The position numbers were made by a program, and so were the translations under genes. Below, in pieces: positions 1 through 64,000 of a DNA stretch of 64,000 bases; within the stretch, counting starts at the first letter, position 1, and the number at the start of each line of letters is the position of its first letter. The DNA lies in the NCBI RefSeq assembly GCF_025024155.1, contig NW_026251711.1:372001-436000 (forward strand). Direction: 5' to 3'. The notes under the pieces were generated by a model. The model was given only the letters and a program-made list of their open reading frames with translations, ran no database searches and was not told the origin of the DNA. Origin of the DNA: Gamsiella multidivaricata. Its lineage: Eukaryota; Mortierellomycota; Mortierellomycetes; Mortierellales; Mortierellaceae.

Positions 1-2049
1 AGAGCAGACGGCTGCAGAGCAAAGTCGAGTGTGTATAGCACACACAAGGTAGGCACCTAAACGTAAGAAGACATTGACCACGAGAAGACGCAAGGGCAGA
101 GTACTATTTGATATAGATGGCATGCAACAATTTGTTTATGACTAAGCAGGGCAGCGGCCTTGACGGCGGTATCAATGCGGAGGGACCTAGTCGAGTGCGG
201 TCTCCATAATCGGTGAAGTGAGCATGTTGTAGGCCTGTTGCGCAGCTGAATAACTAAAGACGGTGCTACTGACCGCATGGTTTCATGGAGACAAAAATTG
301 CAACACAGTATTACCGAAGATTTTGGTTTAAAGCCAATAACTAGGGTCAAGGCCGCGTAGCTATCGGCAGGCAAAAAAAAAAAAAGCGTATGTTTGCAGG
401 TCCTGACACCTACATCCTGGTGCTTAACGAAGCAGCAGCGGGCGCGAGTATTGACATAAAGGAGCTGGCCCAAAGTACAATCCGTAACACGATTCTCGAG
501 CAGTTCAAGGAATGGACCCACCACTGTGATTTGAAGCCAAGGGACGAACATGCTGCTGTAACGCGGGTTTCTTCGTGTGCAAGTAGACTACGCCCAAAAG
601 AGTACCCCACAAGTTGCGGAATGATATGATCCAGAAGGAATGCAGAAAGCAGCATAAGCGCTATACCTGGTTCTTTCTTATTCCACTTGAAACCCTTTCC
701 CTTAGACTAGTAAGCATCCCATCTTAAAAAAAATAGCTTAGCAAAGGCCTGGCCACTTTGACGTTTACATTGTCGTTGGGAAGTGCACGCCTGTCTTCAT
801 TACATCCCGTTTATTTTATCGGGTGATATGCCTTAAAGCAGTTACTGTGACAAACAATAGGTTTCCAGGCGTGCCACAGTAACCTTCCAGATAGACATGT
901 CGGTGGAAAAACAGCAGCATGTGGATCATCCTAGCGTAGGACAGAAATGCACTTTCAATGCGCACTGTGGCCCATTTGCGCAGCAGTAAGCACAGCAAAT
1001 CAGCACAGCACTCGAGATATTGGAAATAAAAGGGGTTTACCGGTGATCATCAGCCGTCATTGGCGCTTGATCCCGCTGGAGCAGCGTTGACTGTGGAGGA
1101 TTAAAGTGTAGCCTGGGGGAGAGTGCAGGTGGAGGAGATGATGGTGGAACGGAAACAAAGCGGGATTGCAAAGAGAGGGGAGGTGAGGAAGGGGAGGGAA
1201 CAAAAGGCGTAATCGAGCGTACGCTTTTATGATCCGGTCTGTGGGTCTGTGTTCTGAGGATGTACTCGTGTGGGAAAATCACATAGGTCTTTGTTTCCGC
1301 CCCTTCTTCCTTTTGGACCAGACTTCCCGGCATCTATGGCGCAGGAACCACGAAGTGTCCAATGATGGAAAATAGTATTTTTATTGCGTATTAGCGTCTG
1401 CTCCAACAACGGCCATTTGTGATATATGCCCATCCTCTGCCCCATGTTTTGATACACCTACGCCGAAAAATATCTGAAACATTGTTCGAAGGCGGTGCCG
1501 ACACATCACCGCTATCATCAAACATCTCCACAACATCCTTATTCATCATAAGTAACCTAGAAGGGCTCGCGCCAAACAAGCTCCTCGAAAAAGGTTTTTG
1601 ATCCTCGGAGTATCCATCAGTATTGCCCATGCGGACGGACAGTATCTTATCCTCTCCGGCTCCCTTGATTTTCGTCCTATTTTACGCAGGGCAGATGTTG
1701 CTGCTTGAGCTGATCTTCTAGTCGAACGAGTTCTGTCTTTGTCTCGATACCCCATCCTCTCGGTCCTCGTCTTTTGGCATTGGTTGATGATAACAAACCG
1801 CGGCATTGTTCCAGTCGTCGGCAAAAGACTTCCGCCAAATGTCCTCCTAGCTTCCTAGCTGGGGCTTTTCAAGTTTTGAAGTCTTTTCTTTGCCGTCAGT
1901 GAAAAGCCAAGTAGACAACCGCAACTGGATAAACTCTCCCATCAAATAGTGCCTATTCTTGGTCCCTCAGCACATTCCATCGCATTTCACTTGCAGAATA
2001 CGAGCATCCTGCGCTTGTCTGTATCTTGGGGAATTGCTGTACAGCACAG
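1..2049. other. Unrecognised stretch at left edge
   Basis: I see no convincing gene here. Open frames are short (under about 165 codons), overlap on both strands and lack recognisable domains. From about 1.95 kb the sequence starts to resemble the KEP upstream module that recurs elsewhere in the window. A decayed element cannot be excluded. Confidence 0.4.
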
Positions 2050-3339
2050 CTACTGTCCACAACGAACAGTACCGGCAGATGAGAATAAATGGGGTTGGGA
2101 AGTAGAAAAGAATTTGCATATGTACAATATGACGAAAAAGTGTTTAGTTCTCTAGATTTACCAGCATTAAGCCCATTACATATGAGCGACCATATAAAGC
2201 AGTCGAGATACTTAAACAGATTCATCTATTTTGCGCATGTACCTGAGAGTAACCTAAAATCGCGGAGAAAAGACATGTCTAGCACGAGGCTGAGTCTAGG
2301 ACACGATTCCTGATGGACGCCTCTTGTGTATCGCGCGTTCTCGATCTACCGCCAGCTGCTCCATATTCTCTGTGTACATACACCAGTCGGCCATCTATTG
2401 CGACCTGAAGATCCTTGGTGCCACACACACGCTTGTTTCCTTCGTTCTCTGACGCACAAGGCCAGGCCGAGAGAGGTGAACATCTTCCGCGAGTCTGCGG
2501 TGGTGTGCCATCTAATAGCGTCTTACAGTTCACCCTTGTTCATCCCCTGAGCCTGTCTATCAATCTCGTAACAGGTCAACTCTTTCAAGATCTGTTGCAG
2601 CCCTTATTAAACCATCTCTGGGGGTTGATATGTTATGTTGACAACCATGAGGAACCGTGTTAAATATAGCGAGATGGACTGCTCCCGACTCTTGCCGTCG
2701 ACAGGGGGTTTCTACCATAGACGAATGGTCCGCCTGGGCATGAACGTAGACGGTGTAGGACAGTGTATACCACATAACTGCATAACTGGAACCTGCAATG
2801 GAAAAAACAACCTAATAAATCAAAATAAGGAGGGATTTCGGTTTACTCGCTGATGAGTATCTGCAGACATCGCCACAGCCCACGGAGATGGTGTACGTGG
2901 AATGGATAAATATCCTGGTCGATGCAAGGAGGAGGTACAAATTAAGCTCCTGCTTTATTGTACAATAGCCTATCTGACTTTTGTTGGACCCGATCTTCGG
3001 CCGAGACCCTGGCTCAGTCGCATCTGGCTGAAGTGCATTGTAATTTCCGATTGGCCCAGCCAACAGCCATGGCCAAGATGGTTTGTCCCACTATTTTTAC
3101 TATCATGTAGAAGCCTGTTCTCTTTGTTTATCCATGCAAATGAAACGCTGTGGGCCGTGTCCGTTGCATCTGTAATTGTCCCTGAAGGGAGGGAAGGGCC
3201 GTTTATAGGATTACCAGTGGAGTGTACTAGTTTGTCCCGCACATGGATATCTTCTTCTCTAAAGCTGAGTCAATGGTGCATATCGCACATTGCCTATGAC
3301 ATGACACACCCATTCCAATGTGTTATACTGCGGGTGTAG
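2050..3339 (+). repeat. KEP upstream repeat module, copy 1
   Basis: Non-coding repeat found upstream of, or next to, every KEP gene in this window. Related copies lie at about 13.1-14.4, 29.7-31.0, 40.3-41.4, 58.9-60.2 and 61.8-62.8 kb (the last four inverted). Shared landmarks are a block around 2420-2570, a block around 2640-2820 with an AATAAATCAAAATA string, and a block around 3000-3260. By eye, copy 1 resembles the 13.1-14.4 kb copy most. No coding capacity is evident. Confidence 0.75.
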
Positions 3340-3655
<316 letters not shown>

Positions 3656-4003
3656 AGCTGCAGAGACTGACTGCAAGGAGGAGTCTTCAAGGTCCTTGAT
3701 CCATTGATTGTTAGCATTCATTTTAATTTAGTGAACCAGAACTCTGTGCCTGACTTGGGTGCACGCGAGGTGTGTCCACTCGACTCTGAATGGCCGTTTT
3801 TAGTCTAGTCGCCACTCTACAACCACATCAAGGACGCAGATAGGGCTCTGGACTACCTTGAGTCTGTGTCTGACCCACATACTACACCAGCAGTTGCAAT
3901 ATGGTATCTCCTTATCCAGCAGTTGAGTACCGAAAGCCAGAGTACGTCTTGGCATCCATGGATCCATGAAGGGAGGAAGCGACCTCGCTAGTGCAGCACT
4001 TTG

Positions 4004-4010
4004 TATAAAA
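4004..4010 (+). promoter_or_regulatory. TATA box of KEP-A
   Basis: TATAAAA lies in the block CACTTTGTATAAAA, about 113 bp upstream of the KEP-A start. The same block occurs at a similar distance upstream of KEP-B, -C, -D and -F and, slightly altered, of the broken KEP-E. This suggests a shared core promoter. Confidence 0.6.
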
Positions 4011-4122
4011 AGCTTGCAATCACCCTCTTCTTACTGATCATCAACCTCATCTTCTTTTGCTTCACACAACCTCTACAGCTACCACCACCACCACCACTAC
4101 TACCATTACTACTTCTACGACC

Positions 4123-4845
4123 ATGAAGATCATCTCCTCTTCCGTGATTCTTTCGCTCCTGGTGAGCATGACCTTGCTCCAGTCGACTCTTGCGGCCCCC
4201 ATTGATCATCCCACTGCTTCTGCAGTTGGAGGACGGGTCGTGCCTACTCCTGCTCAGGTTGCTCCTCATTCAAACAAGCCCGAACAACATGGAAACCCCC
4301 ATGGTCACCACGGCAAGGCTCAGCCGACGTCCCACCATGTCAAGCCGGCCCATGGCAAGTCCACTCATGGCAAGCCCCACCACGGCAAGCCTCAGCCGGC
4401 TCCCCACTCCAGCGAGCCTCAGCAGGAAGCTCACATCAAGCGTGATTTGGAGGAGCGTGCTGATCCCGTCGCTGGCAAGCGCGAGCCTGTTGAGCCTGTC
4501 GAACCCAAGCCTATTCAGCCCGTCAAGCATAGCCACGGCAAGCCTGAGCCAAGAGACCCTGTCAAGCCGGGTCATGGCAAGCTCCACCACGGCAAGCCTC
4601 GGCAGGAGCCTCACATCAAGCGCGATTTGGAGGAGCGTGCTGATCCCGTCGATGGCAAGCGCGAGCCTGTCGAGCCCAAGCCTGTTCAGCCTGTCAAGCC
4701 TAGTCACAGCAAGCCTGAGCCAAGACACCCTGTCAAGCCTGCCCATGACAAGCCCGTCCATGGCAAGCCTGGACACCTTGGAAAGCCTGCTCATCCCGAG
4801 CCTGCTCATCCCAAGCCTGCTCATCCCGAGCCTGCCCATCCCTAG
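4123..4845 (+). CDS. KEP-A: secreted His/Pro/Lys-rich precursor with Kex2-type sites
   Basis: A 240-residue protein. Residues 1-21 form a clear signal peptide (MKIISSS, hydrophobic core, STLAA before P). The start was chosen at this ATG because the frame upstream is only a poly-Thr-coding (ACC)n leader with no ATG. The mature part is low complexity, built on HGKP, KPxHGKP and EPxxP motifs. It contains two copies of the peptide DLEERADPV(A/D)G, each preceded by HIKR and followed by KR, so each sits between dibasic sites of the kind cut by the Golgi protease Kex2. After cleavage an 11-residue acidic peptide and long basic His/Pro-rich spacers would be released. This fits the fungal class of Kex2-processed repeat proteins; other members of that class yield pheromone-like peptides or wall-associated products. 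The function here is unknown. His density could allow metal binding (inference). The 5' half and the promoter are identical by eye to KEP-B. Confidence 0.75.
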   Translation: MKIISSSVILSLLVSMTLLQSTLAAPIDHPTASAVGGRVVPTPAQVAPHSNKPEQHGNPHGHHGKAQPTSHHVKPAHGKSTHGKPHHGKPQPAPHSSEPQQEAHIKRDLEERADPVAGKREPVEPVEPKPIQPVKHSHGKPEPRDPVKPGHGKLHHGKPRQEPHIKRDLEERADPVDGKREPVEPKPVQPVKPSHSKPEPRHPVKPAHDKPVHGKPGHLGKPAHPEPAHPKPAHPEPAHP

Positions 4846-5266
4846 ATGCAATACCATACATAACAGAGACAAGACATAGAGGTAGTGGTTGGTTAACATA
4901 CAGTAGATGAAGAATAAACAAAATGAGAGTCTGAGCATTGTCTGCTGTGCGCTACAGGGTACGATATGCATCGCGTCAAAAGAATAATAAAAAATAAGAG
5001 CAGCCGCGTGGAACATGCACGATATATGGACTATGGTATATAGGATGCGCGCTATGGGCTTAGGAGGACGGCCGCTTGTCTCCATCTGTGCTTCGGGCTA
5101 ATCACAATGAGTGCACCACCGCAAAGGAGCCAATTGGGGTGCACGTTCTACTTGTATCACCCTCGTTTGCAGAGAAGATGATCGGCTTGTCGTCGCTTTC
5201 CTCTGCTCCCATTAGTCTTACCCCCATCCCTAGCACTCTCGCTTGCATTCCTCCCTCGTTCTGCAC
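4846..5266 (+). other. KEP-A 3' flank up to rRNA junction
   Basis: No gene is seen. The segment is nearly identical to the 3' flank of KEP-D (38745-39166, inverted) and related to those of KEP-E and KEP-F. At 5266/5267 it stops abruptly at TGCAC and continues as LSU rRNA sequence, whereas the homologous flanks near 41.37 and 60.20 kb run on without interruption. Confidence 0.65.
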
Positions 5267-5530
5267 CATTCATTCGGATAGTTGGTATTTGGGCCTGCCT
5301 GAACAGCCAATGGCCCGAAGCTATCGTCCGTTGGATTATGGACGAACGCCTCAAAGTCAGAATGATGCTGAAGCGGCGAGAAAGGATGAGCATGGAACAT
5401 CGTGGTGGCTAATTGCACACTTCCCAGTGTTCTCTCCTTTGCATCCGAGAGCCCACTTACTCGTTACACGAGGGCGAGGGAGTAATCTGACTACAAGCAT
5501 GGTTCCGTTTGGCGGATGCTGCAACGATGG
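5267..5530 (+). rRNA. LSU (28S-type) rRNA 3'-terminal fragment, upstream of NLR1
   Basis: Starts with TTCATTCGGATA-GTTGGTATTTG and continues through AGCTATCGTCCGTTGGATTATGG and CGCCTCAAAGTCAGAATG, the conserved block just 3' of the sarcin-ricin loop in fungal LSU rRNA. The sense strand is +. It begins in mid-gene, so it cannot give a functional rRNA. The 3' limit near 5530 is inferred from where a T-rich tail begins. The part of the LSU that should precede it lies on the other side of NLR1 (12709-13123). Confidence 0.75.
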
Positions 5531-6492
5531 TTTTGTGTCTTTGCACTCTTTTCCCCTCTTTCCCACTTTCCCACTTTCCTTTCTTCCCAGATTCTCCCTC
5601 CCTCAATCCATCAGGAACCGCCTCTTATCTTTTTCATCTTTTCTCACTCTTCTGTCTGTCCCTCGCACGTCTCTGCTTTCCCGCTCTTCTGTCTGTCTCT
5701 CATACGTCTCTGTTCAATCTCAATAAGCACAGCCCAGCGTCGACTCATTGGTATCAAAGACACAGTTTATCTGCCAAAGCCCCATCCCAGAATGCACCTG
5801 AACAACCACAGTCGAGTCAAGAGTGTTAGTGCTAGATGTGCAATGGATAGTAATCTTTTCTTTCATGATCATAGGAATCTCTGCTAGAAGTGACGAGGGA
5901 AGCGAATATCACTCCACTCGGCCGCCTTGTTCATATGCAGACCGTCTTAAACAAAGAGTTGGAGTAGAAAACATTGCACAGGGACGGACCATCTCCTCGG
6001 CTGGTTAAAGATCTCAAGGTCTCGAGAAACAAATTCCTGTTGAGGTGAGGCACTGTTTCTTGTCAGTCGATAGTGGCTTATAAGCATGTTATAAGGTTAT
6101 TAACCCTGCATGCTTCACGATGGGCAGTTAGTATCGCTGTTAGGAGGCACGAAGAGGACAAATCTTCAGGGCTACCTCTGCATCCAATCAAAGGAAACAG
6201 GAGTCGAATACACACTTCCGAGGTGGGACCCCATCACATGGCCGAGCAACCACATATGATATAGTTCATGGATATTAATGTTTTGATTTACGATAGCTCA
6301 TTCTGCTGTCTCTACATCTGTAGTATACCAGCCCACGGCGCCTTATTGGTCCCCATTGTGTTACTGAAGTGTCTGTCAAGCATAAGTATGTATACTGGTT
6401 ATTCGCACAGGCATATCAATCGACCCACAGGGTCACTAATATCGCCGCCATCTGCTCTATCATAACAGGAGAAATCCCCTCAGAGAAGCAAC
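5531..6492 (+). other. Upstream region of NLR1, spacer-like
   Basis: The first part is pyrimidine-rich (CCCTCTTTCCCAC-type runs) directly after the rRNA 3' end, as expected of an rDNA spacer. The rest is shared almost unchanged with NLR2 (37527-38480) and NLR3 (54409-55316 region). It probably holds the NLR promoter and 5' UTR. Open frames here are copied in all three paralogs but have no recognisable product. Confidence 0.5.
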
Positions 6493-9400
6493 ATGTTTGC
6501 CAGAAATTTTTCGTCACTGCGAAAGGCTCTCTCACCACAAAAGGAACTGGAACTCACCAACATCTACGTGGAGAATGCACGCAAAACCAAGGATCGGGAA
6601 ATCGCTTTAGTGTTGTGCGACGATGCGGAGGCTGCGTTATCCCGGATGAAAAGAGCAGCGAGAAAGACTTTTACAACTCCCCTGTCAGTCGAGGATCAAA
6701 CCCTGCGCGATGGATTCGCCGGCGTCTGCTTCAAGCATGCCGACCTATTGGAGAGCTTAGGATATAGCGAAATGGCACAGGTCAGCTATAGGAGGGCAGA
6801 AAAGTGGGGGTAAGTGACAGGTACCTGCTCTCTACCTGTTCGTATTAGCCGACTATATCGTACGTCGCACCTAATGTATCTCTCACTTTGTTGACTGTCC
6901 TCTGACTTCATCAGCCATGTGCATCCTACAAAAGATCCAGGTCCTGTAAGTTCCTCTGCCACCGACAGTGCCTGCCGCGACATGGCACGGGTCTCTGAGG
7001 ATATCTTTCCTGATGACATGCGTCAGCCCACCGTCAAGATCGCGCTGCCAGAGGCAGATGAGCGGCTCAGCGATACATCCCAGCTCGCCTACTGCCTTGG
7101 CCTTCTGCAAGTGACGCCGTCACCTGAAGAGGTCTTTGAACCAGCCGCAGGAAATTGGGTGAAATCCACAGAGCAGAATGCAGAGGAGAAGGAGAGACTC
7201 AGGACGCTGGCGACAGATGTGATCCGAGCATTCACTCGCGATGAGCTCAAGGATGCCAAGGCCGTCGCAGAAGTTGTATGCCTGGGCCCGGTTCTTGAAA
7301 AGGAATATTTCCACTCTCTACTAAAGCTGTTTGTCAATGGCGTTGGCAAGTCCAGCCTGCTGGATGTGCAGTCCCTCGAAGGGTTGGCGCAGTTGGTCCA
7401 AAGCGCACCCGAGGGCTACCTCGACTCGGATGACCTAGTCACGATCCTGCGCAACCTCAATACCCGCCTACAAGACACTCACAATCAGTCTCCGGTACAT
7501 ATCTACCAGCTGACACTCGCAGTGTCCAATGTTCTGGATGCCATGGCCAATACCAAGGTCTCAGGCTTAAAGCGTGAAGAGCTGCACGAGCCACTCTCTA
7601 CCTATTTGAATGAGCTGCAAGGCAGCAGCGACCCTTACTTGGTGTACCAGGCAGCCTATGCCTTCCAAGCGCTGCAGTGTGTCCCAGACAACGAATCACC
7701 TTGGCAAGCAACGATGCGGCGCACTGGAATCGTTTTGAAGGGTGTCTCGGGGATAGTTAGTGCCGTAAAAGGTCTGGACGTCAATGGCTTCATCACAGGA
7801 CTCGGACATCTTCAGGAGGGACTAGGGGAGGTGATCCAGGTGGCGAAGATCGGCTATGAAGGTGTGAGCGCACTGGCCGAGAGTGGACAAGGGCTGTTGG
7901 AGTCTCTCAAGGTCGGTCTCAGTTTCAACTGGAAACGTGCCTGGTATACAGCACTACGCGGAACAGACACACTGCTTCGGGATGGTCAACTCGCCAAGTT
8001 CAAGACCTTGGTCTGTGAAGCGCCTTGCCGACGTGACCTGGCCTTTCAACTAGGAGTATGCCAGCGCCTGGGGGATCTTGCCGCCAATCCACTGTGGGAC
8101 ATCGAGTCTCGTCAAGGCGCTGTTGCGTTTCTGGGAGAGATGTACCGAAACGATGCGGTGTGGGGACAGCAAGCCCTTGTCAAGCAATGGATCCTTCACA
8201 TCCTTATGCAGTTGGCTTCGACATTTGGCTCAGCTATGCCAGGTATGTACTATAATGAAGAAGATGCACAAGAGACCATTGTCTTATTGCAAAGGATGGA
8301 GTTCACTACCAGCGAGTACTAATGGCATTTGCCACGGTCTATTTTGACCTGTGCAACACATATATGGTGTAGGTGTCGAACCCCTGCTGCAAGAGCTGGA
8401 ATCGAATGGCGATCAGACAAAAAGGACTTTTTATCAAGAGTGCAGAAAAGAAGACCGGAGGTTACATCCCCTCAAGGTCGCTCCGCCAGCCACCTCGTCC
8501 CCATCACTGCTTGATCGTGTCCAGAACAAGCCCGACGTTGAAGCCGACCTGAGACGATTAAGAAAGCAGCGACTGAAGGAACGAGACGACGCCGTGTACA
8601 TCCCCCCTCAAGCCAAGGCTAACCTGCAAGCGTCCGATGACAACCTGTTTGACTTGACAAAAGAAGTTGAAGGCTTCCTGAACAGTGACCGTAAGGTGAT
8701 GCTCTTGCTGGGTGATTCCGGTGGAGGCAAGTCGACATTTAACCGGCATCTCGAGTGCGACTTGTGGGATGCCTATAAGAAGAGGGAAGGCAGAATCCCG
8801 CTCTTTATCAGCCTGCCTGCAATCGACAAGCCAGAACAGGATCTGATCGCCAAACACCTACGGAAGGCAGAGTTTACCGAACCCCAGATCCGAGAGCTGA
8901 GAGACCACCGCAAATTCATCTTGATTTGTGATGGGTATGATGAGAGCCAGCAGACACACAACCTGTACACGAGCAACGGACTGAATCAGGTGGGAGGATG
9001 GAGCGCTCAGATGATCATTAGCTGCCGCAGCGAGTATCTTGGGCTCGATTATCGGGATCGGTTCCAGCCAGCAAACCACAATCACCAAGCAGAGCCAGTA
9101 TTTCAAGAGGCAGTCATTGCACCATTCTCTATGGATCAAATACAAGAATACATAATGAAATATGTGTCCACGACGAGCCCGCTCTGGCAGGTGGCGGACT
9201 ACTTGAATGCTCTTAATCTGATTCCCAGCCTGCAAGACCTGGTCAAGAACCCGTTTATGTTGACCCTATCCATGGAGGTATTGCCGCGCATGGTGGATCC
9301 GGGACAAGACCTCTCGGCCGTCAGGGTCACTAGAGTCGCATTGTATGACCAGTTTGTGGAACAGTGGCTGGAGCGAGGCAAGAAGCGGCTTGGGAACAAA

Positions 9401-12307
9401 GACTTGAGCCCTCAAGCAAGGGCAAATTTTGAGAAGCTGAACGACGAAGACTTTACTCAGGACGGCATGGATTTTCTCAAGGATTTGGCTAGTGCAATCT
9501 ATAAACATCAGGCAGGTAATCCGGTGGTGGCCTATTCGCGCAAACGAGACAAAGGGACGTGGAAGGAACAGTTTTTCTCCCGAGAAGACGAGAACCAGCT
9601 TCTGCTGGAAGCCTGTCCTCTGACGCGCAGCGGCAATCAGTACCGGTTTATTCATAAATCGCTACTGGAATACTGTTTGGCCCGAGCAGTGTTTGAGCCA
9701 CGAAACGGAGAGAGCGCAAGTCACGCGACCATACTTCAAACTCTGCCGCGTCGAGGGAGCGTTCATTCCATCATGAGCTATGAAAGCCAGGATACTATTG
9801 AGGAACCCATAGCAGCCATTGAACAGGCCGTGCTCGATTCGCCCTTGGCACGGAAACGCTTTGTGGGCGAGCCGTCGATTCTGCACTTTTTAACAGAGCG
9901 TGTCCGACAGGAACCTCTCTTCAAGCAGCAGCTGCTCGCCACGATCGAATGCTCCAAAATCAACAAAGAGGCACGCAAGGCAGCAGCCAATGCGATCACG
10001 ATATTGGTCAGAGCTGGGATCCTGTTTAACGGCGCAGATCTGAAAGGCATCCAGATTCCAGGAGCGGACCTGAGTGGCGGGCAATTCGATTCTGCTCAGC
10101 TGCAAGGGGCAGATTTGAGAAAAGTCAATCTTCGCAATATTTGGCTGCGTCAGGCCAATTTGAGCAACGCACAGATGGCGGGTGTGCAGTTTGGCGAATG
10201 GCCGTACCTCTTAGAAGAAAGCGGGGTGAGATCCTGCGCGTATTCACCAGATGGGAAGTTCTGTGCGGTTGGTCTCAACGACGGCACAATCGGCGTGTAT
10301 GACACTTCGACTTGGGCAAAAGCCCACACCTTGCGCGGCCATACCGGGTCAGTTACGAGCGTGGTGTATTCGCCCAGCGGCCAGCAGATCGCCTCGGGAA
10401 GTCAGGACACGACGGTGCGACTGTGGGATGCGCAAACCGGCGCACCTGGTCTCATCTTAAGCGGCCATACCGACATTGTTACGAGCGCGGTGTATTCACC
10501 CAGCGGCCTGGAGATCGCCTCGAGCAGTTACGATGAGACGGTGCGGCTGTGGGACGCACAAACCAGTGCACCCGGTCTCATCTTAAGCGGCCATACTTCA
10601 TGCGTTACAAGCGTAGTGTATTCTCCTAGCGGCCAGCAGATTGCCTCGGGCAGTTACGACAACACGGTGCGACTGTGGGATGCGCAAACCGGTGCACCCG
10701 GTCTCATCTTAAGCGGCCATGCCTCCCATGTTACGAGTGTGGTGTATTCGCCCAGCGGCCAGCAGATCGCCTCGGGCAGTTATGACTGCACGGTGCAACT
10801 ATGGGATGCGCAGTCTGGTGCGCCCAGTCTCGTCTTAAGCGGCCATACCAACGTTGTCGAAAGCGTGGTGTATTCGCCCAGCGGCCAGCAGATCGCCTCG
10901 GGAAGTCACGACAGGACGGTGCGAATGTGGGATGTGCAAACCGGTGCACCCGGCCTCATCTTAAGCGGCCATACCAACGTTGTTGAGAGCGTGGTGTATT
11001 CGCCCAGTGGCCAGCAGATCGCCTCGGGAAGTCAGGACTACACGGTGCGACTGTGGGACGCGCAAATCGGTACATCCGGTCCCATCTTAAGTGGCCATAC
11101 CAACTACGTTGAGAGCGTGGTATACTCGACCAGCGGTCAGCAGATCGCCTCGGGCAGTTACGACTGGACGGTGCGATTGTGGGATGCGCAAACTGGTGAA
11201 TCCGGTCTCATCTTAAGCGGCCATGCCGGCAATGTTACGAGCGTGGTCTATTCGCCAAGCGGCCATCAAATCGCCTCGGGAAGTTGGGATTGGACGGTGC
11301 GACTGTGGAACGCGCAAACCGGTGCACCCGGTCTCATCTTAAGCGGCCATACCTCCTGCGTTACAAGCGTGGTGTATTCACCCAGTGGTCAGCAAATCGC
11401 CTCGGGCAGTTACGACAACACGGTGCGACTGTGGGATGCGCAAACCGGTGCACCCGGTCCCATCTTAAGCGGCCATACCGACAATGTTACGAGTGTGGTG
11501 TATTCGCCCAGCGGCCAGCAGATCGCTTCAAGCAGTTACGACGGGATGGTGCGACTGTGGGACGCGCAAACTAGTGCGCCCGGACTCATCTTAAGCGGCC
11601 ATACCTCCTGCGTTACAAGCGTGGTGTATTCACCCAGCGGCCAGCAAATCGCCTCGGGTAGTTGGGACAAAACTGTGCGACTGTGGGATACGCAAACCGG
11701 TGTACCCGGTCCCATCTTAAGCGGTCATACCGGCTTAGTTACGAGCGTGGTGTATTCGCCCAGCGGCCAGCAGGTCGCTTCGGGAAGTTGGGACTGGACG
11801 GTGCGGCTGTGGGATGTGAATTCGGGTCAATGTTTGACAGTTGTTCAAGGCTTCCATGGACTAATCGCAAGTATCGCCTGGAACGCTACTCCAAACGGCA
11901 CCTATTTCGCAACCGGCTGTGGCGATAAGTCTGTTCGCGTGTGGCAGGTCATAGAAGAGAAGGATCGCTATCAGGTGCGCCTGCATTGGAGTTCGATGCA
12001 TGACAGACTTACAGTGCCAAATACCTCTATCCAGGACGTGCAAGGCTTAAGCAGGATAAATACGCGTCTATTACAGCAACGCGGCGCTGTGGGCGAGCCG
12101 ATTCCACCTTTGAGCTTCCGCGAGGCAAGCAAAAAGCTCATTAGCATGGCGTCCGTGGCGCATAAACTCAAGGTGCCGTCAAACCACAGTATGATCAATA
12201 CCGTCGCCACGACCGATTCTCTCGCTGTACAGTCAGCAAAGCCAGTCGATTCGGCGACTGTCTTTTTGCTTGCTGGAGACGCGAATGTGGAGCAATTAGG
12301 GGATTAA
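6493..12307 (+). CDS. NLR1: NLR-like STAND NTPase (TPR-like, NACHT, pentapeptide, 14 WD40)
   Basis: Three exons: 6493-6809, 6915-8242 and 8373-12307. Both introns are GT-AG (GTAAGT...CAG; GTATGT...TAG, with TACTAAT at about 8317). Splicing keeps frame and gives 1,859 residues. Residues about 1-105 form a helical TPR-like domain. Residues about 110-640 are helical, ARM-like, with no named effector motif seen. NACHT begins near 655, with Walker A GDSGGGKST at 662-670, Walker B ILICDGYDE around 731-739 and a sensor-type ISCRSEYLG. Pentapeptide A(D/N)L repeats lie at about 1100-1160. Fourteen WD40 units lie at about 1165-1750: twelve near-identical 42-residue units and a degenerate one at each end, enough for two seven-blade propellers. 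A conserved tail follows. Such proteins are cytosolic signalling switches that oligomerise on ligand binding, and fungal relatives act in non-self recognition. This is the only one of the three copies with an uninterrupted frame. Confidence 0.9.
10220..11970 (+). repeat. WD40-coding tandem array of NLR1 (126-bp units)
   Basis: Twelve 126-bp units lie between two degenerate ones. The frame is almost invariant (VVYSPSGQQIASGS, VRLWDAQTGAP, ILSGH). Differences concentrate in two to three residues after SGH (TGS, TDI, TSC, ASH, TNV, TNY, AGN, TDN, TGL) and around the Asp of S-x-D-x-T (QDT, YDE, YDN, YDC, HDR, QDY, YDW, WDW, YDG, WDK). Confidence 0.9.
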
Positions 12308-12708
12308 CAACGGTGCCTTGTCTTTATTTATTGCTAATCTTTTAGCGCAGGGATTGCGCTTTCTTAACACAATATACAGAGCAGTCTTTGTCCATGACAA
12401 GTTCACAAATTAAAAGTGATGGTCAAGAGCACAAACTAAAGCACTCAATGGGTTCGAACAAAGAGCGGGATCGAAAGCGATGAATAATGAAGAGATTGGA
12501 CTAGGGTCACGGAGTCTTGTGGGTCCGCAAATGTTGACCATGGCAGCCCGCTGTCTAAGTAATACGTCCAAGAGAAACATAACTCTCCTGGTTCTAAACG
12601 ATCCCCTCACGGAGAGTGTCGTCCCAATTTCCTTCATCGACCCTGCCCAATATCACCAGTACCACCGCTGCGACCAACACCAGATCTACAACCAACAACG
12701 CACCCCCT
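12308..12708 (+). other. 3' flank of NLR1 shared by all three NLR genes
   Basis: About 400 bp with no convincing gene, homologous to 31326-31733 (NLR2) and 48187-48626 (NLR3). It presumably carries the 3' UTR and poly(A) region. In all three copies it joins LSU rRNA sequence at the same point, (A/C)TACTGA followed by CAGAATTC. Confidence 0.6.
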
Positions 12709-13123
12709 ATACTGAAGCAGAATTCAGTTAGCGTTGGATTTTTCACTCATTAATAAGGAACGTGAGCTGGGCTTAGACCGTCGTGGGACAGTGTTGCTCG
12801 AGGAAATAGTTCTTTTACAGCTGTATGGAGTAAGGAAACTCCCAATCTGAATACTCGAATAATTTGTGTTCCACACTGAATACAAGGGTCTAACGCACAA
12901 ACTACACACACTGTAGCGAGTGGTCAGCACAACGGTCTTCTTGTTCAACTGGAACAAGGAACTAAAGACCGCGCTGGCTTCGACCTTCCTTTTATTCAGG
13001 CACAACCTCAAAACCTTACATCGAATCCTGCGTACTCGCGATGGCTGCTGGCAACAACAGGTTAGGTTTACCCTACTGATGAGATGTTGTTGCAAGAGTA
13101 ACTGAACTTAGTACGAGAGGAAT
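12709..13123 (+). rRNA. LSU rRNA fragment downstream of NLR1, ending after the sarcin-ricin loop, split by an LTR
   Basis: Sense on +. It begins ACTGAAGCAGAATTC and includes GCGTTGGATT, GGAACGTGAGCTGGG and AGACCGTCGTGGGACAG. It is then interrupted at 12792-13056 and resumes with GTTAGGTTTACCCTACTGATG, ending TTAGTACGAGAGGAAT. The last string is the sarcin-ricin loop. The next LSU bases are missing here and are found upstream of NLR1 at 5267. It is degenerate and not a functional rRNA. Confidence 0.85.
12792..13056 (+). mobile_element. Solo-LTR-like insertion (265 bp) in the LSU fragment
   Basis: The insert begins TGTTGC and ends GCAACA, a TG...CA structure with 6-bp inverted ends typical of LTRs. 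It is flanked by a 4-bp direct repeat ACAG (12788-12791 and 13057-13060). The uninterrupted LSU copies at about 48.1 and 55.65 kb carry ACAG once, so this is a real insertion with target duplication. A shortened copy is at the same site beside NLR2. No internal retrotransposon genes are present and the family is unknown. Strand is arbitrary. Confidence 0.7.
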
Positions 13124-14410
13124 GAACGCCCGAGCTGCTCGTGCCATCTCCGCACCTTGCTTCGCCAACAACCACTGTCCGCAACGGTCAGCAGCAATGG
13201 ACGAGAATAAAAGCGATCGGGAAGTGGAAGAGGGTTTGCATACACATTATGAGAGAAAGTGTCTGGTTCTCTAGATCTACTCGAATTTTGGGCTATATCG
13301 TATGAGTGACAAAGTTAAGCACCCCAGGTACTTGAGCGAACGCACCGCTGTTGTACATGTACCTGGAGATAGGCTAAACTTCGCGAAGGAGAGGTGCTAG
13401 TGATTTACAGCGCGAGAAGTGATGATCCAATGGACTTGACCAAGCCTTGGACTCGACAAAGTCTTGCATCTGATTCCAAAAGACCCTTGGCGCCACACAC
13501 ACGCTTGTTTCCTTCGTTCTCTGACACACAAGGCCGGGTCGAGAGAGGTGAACGTCTTTCGCGAGTCGATGGTGGTGTGCCATCTAATAGCGTCTTACAG
13601 TCTGCCTTGGTCCATCGCCTGAGTCTGCCTATCAATCTGCAACAGCCCTTGACAGAGTTGTTTTGTTACGGGCCCTTATTGAACCATCTCTGTAGGTTTG
13701 ATATGTTATGTTGACAACCATGAAAAACCATGTTAAATATAGCGACGAGCGGTTCTGCCATAGACGAGTGGCCCGCCTGGACATGGACGTAGACGGTACA
13801 GGGCAATGTATACCACATAATTGCATAACTGGAACCTGCAATGGAAAAAACAGCCTAATAAATCAAAATAGGGAGGGAGCTCGGTTTACTCGCTGATGAG
13901 TGCCTGCGTACATGGCCACAGCCCACGGAGATGGTGTATGTGGAATGGGTAAATTTCCCGGTGAATGCAGGGTAGAGGCACATGTAAAATCCTGGTCGAT
14001 GCAGGGTGGAGGTACATATTAAGCTCCTGCTTTATTGTACAATAGCCTATCTGACTTTTGCTGGACCCGATCTTTGGCCGAGACCCTGTCTTTGTCGTGT
14101 CTGGCTGAAGTGCATTATAATTTCCGATAGGCCCAGCCAACAGCCATGGCCAAGATGGTCCGTCCTACTATTTTTACTATCATGTAGAAGCCTGTTCCCT
14201 TCGTTTATCCATGCAAATGAAACGCTGTGGGCCGTGTCCGTTGCATCTGTAATTGTCCCTGAAGGGAGGGAAGGGCCGTTTATAGGATTACCAGTGGAGT
14301 GTACTAGTTTGCCCCTCATATGGATATATCTTCTCTAAAGCCAAGCCGATAGTGCATGTTGCAAATTACCTATGACATGACACACCCATTCCAATGTGTT
14401 ATACTGCGAG
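13124..14410 (+). repeat. KEP upstream repeat module, copy 2
   Basis: Continues from the rRNA junction at GAACGCC. Homologous to 2050-3339 in the same orientation and to four inverted copies. Its first bases (GAACGCCCGAGCTGCTCGTGCC) match the right half of the uninterrupted target sites near 41.37 and 60.20 kb. Non-coding. Confidence 0.75.
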
Positions 14411-14411
14411 T

Positions 14412-14502
<91 letters not shown>

Positions 14503-14560
14503 TAGCAATAGCAATAGCAATAGCAATAACAATAGCAATAGCAACAACAGCAGCTGCAGA
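14411..14560 (+). repeat. (CAACAG)n hexanucleotide tract, short allele
   Basis: Same CAACAG array followed by the same CAATAG tail as at 3340-3655, but about 30 units shorter. The sequence 3' of it is identical by eye to the other copy, so the length change is recent. Confidence 0.9.
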
Positions 14561-14899
14561 GACTGACTGCAAGGAGGAGTCTTCAAGGTCCTTGATCCAT
14601 TGATTGTTAGCATTCATTTTAATTTAGTGAACCAGAACTCTGTGCCTGACTTGGGTGCACGCGAGGTGTGTCCACTCGACTCTGAATGGCCGTTTTTAGT
14701 CTAGTCGCCACTCTACAACCACATCAAGGACGCAGATAGGGCTCTGGACTACCTTGAGTCTGTGTCTGACCCACATACTACACCAGCAGTTGCAATATGG
14801 TATCTCCTTATCCAGCAGTTGAGTACCGAAAGCCAGAGTACGTCTTGGCATCCATGGATCCATGAAGGGAGGAAGCGACCTCGCTAGTGCAGCACTTTG

Positions 14900-14906
14900 T
14901 ATAAAA
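14900..14906 (+). promoter_or_regulatory. TATA box of KEP-B
   Basis: TATAAAA in the conserved CACTTTGTATAAAA block, about 113 bp before the KEP-B start, at the same spacing as in KEP-A. Confidence 0.6.
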
Positions 14907-15018
14907 AGCTTGCAATCACCCTCTTCTTACTGATCATCAACCTCATCTTCTTTTGCTTCACACAACCTCTACAGCTACCACCACCACCACCACTACTACC
15001 ATTACTACTTCTACGACC

Positions 15019-16083
15019 ATGAAGATCATCTCCTCTTCCGTGATTCTTTCGCTCCTGGTGAGCATGACCTTGCTCCAGTCGACTCTTGCGGCCCCCATTG
15101 ATCATCCCACTGCTTCTGCAGTTGGAGGACGGGTCGTGCCTACTCCTGCTCAGGTTGCTCCTCATTCAAACAAGCCCGAACAACATGGAAACCCCCATGG
15201 TCACCACGGCAAGGCTCAGCCGACGTCCCACCATGTCAAGCCGGCCCATGGCAAGTCCACTCATGACAAGCCCCACCCCAGCGAGCCTCAGCAGGAAGCC
15301 CACATCAAGCGCGATTTGGAGGAGCGTGCTGACCCTGTCGATGGCAAGCGCGAGCCAATCAAGCCTGCCAAACCCATCCAAGGCAAGCCTGAGCCTGTCA
15401 AGCCTGAGTCTGTCAAGCCCACTCATGGCAAGCCCCACCACGGCAAGCCTCAGCCGACTCCCCACTCTAATAAGCCTCAGCAGGAGGCCCATATTAAGCG
15501 CGATTTGGAGGAGCGTGCTGATCCCGTCGATGGCAAGCGCGAACCTGTTGAGCCTGTTGAACCCAAGCCTGTTCAGCCTGTCAAGCCGATTCATGGCAAG
15601 CCCGCCCATGGCAAGCCCACCCATGGCAAGCCCAAGCCTACCGAGCCTTCCGATCCGGCCCATGGCAAGCCTCACCACGCCAAGCCTCAGCCGGCTCCCC
15701 GCTCCGACGAGCCTCCTACTGAGGCTCACATCAAGCGCGATTTGGAGGAGCGTGCTGATCCTGCCGATGGCAAGCGCGAGCCAGTCAAGCCTGCTAACCC
15801 CATCCAAGGCAAGCCTGAGCCTGTCAAGCCCACCCACGGCAAGCTTGAGCCAAGACACCCTGTCAAGCCTGTCCAGCCTGTCAAGCCTGCCCATGGCAAG
15901 CCTCACTCGAAGCCCCATCCTAAGCGCACTTTGAAGCAGCGTGTTAGAGTCGTCCCTGGCAAGGCTCGCCCCAAACCTGTTCACCCCAAGCCTGTTCACA
16001 CTAAGCCTGTTCACACTAAGCCTTTCCACCCCAAGCCTACTCACACCACCGAGCCTGTCCACGCCCAGCCTACTCAACTCTGA
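15019..16083 (+). CDS. KEP-B: secreted His/Pro/Lys-rich precursor with Kex2-type sites
   Basis: A 354-residue protein, the longest family member here. The signal peptide is identical to KEP-A. It carries three copies of DLEERADP(V/A)DG, each between HIKR and KR, and a further dibasic site HPKR near the C-terminus followed by TLKQRVRV. Spacers are made of HGKP, KPxHGKP, EPVKP and, at the end, KPVH(P/T)KP repeats. Expected products after Kex2 cutting are three copies of one acidic peptide plus variable basic spacers. The 5' part (to about 15265) and 460 bp of promoter are identical by eye to KEP-A, then the two diverge by gain and loss of repeat blocks. It is the last gene of arm 1, and the homologous position in arm 2 is KEP-C. 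Confidence 0.78.
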   Translation: MKIISSSVILSLLVSMTLLQSTLAAPIDHPTASAVGGRVVPTPAQVAPHSNKPEQHGNPHGHHGKAQPTSHHVKPAHGKSTHDKPHPSEPQQEAHIKRDLEERADPVDGKREPIKPAKPIQGKPEPVKPESVKPTHGKPHHGKPQPTPHSNKPQQEAHIKRDLEERADPVDGKREPVEPVEPKPVQPVKPIHGKPAHGKPTHGKPKPTEPSDPAHGKPHHAKPQPAPRSDEPPTEAHIKRDLEERADPADGKREPVKPANPIQGKPEPVKPTHGKLEPRHPVKPVQPVKPAHGKPHSKPHPKRTLKQRVRVVPGKARPKPVHPKPVHTKPVHTKPFHPKPTHTTEPVHAQPTQL

Positions 16084-17000
16084 ATGCAATACTATAGATG
16101 AGAGAAATAGAGCACAGAAGTGGTGGTGGTGTTTGATTCTATAGGCAGTGGATGAAGGATAGAATAATGATATGATGAAAACATTGTCCTGCTGCTACGA
16201 AAAAAAAAAAAAAAAAAAAAAAAGTTACGCGTCGCCGTCAAAAAAATAATAAAAAAATTAGAGCAAGACCAATTGAATTTGTCTAGACGATGTACAACTG
16301 TTACTGTACGCATACTGTTACGCGGTGGACTATGTATTTTAGGCGACATGTGTAACAAACACAAAACGCTCTCGCAACGAGGGGAGGGGGAGGACTTGTG
16401 CGACTAGTCTATCTGCCCCGTAATTTCGATTTATGGCTGTGCAAAAAAAAGCGTCCTCAAATCGGATCCATCATGAGGGGTGTTTTCCTTCCCTCTCTTC
16501 CTCTTCCTCTTCTTATGCCCAGCGCAGTATGTTTACGCTGCAAAATACACATTTCCCAGTGCTTCAGTTTTTCTTGTTCGCATTGAAAAGATTCGCAATG
16601 TCATTCCAAGTCTGCACTTCCAGACTGATATATCGAAGGGAGATCCACATGAATCAACAGACGTCAATAAATAAAAAGCGACCCATCTAACACCACGAAT
16701 AGTCCACTGCTAACGTTTTCTCAGTCATTGAGGGAACATGTTTATCGTGCTGGTTTGGCAGCGGTGTATGAAAAAAAATAAGCGGTGTGAAAGAGAATAA
16801 TCTACACCCGTAAAGTTAATCAGTCCTCTGTAACGATCGTCTCCGTACTCTTTCCTCTCCTTTCATCCCTTCATTCACAGATGACGGCAAGAGGGCGACC
16901 CCATTATCACTACGACAACTACTATCATTATTATTATTATCATCACCACCACCATCTCTATTCAAAACAGCATCCACCTATACCCCGTCTCGTCTACAAC
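16084..17000. other. Intergenic: KEP-B 3' flank and 3' side of the kelch gene
   Basis: No gene is supported. It contains a run of about 23 A at 16201-16223 and AT-rich sequence. The homology between the two inverted arms fades here, so this is close to the inner boundary of arm 1. The KEP-B and kelch transcripts converge in it. Confidence 0.5.
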
Positions 17001-20000
17001 TCACTCTTCGTACTGCCGCCGTGCCTTTGTCATCTCCTCAATCAGCTTCTCATACTCCTCCAACTTTTCTGAATTCGACAACCCCCCCGCCTTCCCCATC
17101 CCCAGTCCTTCGGAACCTCTCCGCGACGGCGACATCAATCCTCCCCTCATTCTCTCCTCCGCGCCCTGCCCATGTCCATGCAGAGCCCCGTTCAGACTCA
17201 CAACGCTGTTCCTCACCGACTCTGCGCCCTGGAAGTTATCCAACAGCAACGAAATCTTGTTTTCCGACGCCTTCAATTGCTCCTCCAGCTCCTGATTCGT
17301 CTCCTTTAACGCCTGGATCGTCGCCTCCAGCTCCTCCTGTCGTCTCTGTGTCTGTCCAGTCGGTGTCATCGTCCTCCTACCATCCCGCTCCCGGTCTCGG
17401 TCGCTGAGAGCTGAAGGCTGGCGGGACCGTTTGAGCGCGTCCAGCGCGTCCTCGAGTTCCTGACCCGTCACCTTATTCAGCTCATGCGCCTGCTCCAGAT
17501 CCTCGAGCGTCTTGTCTAACCGGTATCGTGTCTCTGAGAGCGTCTGCTCCAACTGCTCCACACGTGGCTGAAGCTGATCCGACTGTGTCACCCCACGCTT
17601 CTTGTGCTCCTGTTGCATCGTCTTGAGCGACTGCAGCTCGATCTGAGCTACCTCCGCTCGAGATTCGGTCGACTGGAGTTGGTTTGACAATGAATCCAGT
17701 TTGGATTCGAGTCCGAACGCGCGTTCTTGAGCATCGTGCAGCTGCCGGTGAAGATCTGTGACCTCCTCCTCGAGGTCCTCGGTCGATCCACCAGCGGACT
17801 GATGATGAGATGAATGAGCGTCCTCAAGCTGTTTCTTGTTAACCACTGCCTCGTCACGCAGGCGCTGGAGCGTCGCCTCGGTGTTTTGCACGTAATGCAC
17901 CGCTGTTTGGTAGTCGGCCTCAAGTTGCTGGATCCGCTCTTCCTGGTGCTTCTTGACCTCGGCCAGCTCCTTCGATTGAGTCTCGGCATCTGTCGCACGT
18001 CTCTCGGCTTCCTGGATCTTCATCTTCAACGGCGACACCGCAGATGGCGATGACGAGGCCGTGCCGTCGACGCTCTTGTTCAACGCCTCGAGGATCAAAT
18101 CATCCGCCAGCACTCCATGCTCCTTCATGACCCCGCGCAGCAATCCGAGCTGGACTTCGTTATTCTCCTGCTCGCGAATCATCTCCTCGACCGTTTCCTC
18201 TTTCTGGATCAACTGTGCCTGCAACATCACCACCTGCTCACGCGATTCCTTTAGCTGCCTCTGAGCTGTCGCGCTCTCCGCGCGCGCTGTCATCGACGAC
18301 TGTTCCAGCTGTGAGATACGAACCATCGTATCACCCAGATCCCTGTTCGCCTGCGTCGCCGCATCCTGCGAATCCCTCAACAGCTGCCTCAACGAAGTGA
18401 GCTCATGCTCCAGCTCAGCAACCCGCGAGGCAGAAGTGATCGCCATGATGGAGTCATGCTTACGCTCCCTCGAGACCGGATTGTACGCCGCATTCATATC
18501 CTCCTCCAACAACGTCCGCATCGCCTCGTTCTCCTTCTTGGCCTTCTGCCACAACAACTCTGTCTCCCCAGCCTTGGCTCGCCAATGCTCGGACTCCCGT
18601 TGGGCCCGATCCATATCTGCCCTGACCCGGGATATCTCCAGCTGGACCTGATCCATCTCCTCCCGGGATTGTGTCCACAGCGTATCCGCATGCTCAGCCC
18701 GTTCGTTCGCGACCGCGTATGCCATCTTTGCCTTCTCCAGCGACTTCTTCTGATGATCCACCGTCGTCTTCAGCGTCGATATCTGTGAGAACAACGCCGC
18801 GGACTGCTGCTGATAACTCGACAGGCCCGCCTCGCTCGTCGCGCTCTTTGCTGCGTTCTCTCTCAAGGTTGCCTCCGCGATCGTCGCCCGCTCATGCAAC
18901 GTCGTCAACTCATTCAGCGCTCGCGTATGAGCCAACTGGGCCTCCTCCGCTCTCGAAGAGGCCTCCTGTTCACGCGCCTCAGCCGCGGCCCGGGACTCCT
19001 TCTCGTGATCCAGGATGGTCTCGTACTGCACAAACTGCGCCTCGTATTGTTCCAGCTGCGCCAGCGCCGTCGCCAACCGTCTTTCCAGATCCGTAGCCCT
19101 CGCGGTCTCGGTCGCGACCAACGCCGAGACTTCCCCGGACTGGAGCGCGCTCACCTTCGCCTTCAGGTACGCGGCCTCCTGGAGTGCCGAGGTCCGGACC
19201 CGCTCCGCCTCTCGGACCTTATTCGACGCGATCTGGGCCTGTGTCGCAATTGAGGTCTTGGACCGCTCGAGTTCGGCCTTGACGTTCAACAGGGCCTGCA
19301 TGATCCGGTATTTTTCGCTATCGATCTCACAAGCATCCAGTTCGTCCTCCAATGCGAGGATCGCCATGCTCAGCGGTCGCTCGCCCATCTTCTTGCGGGC
19401 CATGGACACCTCCGCCAGAAGCCACTGCTCCCGCTGCTTAAGATCCTTCAGCTCCCTAGATTCTTTGTTCATGATCGAGACACCTCCTACTGTCGTTGTC
19501 GAGACGGACAGACTATCATCCTGATCGGCCAGATCGCGGCCCTCGCTGTCCGGGTTGGTGATCCGTAAGGGGACTCGAAGCGAAGGGTCGACCGAAGACC
19601 TCGCCGTCGGCTGCAGGTTCGAGATGGACGCATACGATCCCCGGCTCAAGGTCTCAATCTGCGAACCCTGTCGGTTCAACGAATCCGCCAAGGACCCATG
19701 TCGCTGAAGACTATCCGTTGCCGTCGTGTTGGTGTTGGTGTTCAACGTGCTGTTCGATCCATGACGGCTCAGATCCAGATGCGCGAGCTGTTGCAGCTGC
19801 TGATGCGGTGCATTCAATCTGCTGCCACTGTTGTTGTTGTTGTCATTGTTGTTGTTGCTGCTGTTGCCGATCAGACTATTGTAACTGCTGCTATGATGCA
19901 GTCGAGACCTTTCACCCTCCGGCTGATGCGCAAAAGTTCGCTCTCCAGCCTCTATGTAACCTGGTTGTCCCTGCGAAGAATCTTGTCGGTGCATAGACGA

Positions 20001-23000
20001 ACCCCGTAGCACCTGCTCTCCCGAGTCACTGCCGTGGGGCAAAGGCCGACGCCCCTCATCGATCGAATGTGCGCCCCGGTGTTGGATTTCGACATCCTGC
20101 ACCGTATAGTTCACGGGTTTGCCGATCGTCCGGCGACGTACAGTATGAATCGACTCTCCCAGATCCGGAGTGAGCATCGGCGAGGGCGAGACCGATGGCG
20201 ACGGACGACCGCTTCCATGGGGGTTTAGTGCATCGTCCATGATTCCAAGACCGACTCTCGGTACGTTGGATTCGATCGGATAAGAATCCTGCCGCTCCTG
20301 GTGCCGAGGCTGAGGCTGAGATTGCTGCTGGTATTGGTGATAGTCAGAATGCTGCTCCCTGTTATCGCGACCATCGCTATAGTTCTGCTGGCGCGATTGC
20401 GGTTGCTGGTGCTGCTGTTGCTGTGATGGCGACTGATACGTAGCACGTCGATCTTGCATGTGCGCGATGTTCGGATCCATTCCGTTCTGGTACGGCATCG
20501 AGTCTGGCGTAGGTGTTGGGCGGCTATAGGGCGAACCCCGGTTATCGTCCGGAACCTGTTCAATCCGCACCAAGCTGTCGGTGTCATATACAGATCTCTG
20601 GGATCCTGCTGCCGAAAATTCGTTCCACCTAATCTTGGCTGTCAACAATAGTAAGAATAAAAAGAAAATAAAAAATTGTTAAAAACGGATTTTTCTAACT
20701 TTGGGCGGATGGGTGATATCCAAGTTCTTGATAGCAAAATAAAAAGAAAAAAATTGTCCAAAACGCAGGCAAGGGCGCGTGGCCACGTACTGGTGTCGAG
20801 GACATAGATGATGCCGGTATCCTCGTTCGTGGTGTTCAGGTCCAGCTGTCCACCGAGGATGTAAATCTTATCGCCGACATTGCACATCGCATGCTCCGTG
20901 CGCGGCGTCGCAGCCTCCATCGTATTCGGGAATGCCATCCACCGGCGCTCTACAAAAAAGGAAAAAATCCAATACAGGTCAACATTAGTTAGTCCCTTTT
21001 ACATTAGTTGGTCCTTTTGTCACATTAGTTAAAATCCCAATATCTCTCCCCGAATGTAATTTTTACCTGTAAATTTGAACGCACACAGATCTCCGAGAAG
21101 TTTATCCTCGAAATCCATGCCTCCAAAGATATACATGGTGTCGTCGATCACGCACACCGTATGACCCTGTCGACTCGTCGGTAAGGCTCCATAGGCCGGA
21201 ATCGGCTCCCATTTGTTCGTCTGCGGATCATAGCACCAAATGTCGTTGTAGTAGTATTGGTCGTCCGCACCTCCGAAACTGAAAAAAAACAAAGAAAAAA
21301 AACAGTGTTATTAAAGCGGATAAGAAATGAATGGCGTCAGAGCCGGGGAAAATTGGATATCGAGAACAAATTCAAAATGAAACGAGAATAAGAATAAGAA
21401 TAGACATACATATAGATCTTGCCATCATACGCAGCCGCGCAGTGTCCAGCACGCGCCGACGGCAGGTCCGACTTTGGTTCCAACGATGTCCATGTTGGGC
21501 GCTTTCCATTCACTATCGAGAGGGTTAATATATATGTATATATATTTTTTTCCCCAGAAATATAGAACCAAAGCTGTTAGCCAACTAAAATAGAGTCCAT
21601 CATGACCATCCCATTTCTCGCCAACAGGAAGTCGATTGAAATTCGACTCGGACTTACGGGTCTTCATGTCAAAGGCGGCGATGTCGTTCATGTAATAGCC
21701 CGACAGCTTGCCTCCGACGATGTACATGACGGTGCCGACCACACAGGCGGCATGCGAATGGCGAGGGGGCGGCTGTAGGGTCTGGATCAGGGGTTTCGCC
21801 CACTCCTTGCGGCCCGTGTGGAGCACGTAGAGCGCATCGCTCGTCCGCCCCTTTGCGTCTTTGCCACCAAAATCTAATGGGCGGTGTATTTTTAGTCGGA
21901 GATGAAGAAAGTTCAGGGGGGGGAAGAGAGAGAGAGAGAGAGAGAGAGAACAAAAAAAAACCAGCCCAACCAGCGGAAGAAGTGGAGAGTCAGTCAGTCA
22001 ATCAATCACACTTTCTTATTTCTTTCTTTCTTTCTTTTCTTTGGCTCCATCTCAGGCACAGGCTCCCCGCGGAATATTCACATGAAGACCTTGCCCTTGA
22101 CCCGGTCGACTTACACATGATGTACTGTCCCAGCGTAACTGCCGAGTGTCCTGTCAGCGCCGGAGGACTCTCGCCGCCTATGGGCAGGAGCTGGCAGTGG
22201 AGTGATTCTATGCACCGCCGTAACAAGGGGGGGAAAAGAAGAAGAAGTAATTAAGACAAGGTTCGATCACGGAAGAGACATAGTGAGGATCCACCCACCC
22301 ATGGATCGAAAAACAGTCGTGGTTCATCATAATGACTGTGAGCCCACCACTGATGCTCAACCACCCACGCATTCACACACACACACACATGATCGACCTC
22401 GGTTTCTGGTCCACGGCAACCGATTAGACGGGCCGTAGTGAACAAGGACCAGCACTGCTAAGACCACACTCGTCCTCCTCTCCCCCGCTTCCTCCAGTGA
22501 AGGGGAAAGCAGAAAGAAGCAAAGAACACAAGCTCTGGGTTTCCCTTTTTTTTTTTTTTTTTTTTTTCCCTTTCAACAAACACTTACGAGGATCAATAAC
22601 ATGGACATCCTTCTGCGCAGATCCCTTGACGATCCCTCCAAACACATAAATGTCCGTCCCCGTCGTCACATAAGAGGCCGTATGCGCAAACCGCGGGAAC
22701 GGATTCGTCGACATCACCATCCCGCTTGCCCAGGGACCTCCCGTATTCACACCCGAGGAAGCCGTAAACGCATTCGACTGGTGGGTCGAGAACGAAGACG
22801 CCGAATGTGAGTGCATATTATTATTGCTGTTGTTATTGTTGTTGATAATAATATTGCTGCCACTACCGCCCTGATAATGCAGATGTTGCTGTGAGGAGGA
22901 CTGCTGTAGCGAGCTCTTGCTGGAATAGACCGTTGAGGACAGACCACCGTTGTTGCTGTTGTTGTAATGTTGTTGCTGTTGCTGTTGCTGTTGAGGATAA

Positions 23001-23179
23001 GGGGAGTGTGAGTGGGAGTAGTCCGATTGGCTGTGTGTGGTACTGTTGTTGGCACTGGAATTGTCTCCGGCACGGAATCCGCTGTTGCCGTTGCCGAGTC
23101 GGCCCTGGCCTTGGTCCTGGTATCGGTTGTTGGTATCGTCCTTTTCCTTTTTGGGCTTTTTCGAGAACAGGCCTGCCAT
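17001..23179 (-). CDS. Tea1/Kel1-type kelch-repeat and coiled-coil cell polarity protein
   Basis: Seven exons read in frame: 23179-22588, 22207-22115, 21873-21658, 21512-21410, 21278-21067, 20949-20791 and 20638-17001. All introns are GT-AG. The product is about 1,670 residues. Residues 1-150 are low complexity (Gln, Asn, Ser). Residues about 158-458 hold kelch motifs with repeated GG-containing blades (YVFGG, MYFGG, MYIVGG, MYIFGG, IYILGG). Residues about 460-870 are disordered and Ser/Asn-rich. Residues about 870-1640 are long heptad coiled coil. Kelch propeller plus C-terminal coiled coil is the layout of Tea1 in fission yeast and Kel1/KelA relatives, which mark growth sites at hyphal tips and link microtubule ends to formins. 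It is a single-copy housekeeping-type gene between the two repeat-rich arms. Exon boundaries were set by splice consensus and frame, not by transcript data. Confidence 0.88.
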
Positions 23180-24507
23180 TGTGTCGAAAGGAGAAGGAAA
23201 GAAGGAAAGAAGGAGATAAGGAAGGAAGGAGAGAAGGAAAGAAAGAAGGAAAGAAGGTCTCTTGTTCGGGCGAAGAAGAGAGAGAGTGTCTGTATAATGA
23301 AAAGGGCGTGAAGATACAAGAAGTCAGAGAGGTGTGAAGGTGGGATAAACCCTTTAGCTGTATCCGCCTGTGTAACGATGTAACCGGGAAAGTGGCCCGG
23401 GTGGGGGTGGAACGGGGGCACAGAGAAGAAAGAAAAAAAGGATATAGAGTGAAGAACAGAGAAGAGCGGGGGAGAGAGATGATCAGGAAGTGGGGGGAGG
23501 GGGATGAGGATGAGGATGAAGGACAAGAGATGATGGAGGAGCTGATCCAGTCGACTGGCAAAAGAAGACCACAATTGCTCGCAACTAAGGCCAAGGCTAA
23601 GGCTAAGGCTAAGGCACGAGGGGAGAGACAGAGACAGAGACAGAGACAGAGACAGAGAGGGGGGATTATGAATCGAATCAAATTGAACTATAACCACACA
23701 GCTCAGTCTGTCCACCTCGTGTGGGTGAGGAGCTCAGCATGAACTCTGATATATTTGCATGCCAATGGGAGTGGAGACCCGAGGTGGGGGGGCAGCACAT
23801 CCACATCATATTCATATTCATATTCATATTCATATTCATATTCATTTTCATATTCATACTCATGTTCATGTTCATATTCATACTCATGTTCATGTTCATA
23901 CCCGTGTTCATGTTCATGTCCACGTCCATGCTCACGGCCATGCTCACGGTCATGGTCATGGTCATGCTATCCATATCCACACACCATGCTAGACTAACAC
24001 ACTTCTCTCGAATTTATTTTTTCCCTGCTCGCGCTAACAGCTGCACTCTCGGGCCAAATTTACATGTCAGACATTTTCTATTACATGCACACTATCGAAC
24101 CGATCATCGTCCTCATCTCCCCCAATTGCATCCAAGAGAAGGGGAAGAAGGGGAAGAGCTTGTACCCCACAACTGCTTTCTGTGGTTCCACAGACGGTCC
24201 CTGTCCGATCAACCAAATGAATGTCTATCAACTATGTATCCACTGAAGGTTAATGCATGGAACCCAACAAGAGCCTCCATCTCCTCAAGTTATTACATAC
24301 TTTTTCATCGCCCGCCACTCGTAAAACAACTAGCGCGAGAAAGTAAGCAAATAGCCGGGGCTTGGTGACACAAGAGGCTGTCAGCATTCACCCCCCGACG
24401 CGACATCCTTCATTTCCTTTGAAGCATAGGCAACAGCATCATTGTATTATGTACATTGTGCGTAGAAAATATACCGGCCATTTAGCCAACGAATCCTTAT
24501 TACGAAA
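23180..24507. other. Intergenic: promoter side of the kelch gene
   Basis: Purine/pyrimidine-biased sequence (GGAAAGAAGG runs at about 23200-23260, GAGACA repeats at about 23620-23660) that is probably promoter and 5' UTR of the kelch gene. A TATTCA hexanucleotide tract lies at about 23808-23890. Frames across it translate to simple repeats and are not believable genes. Confidence 0.55.
23808..23890. repeat. TATTCA hexanucleotide microsatellite
   Basis: Tandem CATATT/ATTCAT units grading into CATGTT variants up to about 23960. No gene association beyond its place between two genes transcribed in the same direction. Confidence 0.8.
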
Positions 24508-27500
24508 TTAAAGTCGACTCGACTGGCGCTTCATCTCGGGGCGAGAGTCATCACTACCACTATTACTGGAGCTGGAGCTGGAGCTGGAGCTGGAGCTGAT
24601 GCTGATGCTGATGCTGGCGCTAGGACTGGTGTCTCCCCCCCTCTCGTCATCAACATCGCTGTCTCCACTATGGTTCTCTCTCGACCCTCTCCTTCCCATA
24701 TGCGAATGCTGTCTCTGCTGCAGCGGCGACTGCACACTACGCCTCACATCCACCTCGCTTCGGTGTCCTCTCTGCAGCCTCAGTGCCCTCAACCGACTCC
24801 ACTCCCCCTTCGCTTCCTCCTCCACCTCCCTCGCACCGCCAACTCTGTCCTCAAATACGCCATAGTACTTTGCCAAATACTCCACCACTGCCCTCCCCAG
24901 CCTCATCCCAATCTCCCGTCCCTCCTCCTTATTCACAATCCTCAGGATCCTCGGCAACTCCAGCTGGATCGCATCCATCCAGCCCTCACGATCACGACTC
25001 CCATGCCTCTGGATCGTGTACCCTCCGAAAAAGAAGATGCACTCGTGACAGGGTGCCTCGAACTCGGGGCTCGGGACCGCGTTCAATCCCTGCGTCTGAA
25101 ACATCCCGCCTAGAGACTCGTTCCATCCGCGCAGGAACGTCGACAACTGGATCCTCTTGTTCATGTCCTCCTCCTCCCCGCGCTTTGAGGGATCCATTGA
25201 GGAACCCTGGACGGTTCGGGAGATCAGAGACCGGACACTGGATTCCTTCGCCAGTGAAGAAGCATGCGCATTCAGTTGTCTGTCGTCCATTGCGAGAACA
25301 GACCCGCTCAGCAGGTATCCTATCTCTATCAGATTCGTCGCATGCACATGTCCTACCATGGACAAGTGATCATTCAAATCCAACAGCGCCATTAGTATAC
25401 CTTTTTTCTTTTCTTTTTTTTTTTTAACCTCGCAGAATACCCTCCTAGCCTGTAATGCAATGTTCCTTTGTTCCTTACCATGGATATCAAGCAACAACCC
25501 TGTTGACGATGCCGCCTCTGTCTCTACCGGAACCGCCCACGAGCCCTCCATCCGCTGCTGCTTCGAAACCGGCTCCCACTGTCTCTCCTTCTTTTGCTGC
25601 CGTTGCCGTTGCTGCAGCACCATCTTTTGAACATGATCAATCACATCATGATACTCTTTCCATGCTGCCTCCGCCGTCGCGCTCTCCTCCGCAATCGCAT
25701 TCTCCCCCTCCAGATACCTGTTCACGTCCACATACAGCCGCGGCACCCGAAAGACAACCACATGTGGATAGTTCTGGCCGGGGTTCGGCATGTACCGCAT
25801 CAAGGACCCATGCCCGTCCTCCGTCATCATCGTTGTTGTTGCTGTTGTCGCTCTCGTCGTCCAAAGCTGCTGTGGTGGCGTCGAGACCGATCTCCCCAGC
25901 GCAAACGGACGTACAGGCGATGGAGTTACCGCCACCGGTCCTGACCATTCCTTTGGAGTTGAAGAAAGGGGGAGAGGGGAGGGGGAGGGGGAGGGGGAGG
26001 GGGAGGGGGAAGGGGATGGAGATGGTAAGGACGGGAACGGGTAGTCGGAATCATCGTCACCCCACGGACCTTGTGCCTCACATCTGGCCGGGATATTTCC
26101 CCGCGTCGTCGCGGGTTCAGATTCCACCTTCGTCCTTGACTTTGCTAGAATCCTGGTCATTTGTGCATCATTGTTCACACTATCATGCTGCTCAGAGCTC
26201 TCGTTGCCTTTACTCGGTAACCTTCCTCCTTCTTGCTCCTGTCCCTGTCCCTGTCCCTGTCGCTTGCCAACCGCAACAGGAACAGGTCCGCTGGTCAAAC
26301 ACGACACCGCATTCGCAAGGTTCAACGCCATCGAATGTGTGTTCATATCCTTCTTAAAGTTCCCACCCTTTGACTGATCCCTCGGAGGCATCCATGGCAT
26401 CATCTCCTCCTCCTCTTCTTCTTCTTCTCCTAATTCTTCTTCGTCTTTTTCTTCTTCCTGCGTCTTCCCGTTCTCTCCCCCCTCTCGCTGTGTGCCCACC
26501 ACCTTTGCCTTCTTCTTCCTCCCCCTAACAACGGGCTTTGAAAACGACAGCACATCAATGGGCTCCTTCGTGGTCTCGAGATCCGGGATCCGCTTGAAGA
26601 CATGGGTCACTTTGCGGCTGACGGGTTTCCCGGGTGTAGCAGATCCGCCGTGTCCGGCCGTGATCACCAGGGGGATATTACCGGGGTAGTACAGGGTGTA
26701 TTGGTAGACAATCGGTTCTGGGAACAACCGAGGGTGCATTGGCGGGACTGATGTCTTTGCATCGGAGAAAGTGGAAGACGAAGAAGAGGGTTTGGTAGCA
26801 CCTCCATCAGGTCGATGCTGGTACTGGTGCTGGTGGTGTGTGTGTGCGTGTGGTTGGTGAGGCTGCATGTTGTATAGGTTCCTATGGTCGCGAGGAAGGG
26901 GCGAGAAACCCTTTGTGTTCTCGACAGTCGAATCGAAACCGTTGCAGTCTTGGCTATCGTGGTTGTCTTGGTTGCCTTGATGGATGTCGTAGCGGTGGTT
27001 GCGGAGGCGGACGCACTGGTCTGATCGGGCGACAGGTCGAGTGAATGAGTCGAGGGGCGGACGATTGGTTGAGAATCGTCTGATGGGCAATCGCTTCCGA
27101 AGAAGAAGAAGAGGTCCTGTTGAAGGATGACTCTTCTGTACACGACGGACGCGGTGGTGTTGTCTACCGAGGTCTTTGTCTTTGTCGGGGCTGCACTTTT
27201 GGAAGGAAAGGACTTCTCCTGGCGTGGGAGGTGTAGAAGAAAGAAGGGTGCTTGGTCGTCGTTCGGAAGAGATCGATGGACGACTAAACGATGATGATAA
27301 TGATGGTGGTGGTAGTAGTGGTGGTGGAGAATATGAGGATAAAGTCAAAGAAGAACGATAAAGAGAAGAACGAGAACAAGAGCGAGAACGAGAAGAAGAT
27401 GGAGTGTGACAAGACGGCGGGGGAGATGGGGCAATGTTTCCGCTCTGACGTGAGCCGGCAATGTTCTCACGCGAACCATCGGCCCCGCCCACGGTCACAG

Positions 27501-27561
27501 CCGACAGCACCACCATGGCTGCCAGCCAGAACAAGACTTGGAAACCACTCCTGCGGGCCAT
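24508..27561 (-). CDS. Secreted N-formylglutamate-amidohydrolase-fold protein
   Basis: Two exons: 27561-25479 and 25352-24508. The intervening frame is open, but a GT-AG intron (GTAAGG...GGTAG, with a TACTAAT branch site) is clear. Removing it restores LLLDIHGHVHATNLIEIGYL, the hallmark HGH segment of the N-formylglutamate amidohydrolase family. The product is 975 residues. An N-terminal signal peptide ends near VGGADG. A long Ser/Pro-rich part follows, then the family blocks in order: VITAGHGG (metal-binding His), NTHSMALNLA, LYVDVNR, DIHGHVH, then GGYTIQRHG with AIQLELPRILR. Low-complexity inserts (Glu runs, SPSPSP) separate the blocks, which makes the protein far longer than bacterial members at about 270 residues. 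Bacterial relatives hydrolyse N-formyl-glutamate or related amides in a zinc-dependent way; the substrate of this secreted fungal version is unknown. Confidence 0.75.
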   Translation of the reverse strand: MARRSGFQVLFWLAAMVVLSAVTVGGADGSRENIAGSRQSGNIAPSPPPSCHTPSSSRSRSCSRSSLYRSSLTLSSYSPPPLLPPPSLSSSFSRPSISSERRPSTLLSSTPPTPGEVLSFQKCSPDKDKDLGRQHHRVRRVQKSHPSTGPLLLLRKRLPIRRFSTNRPPLDSFTRPVARSDQCVRLRNHRYDIHQGNQDNHDSQDCNGFDSTVENTKGFSPLPRDHRNLYNMQPHQPHAHTHHQHQYQHRPDGGATKPSSSSSTFSDAKTSVPPMHPRLFPEPIVYQYTLYYPGNIPLVITAGHGGSATPGKPVSRKVTHVFKRIPDLETTKEPIDVLSFSKPVVRGRKKKAKVVGTQREGGENGKTQEEEKDEEELGEEEEEEEEMMPWMPPRDQSKGGNFKKDMNTHSMALNLANAVSCLTSGPVPVAVGKRQGQGQGQEQEGGRLPSKGNESSEQHDSVNNDAQMTRILAKSRTKVESEPATTRGNIPARCEAQGPWGDDDSDYPFPSLPSPSPSPSPSPSPSPSPLPLSSTPKEWSGPVAVTPSPVRPFALGRSVSTPPQQLWTTRATTATTTMMTEDGHGSLMRYMPNPGQNYPHVVVFRVPRLYVDVNRYLEGENAIAEESATAEAAWKEYHDVIDHVQKMVLQQRQRQQKKERQWEPVSKQQRMEGSWAVPVETEAASSTGLLLDIHGKEQRNIALQARRVFCEVKKKKEKKKGILMALLDLNDHLSMVGHVHATNLIEIGYLLSGSVLAMDDRQLNAHASSLAKESSVRSLISRTVQGSSMDPSKRGEEEDMNKRIQLSTFLRGWNESLGGMFQTQGLNAVPSPEFEAPCHECIFFFGGYTIQRHGSRDREGWMDAIQLELPRILRIVNKEEGREIGMRLGRAVVEYLAKYYGVFEDRVGGAREVEEEAKGEWSRLRALRLQRGHRSEVDVRRSVQSPLQQRQHSHMGRRGSRENHSGDSDVDDERGGDTSPSASISISISSSSSSSSSSSNSGSDDSRPEMKRQSSRL

Positions 27562-28194
27562 ACTGTTTTTGCTGCTCGTGCCCCAATGTTGTTTGCTGCT
27601 GTCGTCGTTATGCGCATATGCAAACTCTCTTCAACTTCCAGATCCCCCTTCCCCTTATTCTTTTGTCTGTTGCCAGTGCTCGTTGTGGAAAGTGCTCGTT
27701 TGGCGAAGCAAAAGCGTGGGGTGTGATGAGCGGAGTCGGGGGTGCCAGTGCAGGGCCAGGTCAGAATTGCAAGTGAGCGTGTTGAGGATGAGGATAAGAA
27801 TGAGGATGAAGATGAGGATAAGGATGAAGATGAAGATGGGGATGGTGGGAGTGAGGAAAGTGATGACTAGATCGTCTCCCTCGCGAGTATGAGTAGAACA
27901 AGCGCCTCCCCACTCCCCCAATCGACTCCTGCGTGGTGACGCACCCGTCGTGGCACAAACGAAAAAGTTAAGCGTCTTCGTCGTATTTTGCCATAGTCTA
28001 GCACTCATCCTAGGGTACCATTCAAAACGCGTTTGCTCTTTATTTGTTTGAAGTTTTTTTTTTTTTTCACGCGACGACTATCCTTTTCTAGCGCACAACA
28101 ATGTTGTGTATGGTATCACTTTTTATTCCTCATCGAGTGCATATTGATCAAAGACCATCTCTATGTTCTTTCTCTTTCAGCTAGGGCATTGTAT
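27562..28194. other. Intergenic between the FGase-like gene and KEP-C
   Basis: Promoter side of the FGase-like gene. It contains a GATGAG-type simple repeat at about 27785-27840. No gene is seen. Arm 2 homology begins near the right end. Confidence 0.5.
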
Positions 28195-29127
28195 TCAGAA
28201 TCGAGTAGGCTGAGAGTGGACAGGCTCGGCGTGGGTAGACTTGGGGTGAACATACTTGGGGTGGAGCTTCGGGCGAGGCTTGCCATGGGTCGCCTTGACA
28301 TGATGTCTTGGCTTATGCTTGCCGTGGCTGGGCTTGAAAGGTCGAACATGCTTGGATTCGACAGGCACAACAGGCTCGCGCTTGCCATAGGCAGGATCAG
28401 CACGCTCCTCCAAATCGCGCTTGATGTTAGGCTCCTGCCAAGGCTTGCCGTGGTGGAGCTTGCCATGGGCCGGCTTGAAAGGCTTGATAGACTTGGGCTT
28501 GTCATGGGCTGGCTTGACATGATGTCTTGGCTTATGCTTGCCGTGGCTGGGCTTGAAAGGCCGAACATGCTTGGATTCGACAGGCACAACAGGCTCGCGC
28601 TTGCCATAGGCAGGATCAGCACGCTCCTCCAAATCGCGCTTGATGTTAGGCTCCTGCCAAGGCTTGCCGTGGTGGAGCTTGCCATGGGCCGGCTTGAAAG
28701 GCTTGATAGACTTGGGCTTGTCATGGGCTGGCTTGACATGATGTCTTGGCTTATGCTTGCCGTGGCTGGGCTTGAAAGGCCGAATATGCTTGGGCTCGAC
28801 AGGTTCAGCACGCTCCTCCAAATCGCGCTTGATGTGAGGCTCCTGCCGAGGCTTGCCGTGGTGGGGCTTGCCATGGGCCGCCTTGGAAGGCTTGATAGGC
28901 TTAGGCTCGACAAGATGGGGCCTCGGCTGAGCCTTGCCGTGGTGACCATGGGGGTTTCCATGCTGTTTGGGTTTGTCTGGGTGAGGAACAGCATGAACAG
29001 GAGTAGGCACAACCCGTCCTCCAACTGCGGGAGCAGGAGGATGATCAATGGGGGCCGCAAGAGTCGACTGGAGTAAGGTCATGCTCACCAGGAGCGAAAG
29101 AATCACGGAAGAGGAGATGATCTTCAT
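28195..29127 (-). CDS. KEP-C: secreted His/Pro/Lys-rich precursor with Kex2-type sites
   Basis: A 310-residue protein with the same signal peptide as KEP-A and -B. It has three DLEERA(D/E) cores, each preceded by HIKR or NIKR. Two of them continue as DLEERADPAYGKR, so Tyr replaces the Asp before GKR. The third runs into EPVEPKH with no following KR, so it would not be released as a short peptide. Two internal blocks of about 78 residues are almost perfect duplicates (28300-28560 and 28530-28800 region), which shows recent intragenic expansion. It is the arm 2 counterpart of KEP-B and is transcribed away from NLR2. Confidence 0.75.
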   Translation of the reverse strand: MKIISSSVILSLLVSMTLLQSTLAAPIDHPPAPAVGGRVVPTPVHAVPHPDKPKQHGNPHGHHGKAQPRPHLVEPKPIKPSKAAHGKPHHGKPRQEPHIKRDLEERAEPVEPKHIRPFKPSHGKHKPRHHVKPAHDKPKSIKPFKPAHGKLHHGKPWQEPNIKRDLEERADPAYGKREPVVPVESKHVRPFKPSHGKHKPRHHVKPAHDKPKSIKPFKPAHGKLHHGKPWQEPNIKRDLEERADPAYGKREPVVPVESKHVRPFKPSHGKHKPRHHVKATHGKPRPKLHPKYVHPKSTHAEPVHSQPTRF

Positions 29128-29230
29128 GGTCGTAGAAGTGGTGGTGGTGGTGGTGGTGGTAGCTGTAGAGGTTGTGTGAAGCAAGAGAAGATGAGGTTGA
29201 TGATCAGTAAGAAGAGGGTGATTGCATGCT

Positions 29231-29237
29231 TTTTATA
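29231..29237 (-). promoter_or_regulatory. TATA box of KEP-C
   Basis: TATAAAA on - within the conserved CACTTTGTATAAAAAGC block, about 105 bp before the start codon. Confidence 0.55.
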
Positions 29238-29564
29238 CAAAGTGCTGCACTAGCGAGATCGCTTCCTTCCTTCATGGATCCATGGATGCCAAGACGTATC
29301 CTGGCCTTTGGAACTAAACTGCTGGATAAGGAGATACCTTGCAGTTGTTGGTATAGTATGTGGGCCAGACACAGACCCGAGGTAGTCCAGAACCCTGTCT
29401 GTGTCGTTGGTGTAGCTGTCGAGTGGCGACTAGACTAAAGACAGTCATTCAGAGTCGAATGGACACACCTCGCATGCGCCTGAGTCAGACACAGGGCTCT
29501 GCTTCACTAAATTAAAAAGCTAACAATCAGTGGGTCGAGGACCTTGAAGACTCCTCCTTGCGGT

Positions 29565-29655
29565 CAGGCCCTGCTGCTGCTGTGGCTGCTATTGCTGTTA
29601 CTATTGCTCTTGCTCTTGCTGTTGCTGTTGCTGTTGCTGGCGCCGTTGCTGCACT
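29565..29655 (-). repeat. Degenerate CAACAG tract upstream of KEP-C
   Basis: A short, interrupted version of the hexanucleotide tract found upstream of KEP-A and KEP-B, at the corresponding distance from the gene. Confidence 0.7.
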
Positions 29656-29659
29656 CGCA

Positions 29660-31001
29660 GTATAACGTATTGGAATGGGTGTGTCGTGTCATAGGTGATG
29701 TGCGATATGCGCCATTAGCTCGGCTTTAGAGGAGATATCCATGTGCGGGGTAAATTAGTACATTCCACTGGGAATCCTATAAACAGACCTTCCCTCCTTT
29801 CAGGAACAATCATAGATTCAACAGACACGACCCACAGCGTTTCATTTACATGGATAAACGAAGAGAACAGGCTTTTACATGATAGTAAAAATAATGGGAC
29901 GGACCACCTTGGCCACGGCTGTTTGGCAGGGCCTATCGGAAATTACAACGTACTTCAGCCAGACGCGACAAAGACAGGGTCTCGGCTAAAGATCGAGTCC
30001 AGCAGGAGTGAAATTGCCTATTGTGCAATAAAACAGGGTCTTAAACTGTACACCTACCCTGCATCGAACACGATTTTACACGTATCTCTTTCTTGCATAG
30101 AACAGGGTTTTACACGTACCTCTACCCTGCATCAACCAGGATATTTACCCATTCCACATACACCATCTCCGAGGACTGTGGCCGTGCACCCAGGTACTCA
30201 TCAGTGAGCAAACCGCGCTCTCCCCCTATTTTGATTTATTAGGTAGTTTTTCCATTGCAGGTTCCAGTTATACAGGTATGTGGTGTACACTGCCCTGTAC
30301 CGTCTACATCCATGCCCAGGCGAACCACTCGTCTATGGCAGAACCGCTCGTCGATAGCAAGAGTTGGAACCAGTCCATTTCGCTATATTTAACACATTCC
30401 TTCATGGTTGTCAGCATAACATATCAAACCCCCAGATATGGCTCAATAAGGGCCCGTAACAAGACAATTCTGTCAAGGGCTGTTACAAATTGATGGACAG
30501 ACTCAGGGGACGGACCAAGGTGGACTGTAAGACGCTATTAGATGGTACACCACCGCAGACTCGCGGAAAACGTTGATCCCTCTCGACCAGGTCTTGTGCG
30601 TCAGAGAACAACGGAAATGTGTGTGTGTGGCACCAAGGACCTTCAGGAATCAGATGCAAGACTTTGTCGAGTCCAAGGCTTGGTCGGGTAAATCGGATCA
30701 TCACTTCCCGTGCTGTGCATCACTGGCGTCTTTTCTCCACGAGTTTAGTCTATCCCCAGGCACATGTACGACAACGGTGCGTTCGCTCACGTATCTAAGG
30801 AGCTTTACTTTGTCGCCCATATGTTATAGTCGAAAATTCCAGTAGATTTAGAGAACCAGACACATTTTCTCATAACGTGCATGCAAACCCTCTTCCACTT
30901 CCCGATCTCTCTCATTCTCGTCTGTTGCTGCTGACCGTTGCGGACAGTGATTGTTGGCGAAGCAAGGTGCGGAGATGGCACGAGCAGCTCAGGGGCGTTC
31001 A
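29660..31001 (-). repeat. KEP upstream repeat module, copy 3 (inverted)
   Basis: Homologous to 13124-14410 in inverted orientation and abuts the rRNA junction at 31001/31002. It includes a local tandem repeat of ACAGGGTTTTACACGTACCTC-type units around 30050-30150. Confidence 0.75.
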
Positions 31002-31325
31002 TTCCTCTCGTACTAAGTTCAGTTACCATTGCAACAGCATTTCATCAGTAGGGTAAGCCTAACCTGTTGTTGCCAGCAGCCACAGCCAGTACGCAGGATT
31101 CGATGTAAGGTTTTGAGGTTGTGCCTGAATAAAAGGAGGGTCGAAGCCAGCACGGTCTTTTGTTCCTTGTTCCAGTTGAACAAGAAGACCGTTGTGCTTC
31201 TTACTCCTTACAGCTGTAAAAGAACTATCTCCTCGAGCAACACTATCTCACGACGGTCTAAACCCAGCTCAAGTTCTCTATTAGTGGGTAAACAATCTAA
31301 CGCTTACTGAATTCTGATTCAGTAT
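31002..31325 (-). rRNA. LSU rRNA fragment downstream of NLR2, with LTR remnant
   Basis: Sense on -. Same content and same two breakpoints as 12709-13123 beside NLR1: it runs from ACTGAATCAGAATTC to TTAGTACGAGAGGAAT. It is split by the same LTR-like insert, here shortened. Confidence 0.83.
31068..31242 (-). mobile_element. Truncated solo-LTR-like insertion (175 bp)
   Basis: Same TGTTGC...GCAACA ends and same insertion point as 12792-13056, but about 90 bp shorter through an internal deletion. The shared site shows that the LTR inserted before the two NLR units separated. Confidence 0.68.
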
Positions 31326-31733
31326 GGCGAGTGCATTGTTGGCTGTAGACCTGGTGCTGACCGTAGCGGCGGTACTGGTGACATTGGCTAGGGTCGGTGA
31401 AGGAAGTTGGGACGATACTCTCTGTGAGGGGATCGATTAGGATCGGGAGAGTTATGTTTCTCTTGCGCGTATTACTTAAGACAGCAGGCTGCCATGGTCA
31501 ACATTTATGGACCCACAAGACTCCGTGACCCTAGTCCGATCTCTTCATTGTTCATCACTTTCGCTCCCGCTCTTTTGGCTTTTCGAACCCATTGAGTGCT
31601 TTAGTCTGTGCTCTTGGCCATCACTTTTAATTTATGAACTTGTCATGGACAAAGACTGCTCTGTATATTGTGTTAAGAAAGCGCAATCCCTGCGCTAAAA
31701 GATTAGCAATAAATAAAAGTCAAGGCACCGTTG
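31326..31733 (-). other. 3' flank of NLR2
   Basis: Homologous to 12308-12708. No gene seen. Confidence 0.55.
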
Positions 31734-34700
31734 CTAATCTTTTTTTTGCTCCATCTTCACGTTTCCAGCAGGCAAAAAGACATCCGCCCAGTCGACTGGC
31801 TTTGCTGACTGTACAGCGAGAGAATTGGTCGTGGCGACGATATCGATCACACTGTGGTTTGACGGCACCTTGAGTTTATGCGCCACGGACGCCATGCTAA
31901 TGAGCTTTTTGCTTGCCTCGCGGAAGCCCAAAGGCGGAATCGGCTTGCCCACAGCGCCGCGTTGCTCTAATAAACGCGCATTTATCCTGCTTAAGCCTTG
32001 CACGTTCTGGATAGAGGTATTTGACACTGTAAGTCTGTCATGCATCGAAGTCCAATGCAGGCGCACCTGATAGCGATCCTCCTCTTCTATGACCCGCCAC
32101 ATGCGAACGGACTTATCGCGACAGCCGGTTACGAAATAGGTGCCGTTTGGAGTAGCGCTCCAGGCGATGCTTGTGACTGATCCATGAAAATCTTCAACAA
32201 CTGCCAAACATTGACCCGAATTCACATCCCACAGCCGCACCGTCTTGTCCTTACTGGCCGATGCGATCTGCTGGCCGCTAGGCGAATACACCACGCTCGT
32301 AACATGGTCGGTATGGCCACTTAAGATAAGGCCGGGTGCACCGGTTTGCGTATCCCACAGTCGCACCATGTTGTCCCAACTTCCCGAGGCGATCTGCTGG
32401 CCGCTGGGCGAATACACTACGCTCGTAACATCGCGGGTATGGCCGCTTAAGGTAGAACCGGGTGCACCGGTTTGTGCGTCCCACAGCCGCACCGTCCAGT
32501 CGCTACTGCCCGAGGCGATCTGCTGGCCACTGGGCGAATACACCACGCTCATAACCCAGCTGGTATGGCCGCTTAAGATGAGACCGGGTGCACCGGTTTG
32601 CGCATCCCACAGTCGCACCGTGTTGTCCCAGCTTCCCGAGGCGATGTGCTGGCCACTGGGCGAATACACCACGCTCGTAACATAGTTGGTATGGCCGCTT
32701 AAGATGGGACCGGGTGCACCGGTTTGCGCGTTCCACAGCCGCACCGTGTTGTCGTTACTGCCCGAGGCGATCTGGTGGCCGCTGAGTGAATACATCACAC
32801 TCGTAACATCGGAGGTATGGCCACTTAAGATGGGACCGGGTGCACCAGTTTGCGCATCCCACAGTTGTACTGTCCTGTCGTAACTGCCCGAGGCAATCTG
32901 CTGGCCGCTGGGCGAACACACCACGCTCGTAACATCGCGGATATGGCCGCTTAAGATGGGACCGGTTGCACCGGTTTGCGCATCCCACTGTCGCACCGTC
33001 TTGTCCCAACTTCCTGATGCGAGTTGCTGGCCACTGGGCGAATACACCACGCTCATAAGCATGGAGGTATGGCCGCTTAAGATGAGACCAGGCGCACCGG
33101 TCTGCACATCCCACAGTCGCACCGTCTTGTCGTCACTTCCCGAGGCGATCTGGTGGCCGTTGGGAGAATACGCCACGCTCGTAACTGACTTAGTATGACC
33201 GCTTAAGATGAGACCGGGTGCACCGGTTTGCGCATCCCACAGTCTCACCGTCTCGTCGTTACTGCCCGAGGCAATCTGCTGGCCGCTGGGCGAATACACC
33301 ACACTCGTAACATCGAAAGTATGACCGCTTAAGATGAGTCCGGATGCACCAGTTTGCGCATCCCACAGTCGCACCGTCCTGTCGTAACTGCCCGAGGCAA
33401 TCTGCTGACCGCTGGGCGAATACGCCACGCTCGTAATAGAGTTGATATGGCCGCTTAAGATGAGACCAGGTGCACCGGTTTGTGCGTCCCACAGCCGCAC
33501 CATGTTGTCGTGACTGCCCGAGGCAATCTGCTGACCACTGGGAGAATACACCACGCTCGTAACAAAGGAGGTATGGCCACATAAGATGGGACCAGGTGCA
33601 CTGGTTTGCGCGTCCCACAGTCGTACCGTCTTGTCATCACTTCCCGAGGCGATCTGCTGGCCGCTGGGTGAATACACCACGCTCGCAACTGACTCGGTAT
33701 GGCCGCGCAAGGTGTGGGCTTTTGCCCAAATCGAAATGTCATACACGCTGATCGTGCCATCGTTGAGACCTACTGCACAGAACTTCCCATCTGGAGAATA
33801 CGCGCAGGAAATCGCCATGCTATCTTCTAAGAGGTACGGCCATTCGCCAAACTGCGCACCCGCCATCTGTGCATTACTCAGATTGGCCTGACGCAGCCAA
33901 ATATTGCGAAGGTTGACTTTTCTCAAATCTGCCCCTTGCAGCTGAGCAGAATCGAATTGGCCTCCACTCAGGTCCGCTCCTGGAATCTGGATGCCTTTCA
34001 GATCTGCGCCGTTAAACAGGATCCTAGCTCTGACCAATATCGTGATCGCATTGGCTGCTGCCTTGCGTGCCTCTTTGTCGGTTTTGGAGCATTCGATCGT
34101 GGCGAGCAGTTGCTGCTTGAAGAGAGGTTCTTGTTGGACACGCTCTGCTAAAAAGTGCAGAATCGACGGCTCGCCCACAAAGCGTTTCCATGCCAAGGGC
34201 GAATTAAGCACGGCCTGTTCAATGGCTGCTATGGGTTCCTCTACAGCACCCTGGCTTTCATAGCTCATGACGGAATGGACGCTCCCTCGACGCGGCAGAA
34301 CTTGAGGTAAGGCCGCACGACTCGCGCTCTCCCCGTCTCGCGGCTCAAACACCGCTCGGGCCAAACAGTATTCCAGTAGCGACTTATGGATAAACCGGTA
34401 CTGATTACCACTGCGCGTCAGAGGACATGCCTCACGCAAGAGTTGCTGCTTTTCGTCCTCCCGGCTAAAGAAATCCTCTTTCCATGTCCTTTGATCACGA
34501 AAGGGCGAGTACTCGACCACCGGATTGCCTGCTTGCTCTTTATACATCGCTACCGCTAGCGCTTTCAAAAAGGCAACTCCATTCTGTGCAAAACCATCGT
34601 CAGACAAGCTTTCGAACACCTTTTTTCTTGATAGCTCAAGTCCTTCTTCTCAACAAGACGTTTCTTGCCTCGCTCCAACCATTGTTCCATGAACTGGTCA

Positions 34701-37526
34701 TACAATGCGACTCTCGTCACCCGGACGGCTGAGAGGTCTTGTCCTGGATCCACCATACGCGGCAGTACCTCCAAGGACAGCGTCAGCATAAAAGGATTCT
34801 TGACCAGGTCTTGCAGGCTGGGAATCAGATTAAGGGTCTTCAAGTAGTCCGCTACCTGCCAGACCGGTCTCGCCGTGGACACATATTTCCTTATGTATTC
34901 TTGGATTTGATCCATAGAGAATGGGCAATGACTGCCTCTTGAAATGCTGGTTCTGCTTGGTGATTGCGATCTGCTGGCTGGAACCGATCCCGATAATCGA
35001 GCCCAAGATACTCGCTGCGGCAGCTAATGATCATCTGAGCGCTCCATCCTCCCACCTGATTCAGTCCGTTGCTCGTGTACAGGTTGTGGTCTGCTGGCTC
35101 TCATCATACCCATCACAAATCAAGATGAATTTGCGGTGGTCTTTCAGCTCTCGGATCTGGGGTCGGTAAACTCTGCCTTCCGTAGATGTTTGGCGATCAG
35201 ATCCTGTCTGGCTTGTCGATTGCAGGCAAGCTGATAAAGAGCGGAATCCTGCCTCCTTTTTCTTATAGGCATCCCACAAGTCGCACTCGAGATGCCGGTT
35301 AAAGGTCGACTTGCCTCCACCCGAATCGCCTAGCAGGAGCATCACCTTATGGTCACTGCTCAGGAAGCCTTCAACTTCTTTTGTCAAGTCGAACAGGTTG
35401 TCATCGGACGCTTGCAGGTTAGCCTTGGCTTGAGGGGGATGTACACGGCTTCGCCTCGTTCCTTCAATCGTTGCTTTCTCAGTCGTCTCAGGTCGGCTTC
35501 AACATCAGGCTTGTTCTGGACAAGATCAAGCAATGATGAGACGCGACGGTGGTAAGGCGACCTGCAGCGGATGTAAGCTTCGATTTCCTTTCGGCAATCC
35601 TGATAAAGAATCCTTTTCGTCTCATCGCCATTCGATTCCAGCTCTTGCAACAAGATTCGACACCTACACCATGTATCGCATAGACCACAATAGAATATAG
35701 TACAGCTATTAGTACTGCTAGGTCGTGAACTCCATACTTCATATAAGCCACAGCCTCTCACATATCCGTTCATCATACATACCTGGCATATCGAGCCAAA
35801 TGTGAAGCCAACTGCATAAGGATGTGGAGGATCCATTGCTTGACGAGGCTTGCTGGCCCCACCCGCATCGTTTCGGTACATCTCCCCAGGAACGCAACAG
35901 CGCCTTGGCGAGACTCGATGTCCCACAGTGGATTGGCGGCAAGATCCCCCAGCGCTGGCATACTCCTAGTTGAAAGGCTAGATCACGCCGGCAAGGCGCT
36001 TCACAGACCAGGGTCTTGAACTTGGCGAGTTGACCATCCCGAAGCAGCGTATCTGTCCCGCGCAGTGCTGTATACCAGGCACGTTTCTTGTTGAAACTGA
36101 GGCCAGCTTTGAGAGATTCCAACAGTCCTTGTCCACTCTCGGCCAGTGCGCTCACACCTTCATAACCGATTTTCGCCACCTGGATCACCTCTCCCAGTCC
36201 CTCCTGAAGATGCCTCAGTCCTGCGATGAAGCCGTCGACGTCCAGACCTTTTACGGCGCTAACTAGCCCCGAGACGCCCTTCAAAACGATTCCTGTGCGC
36301 CGCATCGTTGCTTGCCAAGGTGATTCGTTGTCTGGGACACACTGCAGCGCTTGGAAGGCATAGGCGGCCTGATACACCAGGTAAGGATCGCTGCTGCCTT
36401 GAAGTCCACTCAAATAGGCAGAGAGTGGCTCATGCAGCTCTACACGCTTTAAGCCTGAGACCTTGGTATCAGCCATGGCATCCAGGACATTGGACACCAC
36501 GAGTGTCAGCTGGTAGATATGAGCCGGAGACTGATTGTGAGTGTCTTGTAGGCGGGTGTTGAGGATACGTAAGATCGCAACTAGGTCATCAGCGTCGAGG
36601 TAACCCGGGGAGGCGTCTTGGATCAGTTGCACCAGTCCCTTGAGAGAATGGACATCCAGCAAGCTGGACTGTTCGATGCCATTGACAAAGAGCATGAGCA
36701 AATGTTGAAAATCATCCTTCTCGAGAACTGGGCCCAGGCATACGACTTCTGTGACGGCCTTGGCATCCTTGAGCTCATCGCGAGTGAATGCTCGGATCAC
36801 ATCTGTCGCCAGCGTCCTGAGTCTCTCCTTCTCCTCTGCATTCCGCTCTGTGGATTTCACCCAATTTCCTGCGGCTGGTTCAAAGACCTCTTCAGGTGAC
36901 GGCGTCACTTGCAGAAGGCCAAGGCAGTAGGCGAGCTGGGATGTATCGCTGAGTCGCTCATCTGCCTCTGGCAGCGCGATCTTGACGGTGGGCTGACGCA
37001 TGTCATCAGGAAAGATATCCTCAGAGACCCGTGCCATGTCGCGGCAGGCACTGTCGGTGGCAGAGGAACTTACAGGACCTGGATCTTTTGTAGGATGCAC
37101 ATGGCTGATGAAGTCAGAGGACAGCCAACAAAGTGAGAGATACATTAGGTGCGACGTACGATATAGTCGGCTAATACGAACAGATAGAGAGCAGGTACCT
37201 GTCACTTACCCCCACTTTTCTGCCCTCCTATAGCTGACCTGTGCCATTTCGCTATATCCTAAGCTCTCCAATAGGTCGGCATGCTTGAAGCAGACGCCGG
37301 CGAATCCATCGCGCAGGGCTTGATCCTCGACTGACAGGGGAGTTGTAAAAGTCTTTCTCGCTGCTCTTTTCATCCGGGATAACGCAGCCTCCGCATCGTC
37401 GCACAACACTAAAGCGATTTCCCGATCCTTGGTTTTGCGTGCATTCTCCACGTAGATGTTGGTGAGTTCCAGTTCCTTTTGTGGTGAGAGAGCCTTTCGC
37501 AGTGACGAAAAATTTCTGGCAAACAT
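31734..37526 (-). pseudogene. NLR2: NLR-like STAND gene with many single-base deletions
   Basis: Same exon plan as NLR1: 37526-37210, 37104-35783 and 35663-31734, with conserved splice sites. Exon 1 and most of exon 2 are almost identical to NLR3. Between about 35.96 and 34.6 kb there are many one-base losses relative to NLR3 and NLR1. Six of them lie in the last 200 bp of exon 2 (1,322 against 1,328 bp). Others fall before and inside the NACHT region and at 34620 in a T run. The rest of exon 3 (34619-31734) is intact: end of NACHT, pentapeptide repeats, 14 WD40 units (12 plus 2) and the tail, the same length as in NLR1. As written it cannot make full-length protein. Almost all differences are single-base deletions packed in 1.3 kb of otherwise near-identical sequence, so consensus error of a long-read assembly is as likely as real decay. 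Confidence 0.8.
32075..33815 (-). repeat. WD40-coding tandem array of NLR2
   Basis: Fourteen units in one open frame. Variable triplets after SGH: TES, TSF, INS, TFD, TKS, TSM, IRD, TSD, TNY, TSW, TRD, TDH. Variable Asp-flanking residues: DDK, HDN, YDR, NDE, DDK, WDK, YDR, NDN, WDN, SDW, WDN, KDK. Most differ from NLR1 and NLR3 at the same position. Confidence 0.88.
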
Positions 37527-38480
37527 GTTGCTTCTCTGAGGGGATTTCTCCTGTTATGATAGAGCAGATGGCGGCGATATTAGTGACCCTGTGGGTCGAT
37601 TGATATGCCTGTGCGAATAACCAGTATACATACTTATGCCTAACAGACACCTCAATAACACAATGGGGACCAATAAGGCGCCGTGGGCTGGTATACTACA
37701 GATGTAGAGACAGCAGAATGAGCTATCGTAAATCAAAACATTAATATCCATGAACTATATCATATGTGGTTGCTCGGCCATGTGATGGGGTCCCACCTCG
37801 GAAGTGTGTATTCGACTCCTGTTTCCTTTGATTGGATGCAGAGGTAGCCCTGAAGATTTGTCCTCTTCGTGCCTCCTAACAGCGATACTAACTGCCCATC
37901 GTGAAGCATGCAGGGTTAATAACCTTATAACATGCTTATAAGCCACTATCGACTGACAAGAAACAGTGCCTCACCTCAACAGGAATTTGTTTCTCGAGAT
38001 CTTTAACCAGCCGAGGAGATGGTCCGTCCCTGTGCAATGTTTTCTACTCCAACTCTTTGTTTAAGACGGTCTGCACACGAACAAGGCGGCCGAGTGGAGT
38101 GATATTCGCTTCCCTCGTCACTTCTAGCAGAGATTCCTATGATCATGAAAGAAAAGATTACTATCCATTGCACATCTAGCACTAACACTCTTGACTCGAC
38201 TGTGGTTGTTCAGGTGCATTCTGGGATGGGGCTTTGGCAGATAAACTGTGTCTTTGATACCAATGAGTCGACGCTGGGCTGTGCTTATTGAGATTGAACA
38301 GAGACGTATGAGAGACAGACAGAAGAGCGGGAAAGCAGAGACGTGCGAGGGACAGACAGAAGAGTGAGAAAAGATGAAAAAGATAAGAGGCGGTTCCTGA
38401 TGGATTGAGGGAGGGAGAATCTGGGAAGAAAGGAAAGTGGGAAAGTAGGAAAGAGGGGAAAAGAGTGCAAAGACACAAAA
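37527..38480 (-). other. Upstream region of NLR2, spacer-like
   Basis: Nearly identical to 5531-6492 in inverted orientation. Purine-rich on + (pyrimidine-rich on the sense strand) next to the rRNA fragment. No independent gene. Confidence 0.5.
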
Positions 38481-38744
38481 CCATCGTTGCAGCATCCGCC
38501 AAACGGAACCATGCTTGTAGTCAGATTACTCCCTCGCCCTCGTGTAACGAGTAAGTGGGCTCTCGGATGCAAAGGAGAGAACACTGGGAAGTGTGCAATT
38601 AGCCACCACGATGTTCCATGCTCATCCTTTCCCGCCGCTTCAGCATCATTCTGACTTTGAGGCGTTCGTCCATAATCCAACGGACGATAGCTTCGGGCCA
38701 TTGGCTGTTCAGGCAGGCCCAAATACCAACTATCCGAATGAATG
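38481..38744 (-). rRNA. LSU rRNA 3'-terminal fragment, upstream of NLR2
   Basis: Inverted, nearly identical copy of 5267-5530. It starts on - at CATTCATTCGGATAG and joins KEP-D flank (TGCAC) at 38744/38745, exactly as in arm 1. Confidence 0.75.
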
Positions 38745-39166
38745 GTGCAGAACGAGGGAGGAATGCAAGCGAGAGTGCTAGGGATGGGGGTAAGACTAAT
38801 GGGAGCAGAGGAAAGCGACGACAAGCCGATCATCTTCTCTGCAAACGAGGGTGATACAAGTAGAACGTGCACCCCAATTGGTTCCTTTGCGGTGGTGCAC
38901 TCATTGTGATTAGCCCGAAGCACAGATGGAGACAAGCGGCCGTCCTCCTAAGCCCATAGCGCGCATCCTATATACCATAGTCCATACATCGTGCATGTTC
39001 CACGTGGCTGCTCTTATTTTTTTGTTATTCTTTTGACGCAATACATATTGTGCCCTGTAGCGCACAGCAGACAATGCTCAGGCTATCATTTTGTTTATTC
39101 TTCATCTACTGTATGTTAACCAACCACTACCTCTATGTCCTGTCCCCGTTATGTATGGTATTGCAT
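38745..39166 (-). other. KEP-D 3' flank
   Basis: Nearly identical to 4846-5266, inverted. No gene. Confidence 0.6.
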
Positions 39167-39568
39167 CTAGGGGTGAACAGGCTCGGGATGAGCAGGCTTG
39201 GGATGAGCAGGCTTGGGGTGAGCAAGCTTGCCATGAGTAGGCTCGGGATGAGCAAGCTTGGGATGAGCAGGCTTGGGATAAGCAGGCTCGGGGTGAGCAG
39301 GCTCGGGATGAGCAGGCTTGGGATGAGCGGGCTTGCCACGGGCGGGTTTGACAAGGACGGGCTTGCCATGAGCGGGCTTTCCAGGGTATCCAGGCTTGCC
39401 AAGTTGAGGGTAGATGTGATTTCCAGGAATGGGATGGGCGGGAGCAGGAACAGCGCGTTTCTCAAATGCGGAAGCAGTAACCTGAACCGTGGGGGCGGCA
39501 AGAGTCGACTGGAGCAGGGTCATGCTCACCAGGAGCGAAAAGATCATGGAAGAGGAGATGAACTTCAT
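39167..39568 (-). CDS. KEP-D: short secreted His/Pro-rich precursor
   Basis: A 133-residue protein. The signal peptide begins MKFISSSMIFSLLVS and ends TLAA before P. A single FEKR site near residue 38, followed by AVPAP, is a typical Kex2 propeptide junction. The rest is AHPKPAHPEP and HGKP repeats with no DLEERAD peptide. It sits at the arm 2 position of KEP-A and shares KEP-A's 3' flank, but its 5' half resembles KEP-F. Either A or D has therefore had its 5' part replaced, most simply KEP-A by conversion from KEP-B. Confidence 0.65.
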   Translation of the reverse strand: MKFISSSMIFSLLVSMTLLQSTLAAPTVQVTASAFEKRAVPAPAHPIPGNHIYPQLGKPGYPGKPAHGKPVLVKPARGKPAHPKPAHPEPAHPEPAYPKPAHPKLAHPEPTHGKLAHPKPAHPKPAHPEPVHP

Positions 39569-39695
39569 GGTTGTAGTGGTGGTGATGGTGGTAAAAATGG
39601 ATGTTGTAGACGCTGTATGGAGGAATGGGGCTGGGTGAGTAGATCAAGTGAGGAGATAGTGAAGAATGAAAAGGGAAGAAAGCGAATGCAACGCG

Positions 39696-39702
39696 TTTTA
39701 TA
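39696..39702 (-). promoter_or_regulatory. TATA box of KEP-D
   Basis: TATAAAA on - in CACTTTGTATAAAA, about 128 bp before the start. Confidence 0.55.
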
Positions 39703-40290
39703 CAAAGTGTTGCGATGGTGCGGCTGCTTTCTCCTCTCATGGATGCATGGATCCCAAGGCGCATCCTGTCTCTCGGTACTCAATTGCAGAATAGGAAGAT
39801 GCCATAGTGAAGCTACTGGTATGGCATGTGGCCGGACATGGCCCCCTTTGTGGTCCAGAACCCTTTTCTGTATGACCTTTCTAATCGCGGTGGCCTACTG
39901 AATGCGGACTAGGCTAAAACAGGCATTTCAGAGTCTGGTGGACACCGCCCGAGTCAGGCACAGGGCTCTGTTCCACAAAACATTAAAACCAATGCTAATG
40001 AACCCTTGACCCTTTTTTTTTTTTTTCCTGCGATCGTTTCTAAAGTGCCTTCCTGCAACCGATGAACCCTGAGAGTCCTGCTGCTTTTCTTTGGTAAATT
40101 GCATTCCTTGTACAGGCAATGCACAACATGCATGTTTATCCCGGAATTTTATCAGACCATCACCATCGGGATTCAGGTACAACCACCGGGTGCACAGACA
40201 GAGCCACGCTCTTTCGTCCGTACGGCTAAAAAAGAAAACAGGGGGTTTTTTTTTTTTTTTTTTTTTTTTCAGGACAAGAAAAACAGGACG
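39703..40290 (-). other. KEP-D upstream region
   Basis: No gene. It has T-runs at about 40013-40026 and 40246-40269. It is similar to the KEP-F upstream region (about 61480-61900). Confidence 0.5.
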
Positions 40291-41471
40291 GACTGTCTTG
40301 TCTACGATTGTTTACAGGGTCTATCATACTTCAGCCAGACGCGCGACAAAGCCAGGGTCTCGACCGATGATCGGGTCCAGCAGGAGTGGGATTGCCTATT
40401 GTACAATAAAGCAGGGTCTTAATCTGTACCTCCACCCTGCATCGAACAGGGTTTTACACGTACCTCTGCCCTACATCGGCCAGGACATTTATCCGTTCCA
40501 CATACATCATCTCATCAGCGAGTAAACCGAGCTCCCTTCCTATTTTGATTTATTAGGCAGTTTTTCCATTGTAGGTTCCAGTTATACAGCTATGTGGTGT
40601 ACACCGTCCTGTACCGTCTACGTTCATGTCTAGGCGGACCACTCGTCTATGGCATATGGCAGAACCTCTCGCCGATGGCAAGAGTTGGGAGCAGTCCATT
40701 TCGCTATATTTAACACATTTCTTCATGGTTGTCAGCATAACACATCGAACCCCCAGAGATGGTTTAATAAAGGCTGCAACAGTCCTTGACAGAGTTGGCT
40801 TGTTACGAGATTGATAGAGAGACTCAGGCGATAGACCAGGGTGAACTGTAAGACGCTATTGGATCGTACTCCATCACCGACTCACGGAAGACGTTAACCT
40901 CTCTCGGCCTGGCCTTGTGCATCACGGAACGAAAGAAACGAGCATGTGTGTGGCACCAAGGATCTTCAGGTCGCAATGGACGGCTAACGAGTGCATGCAC
41001 ACAGAGAATATGGAGCAGCCGGCGGTAAATCGACAGCGCGCGATACACGGGAGGCATCCATCAGGAATCGTCTCCTAGACTCAGTCTCGTGCTAGACATG
41101 CATCCCTAACGGCTTTTCTCCACGAGTTTAGGCTATTCTCACAAAAGAGATGGATCTGTTTAGGCATCTCAACTGCTTTATATCGTCGCTCATACGTTAT
41201 GGGCCCAATGCTGGGAAGTTTAGAGAACCAGACACTTCTTCGTCGTAATGTACGAATGCATACCCTCTTCCATTTCACAGCCCCATTTATTCCTATCTGT
41301 TGCTGCTGTTCGTGGATAGTGATCATTGGCAAAGCAAGGTGTGGAGGTGCCATGAGTAACTCAGAGACGTTCGTGCAGGACGAGGAAGGAGCGCAAGTGG
41401 ATGGTGACAAGAGTGGTGTGAGCGAAAAAAGCAGTGGTGGAGCCAATCGTCTCCTCTGCAAGCGAGAGCAA
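40291..41471 (-). repeat. KEP upstream repeat module, copy 4, with an uninterrupted target site
   Basis: Inverted copy of the module. At 41372/41373 it runs straight from TGCAC into GAACG (read on -), joining KEP 3'-flank-like sequence to the module. In arms 1 and 2 the rRNA-NLR unit interrupts exactly this point, so this is an empty site. Confidence 0.7.
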
Positions 41472-41703
41472 GTGGGTGGGACAAGCACCCAATCGGCTCC
41501 TGCATAGCAATACGCCCGCTGTTGTTACCCCGAAGCGCAAATGGAAATAAGCGGCGGACCCATAATGCGTGTCCTACTATAGTGCATGTTCATCACAGCT
41601 GCTCTTTTTTTTTTTCTTCTTTTTTTTTGACGCGATGCACACTGTGTTCTGTAACGCTCAGCGGACAACGTTCAGGGTATTATATGCTGATGAAACACCG
41701 CCT

Positions 41704-42060
41704 CTATGTTCTGTCTCTGTCATCTACGGCACTACATTTAGGGTAGGTAAACCGGGAGGTGGAACGACTTGGGCTGAACAGGCTTGGCGTGGACAGGCTT
41801 GGGGTGACGCTCGCCAGGATGGGGCGCCGGCAGAGGCTTGCCATAGTGATTATGAAGCCTTCTGTGCTGTTCGGCTTGTCTGGGTGAGGAACAGCTTGAG
41901 CAGGAGTAGGCACGGCGGGTCCTCCAACCGCAGAACTAGGGGGCTGACCAATGGGGACAGCAAGAGTAGGCTTAGGCAGAGTCATACTAACAAGGAGCGG
42001 GAGGGTCGCAGAAGTAGTGGTCGTGGCTATAGAGGTTACATGAAGCAAGAGAAGGCGGGG
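41704..42060 (-). pseudogene. KEP-E: decayed KEP gene
   Basis: Promoter, leader and body align with KEP-C. However, the segment carrying the start codon and the first half of the signal peptide (about 30 bp) is missing: ACTTCTGCGACC joins directly to the LLVSMTL part. A one-base loss near 41865 then shifts the frame, so the later KP-rich repeats are read out of frame. No KR-flanked peptide remains. It is a clear dead copy. Confidence 0.7.
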
Positions 42061-42094
42061 TTTATGATCTGAAAGAAGGGAACGAATGCAAGCA

Positions 42095-42101
42095 TTTTAT
42101 A
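42095..42101 (-). promoter_or_regulatory. TATA-like element of KEP-E
   Basis: TATAAAA on - in a slightly changed block (AAATTGTATAAAA), a relic of the family promoter in front of a dead gene. Confidence 0.45.
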
Positions 42102-45100
42102 CAATTTACTGCACTAGCGAGATTCATCTCTCCTGGATCCGTAGATGCCAAGGCGTACCTTGACTTTCAATATTCAATCACTGTGTAAAAAGAATGCCAT
42201 ATTGCTGCTGCGGCTGTAGCATATGGACCAGACATGCCACTAATGTAGTCCAGAGCCCTATCTGTGTCCTTGCTGTGGCTGTTGGGTGTGCTGGATAGTC
42301 TAAAACAGCCATTCAGAGTCGAGTGGACATATCTGGCGTGTGCCCGAGTTTGGTACAGGATAAAATAAAATTATGGATCCAGTGGACCCAATTGAAGCTT
42401 GATTTTATCGGCGTTTTAACCTTGATCTATCAGTACCAGATGCTTTTGACCATCATGGATCCCTCACTGCGATCATCGACAGAGAGTAAGAGGAAGCGCG
42501 CCGACCCACCTACTCTCGGTTTGCAGGGCTCAGATGGTGTCGACCAACACTTCTTTGAAGTACCATATTTCGAATGGTCGTTAAAATCATTCTGCCGCCA
42601 TTCTTTCGACAACGACCACCGCCAAAAGACAAGCAACATCACTTCATCCTTCCTCTCAAGCACGAGGCGTGTGGTGTATTGACCATATTGTCCTGCTTAT
42701 TGAATGTACCCCATTTCTCTGAATCTGCCACCGCTTGGTGCCGATTCTTTCTTAAGAGCATAGTGCCTCTGAGGCTACCTCCTATATCTCTAGTCTCCTA
42801 TACTAGATGCATTTATAGATATTTCCTAGTATATAAGGCACGACTTGCCCATTATTAAAAGGGCATCTCGTTTTTCACAGATATCATTCACACATACTCC
42901 GCAAGGCGCATAAAAGATTCCGAAGAAGTGCTCAGAGTTATTCGAGCCACGGCAGAGCCACTGTCGAGACTGAAGCAGGCAAAATAAAACGCGTCTGACA
43001 GAAACTCTTCCTGGTGGAACTCACTACGACGACCAAGGCACGCAGTGATGGCTACGAAGCTGCCAAGGAAGGCTTTGAACATGCGGCTGCAATGGCGGAT
43101 GGGTTTCTTAACCAACTGGAAGACGGGCCATTCGCGGATAAAGCGATATTCAAGCATGGTGGGTCATCTGAAGACTACAAAGCCTGAATCGGAACATCGC
43201 AACTGGGTCGTATCTGTTGAGGTCGAACATACCATTAGGAATATCGGGGGTGTTCAGGCGCCTGCTGTTGATACAGTGCTGATCATTTAGTCATGACATG
43301 AGATTTTCGACTAGAAACGTCTATTCATTTTCAAATACAACTGCTGAACCGAAAGTTTGGGTCATTAAAGTACGTATTACCCTTCCCTCTACAAACTATT
43401 GTTCGTCGTTTGCTAATATGACCTCTAGTTCAAAAGTTTTTGAGCTTCAACGTCCTCTAAGTACAGTCGCGACTAGATGTCCCACACTATATACTCAAGA
43501 ACTAGCCTGATAAAGTGATTTCCAGCCGCCGAAGAGGACTATAAACTCGTCCTCGGGATTGATGTGGTTGTTGTTGTTGCTGTTGCTGTTATTGTTCTGA
43601 TTATCTAGAACGCCGTTCTCTTCCTCGTCTGTATCATCGCCGGTATCGTCGTCTGAATCTGTGTCTATACCGTCACCGATATTACCTTCAGACTGTGCTC
43701 ATCCTCCATTTCATCATCGATATTGTCGTTGTCGTCTGAGACGAAATATTCTTCGTGTCGAAGTTATCGCTGTTGTTCATTTTCGGCAACGGTGGAGGTT
43801 CAGTACCATCACGAACATTTTTCAGTCGTACGCAGAACATTAGCAAACGCCCTTGCTAACTCGTCATCATTTTCTCTTTTTTCCCATCACACTCTCTTTA
43901 GCCTCTTTACTCACCTCGCTTCTCAACCTTTCCTCTGGCTCGTATGTATCATCAGAGCTCTTGCCCCTATGGCCACCTCCGAGCCATCCTGAGATGCTAG
44001 ATGCTGGTAAGGGATATGCTACTGTCGTCAACACTTCTTGCATGGATTCTACAGATGTAGCGTTGGACGTCTAAGCTCCCTTTGATTTTTCGCGAGTTAC
44101 CTCTGCTCATGTTAATCGCTTACTGAAGCAGAAGCAGAACCTCCACCAGGTTTTGCTCTTGCTAACCCTGCTGACCTTACGCAAAGATGTTCAATAACTA
44201 TCTCGAGCCGGTTCTTCAACAGAGCTTTGTGCAAGAGACTGAACAAACATTGGCGAGGGATCCGCGTCACTTCAGGGCATCCATACCTCAACTGTATGTG
44301 ATGGTTGAACTCACATCGGCGTGAGGGTGGGCCCCTCCAACGTCGCCGTTGGGCAGAGTTGCAAAGATGTTCGAGTCGTTGTGACCCTCTCATTGCCTCT
44401 GTTGACTCAATCGTTGCGCTGATCTTCCAAGAATATGAACTGGAATTGGACTCGAACTATAAGTGAATTTTGTACGCGACTCTGCATTTAGGCATTGTGT
44501 TTCTGCGGGAGAACACCCCGGACATCGCCACTTGGCCGCACATTCATATTGGCCTGTCTGGACCTAAAATGCAGCTCTCCCAGCCTTCTGTACATACCTT
44601 TCCTCCCCAACCGATCAATAGTCAACCAACCATCCAACAAGCCAAAAGCCCTGCACCAGTTTTCAGGCACACCCGCCCGCCAGTCATGCCTCATAATATC
44701 ACCAAAAGACCGGCACCACAGGAGCCAGAGCAACAGGGAGCTATCGCAGATTGTCTTTCAGGTTCAGCTCCCTTCAGATATGCAGCCGTCTTCTCAGCAG
44801 AGGCGCCCGAAGAGACAGCGCTGTCTGTCAAACAAGACTCCATCAGTAGCAGCGCCCCCGCTAGCACCAGCGCCAGCGCCAGCACCGACGAAAGAGCAAT
44901 GTGGACTACGCTGTGAATGCTGAACGAATAATGGACTTCTTGATAAACGTGTTCCAAAAGGAGGTGGCGAGGCACGTTAATGCGGACGTCGATTACATTG
45001 CACAAGTTGGCGTGTTGTCGCCGAATTCGTCAAACGTGTTGCGAACATCACCTTCGCCCTGGGAACCGTCTACGTCGCCGTCGAACGTGAATGCGACAGA

Positions 45101-45470
45101 GTGGGCAATCGCACAGGCCCTGGAAGCCACCTCGCCAGCGTCAGTCAGGCATAACGGTAGCGACGACGACGACCACATCAACAGCAACGATGATCATAAT
45201 GGCGATAACGATGATAGCACTGACGACGGCGACGATGACAACGATATTGCGGGACCCACAACCGGTGCCGTTGCCATTGCCGCTTCAAGGCACATCATCA
45301 GGATTTCCAGAGTTGAAGGAGCATTACAAGGTAGATCAATCCTCTGTGTATTATATCCGTATCGTTTGCTGTTTGCTGTTTGCCGTTTGTATGTTTGTTT
45401 ATTATTCTTTCGTTCGCTCTAGTGCTCATCCTTGCTCCCTTCTGTGTGTTTCATATAGTCATCCAGAACG
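42102..45470. other. Unrecognised, degenerate region
   Basis: Frames are short and broken. A readable trace near 42880-43190 on + (ARRIKDSEEVLRVIRATAEP, then after a shift EAAKEGFEHAAAMADGFL) looks like a decayed protein of unknown family. A frame at 44495-44923 is Pro/Ser/Ala-rich. It may be the N-terminal part of the Ndc10-like gene that follows, but I cannot show this. Confidence 0.35.
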
Positions 45471-46980
45471 CACAGTTGGACAAGAATAGTCGCAATACGA
45501 TCTACGTCCCACCTAGCCTTTCAACAGCAGAGAACTACGTGAAGGCTCACATTTTCTTGTGGAAATACCAGAGTGCAGACTATCTGGCATATCTTAACCT
45601 GGTTCCCAGCCCTCGAAAGAACCTTGTATTGCGGAACACCATCAAGCAATATGGTGAAAACTTAGTCTATACGAAAACAACAAAGGGCGAGACGCGTACA
45701 AGCACCTGCTCCGTACGCAACCCGCATACGGCGAAGCAGCTTATCCAGATAGCTTCATTCACATGGCGGAAACTCCTGGTACCCGGGAGGGTGGGCAAGC
45801 GCGTACACGATCAAGCACGGTTCCCGCACATTCGTGAGCATTTGAACATACCGGCACGGCACCATATACTGTTGCGTGACGAGGATATGGGCAACCTGAT
45901 GCTGTCCGACGTCTTTAGCGTTCAAACGCGACATAACGTCCCTGGATCGGCCCTGGCTTTAGGGATTGTCTTCTCTCTACCAAGAGGAAAGACCAACCAA
46001 CGCGGCGTCAACATATACACAATAGTATATCGCCATCGGAACTTCGTTCGCTGTACAGTTGCCGTATTTGGATAGTACATGCTTGAGCGTTTTCAAGTAA
46101 GCATCCGATTGTACCAGTCCAGTAGATGCCATGCTTTATTTCAAGCTTTGCGCCATGTTGCTAATTCATTTTGACCATTCCATGTTATTAAATTTCCCCA
46201 GATAGAAAACAAGCTCGTTCCTAACTTCTCTGGTGCGAATGGTTGGCATTCTATCCGAGTCCTCAGGTTGGTCGGAACTCTACAGGAGATTCTCAATAGC
46301 CGAACAAAGGCCATTATAAACCAAGCCCAGAACGATATCGCTGTGCAGGTCATGCACGCCTGCCCAGTGTACTCTCTCAAAGTCACCCATGCCGGACGTC
46401 ATGCTGGGAGTCAGAGGCATACCACCTCGGCTTGGACCTTGACCACATCCGTCACCTCGGCTGCTAGAGTATGGACCAGATGGAGTCTTATTATGCTCCC
46501 AAGTTGCCTACAATCGGAGCGTTCTTCATGGCTCATTTCAGGAAAGACAATCCGACTTTATTGAGCGCGATCTGGTGACGCGGCCATAACAGCTCCAGCG
46601 CCTTATCTTTCCATGGATCGAGGATACCTCTGTGAATGACGAGGATCTATCGTGGAAGACGCCGTCCTGGATCGAAGAGTGCGACAAGGAGATGTTGGAA
46701 GCAGACCCAGATGTCAGTACAGAGAACGACACCCATTTTGTTCTGCCGAGCAAACGATCTCAAACAAGAGCCTGCCAACCAAGTTGGCCCATAGCGCGCT
46801 GGTCGACCGCATCGGGTTCCCTAAGCTACTTGTTCATTTGTGGCGTGTTATCCTTCAGGGCGCTGGTTTGTATTTGAAGCCGAACGTGAATGGTCAAACC
46901 TGGAGCAACGAGCTTTTAGAGTCCTGTAGAGAGAGAATGAAAAGATATGGAATGGCGAGTAATGATGTTCGGCAGGGATG
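45471..46980 (+). pseudogene. Decayed Ndc10-domain (Crypton-type) element gene
   Basis: The readable frame to 46075 contains the sequence of Ndc10/CBF3-type DNA-binding domains, which derive from Crypton tyrosine recombinases: TIYVPPSLSTAENYVKAH, then ARHHILLRDEDMGNLMLSD, then LPRGKTNQRG and YRHRNFVRC. After a stop the homology goes on in other frames: NGWHSIRVLR (about 46240), VTHAGRHAG (about 46386, the recombinase His-x-x-Arg-like block), SLYE/WKTPSWIEECDKEMLEADP (about 46620-46710), and the C-terminal LVHLWRVILQGAGLYL (about 46830). Several frameshifts and stops are needed to read it, so it is dead. Family assignment rests on remembered motif patterns. Confidence 0.6.
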
Positions 46981-47948
46981 AAGGCGGAATGAAGGCATGA
47001 GATGAGATGAGGGAACGGGGAGCTAGAACTAGACATGTAGTGTAAACAAACAAACAAACAAACAAAAAAAGAGAGGAGGACAAGCGAGAGAGATTAGGAG
47101 GGGGGAGACAACGAGGGAAGAGAAAGTGGAGGGAGAGAGAATATCAAAAAAGACTATCGTGGGAACACGCTCCTGGCTTTACTCCACTCTCTTTTCTTCC
47201 AGACATTCGCCTTGCATCTTTTCCTTTTGTTCTTTTGTTCTTTATTTTTTCATCCCACTCGTAGCTCGTCCTTTTTACATTCTATACTTCACCATCAACT
47301 CTAGGACACAAAAGATATCAAGCACAGCACACAATGGCATTCCGATCCCGTACATCTCCCTACTCCTTGCTCCTCGCCCTCCTCGCCCTCCCGACCCGAA
47401 AGCGCACCGCTCCACAGGACATCGCCTCTGCCCCTGTCTCAACATCACCATCAACAAATCTCCGCCTACAGAACCGCCACCGCCATACGAAAGAGCCCAC
47501 GGAATCGGTGCCAAGGAAAAAAGAACGCGGTGGTGAGGAGAAATCCGTTCCTGATCCAGAACCTCGAAGGGGGCGGACATGATGCGACACATCGGATTTG
47601 GTGCGAGCATTGGGAGCCGTGTCTCAACCTGTCGTGGTGGAGAGACGGAAGAAGAGGCGGGAGATCAAGGCGAGGAAGGCCTAGGAAGCAGGGACGATGT
47701 TGTGCGCGGAGGCTGCGTACATATAGGATGCGTAATGCCTACTGTTGATCTTGAGCGTATATATGAATGAAAAACTAAATTGTATCACCAAGTTTTCCTG
47801 CCGTTACTACAAAGAAGGATGCCCAACGACCCCCTCTTCTCACTTTGTCCAAAAGACGAAGTAATATATATATGAGCCATTTCATATCTTCAAACGTCTT
47901 CCATGTCCTGGACTATATTGTGGCACACAACGCTTCTTGTGGGATATG
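46981..47948. other. Mostly unrecognised; possible small gene at 47334
   Basis: It has an ACAAACAAAC run at about 47045-47065. A frame at 47334-47582 (+) starts in good context (CACAATGGC) after a T-rich leader. It gives 82 residues with a short hydrophobic start (SLLLALLAL) and a highly charged remainder. There is no homology I recognise, and coding is doubtful. Confidence 0.3.
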
Positions 47949-48186
47949 ACTTTGAGGCGCTCAGCCATAATTCAATGGATGGCAGCCTCGGGCCATTGCC
48001 TGCTCAGGCAGGCCCAAATACCAATTATCTGTATGAACGGTTCCTCTCGTACTAAGTTCAATTACTATTGCAACAACACTTCATCAATAAGGTAAACCTA
48101 ACCTGTCCCACGACGGTCTAAACCGAGCTCACGTTCCCTATTAATGGATGAACAACCCAACGCTTGCTGAATTCTGACTCAGTATG
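47949..48186 (-). rRNA. LSU rRNA 3' fragment downstream of NLR3
   Basis: Sense on -. It runs without interruption from ACTGAGTCAGAATTC through AGACCGTCGTGGGACAGGTTAGG, the sarcin-ricin loop AGTACGAGAGGAACCG and on to AGATAATTGGTATTTGGG. It has no LTR and is not permuted, unlike the fragments beside NLR1 and NLR2. It decays toward 47.95 kb. Confidence 0.82.
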
Positions 48187-48626
48187 GCGAGTGCGTTATT
48201 GGCTGTAGATCTGGTGTTGGTCGCATCGGCGGAGCTGGCGATATTGGCCAGGGTCGGTGAGGAAGTTGGGACGATACTCTCCGCGAAAGGATTGTTTAGA
48301 ATCGAGAAAGTTATGTTTCTCTTGCGCATATTACTTAAGACAGTAGGCTGCCATGGCCATGGTCAACGTTTACGGGCACACAATACACCATGAGCTTAGT
48401 TTGATCTCTTCATTGTTCATCGCTTTCTCCCGCTCTTTGGTTTTTCTAATCCATTGAGTGCTTTAGTTTGTGCTCTTGACCACCACTTTTTAATTTGTAA
48501 ACTTGTCATTGACAAAGATTGCTTTGTATATTGTGTTCATAAAGCGCAATCCTTACGCTACAAGATTGGCAATGAGTAAAAGCCAAAGCACCGTTGCTAA
48601 TCTTCTGTTTGTATCACCTTCACCTT
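48187..48626 (-). other. 3' flank of NLR3
   Basis: Homologous to the 3' flanks of NLR1 and NLR2. No gene. Confidence 0.55.
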
Positions 48627-51600
48627 TCATGGAAGCGAAAAGACGTTCGCCGAGTCGACTGGCTTTGATGACTGTACAGCGAGAGAATCGGTCGTGGCGA
48701 CGATATCGATCACACTGTGGTTTGACGGCACCTTGAGTTTATGCGCCACGGACGCCATGCTAATGAGCTTTTTGCTTGCCTCGCGGAAGCCCAAAGGCGG
48801 AATCGGCTTGCCCACAGCGCCGCGTTGCTGTAATAGCCGCATATTTATCCTGTTTAAGCCTTGCACGTTTTGGATAGAGGTATTTGACACGGTAAGTCTG
48901 TCTTGCATCGAACTCCAATGCAAGCACACCTGATAGCGACCCTCCTCTTCTATGACCCGCCACATGCGAACGGACGTATCGTCACAGCCGGTTGCGAAAT
49001 AGGTGCCATTTGGAGTAGCGCTCCAGGCGATACTTGTGATTGATCCATGGAAATCTTCAACAACTGCCAAACATTGACCCGAATTCACATCCCACAGCCG
49101 CACCGTCATGTCGTCACTACCCGAGGCGATCTGCTGGCCGTTGGGCGAATACACCACGCTCGTAACATTGTCGGTATGGCCGCTTAAGATGAGACCGGGT
49201 ACGCCGGTATACGCATCCCACAGTCGCACCGTGCTGTCCCAACTTCCCGAGGCGATCTGCTGGCCGCTTGGCGAGTACACCACGCTCGTAACGCAGGAGG
49301 TATGGCCGCTTAAAATGCGTCCGGGCGCACTGGTCTGTGCGTCCCACAGCCGCACCGTCTCGTCGTAACTGCCCGAGGCGATCTGGTGGCCGCTGGGCGA
49401 ATACACCACGCACGTAACATTGTCGGTATGGCCGCTTAAGATGAGACCGGGTGCACCTGTTTGCGCATCCCACAGTCGCACCATCCTGTCGTAACTGCCC
49501 GAAGCGATCTGCTGACCGCTGGGTGAATACACCACGCTCATAACATAGGAGGTATGGCCGCTTAAGATGAGTCCGGGTGCACCGGTTTGCGCATCCCACA
49601 GCCGCACCGTGTAGTCCCAACTTCCCGAAGCAATCTGCTGGCCGCTGGGAGAATACACCACGCTCTTAACATAGTGGATGTGGCCGCTTAAGATGGAACT
49701 GGGTGCACCAGTTTGCGCATCCCACAGTCGTACCGTGTTGTCGTAGCTGCCCGAGGCGATCTGGTGGCCGCTTGGCGAACACACCACGCTCGTAACCCAG
49801 TTGGTGTGACCGCTTAAGATGAGATCGGATGCACCGGTTTGCGCATCCCACAGTCGCACCGTCATGTCGTCACTGCCCGAGGCGATCTGCTGGCCACTGG
49901 GCGAATACGCCACGCTATTAACATAGGAGGCATGGCCGCTTAAGATGAGACCGGGTGCGCCTGTTTGCGCATCCCACAGTCGCACCGTCCCATCGTAACT
50001 CCCCGAGGCGATCTGCTGACCGCTAGGTGAATACACCACGCTCGTAACAACGTAGGTATGGCCGCTTAAGATGAGACCAGGTGCTCCGGTTTGCGCATCC
50101 CACAGTCTCACCGTCTCGTCGTAACTGCCCGAGGCAATCTGCTGGCCGCTGGGTGAATACACCACACTCGTGACATAGTGGGTATGGCCGCTTAAGATGG
50201 GACCAGGTGCTCCGGTCCGCGTATCCCACAGACACACCGTGTTGTCGTGACTGCTCGAGGCGATCTGCTGGCCGCTAGGCGAGTACACCGCGCTCGTAAC
50301 ACGGTCGGTATGACCGCTTAAGATGGGGCCGGATGCACCGGTTTGCGCGTCCCACAGCCGCACCGTGTTGTCCTGACTACCCGAGGCAATCTGCTGGCCG
50401 CTGAAAGAATACACCACGCTCCTAATATAGTTGGTATGGCCGTTTAAGATGAGACCAGGTGCTCCGGTTTGCGCATCCCACAGTCGTACCGTCCCGTCGT
50501 AACTGCCCGAGGCGATCTGCTGACCGCTGGGTGAATACACCACGCTCGTAACTGAGTCGGTATGACCGCGCAAGGTGTGGGCTTTTGTCCAAGTTGAAGT
50601 CTCATACACGCTGATCGTGCCGTCCTCGAGACCTACCGCACAGAACTTTCCATCTGAAGAATACGCGCAGGATCTCACCCCGCTTTCTTCTAAGAGGTAC
50701 GGCCATTCGCCAAACTGCACACCCGCCATCTGTGCATTACTCAGATTGGCCTGACGCAGCCAAATATTGCGAAGGTTGACTTTTCTCAAATCTGCCCCTT
50801 GCAGCTGAGCAGAATCGAATTGGCCTCCACTCAGGTCCGCTCCTGGAATCTGGATGCCTTTCAGATCTGCGCCGTTAAACAGGATCCCAGCTCTGACCAA
50901 TATCGTGATCGCATTGGCTGCTGCCTTGCGTGCCTCTTTGTCGGTTTTGGAGCATTCGATCGTGGCGAGCAGTTGCTGCTTGAAGAGAGGTTCTTGTTGG
51001 ACACGCTCTGCTAAAAAGTGCAGAATCGACGGCTCGCCCACAAAGCGTTTCCATGCCAAGGGCGAATTAAGCACGGCCTGTTCAATGGCTGCTATGGGTT
51101 CCTCTACAGCACCCTGGCTTTCATAGCTCATGACGGAATGGACGCTCCCTCGACGCGGCAGAACTTGAGGTAAGGCCGCACGACTCGCGCTCTCCCCGTC
51201 TCGCGGCTCAAACACTGCTCGGGCCAAACAGTATTCCAGTAGCGACTTATGGATAAACCGGTACTGATTACCACTGCGCGTCAGAGGACATGCCTCACGC
51301 AAGAGTTGCTGCTTTTCGTCCTCCCGGCTAAAGAAATCCTCTTTCCATGTCCTTTGATCACGAAAGGGCGAGTACTCGACCACCGGATTGCCTGCTTGCT
51401 CTTTATACATCGCTACCGCTAGCGCTTTCAAAAAGGCAACTCCATTCTGTGCAAAACCATCGTCAGACAAGCTTTCGAACACCTTTTTTTCTTGATAGCT
51501 CAAGTCCTTCTTCTCAACAAGACGTTTCTTGCCTCGCTCCAACCATTGTTCCATGAACTGGTCATACAATGCGACTCTCGTCACCCGGACGGCTGAGAGG

Positions 51601-54408
51601 TCTTGTCCTGGATCCACCATACGCGGCAGTACCTCCAAGGACAGCGTCAGCATAAAAGGATTCTTGACCAGGTCTTGCAGGCTGGGAATCAGATTAAGGG
51701 TCTTCAAGTAGTCCGCTACCTGCCAGACCGGTCTCGCCGTGGACACATATTTCCTTATGTATTCTTGGATTTGATCCATAGAGAATGGTGCAATGACTGC
51801 CTCTTGAAATGCTGGTTCTGCTTGGTGATTGCGATCTGCTGGCTGAAACCGATCCCGATAATCGAGCCCAAGATACTCGCTGCGGCAGCTAATGATCATC
51901 TGAGCGCTCCATCCTCCCACCTGATTCAGTCCGTTGCTCGTGTACAGGTTGTGTGTCTGCTGGCTCTCATCATACCCATCACAAATCAAGATGAATTTGC
52001 GGTGGTCTTTCAGCTCTCGGATCTGGGGTTCGGTAAACTCTGCCTTCCGTAAGTGTTTGGCGATCAGATCCTGGTCTGGCTTGTCGATGCGGGTAAGCTG
52101 ATAAAGAGCGGGATGCTGCCTTCCCTTTTCTTATAGGCATCCCACAAATCGCACTCGAGATGCCGGTTAAAGGTCGACTTGCCTCCACCCGAATCGCCTA
52201 GCAAGAGCATCACCTTACGGTCACTGTTCAGGAAGCCTTCAACTTCTTCTGTCAGCTCGAACAGGTTGTCATCGGACGCTTGCAAGTTAGCCTTGGCTTG
52301 AGGGGAGATGTACATGGCGTCGTCTCGTTCCTTCAATCGTTGCTTTTTCAGTCGTCTCAGGTCGGCTTCAACATCAGGCTTGTTCTGGACAAGATCAAGC
52401 AATGATGAAGACGCGACGGTCGGTAAGGCGACCTGCAGCGGATGTAAGCTTCGACTTTCCTTTCGGCAATCCTGATAAAAAGTCCTTTTTGTCTCATTAC
52501 CATTCGATTCCAGCTCTTGCAACAAAGATTCGACACCTACACCATGTATCGCATAGACCACAATAGAATATAGTACAGCTATTAGTATCTGCTCGGTGGT
52601 GAACTCCATACTTCATGATAAGGCAAGAGCCTCTCACATATCCGCTCATCATACATACCTGGCATATCCGAGCCAAATGTTGAAGCCAACTGCATAAGGA
52701 TGTGGAGGATCCATTGCTTGACGAGGGCTTGCTGGCCCCACGCCGCATCGTTTCGGTACATCTCGCCCAGGAACGCAACAGCGCCTTGGCGAGACTCGAT
52801 GTCCCACAGTGGATTGGCGGTAAGGTCCCCCAAGCGCTGACATACTCCTAGTTGAAAGGCTAGATCGCGCCGGCAAGGCGCTTCACAGACCAGGGTCTTG
52901 AACTTGGCGAGTTGACCGTCCCGAAGCAGTGTGTCTGTCCCGCGCAGTGCTGTATACCAGGCACGTTTCTTGTTGAAACTGAGGCCAGCTTTGAGAGATT
53001 CCAACAGTCCTTGTCCACTCTCGGCCAGTGCGCTCACACCTTCATAACCGATTTTCGCCACCTGGATCACCTCTCCCAGTCCCTCCTGAAGATGCCTCAG
53101 TCCTGTGATGAAGCCGTCGACGTCCAGACCTTTTACGGCGCTAACTAGCCCCGAGACGCCCTTCAAAACGATTCCTGTGCGCCGCATCGTTGCTTGCCAA
53201 GGTGATTCGTTGTCTGGGACACACTGCAGCGCTTGGAAGGCATAGGCGGCCTGATACACCAGGTAAGGATCGCTGCTGCCTTGAAGTCCACTCAAATAGG
53301 CAGAGAGTGGCTCATGCAGCTCTACACGCTTTAAGCCTGAGACCTTGGTATCAGCCATGGCATCCAGGACATTGGACACCACGAGTGTCAGCTGGTAGAT
53401 ATGAGCCGGAGACTGATTGTGAGTGTCTTGTAGGCGGGTGTTGAGGATACGTAAGATCGCAACTAGGTCATCAGCGTCGAGGTAACCCGGGGAGGCGTCT
53501 TGGATCAGTTGCACCAGTCCCTTGAGAGAATGGACATCCAGCAAGCTGGACTGTTCGATGCCATTGACAAAGAGCATGAGCAAATGTTGAAAATCATCCT
53601 TCTCGAGAACTGGGCCCAGGCATACGACTTCTGTGACGGCCTTGGCATCCTTGAGCTCATCGCGAGTGAATGCTCGGATCACATCTGTCGCCAGCGTCCT
53701 GAGTCTCTCCTTCTCCTCTGCATTCCGCTCTGTGGATTTCACCCAATTTCCTGCGGCTGGTTCAAAGACCTCTTCAGGTGACGGCGTCACTTGCAGAAGG
53801 CCAAGGCAGTAGGCGAGCTGGGATGTATCGCTGAGTCGCTCATCTGCCTCTGGCAGCGCGATCTTGACGGTGGGCTGACGCATGTCATCAGGAAAGATAT
53901 CCTCAGAGACCCGTGCCATGTCGCGGCAGGCACTGTCGGTGGCAGAGGAACTTACAGGACCTGGATCTTTTGTAGGATGCACATGGCTGATGAAGTCAGA
54001 GGACAGCCAACAAAGTGAGAGATACATTAGGTGCGACGTACGATATAGTCGGCTAATACGAACAGATAGAGAGCAGGTACCTGTCACTTACCCCCACTTT
54101 TCTGCCCTCCTATAGCTGACCTGTGCCATTTCGCTATATCCTAAGCTCTCCAATAGGTCGGCATGCTTGAAGCAGACGCCGGCGAATCCATCGCGCAGGG
54201 CTTGATCCTCGACTGACAGGGGAGTTGTAAAAGTCTTTCTCGCTGCTCTTTTCATCCGGGATAACGCAGCCTCCGCATCGTCGCACAACACTAAAGCGAT
54301 TTCCCGATCCTTGGTTTTGCGTGCATTCTCCACGTAGATGTTGGTGAGTTCCAGTTCCTTTTGTGGTGAGAGAGCCTTTCGCAGTGACGAAAAATTTCTG
54401 GCAAACAT
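48627..54408 (-). CDS. NLR3: NLR-like STAND NTPase with one frameshift
   Basis: Exons 54408-54092, 53986-52659 and 52536-48627, with splice sites as in NLR1 and equal lengths for exons 1 and 2. Domains are the same: TPR-like N-terminus, helical ARM-like region, NACHT (Walker A GDSGGGKST at about 52.19 kb, Walker B ICDGYDE at about 51.98 kb), pentapeptide repeats and 14 WD40 units. The tail ends in VFSLP, eight residues shorter than NLR1. One base is missing near 52089 (CCCGCATCGAC against CCTGCAATCGAC in NLR1), between Walker A and Walker B. This stops the frame at 52064, so the gene as written is broken. Everything after is open for 1,120 codons. With a single lesion, a sequencing or assembly slip is plausible. 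It is flanked on both sides by LSU rRNA fragments in direct orientation. Confidence 0.85.
48940..50680 (-). repeat. WD40-coding tandem array of NLR3
   Basis: Fourteen units (12 near-identical plus a degenerate one at each end). Variable triplets after (S/N)GH: TDS, TNY, TDR, THY, TYV, ASY, TNW, IHY, TSY, TDN, TSC, TDN. Asp-flanking residues: YDG, QDN, HDN, YDE, YDG, DDM, YDN, WDY, YDR, YDE, WDS, DDM. Confidence 0.88.
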
Positions 54409-55316
54409 GTTGCTTCTCTGAGGGGATTTCTCCTGTTATGATAGAGCAGATGGCGGCGATATTAGTGACCCTGTGGGTCGATTGATATGCCTGTGCGAAT
54501 AACCAGTATACATACTTATGCCTAACAGACACCTCAATAACACAATGGGGACCAATAAGGCGCCGTGGGCTGGTATACTACAGATGTAGAGACAGCAGAA
54601 TGAGCTATCGTAAATCAAAACATTAATATCCATGAACTATATCATATGTGGTTGCTCGGCCATGTGATGGGGTCCCACCTCGGAAGTGTGTATTCGACTC
54701 CTGTTTCCTTTGATTGGATGCAGAGGTAGCCCTGAAGATTTGTCCTCTTCGTGCCTCCTAACAGCGATACTAACTGCCCATCGTGAAGCATGCAGGGTTA
54801 ATAACCTTATAACATGCTTATAAGCCACTATCGACTGACAAGAAACAGTGCCTCACCTCAACAGGAATTTGTTTCTCGAGACCTTGAGATCTTTAACCAG
54901 CCGAGGAGATGGTCCGTCCCTGTGCAATGTTTTCTACTCCAACTCTTTGTTTAAGACGGTCTGCACACGAACAAGGCGGCCGAGTGGAGTGATATTCGCT
55001 TCCCCCGTCACTTCTAGCAGAGATTCCTGTGTGCATGAAAGAAGGGATTATTATCCATTGCACATGAATGGCTGTTTTGTTCTCCTGACCTTGGTCATTC
55101 TAGGATTAGCACTCTTGACCCCACTGTGGCTGTCCAGGCACATTCAGGGGTGAGGATTTGGCAGATAAACTGCTTTTGTTACCAATGAGTCGCCGCTGAG
55201 CTGTGCTTATTGAGATCGGTGCGAGAGACAGACAGAAGAACGAGAAAAGATGAGAGGGAAATCTGGGAAGAAGGGAAAGTGGGAAAGTAGAAAAAAAAAA
55301 TACGAAAACACATATT
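54409..55316 (-). other. Upstream region of NLR3, spacer-like
   Basis: Nearly identical to the NLR2 upstream region up to about 55030. Beyond that it is diverged but still alignable through the pyrimidine-rich part (on -) to the rRNA fragment. Confidence 0.5.
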
Positions 55317-55786
55317 CAACGTTGCAGCTTCCACCAAATGGAGCCATATTTGGAGTCAGATTACTCCCTAGCCCTTGTGTAACGTGTGTGGGCTCTCGGA
55401 CGCAAAGGAGAGGAGAACAGTACTGAGAATTGTGCAATTAGCCACCACAATGTTCCTTGCTCATCCTTTCTCACTGCTTCAGCATCATTCTGACTGAGTC
55501 GTTCAGCCATAATCCAACAGATGATAGCTTTCGGCCATTACCTGCTCAGGCAGGCCCAAATACCAATTATCCGAATGAACGGTTCCTCTCGTATTAAGAT
55601 CAATCACTATTGCAACAACGTTTCATCAGTAGGGCAAACCTAACCTGTCTCACGACGGTCTAAACCCAGTTCACGTTCCCTATTAGTGGGTGAACAATCC
55701 AACGCTTACTGAATTCTGCTTCAGTAGGATAGGAAGAGCCGACATCGAAGGGCCAAGAAGCAACGTCGCCATGAACGCTTGGCTGC
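55317..55786 (-). rRNA. Long LSU rRNA 3' fragment upstream of NLR3
   Basis: The longest and only continuous fragment, sense on -. It opens with CAGCCAAGCGTTCATGGCGA, then TTCGATGTCGGCTCTTCCTA, CTGAAGCAGAATTC, AGACCGTCGTGAGACAGG and the sarcin-ricin loop region (AATACGAGAGGAACCG). It then goes on to TTCATTCGGATAATTGG and the 3' end. Order and spacing match fungal LSU rRNA. Many substitutions and a change in the loop (AATACGAG for AGTACGAG) show it is a relic. Confidence 0.87.
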
Positions 55787-55930
55787 TCTAGCATGTGTTC
55801 CTTCGGTGCTCAGAATTATTTCTTGCATAGACCTCTGCAAGTGTGCTATATTATAACAGTAGTGGAGCTCAAGGTAATTATTTAGCGCGCACAGGCTGCA
55901 CCATTCTTATCTCCTGTAACCACTGTTACA

Positions 55931-56443
55931 TTATATATTTGCAACATGACCCTCTAAATGTGTGGCATATGTCTCTACAGACATGCGATTTACCATACTG
56001 ACTGGTTGATGGATCCTCAATATCTGCTTAAAGCTCGACGTTCGGTTCAATTTATCCTTTTTATCATAGATATAGTAGTAAACGTCGTCCTCTTGAGCAG
56101 CGGTTGTTGAGCTCTTATACTGATGTCGACCTTGACTGGCCATGGTCAACCAGTTGGTGCTGCTCAGTAAATGCTGGAAGGACTTATGCCATCCTTGGCA
56201 GGCGAGAATACAGCGAAGATCTTGCTTGCTCAAGAAGAGGCTGATGTGTTCCCTGGGCTCTGGGAGGTTGAATGGGCGGAGGGGCACCTTGGGATTGATC
56301 TGGCCAGAACAAGAGGGCGAAGAGGGCGCGGGAAGGAGGGTGGAGGTGAAGGAGAGACGTATGCAGAGAGTGAGCGCTTTATACACGGTGGAATCGATGG
56401 CTGGGCACGTTAAGATGAGGTTTGCCCTCCATAGGCGCCGCAT
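55931..56443 (-). CDS. F-box-like protein fragment (hypothetical)
   Basis: A 170-codon frame whose central part, PEPREHISLFLSKQDLRC followed by ACQGWHKSF, resembles the F-box of fungal F-box/LRR proteins, where it binds Skp1. No leucine-rich repeats follow: the C-terminal 75 residues are polar and unrecognised. It is likely a truncated relic or short paralog. The true start is uncertain and may be internal. Confidence 0.4.
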   Translation of the reverse strand: MRRLWRANLILTCPAIDSTVYKALTLCIRLSFTSTLLPAPSSPSCSGQINPKVPLRPFNLPEPREHISLFLSKQDLRCILACQGWHKSFQHLLSSTNWLTMASQGRHQYKSSTTAAQEDDVYYYIYDKKDKLNRTSSFKQILRIHQPVSMVNRMSVETYATHLEGHVANI

Positions 56444-57922
56444 GACAGTACTATTAGGCTTCCTACCGCCCTAAAAGCACTGTCTTGTCCTTATTCTTGC
56501 TTCCTCTGCTACATGCTTCTCAGCGGGAGCCTACTTTACGCTGTACTTTTCTTATATATCTTCTTCCATGATTATCTTGTTAATGACTCCCTCCTCCAAG
56601 GCAATCGCCCTCAAGGCATAAATACCAGCCATTCAAGAAGCTCTCTCGACAGAAAATAAACATCTCTTTTTTCCCAGGGTATGGCGGCTGTATCCGAGCT
56701 TGGAGGTGCTTCCCATGATGTCGATGCCTTTAACGAATCGGATTGGCAGGACAGGGATATCGGGATTGAAAAATAAACAGCTGCAGTAGAAGCTATGTGG
56801 CGGCCTGCTGTTCAGTGCCGCCAGCCTTTTGGCGCGATGGGGCGAATAGCCTCGAAGGCTATGTTCTTTGAGCACTGCAACATTTTGACGACTCGCGAGT
56901 AGAGTTCTGGGGTTTGTCGTTCTGCTTTAATGGTACGTCTATGAGCATCCTTGCTTTATTGCTCGACCTGCTATCACCGATGTCGGTGAATGCTGATAGA
57001 CTCCTCACAGTCCAAATGGTCTTTCACAGCTGGTTATGGCCCATCAAGAGATATGCATAACCTGTGTACGTAGCTCCTGTCGGCCAAACGCTTTCCCCTC
57101 CTTCCCTTTCCTTTCCTTTCCTTCTGGTCAACCCACCCACACACTCTGTTATTCTTTATCAAGATGTAAGTTTCCCGTCCATTCAGCTTGTTCGAGTCCA
57201 GCAAGCCATAAATGACACCACCCAATAACCAATCTCCGCATTGCCGACCGAGGATTGGAGCAGCTCACAACGTTGGGGACGAACAAGACCCGCGCGACTG
57301 CGGTTTCGCGGCTGACTCTGCAGGGTACGAAGAGTCCAGTGTCTGGTGTAGTACCGGGGCCTGCAAAAAAAGGTGTTTAATATCTGACAGAACTACGCAC
57401 TGGACTAGGGATGAGGGTATCCGTCATCACGAAGACGTTATTCCTATCGTCCGTAATCAACAGGACGCCCTAGTCCCATCGAGCAAGCTTCCCTCTTTTT
57501 CAGAGGGTGCGAGATCAAGACTTGATGTCCCATTCTCAGACGATGGTCTGAAGGATCCTGACCTGTAGGTCGTCCTTCATACCCCAGCTTTACATGACGA
57601 GCAATACTTGGCTGAGCCTATGTTCATCTTCGCTTTCTCTCTTTAACACATACTAGCATAAATAAACCCATCCTTGGGGTGGCGAACGAGCCTCGACCGG
57701 CGCAAGCATCTCAGACGTGAATGTATACCAGAGCTTGTTCTCCCGTTTATTTCTTTATTTGTTGTTACGGTTGCTGGCCACTCATTGGACGGCATATGGC
57801 CATTGCAGAAATGAAACAGTCCCGCCTATTTATAAGCCCGATCCAAGGTGCTAAGCAGGCTGCCTCGGGCTAGACGCAAGGGTGAGTGACAAGCAGGGTT
57901 ACTCGCAGAGACTTGGCTGCTC
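56444..57922. other. No gene recognised
   Basis: Short frames only. The longest on + (57212-57568, 118 codons) has no domain I recognise. Confidence 0.35.
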
Positions 57923-58270
57923 ATGCTCGCAAAAGCAGGTTCCCTAACCGCGTCTTTGTTCATTCGATCCGAATTAGAGCGGCCCCTCCCTCATACATCA
58001 CAAGCTCCCTACTTTTTCAATGCGGATCCAATCCACACCACGCCTACTTACAACATCCTCCTGCTCGGCCAGACGCAAGCCAGGAAGAGCACCTTTGTTC
58101 AAGCGGTCAAAAAATATGCAGACCCAAAATCACCAAACTATTTTAACTATTTTAACTATTTCATGGGGGGGGCGACTGCCTTGGGGTTCTACAGGATCCT
58201 CTTATGTCTACTCGTTAGCTGCAGCCCTTCCGTCAATCCCATAGTCCCATCGTATTCCAACCTCTTATAG
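57923..58270 (+). pseudogene. Fragment of a P-loop GTPase-like protein
   Basis: The frame contains TYNILLLGQTQARKSTFVQA followed by VKKYADPKS, the N-terminal G1 region of fungal AIG1/septin-like P-loop proteins. The invariant Gly before Lys-Ser in Walker A is Arg here (GQTQARKS for GxxxxGKS), and the protein ends after about 45 more residues within a TTTTAACTA direct repeat (58140-58160). It is probably a non-functional fragment. Confidence 0.5.
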
Positions 58271-58899
58271 CTCTTCCTGATGCTGTACTCGAGTATCAAG
58301 GGCAGCCAGAGCAGTGTAGGATCAGATAGGAGGCGTGAGCAAGAACAGAGTAGACTAAAAGATGCTGCAACACAGACTGAAGAACTATAAACTACCTACG
58401 GATCGACAGTCTATTTATGCATTGGACAAATATCCTCGCAGGTACCGTTCTACAATTACCGGACGATGGTCCTGAGCTCCAGACGGAGTGTTACGTGCCC
58501 TCTCTAAGCAGCTACTATTTGCATACACTTGGATTGGCACCAATGGACTCCCATAAAAGCCCACACACCTTTTGACATTCACACTCAACATGGCCTGGGA
58601 CCGGCATAGTTATCCCTGTCTTCTCGAGTGAACAAAGGGCTTTCCTAAAGGTGTGTTGGTGACAAGAGGGAGGTATCTGGGAGTGGATAAAAGGAGTGAG
58701 GTGAATGAGGGTATACTCTCGCCCACTCTAATGTATTGTAAACATCTGGCAGTCTTTGCTTCGCATTCGCATTGCCTTAATCTATGGATTACGAAGGTTT
58801 GAGCTGATGGGGAAAGTTGTTATTTTCTCTTACCGGCTTGGAGCAAAGAAAAATTCACCGAGTCCAGAACCCTGAGCATTTCTTCTTAGATTCGGCCGC
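58271..58899. other. No gene recognised
   Basis: No frame or motif of note. The KEP repeat module begins near 58.9 kb. Confidence 0.4.
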
Positions 58900-60203
58900 T
58901 GCTGTTTCTGTTGCTGTCGTCGTAATTTCAGTATATCGGGTCAAAAAAAGCTGTCATATCATTGCTAACTCATGACATGCACCATCGGTTCGGCTTTAGA
59001 GAAGAAGATATCCATGTGCGGGGCAAACTAATACACTCCACTGGTAATCCTATAAACTGCCCTTCCCTCCCTTCAGTAACAATCACAGATGCAACGGACA
59101 CGACCCACAGCGTTTCATTTGCACGGATAAAAGAGAACAGACTGTTTCAGGATGGTAAAAATAGTGGGACGGATCATATTGGCCATGGCTATTGGCAAGG
59201 CCTATTGGAAAGACAGGGTCTCGGCTGAAGATCGTATCCAGCAGGAGTGGAATCGCCTATTGTACAATAAAGCAGGGTCTTAATCTGTACCTCCACCCTG
59301 CATCGAACAGGGCTTTACACGTACCTCTACCCTGCATCCGCCAGGGCATTTATCCGTTCTACATACATCATTTCCGAGGACTGCGACCATGCACGCAGGT
59401 ACTCATCAGCGAGCAAACCGCGGTCTCTCCCCATTTTGATTTATTAAGCAGTTTTTCCATTGCAGGTTCCAGTTATACAGCTATGGAGTGTACACCGTCC
59501 TGCACCGTCTACGTTCATGCCTAGACGAACCACTCGTCTATGGCAGAACCGCTCGCCGATGGCAAGAGTTGGGACCAGTCCATCTCGCTATATTTAACAC
59601 ATTTCTTCATGATTGTCAACATAACATATCGAACCCCTAGAGATGTTCAATAAGGGCTGCAACAACCCTTGACAGAGTTGGCTTGTTACGAGATGGGTAG
59701 AGAGACTTAGTGATGGACTAGAGTGGATTGCAAGACGCTATTAGATGGTACACCGCCGCCGCCTCGCGGAAGATGTTCACCTCTCTCGACCTGGACTTGT
59801 GCATCACGAAATGAAGGAAACAAGCGTGCGTGCGGCACCAAGGATCTTTAGGACTTGAATGCAAGGCGGTGTCGAGTCCAGGCCTAGTCGGATCCATTGG
59901 AACAACACTTCTCGCGCTGTACATCACTGGCGTCTCTCCTCTGCGAGTTTAGTCTATCCCCAGGCATATGTGCAATAATGGTGCGTTCGCTCAAGTATCT
60001 GGGGTGCTTTACTTTGTCGCTCATACGTTATAGCCCGAAATTCTAGTAGATCTAGAGAACCAGACACTTTTTCTCATAACGTGCATGCAAACCCTCTTCC
60101 ACTTCCCGATCTCTCTCATTCTCGTCTGTTGCTGCTGACCATTGCGGACAGTGGTCGTCGGTGAAGCAAGGTGCGGAGATGGCATGAGCAGCTCAGAGGC
60201 GTT
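58900..60203 (-). repeat. KEP upstream repeat module, copy 5 (inverted)
   Basis: Homologous to 13124-14410 and 29660-31001. It joins the KEP-F 3' flank directly at 60203/60204 (on -: TGCAC then AACGC) with no rRNA-NLR insertion, so it preserves a second empty target site. Confidence 0.72.
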
Positions 60204-60518
60204 GTGCAGATCGAGGGAGGTGTACAAGTGAGCGTGCTATGGATGGGGACAAGAGGGGTGTGAGCGAGAAAAGTGATGGAGGAGCCGATCATCTCCTCTG
60301 TAAACGAGGATGATATGAGTAGAAAGACCCCATTGGCCGTGCATCGTTCAGGTTCAACGCGGCTGCTCTTATTTTTTAAGCTATTACTTATTTCTGACGC
60401 GATGCACATCGTAGCGCACAGCGGACAATACTTCAGGGTATCATTTTTATATTCTTCATATATTGTATATTCACCAACCACTACCTCTACGTTCTGTCTG
60501 TCATCTGTGATATTGCAT
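60204..60518 (-). other. KEP-F 3' flank
   Basis: Homologous to the 3' flanks of KEP-A and KEP-D. No gene. Confidence 0.55.
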
Positions 60519-61346
60519 TTAGGGATGAACAGGCTTGGGATGAGCAGGCTCGGGATGAGGCTTGCCGTGATGGCCTGGCTTGCCGTGATGGCCTGGCTTG
60601 CCGTGATGGCCTGGCTTGCCGTGATGACCTGGCTTGCCGTGATGACCTGGCTTGCCAGGGTGGCCAGGCTTGTGGTGAGGTGCAGGGCTCTTATGCTCCA
60701 AGTCGCGCTTTGCGTGAGGTTTGCCGGGATTAGGCTTCCCAGGATGGCCAGGCTCGCCGTGATGGCCAGGCTTGCCGTGATGGCCAGGCTTGCCGTGATG
60801 GCCAGGCTTGCCGTGATGGCCAGGCTTGCCGTGATGACCTGGCTTGCCAGGGTGACCAGGCTTGTGGTGAGGAGCAGGCCTCTTTTGCTCCAAGTCGCGC
60901 TTTGCGTGAGGTTTACCGGGATGGGGCTTTCCAGGATGGCCAGGCTCGCCGTGATGACCTGGCTTGCCGTGATGGCCAGGCTCGCCATGATGACCTGGCT
61001 TGCCAGGGTGGCCAGGCTCGCCGTGCTGGCCAGGCTTGTGGTGAGGAGCAGGGCTCTTATGCTCCAAGTCGCGCTTTGCGTGAGGTTTACCGGGATGGGG
61101 CTTTCCAGGATGGCCAGGCTCGCCGTGATGGCCAGGCTCGCTGTGATGACCTGGCTTGCCGTGATGGCCAGGCTTGCCAGGGTGAGGGTGGGGGTGGTGT
61201 CCAGGAATAGGGCGGATGGGGGCGGGAACAGCGCGTTCCTCAAGTGCAGAAGCAGCGACCTGAACCGTAGGGTCTGCAAAAGTTGCCTGGAACAGGGTCA
61301 TGCTCACCAAGAGCGAAAGGATCACGGAAGAAGAGATGAACTTCAT
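60519..61346 (-). CDS. KEP-F: secreted Gly/His/Pro/Lys repeat precursor with Kex2-type sites
   Basis: A 275-residue protein. The signal peptide (MKFISSSVILSLLVS) ends ATFAD before P. A propeptide-type site LEER before AVPAP lies near residue 37. The body is tandem GHHGKP, GHPGKP and GHHGEP hexamers divided by three HAKR sites, each followed by DLE(H/Q)K(S/R)PAPHHKPG. Kex2 cutting would release four His-rich segments of different length. The peptide after KR is related to, but distinct from, the DLEERAD peptide of KEP-A to -C. The very high His content (GHHG) suggests divalent metal binding (inference). The repeat is DNA-level tandem (18-bp units), so length is probably variable between strains. 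Confidence 0.75.
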   Translation of the reverse strand: MKFISSSVILSLLVSMTLFQATFADPTVQVAASALEERAVPAPIRPIPGHHPHPHPGKPGHHGKPGHHSEPGHHGEPGHPGKPHPGKPHAKRDLEHKSPAPHHKPGQHGEPGHPGKPGHHGEPGHHGKPGHHGEPGHPGKPHPGKPHAKRDLEQKRPAPHHKPGHPGKPGHHGKPGHHGKPGHHGKPGHHGKPGHHGEPGHPGKPNPGKPHAKRDLEHKSPAPHHKPGHPGKPGHHGKPGHHGKPGHHGKPGHHGKPGHHGKPHPEPAHPKPVHP

Positions 61347-61473
61347 GGTTGTAGTGGTGGTGGTGGTGGTAAAAATGGATGTTGTAGACGCTATGTGGAG
61401 GAAAGGGACTGGGCGAGTAGATCAGGTAAGGAGATAGTGAAGAATGAAAAGGGAAGGAGGTGAATGCAACGCT

Positions 61474-61480
61474 TTTTATA
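61474..61480 (-). promoter_or_regulatory. TATA box of KEP-F
   Basis: TATAAAA on - in CACTTTGTATAAAAAGC, about 128 bp before the start, the same spacing as KEP-D. Confidence 0.55.
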
Positions 61481-61829
61481 CAAAGTGTTGCGATGGCACG
61501 GCTGCTTTCTCCTTTCATAGGTATATTGATACCAAGGCGTATCCTAGCTCTCGGTACTCAATTTGAGAGTAAAAAGATGCCATTGGGAAGATACTGCTGT
61601 GGCATGTGGCCAGATATGGCCCCTTTTGTGGTCCAGAACCCTCTTCTGTATGACCTTTCTCATCGCGGTGGTCTATTGAGTGCGGACTAGACCAAAACAG
61701 GCATTCAGAGTCAAGTGGACACCGACCGCGCGTGCGCCCGAGTAATGCACAGGGCTCTGCTCCACAAAAAACTAAAAAGTAATAGCTAATGAATCCTTAA
61801 CCCTTTTTGCTGCGATTTTTTCTTAAATG

Positions 61830-62830
61830 TCTTCTCGCAATCGATGAACTCTGAGAGCCCTGCTGCTTTTCTTTGGTAAATTGCATTTCTGGCACTGCTC
61901 TCAGCCGCTGTTGCTGCGAATTTTTAAATATAGTGTCTTATTATAGGCAACGCACAACATGCATGTTCAGCCCCGGAATTTTGTCGAGCCATGGGGATTC
62001 AGGAACAACCATCGGGCGCAACAGACAGCACCACACCGTTTCGCTCGTGCGGGTAAAAAGAAAGTCAACTTTTATTTCATAAGAATAAAAATAGAAGGAC
62101 GGATTGCCTTGCCCACGACGCGACAAAGGCAGGATCTCGGCCAATCATTGGGTCCAACAAGAGTTATAAATCATACAGTGAAACAGAGGTCTACCTACAC
62201 ATTTACCCTGCATCAACCAGGGCATTTACCCATCCCATACCACGCTCGAGGGCTGTGGTCATTTCGGTAAGGTACTTATCAATATGTAGGCTGTAGTCTC
62301 CTCCTATTTATCTTATTATGCACCACCACACTCATTTATGGCGAAAGCTGCACAACTATCTTTAACTTAGTTCTTGGAACCCTGGCGATGGTTCAACAAG
62401 GGCAACGACAGCCCTCGATAGGGTCAGCCTATGCCAGTTGGTCGAGCGCGACGAACTATAAGGCGTTATGAGACGGTACACCATCATCAATCCTTAGGGG
62501 ACGTTCACTTCTATTGACCTTGTCCTGTGCGCCAAGAAGAGAAAAAGTCGGTGTATGTGGCGTCAAGGATCTTCAGGCTACAAAGAGCGGCCGACTGGTA
62601 CATGCGTGTGAAGCGTAGATCATGTTTAACTCTGTTCCGCGCACACAATGGAGGGCGTATGTTACACGAAGCGCGCGGTTCATGGGGAATCAATCGTTTC
62701 TTGCGCTGTGCATTCCTTAGCATCTTTGCCTCCGTGAGCTTAGACTGGTCACAGATGCACAACAACGGCTGCTTTATTTCGTTACATGTTTTGTGAGCTG
62801 AAATACCGGCAGACCAAGGGAAACCAGACA
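61830..62830 (-). repeat. KEP upstream repeat module, copy 6 (diverged, partial)
   Basis: Recognisable but more diverged blocks of the module (for example around 62090-62260 and 62450-62560). No gene. Confidence 0.5.
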
Positions 62831-62883
62831 CGCTTGCAGACGCCCTAGGGACGCGTAACCTAGCAACTCCTCGATAGCGCCCT

Positions 62884-63641
62884 TCACTGCTGTCCCTGTC
62901 CCTCCAGCATCAGCGGTACGACCTCCCTCTCAAACCTCGCATACTCAATCCCCGTCGCCGGATTTGTATACGTCCCCCTCTCCTCCAACCCCATCACCTG
63001 TTCCTCTCCCTCTCCCTCCACCTTCACTCCCCCTCTACACTTCTCCCTGTAGAACTTCCTCAATCCCGGGTTATTACCTCTACAGTCCAGCCTTAAAAAC
63101 CTCTTCCCCTTTTTCGACACCATCTCCTCTGCAAACGCCAGGATCTTTGGCACGATCCCCAGTCCTTGAAATGACTGCTCCACCACCAATCTGTGCACAT
63201 AAATCGCGTCCTTCCAACCATCGGGACCCAGAAGTGGAGACCAGAGCATGTTATCAAAGGGATCTTCGTAGTTCAATGCAAAGATCGCAGCGATGGTGGA
63301 GGTGGGAGTGTGCTCAACGACGTAGGAGTTTTGGGAGGCGATGGCCGTGGAGATGTGAAGTTGGGCGTCAGGTTTCCGGAAGGTGCCCGGGTTCCATTGG
63401 GCGAGGTTCTGGGACTCCATCCATTCTGCGGCCCGCTCGAGGATGTTGGTGTATTCTTCGAGTTCTTCGGGTTTCGTCTGTCAGCAACAAAAAATGTGAG
63501 AGATAAAAACAATGAAGTGTTGATTTAAACAGCACTGTTTTTTCGTGCGTGTTTTGCGTATATGTGTATGCATGTATACATGTATTTGCAAAGCAAAACT
63601 CGGGCGCTTACGTTGCGAATCAGAAACTCTTGTTGACGCAT
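62884..63641 (-). CDS. GNAT-family N-acetyltransferase
   Basis: Two exons: 63641-63612 (MRQQEFLIRN) and 63477-62884, with a 134-bp GT-AG intron in phase 0. The product is 207 residues. The short first exon gives a proper GNAT N-terminus (beta strand LIRN, then the helix PEELEEYTNILERAAEWM). Motif A is seen as YVHRLVVEQSFQGLGIVPKI, with the acetyl-CoA loop QGLGIV, and motif B as RLDCRGNNPGLRKFYRE. These proteins move acetyl from acetyl-CoA to an amine. The substrate cannot be told. The start at 63641 is preferred to a Met inside exon 2 because it completes the fold. It is the only ordinary single-copy gene on the right side. Confidence 0.82.
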
Positions 63642-63819
63642 GGTGGAATCGAGGGGAGGTTTTTTTTTTTGTGATTGCTGATGATGATGCTTGATCAGAT
63701 CTGCTTGGATCCCGTTGACTGGTTTTATAACGTTTTGTGCGAGTTGAGCTGGACTCTGACCAGGCCGAGAGCGCAGTTGGCCCTTACGCCGCCAAAGTAG
63801 CCTCTTTGACGATAAGCGC

Positions 63820-64000
63820 ATGAGTCATGATGAGCGAGCCCCCATGGTGTTCATGATCCTTCTTGAGCTCATGCATTCCCTCCAACAGGACCCAAAGACG
63901 CCCTCAACAATTCGGTATTACAACCCTTTATTCGATTGCATGCAATGGTATGTTGGAGTATGTTGCAATGGGCGCGCTGTTCAGCTGCGTACGACTTGGA
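63820..64000 (+). CDS. Possible first exon of a gene leaving the window
   Basis: ATG at 63820 opens a frame of 42 codons (MSHDERAPMVF...) ending at a good donor, GTATGT, at 63948. It would be divergent from the GNAT gene with about 180 bp between starts. No family is recognised and the rest lies outside the window. Confidence 0.25.
   Translation, partial: MSHDERAPMVFMILLELMHSLQQDPKTPSTIRYYNPLFDCMQWYVGVCCNGRAVQLRTTW

Follow-up and report, generated by a model that had tools for sequence, protein, structure and literature searches.

Duplication through circular DNA is already known in principle from wine yeasts and humans. In Region B of wine yeasts, a 17-kb Zygosaccharomyces bailii segment, four junctions share 2-3 bases and the insertion sites are little altered, for which a circle and nonhomologous end joining were invoked; homologous recombination within its tandem copies has been proposed to form the circle anew (Galeote et al. 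2011, PMC3053389). In human circle-mediated duplications the same diagnostic as used here was applied, namely an altered segment order that is explained by a circle being cut and reintegrated (Takahashi and Innan 2020, PMC7188851). Among fungal receptors, the Podospora HNWD proteins het-R and het-E possess highly similar WD repeats, like the receptor considered below, and diversify by repeat rearrangement, with no such movement reported in the available text of that study (PMC2873952). Term searches of PMC1805685 and PMC2873952 gave no support for a movement of Podospora receptors along with small transposons.

Here we analyse a 64,000-nucleotide stretch of Gamsiella multidivaricata contig NW_026251711.1 (the window), in which a receptor gene unit bounded by LSU rRNA pieces interrupts a sequence designated KEP (Table 1). 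This organism is a soil fungus related to Mortierella. According to the initial annotation, the left end of copy 1 lies just after the sarcin-ricin loop of the LSU and the right end in that same loop region, and base-by-base alignment of the junctions and KEP sites bears this out, the right end carrying the LSU part that precedes the loop and the two LSU ends being adjacent in rRNA order. At the left junction KEP sequence ending in TTCTGCAC runs to 5266 and LSU sequence starts with CATTCATTCGG at 5267; at the right junction LSU sequence ending in GTACGAGAGGAAT runs to 13123 and KEP resumes with GAACGCC at 13124. Joined end to end, the unit reads GAGAGGAAT followed by CATTCATTC, as against GAGAGGAAC followed by CGTTCATTC in the LSU reference (the sequence from L014, used for numbering throughout); the two are equally long and differ by 2 bases at the seam, so that the LSU order is restored but for these bases, as had been claimed. 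The opening of the unit lies between LSU positions 218 and 219, with BLAST alignments cutting both sides at LSU 217 (the left piece matching LSU 217-315 at 5265-5363). The right LSU arm is split by a separate 265-bp insertion resembling a solo LTR and bordered by the 4-bp duplication ACAG; subtraction of this insert and one duplication leaves 7588 bp. What had been called LSU rRNA ends are indeed LSU sequence, but the LSU sequence in the window consists of pieces of a dispersed 3'-end fragment family and not of a whole rRNA gene.

Table 1. Features of the window (positions counted from its first letter)
Feature	Position	Strand	Remark
Copy 1, permuted LSU-receptor-LSU unit within KEP sequence	5267..13123	+	
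Left LSU piece, reference ~219-315, 3' of sarcin-ricin loop	5267..5363	+	BLAST
Segment X, following LSU 315; 5' of receptor in copy 1	5364..5429	+	
Receptor ORF 1, 467 aa, ARM_5	6919..8322	+	
Receptor ORF 2, 1318 aa, NACHT and 14 WD40 stretches	8351..12307	+	
Right LSU piece, reference 73-155	12709..12791	+	
Solo-LTR-like insert TGTTGC...GGCAACA	12792..13056	+	duplication ACAG at 12788-12791 and 13057-13060
Right LSU piece, reference 152-218, ends in sarcin-ricin loop	13057..13123	+	
Copy 2, same insertion as copy 1	31001..38744	-	
Second uninterrupted KEP site, CTGCAC^GAACGTC	41366..41374	-	position approximate (~41370)
Copy 3 3' LSU handle, reference 72-311	47947..48186	-	
Copy 3 of receptor unit, between two LSU direct repeats	48187..55486	-	
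Copy 3 5' LSU, reference 14-315	55487..55786	-	
Uninterrupted KEP site, CTGCAC^AACGCC	~60203..60204	-	

The continuity of KEP in two other copies in the window was likewise confirmed. Measured against these uninterrupted copies, neither copy 1 nor copy 2 has a target-site duplication, and about 1 bp is shared at the KEP breakpoint, without extended homology at this site. Both junctions of copy 1 recur in copy 2, and in both the ends are adjacent in the parent sequence, as in the permuted copies left by circle-mediated duplication. The two are 84-95% alike per 500-bp bin outside one tract of 99%; they are old copies, which counts against the circle reading favoured below. Copy 3 lies between two LSU direct repeats, the 5' one of which falls inside the sole Rfam LSU match of the window at the gathering threshold (55464-55832).

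The NACHT domain encoded by ORF 2 (PF05729, E=4.4e-9, score 36.8 against a cut-off of 26.7) is accompanied by 14 stretches of WD40 (PF00400), whose repeats are highly similar units of 126 bp; the ARM_5 domain of ORF 1 matches Mortierellaceae proteins. The predicted ARM_5-NACHT-WD40 receptor thereby combines a NACHT with a repeat domain, as fungal NLRs do. Among the Pfam matches listed for the unit's large ORFs (the best 25 of 45 in the case of ORF 2), the families are ARM_5, NACHT and WD40 or beta-propeller families, with no transposase or recombinase among them. At least 27 close copies of the receptor family are present in the genome. On C159, an LSU piece lies about 4.7 kb downstream of a divergent receptor, with no LSU72 junction in the 801 bases read.

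Across the genome the unit is composed of the receptor, a 244-bp LSU handle (LSU 72-315) and segment X, spanning 7.6 kb. The receptor-LSU72 junction is kept in 20 and the reciprocal LSU315-X junction in 14 of the 25 stretches examined, not all of which are independent since they overlap in the C145 and C76 arrays. On C145 three receptors stand in tandem with the handle between them, at a period of 7823 bp in L042; shorter arrays are found on C76, where the handle is followed by an LTR-like insert, and on C36, where the upstream unit is partial. Several single units are embedded in longer LSU fragments and have LSU 72-315 as a handle on either side. The outer ends of the units vary, being LSU 218, X ~55-73, or longer LSU on one or both sides, and we therefore rejected an LTR-like composite element with constant bounding direct repeats.

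Placed on one map, the opening points differ: copies 1 and 2 are open at LSU 218/219, and the units on C144 and C154 near X55-73, with segment X placed after the LSU at their 3' ends. In the C144 unit X comes after LSU315 and extends to position 65 in the alignment (~73 by eye), where unrelated sequence takes over (L050), and the 5' end starts near X66 with ~33 bp inverted there (L049). The C154 unit (L036) ends at X55 and starts at ~X65, as placed on two references whose X lengths differ. As these units appear to have been opened near another point, copies 1 and 2 are circularly permuted relative to them. Left ends near X66 also recur on C145 and in L044, L045 and L048 (one common 5' context), and the basic unit may accordingly be linear, with one of its ends at this point. 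The second opening point would then be the end of a linear unit, and clear permutation may be confined to copies 1 and 2, that is to one event. L037 was not counted as a third opening, its 5' start in X lying at ~27 by eye and at 67 by the aligner.

The LSU fragments have a nearly common 5' start and sit at the ends of a gene unit; rRNA pseudogenes are also present in genomes of filamentous ascomycetes (PMC5555474). One LSU locus occurs in receptor-bearing and receptor-free versions: the match to L020 is 90.4% (left) and 92.2% (right) for L039, and 88.7% and 86.0%, respectively, for L040. The 3' junction of L039 is not canonical, being without the receptor end and LSU 72-285, and such pairs fit excision as much as integration. 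The 5' flanks of L029 and L030 are unrelated, each having a single match, to itself; that of the C154 unit has partial matches (best at C154:51 kb), none of which extends to the insertion point. No target-site duplication longer than 7 bases was found at ten receptor-free LSU fragments. Trees of LSU pieces, built from 31 sufficiently long rows for LSU 72-315 and 14 for 316-560, show a partial intermixing of handles with receptor-free fragments; the two handles of one unit are well-supported sisters in L030 only (99/91), and hence single-crossover integration is neither proved nor excluded by the tree. At LSU 305, receptor-free fragments have T in 8/10 and C in 1/10 (missing 1/10), 5' handles A in 7/8 (missing in one, W3), inner handles A in 4/4, and 3' handles A in 6/15 and T in 4/15 (missing 5/15). 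At LSU 161, T is found in nine of the ten receptor-free fragments (one missing), G in 5/8 and T in 1/8 of the 5' handles (2/8 missing), and G in 8/15, T in 3/15 and A in 1/15 of the 3' handles (3/15 missing); each of the four inner handles has a different base (A, C, T and G), and the site is hence not uniform. Taken together these bases speak against the receptor-free fragments being mainly scars of excision, in an informal comparison by counts of copies that are not independent.

We consider a circle-type duplication, with LSU fragments serving as recombination handles and end-joining producing copies 1 and 2, the probable explanation (roughly 0.72). The 7.6-kb unit would once have existed head-to-tail, an extrachromosomal circle being the simplest such form. 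If the LSU handles beside a receptor recombined, such a circle would be released and an LSU fragment left behind; if the circle then recombined with a different LSU fragment, the unit would be inserted between handles; and a circle opened at some other point could be joined into a break by end-joining. Copies 1 and 2 would stem from one event of this last kind, with the opening at LSU 218/219 and the insertion into KEP later duplicated. We count in favour of the circle the meeting of the ends without net loss and the lack of a KEP target-site duplication, the reciprocal junctions, tandem arrays and second opening, and the receptor-bearing/receptor-free pair along with LSU fragments that have unrelated flanks. 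The opened circle or LSU-NLR tandem unit envisaged in the initial annotation is supported as probable by the three arrays, the handle-flanked units and the C144 and C154 ends, a circle and an excised array monomer being indistinguishable at the level of sequence.

Two breaks at the same LSU position flanking one receptor could give the same product from C145-like arrays or loci like copy 3, the excised linear unit being joined into KEP; this is unlikely, as both cuts would have to hit one position, a further, nearly matching pair of cuts near X66 would be needed for C144 and C154, and no nuclease is among the Pfam families listed for the two ORFs (ORF 2, best 25 of 45). Still less likely is that the observed arrays arose by unequal crossing-over and that precisely one period was carried to KEP by replication-based copying: the conversion-like 99% tract between copies 1 and 2 would suit such copying, but start and stop would have to fall on the same LSU base by chance, and two random ends in the 244-bp handle alone meet within 1 bp in only ~1.2% of cases. 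A fixed-end transposon could account for the recurrence of left ends near X66 in unrelated contexts, but it is very improbable given that copies 1 and 2 end at LSU 218/219 and not at X66, that KEP has no target-site duplication, and that the domains listed for the unit (for ORF 2 from the same 25 of 45 matches) are those of the receptor. A DNA transposon or Starship was rejected for copies 1 and 2, which lack the combination of constant ends and target-site duplication.

The circle-type duplication favoured here resembles Region B in its circularly permuted copies and in sharing little or no sequence at the insertion, whereas Region B is foreign DNA that was acquired, has a replication origin that was tested and exists in recent copies (PMC3053389), and the present unit belongs to a receptor family, has old copies and uses an rRNA fragment as its repeat handle. 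The human cases comprise three candidates of ~20-130 kb, with no such repeat handle mentioned in the available text (PMC7188851). The assertion that this mode of movement is not known for any fungal NLR was not contradicted by the literature searched, in which neither such an NLR nor such an rRNA handle was found, but the principle itself had been published (PMC3053389, PMC7188851). More tentatively, the receptor-LSU unit might be a transposase-free mobile gene, a circle that exits and re-enters the genome through ordinary recombination at dispersed rRNA fragments, with occasional end-joining elsewhere, and that seeded the at least 27 copies of the immune-type receptor on different contigs. 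This bears on the expansion and scatter of fungal NLR repertoires, which are not fully understood. If true, unit-length circles carrying a known junction are predicted, no transposon would be needed for receptors to vary in copy number and position, with rRNA debris as landing sites, and ribosomal pseudo-fragments would gain a role as recombination handles.

Base-level inspection placed the ends of copy 1, a receptor (NLR) unit, exactly where the initial annotation had put them: KEP, a label for the repeated sequence around copies 1 and 2, runs up to one side of the unit and resumes on the other, with LSU rRNA sequence directly inside both boundaries. Joined, the two ends read GAGAGGAAT/CATTCATTC (the slash marks the junction), as against GAGAGGAAC/CGTTCATTC in the LSU reference; the lengths are equal and two bases differ, in agreement with the near-normal LSU order claimed earlier. 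On a 573-base reference taken from locus L014, the opening point of copy 1 lies between bases 218 and 219, identity as LSU being based on an Rfam match in the window and alignment to it. GTACGAGAGGAA is the sarcin-ricin loop. As sequence, the unit with permuted LSU ends is real and well supported.

Features of the window (coordinates in nucleotides)
Feature	Position	Strand	Remark
Copy 1	5267-13123	+	KEP ...TGCAC to 5266, GAACG... from 13124
Copy 2	31001-38744	-	
Copy 3	48187-55486	-	
Uninterrupted KEP sites	~60203/60204; ~41370		continuous at the insertion place
Tract shared by copies 1 and 2	about 5000-7000		~99% identity, 2 kb, abrupt end
Solo-LTR-like insert	12792-13056		265 bp, 4-bp duplication
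WD40 arrays	10330-11816; 32100-33790; 48960-50650		126-bp units
Rfam LSU match	55464-55832		LSU 3'-end fragment
Short tandem repeats	3211-3675; 14305-14571		6/12 bp, adjoining KEP sequence

The KEP flanks are indeed continuous in two other copies in the window, as had been proposed, and relative to these neither loss nor duplication was seen at the insertion place, bar one G by which the two uninterrupted copies themselves differ. All seven genome matches to KEP lie on contig C104. Both junctions of copy 1 are also present in copy 2, and because two copies carry identical junctions an assembly error appears less likely. Outside their near-identical left tract, which likely reflects recent gene conversion, copies 1 and 2 are 84-95% identical per 500-bp bin, and this difference suggests an old duplication whose left part was converted later.

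Across the genome the recurrent order is LSU to 315, segment X (the piece 3' of LSU 315), receptor and LSU from 72, so that a 244-base handle (LSU 72-315) stands on both sides. Among 25 stretches, in which overlapping stretches of contigs C145 and C76 enter more than once, the receptor/LSU72 junction is present in 20 (absent from L033, L039, L047, L048 and the 5' piece of contig C144, which ends short of that place) and the LSU315/X junction in 14 (absent from L032-L034, L037, L038, L044-L048 and the same C144 piece). C145 carries three receptors in tandem with LSU 72-315 in between, C36 has one receptor's end followed by the handle and a second receptor, and in C76 an LTR-like insert lies 3' of the handle and the next receptor begins at 187. 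Copy 2 holds a partly deleted copy of the 265-bp solo-LTR-like insert, and L034, L038 and L045 have relatives of this insert after the handle.

In W3 (a stretch of the window), L029, L030, L035, L039 and L040 the outer LSU sequence extends past the handle, at one end of the unit or at both. W3, L039 and L040 have hundreds of bases of 5' context in common with the receptor-free loci L011 and L020, and L035 merely 75; the 3' side of the former three also matches L020. L039 lacks the receptor 3' end and LSU 72-285, and W3 lacks LSU beyond 311. L029 and L030 each have a 5' flank for which a genome search gave no match elsewhere, as against the contexts of W3, L039 and L040, and we infer that at least three LSU contexts house the unit.

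A second opening point is seen elsewhere. At one end of the unit on C144, X continues from the handle as far as 65 by alignment (~73 as judged by eye), after which the sequence is unrelated; the opposite end starts near X66, with ~33 bases of that place inverted. The unit on contig C154 ends at X55 and ~X65, measured on references differing in X length. In copies 1 and 2, X is internal and adjoins the receptor, with the outer ends in LSU; as read from these junctions, both are circularly permuted relative to C144 and C154. It is this permutation, to a greater degree than the LSU ends by themselves, that argues for the unit having once existed head to tail.

A circle released or inserted by recombination between handles, and in the case of copies 1 and 2 broken and then end-joined, would explain arrangement, permutation and both copies through one intermediate; the earlier reading, a circle or LSU-NLR array unit opened in LSU, is backed by the C145 array and the permutation. 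Linear excision would need the coincidence of two equal cuts, and copying that of exactly one period. Several contexts show a left end near X66, so the unit may be a linear element that ends at this place. These recurrent ends constitute the weakest point of the circle model, and such an element would reduce the clear permutation to one event, common to copies 1 and 2.

The unit encodes ARM_5 (PF23948), NACHT (PF05729) and WD40 repeats, a content that fits the name NLR. Among the best 120 of 843 protein matches, the top scores belong to named proteins from Dissophora globulifera (79% over 94% of the query length) and from Gamsiella multidivaricata (90% over 78%), which marks the genome as that of a member of the Mortierellaceae. 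The receptor gene's 5' part has at least 48 genome matches, of which at least 27 reach 79% identity. The WD40 units are mostly ~80-88% identical, within and between copies. L044, L045, L046 and L048 have a common 5' flank (84-87% identity) unlike that of other receptor loci, which may be the original promoter side; in L044, L045 and L048 the different flank joins the receptor at ~X66.

The LSU region of copy 3 has at least 46 matches in the genome (40 of 91 candidates scored). Ten receptor-free fragments (L011, L014, L016-L022, L027), with ends as cut from BLAST matches, start at reference bases 1-8 in seven cases, at 14 in L011 and L020 and at 35 in L027; six extend at least as far as 561, close to the LSU 3' terminus, and L016, L017, L021 and L027 stop before 561. 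No clear target-site duplication was found at the ten. LSU 3'-end fragments form a dispersed family (L014, L016-L022, the window match and other loci) with a near-common 5' start, ~TAACTGGC.

The same signature served as evidence for wine-yeast region B (PMC3053389) and for duplications in humans (PMC7188851). Consistent with the earlier remark that no described fungal NLR moves so, the literature searched, with its coverage of few subscription papers, yielded none with circular DNA or such movement among the papers listed. The event would belong to a known kind, circle-type duplication, with a fungal NLR as the part duplicated and a handle derived from rRNA.
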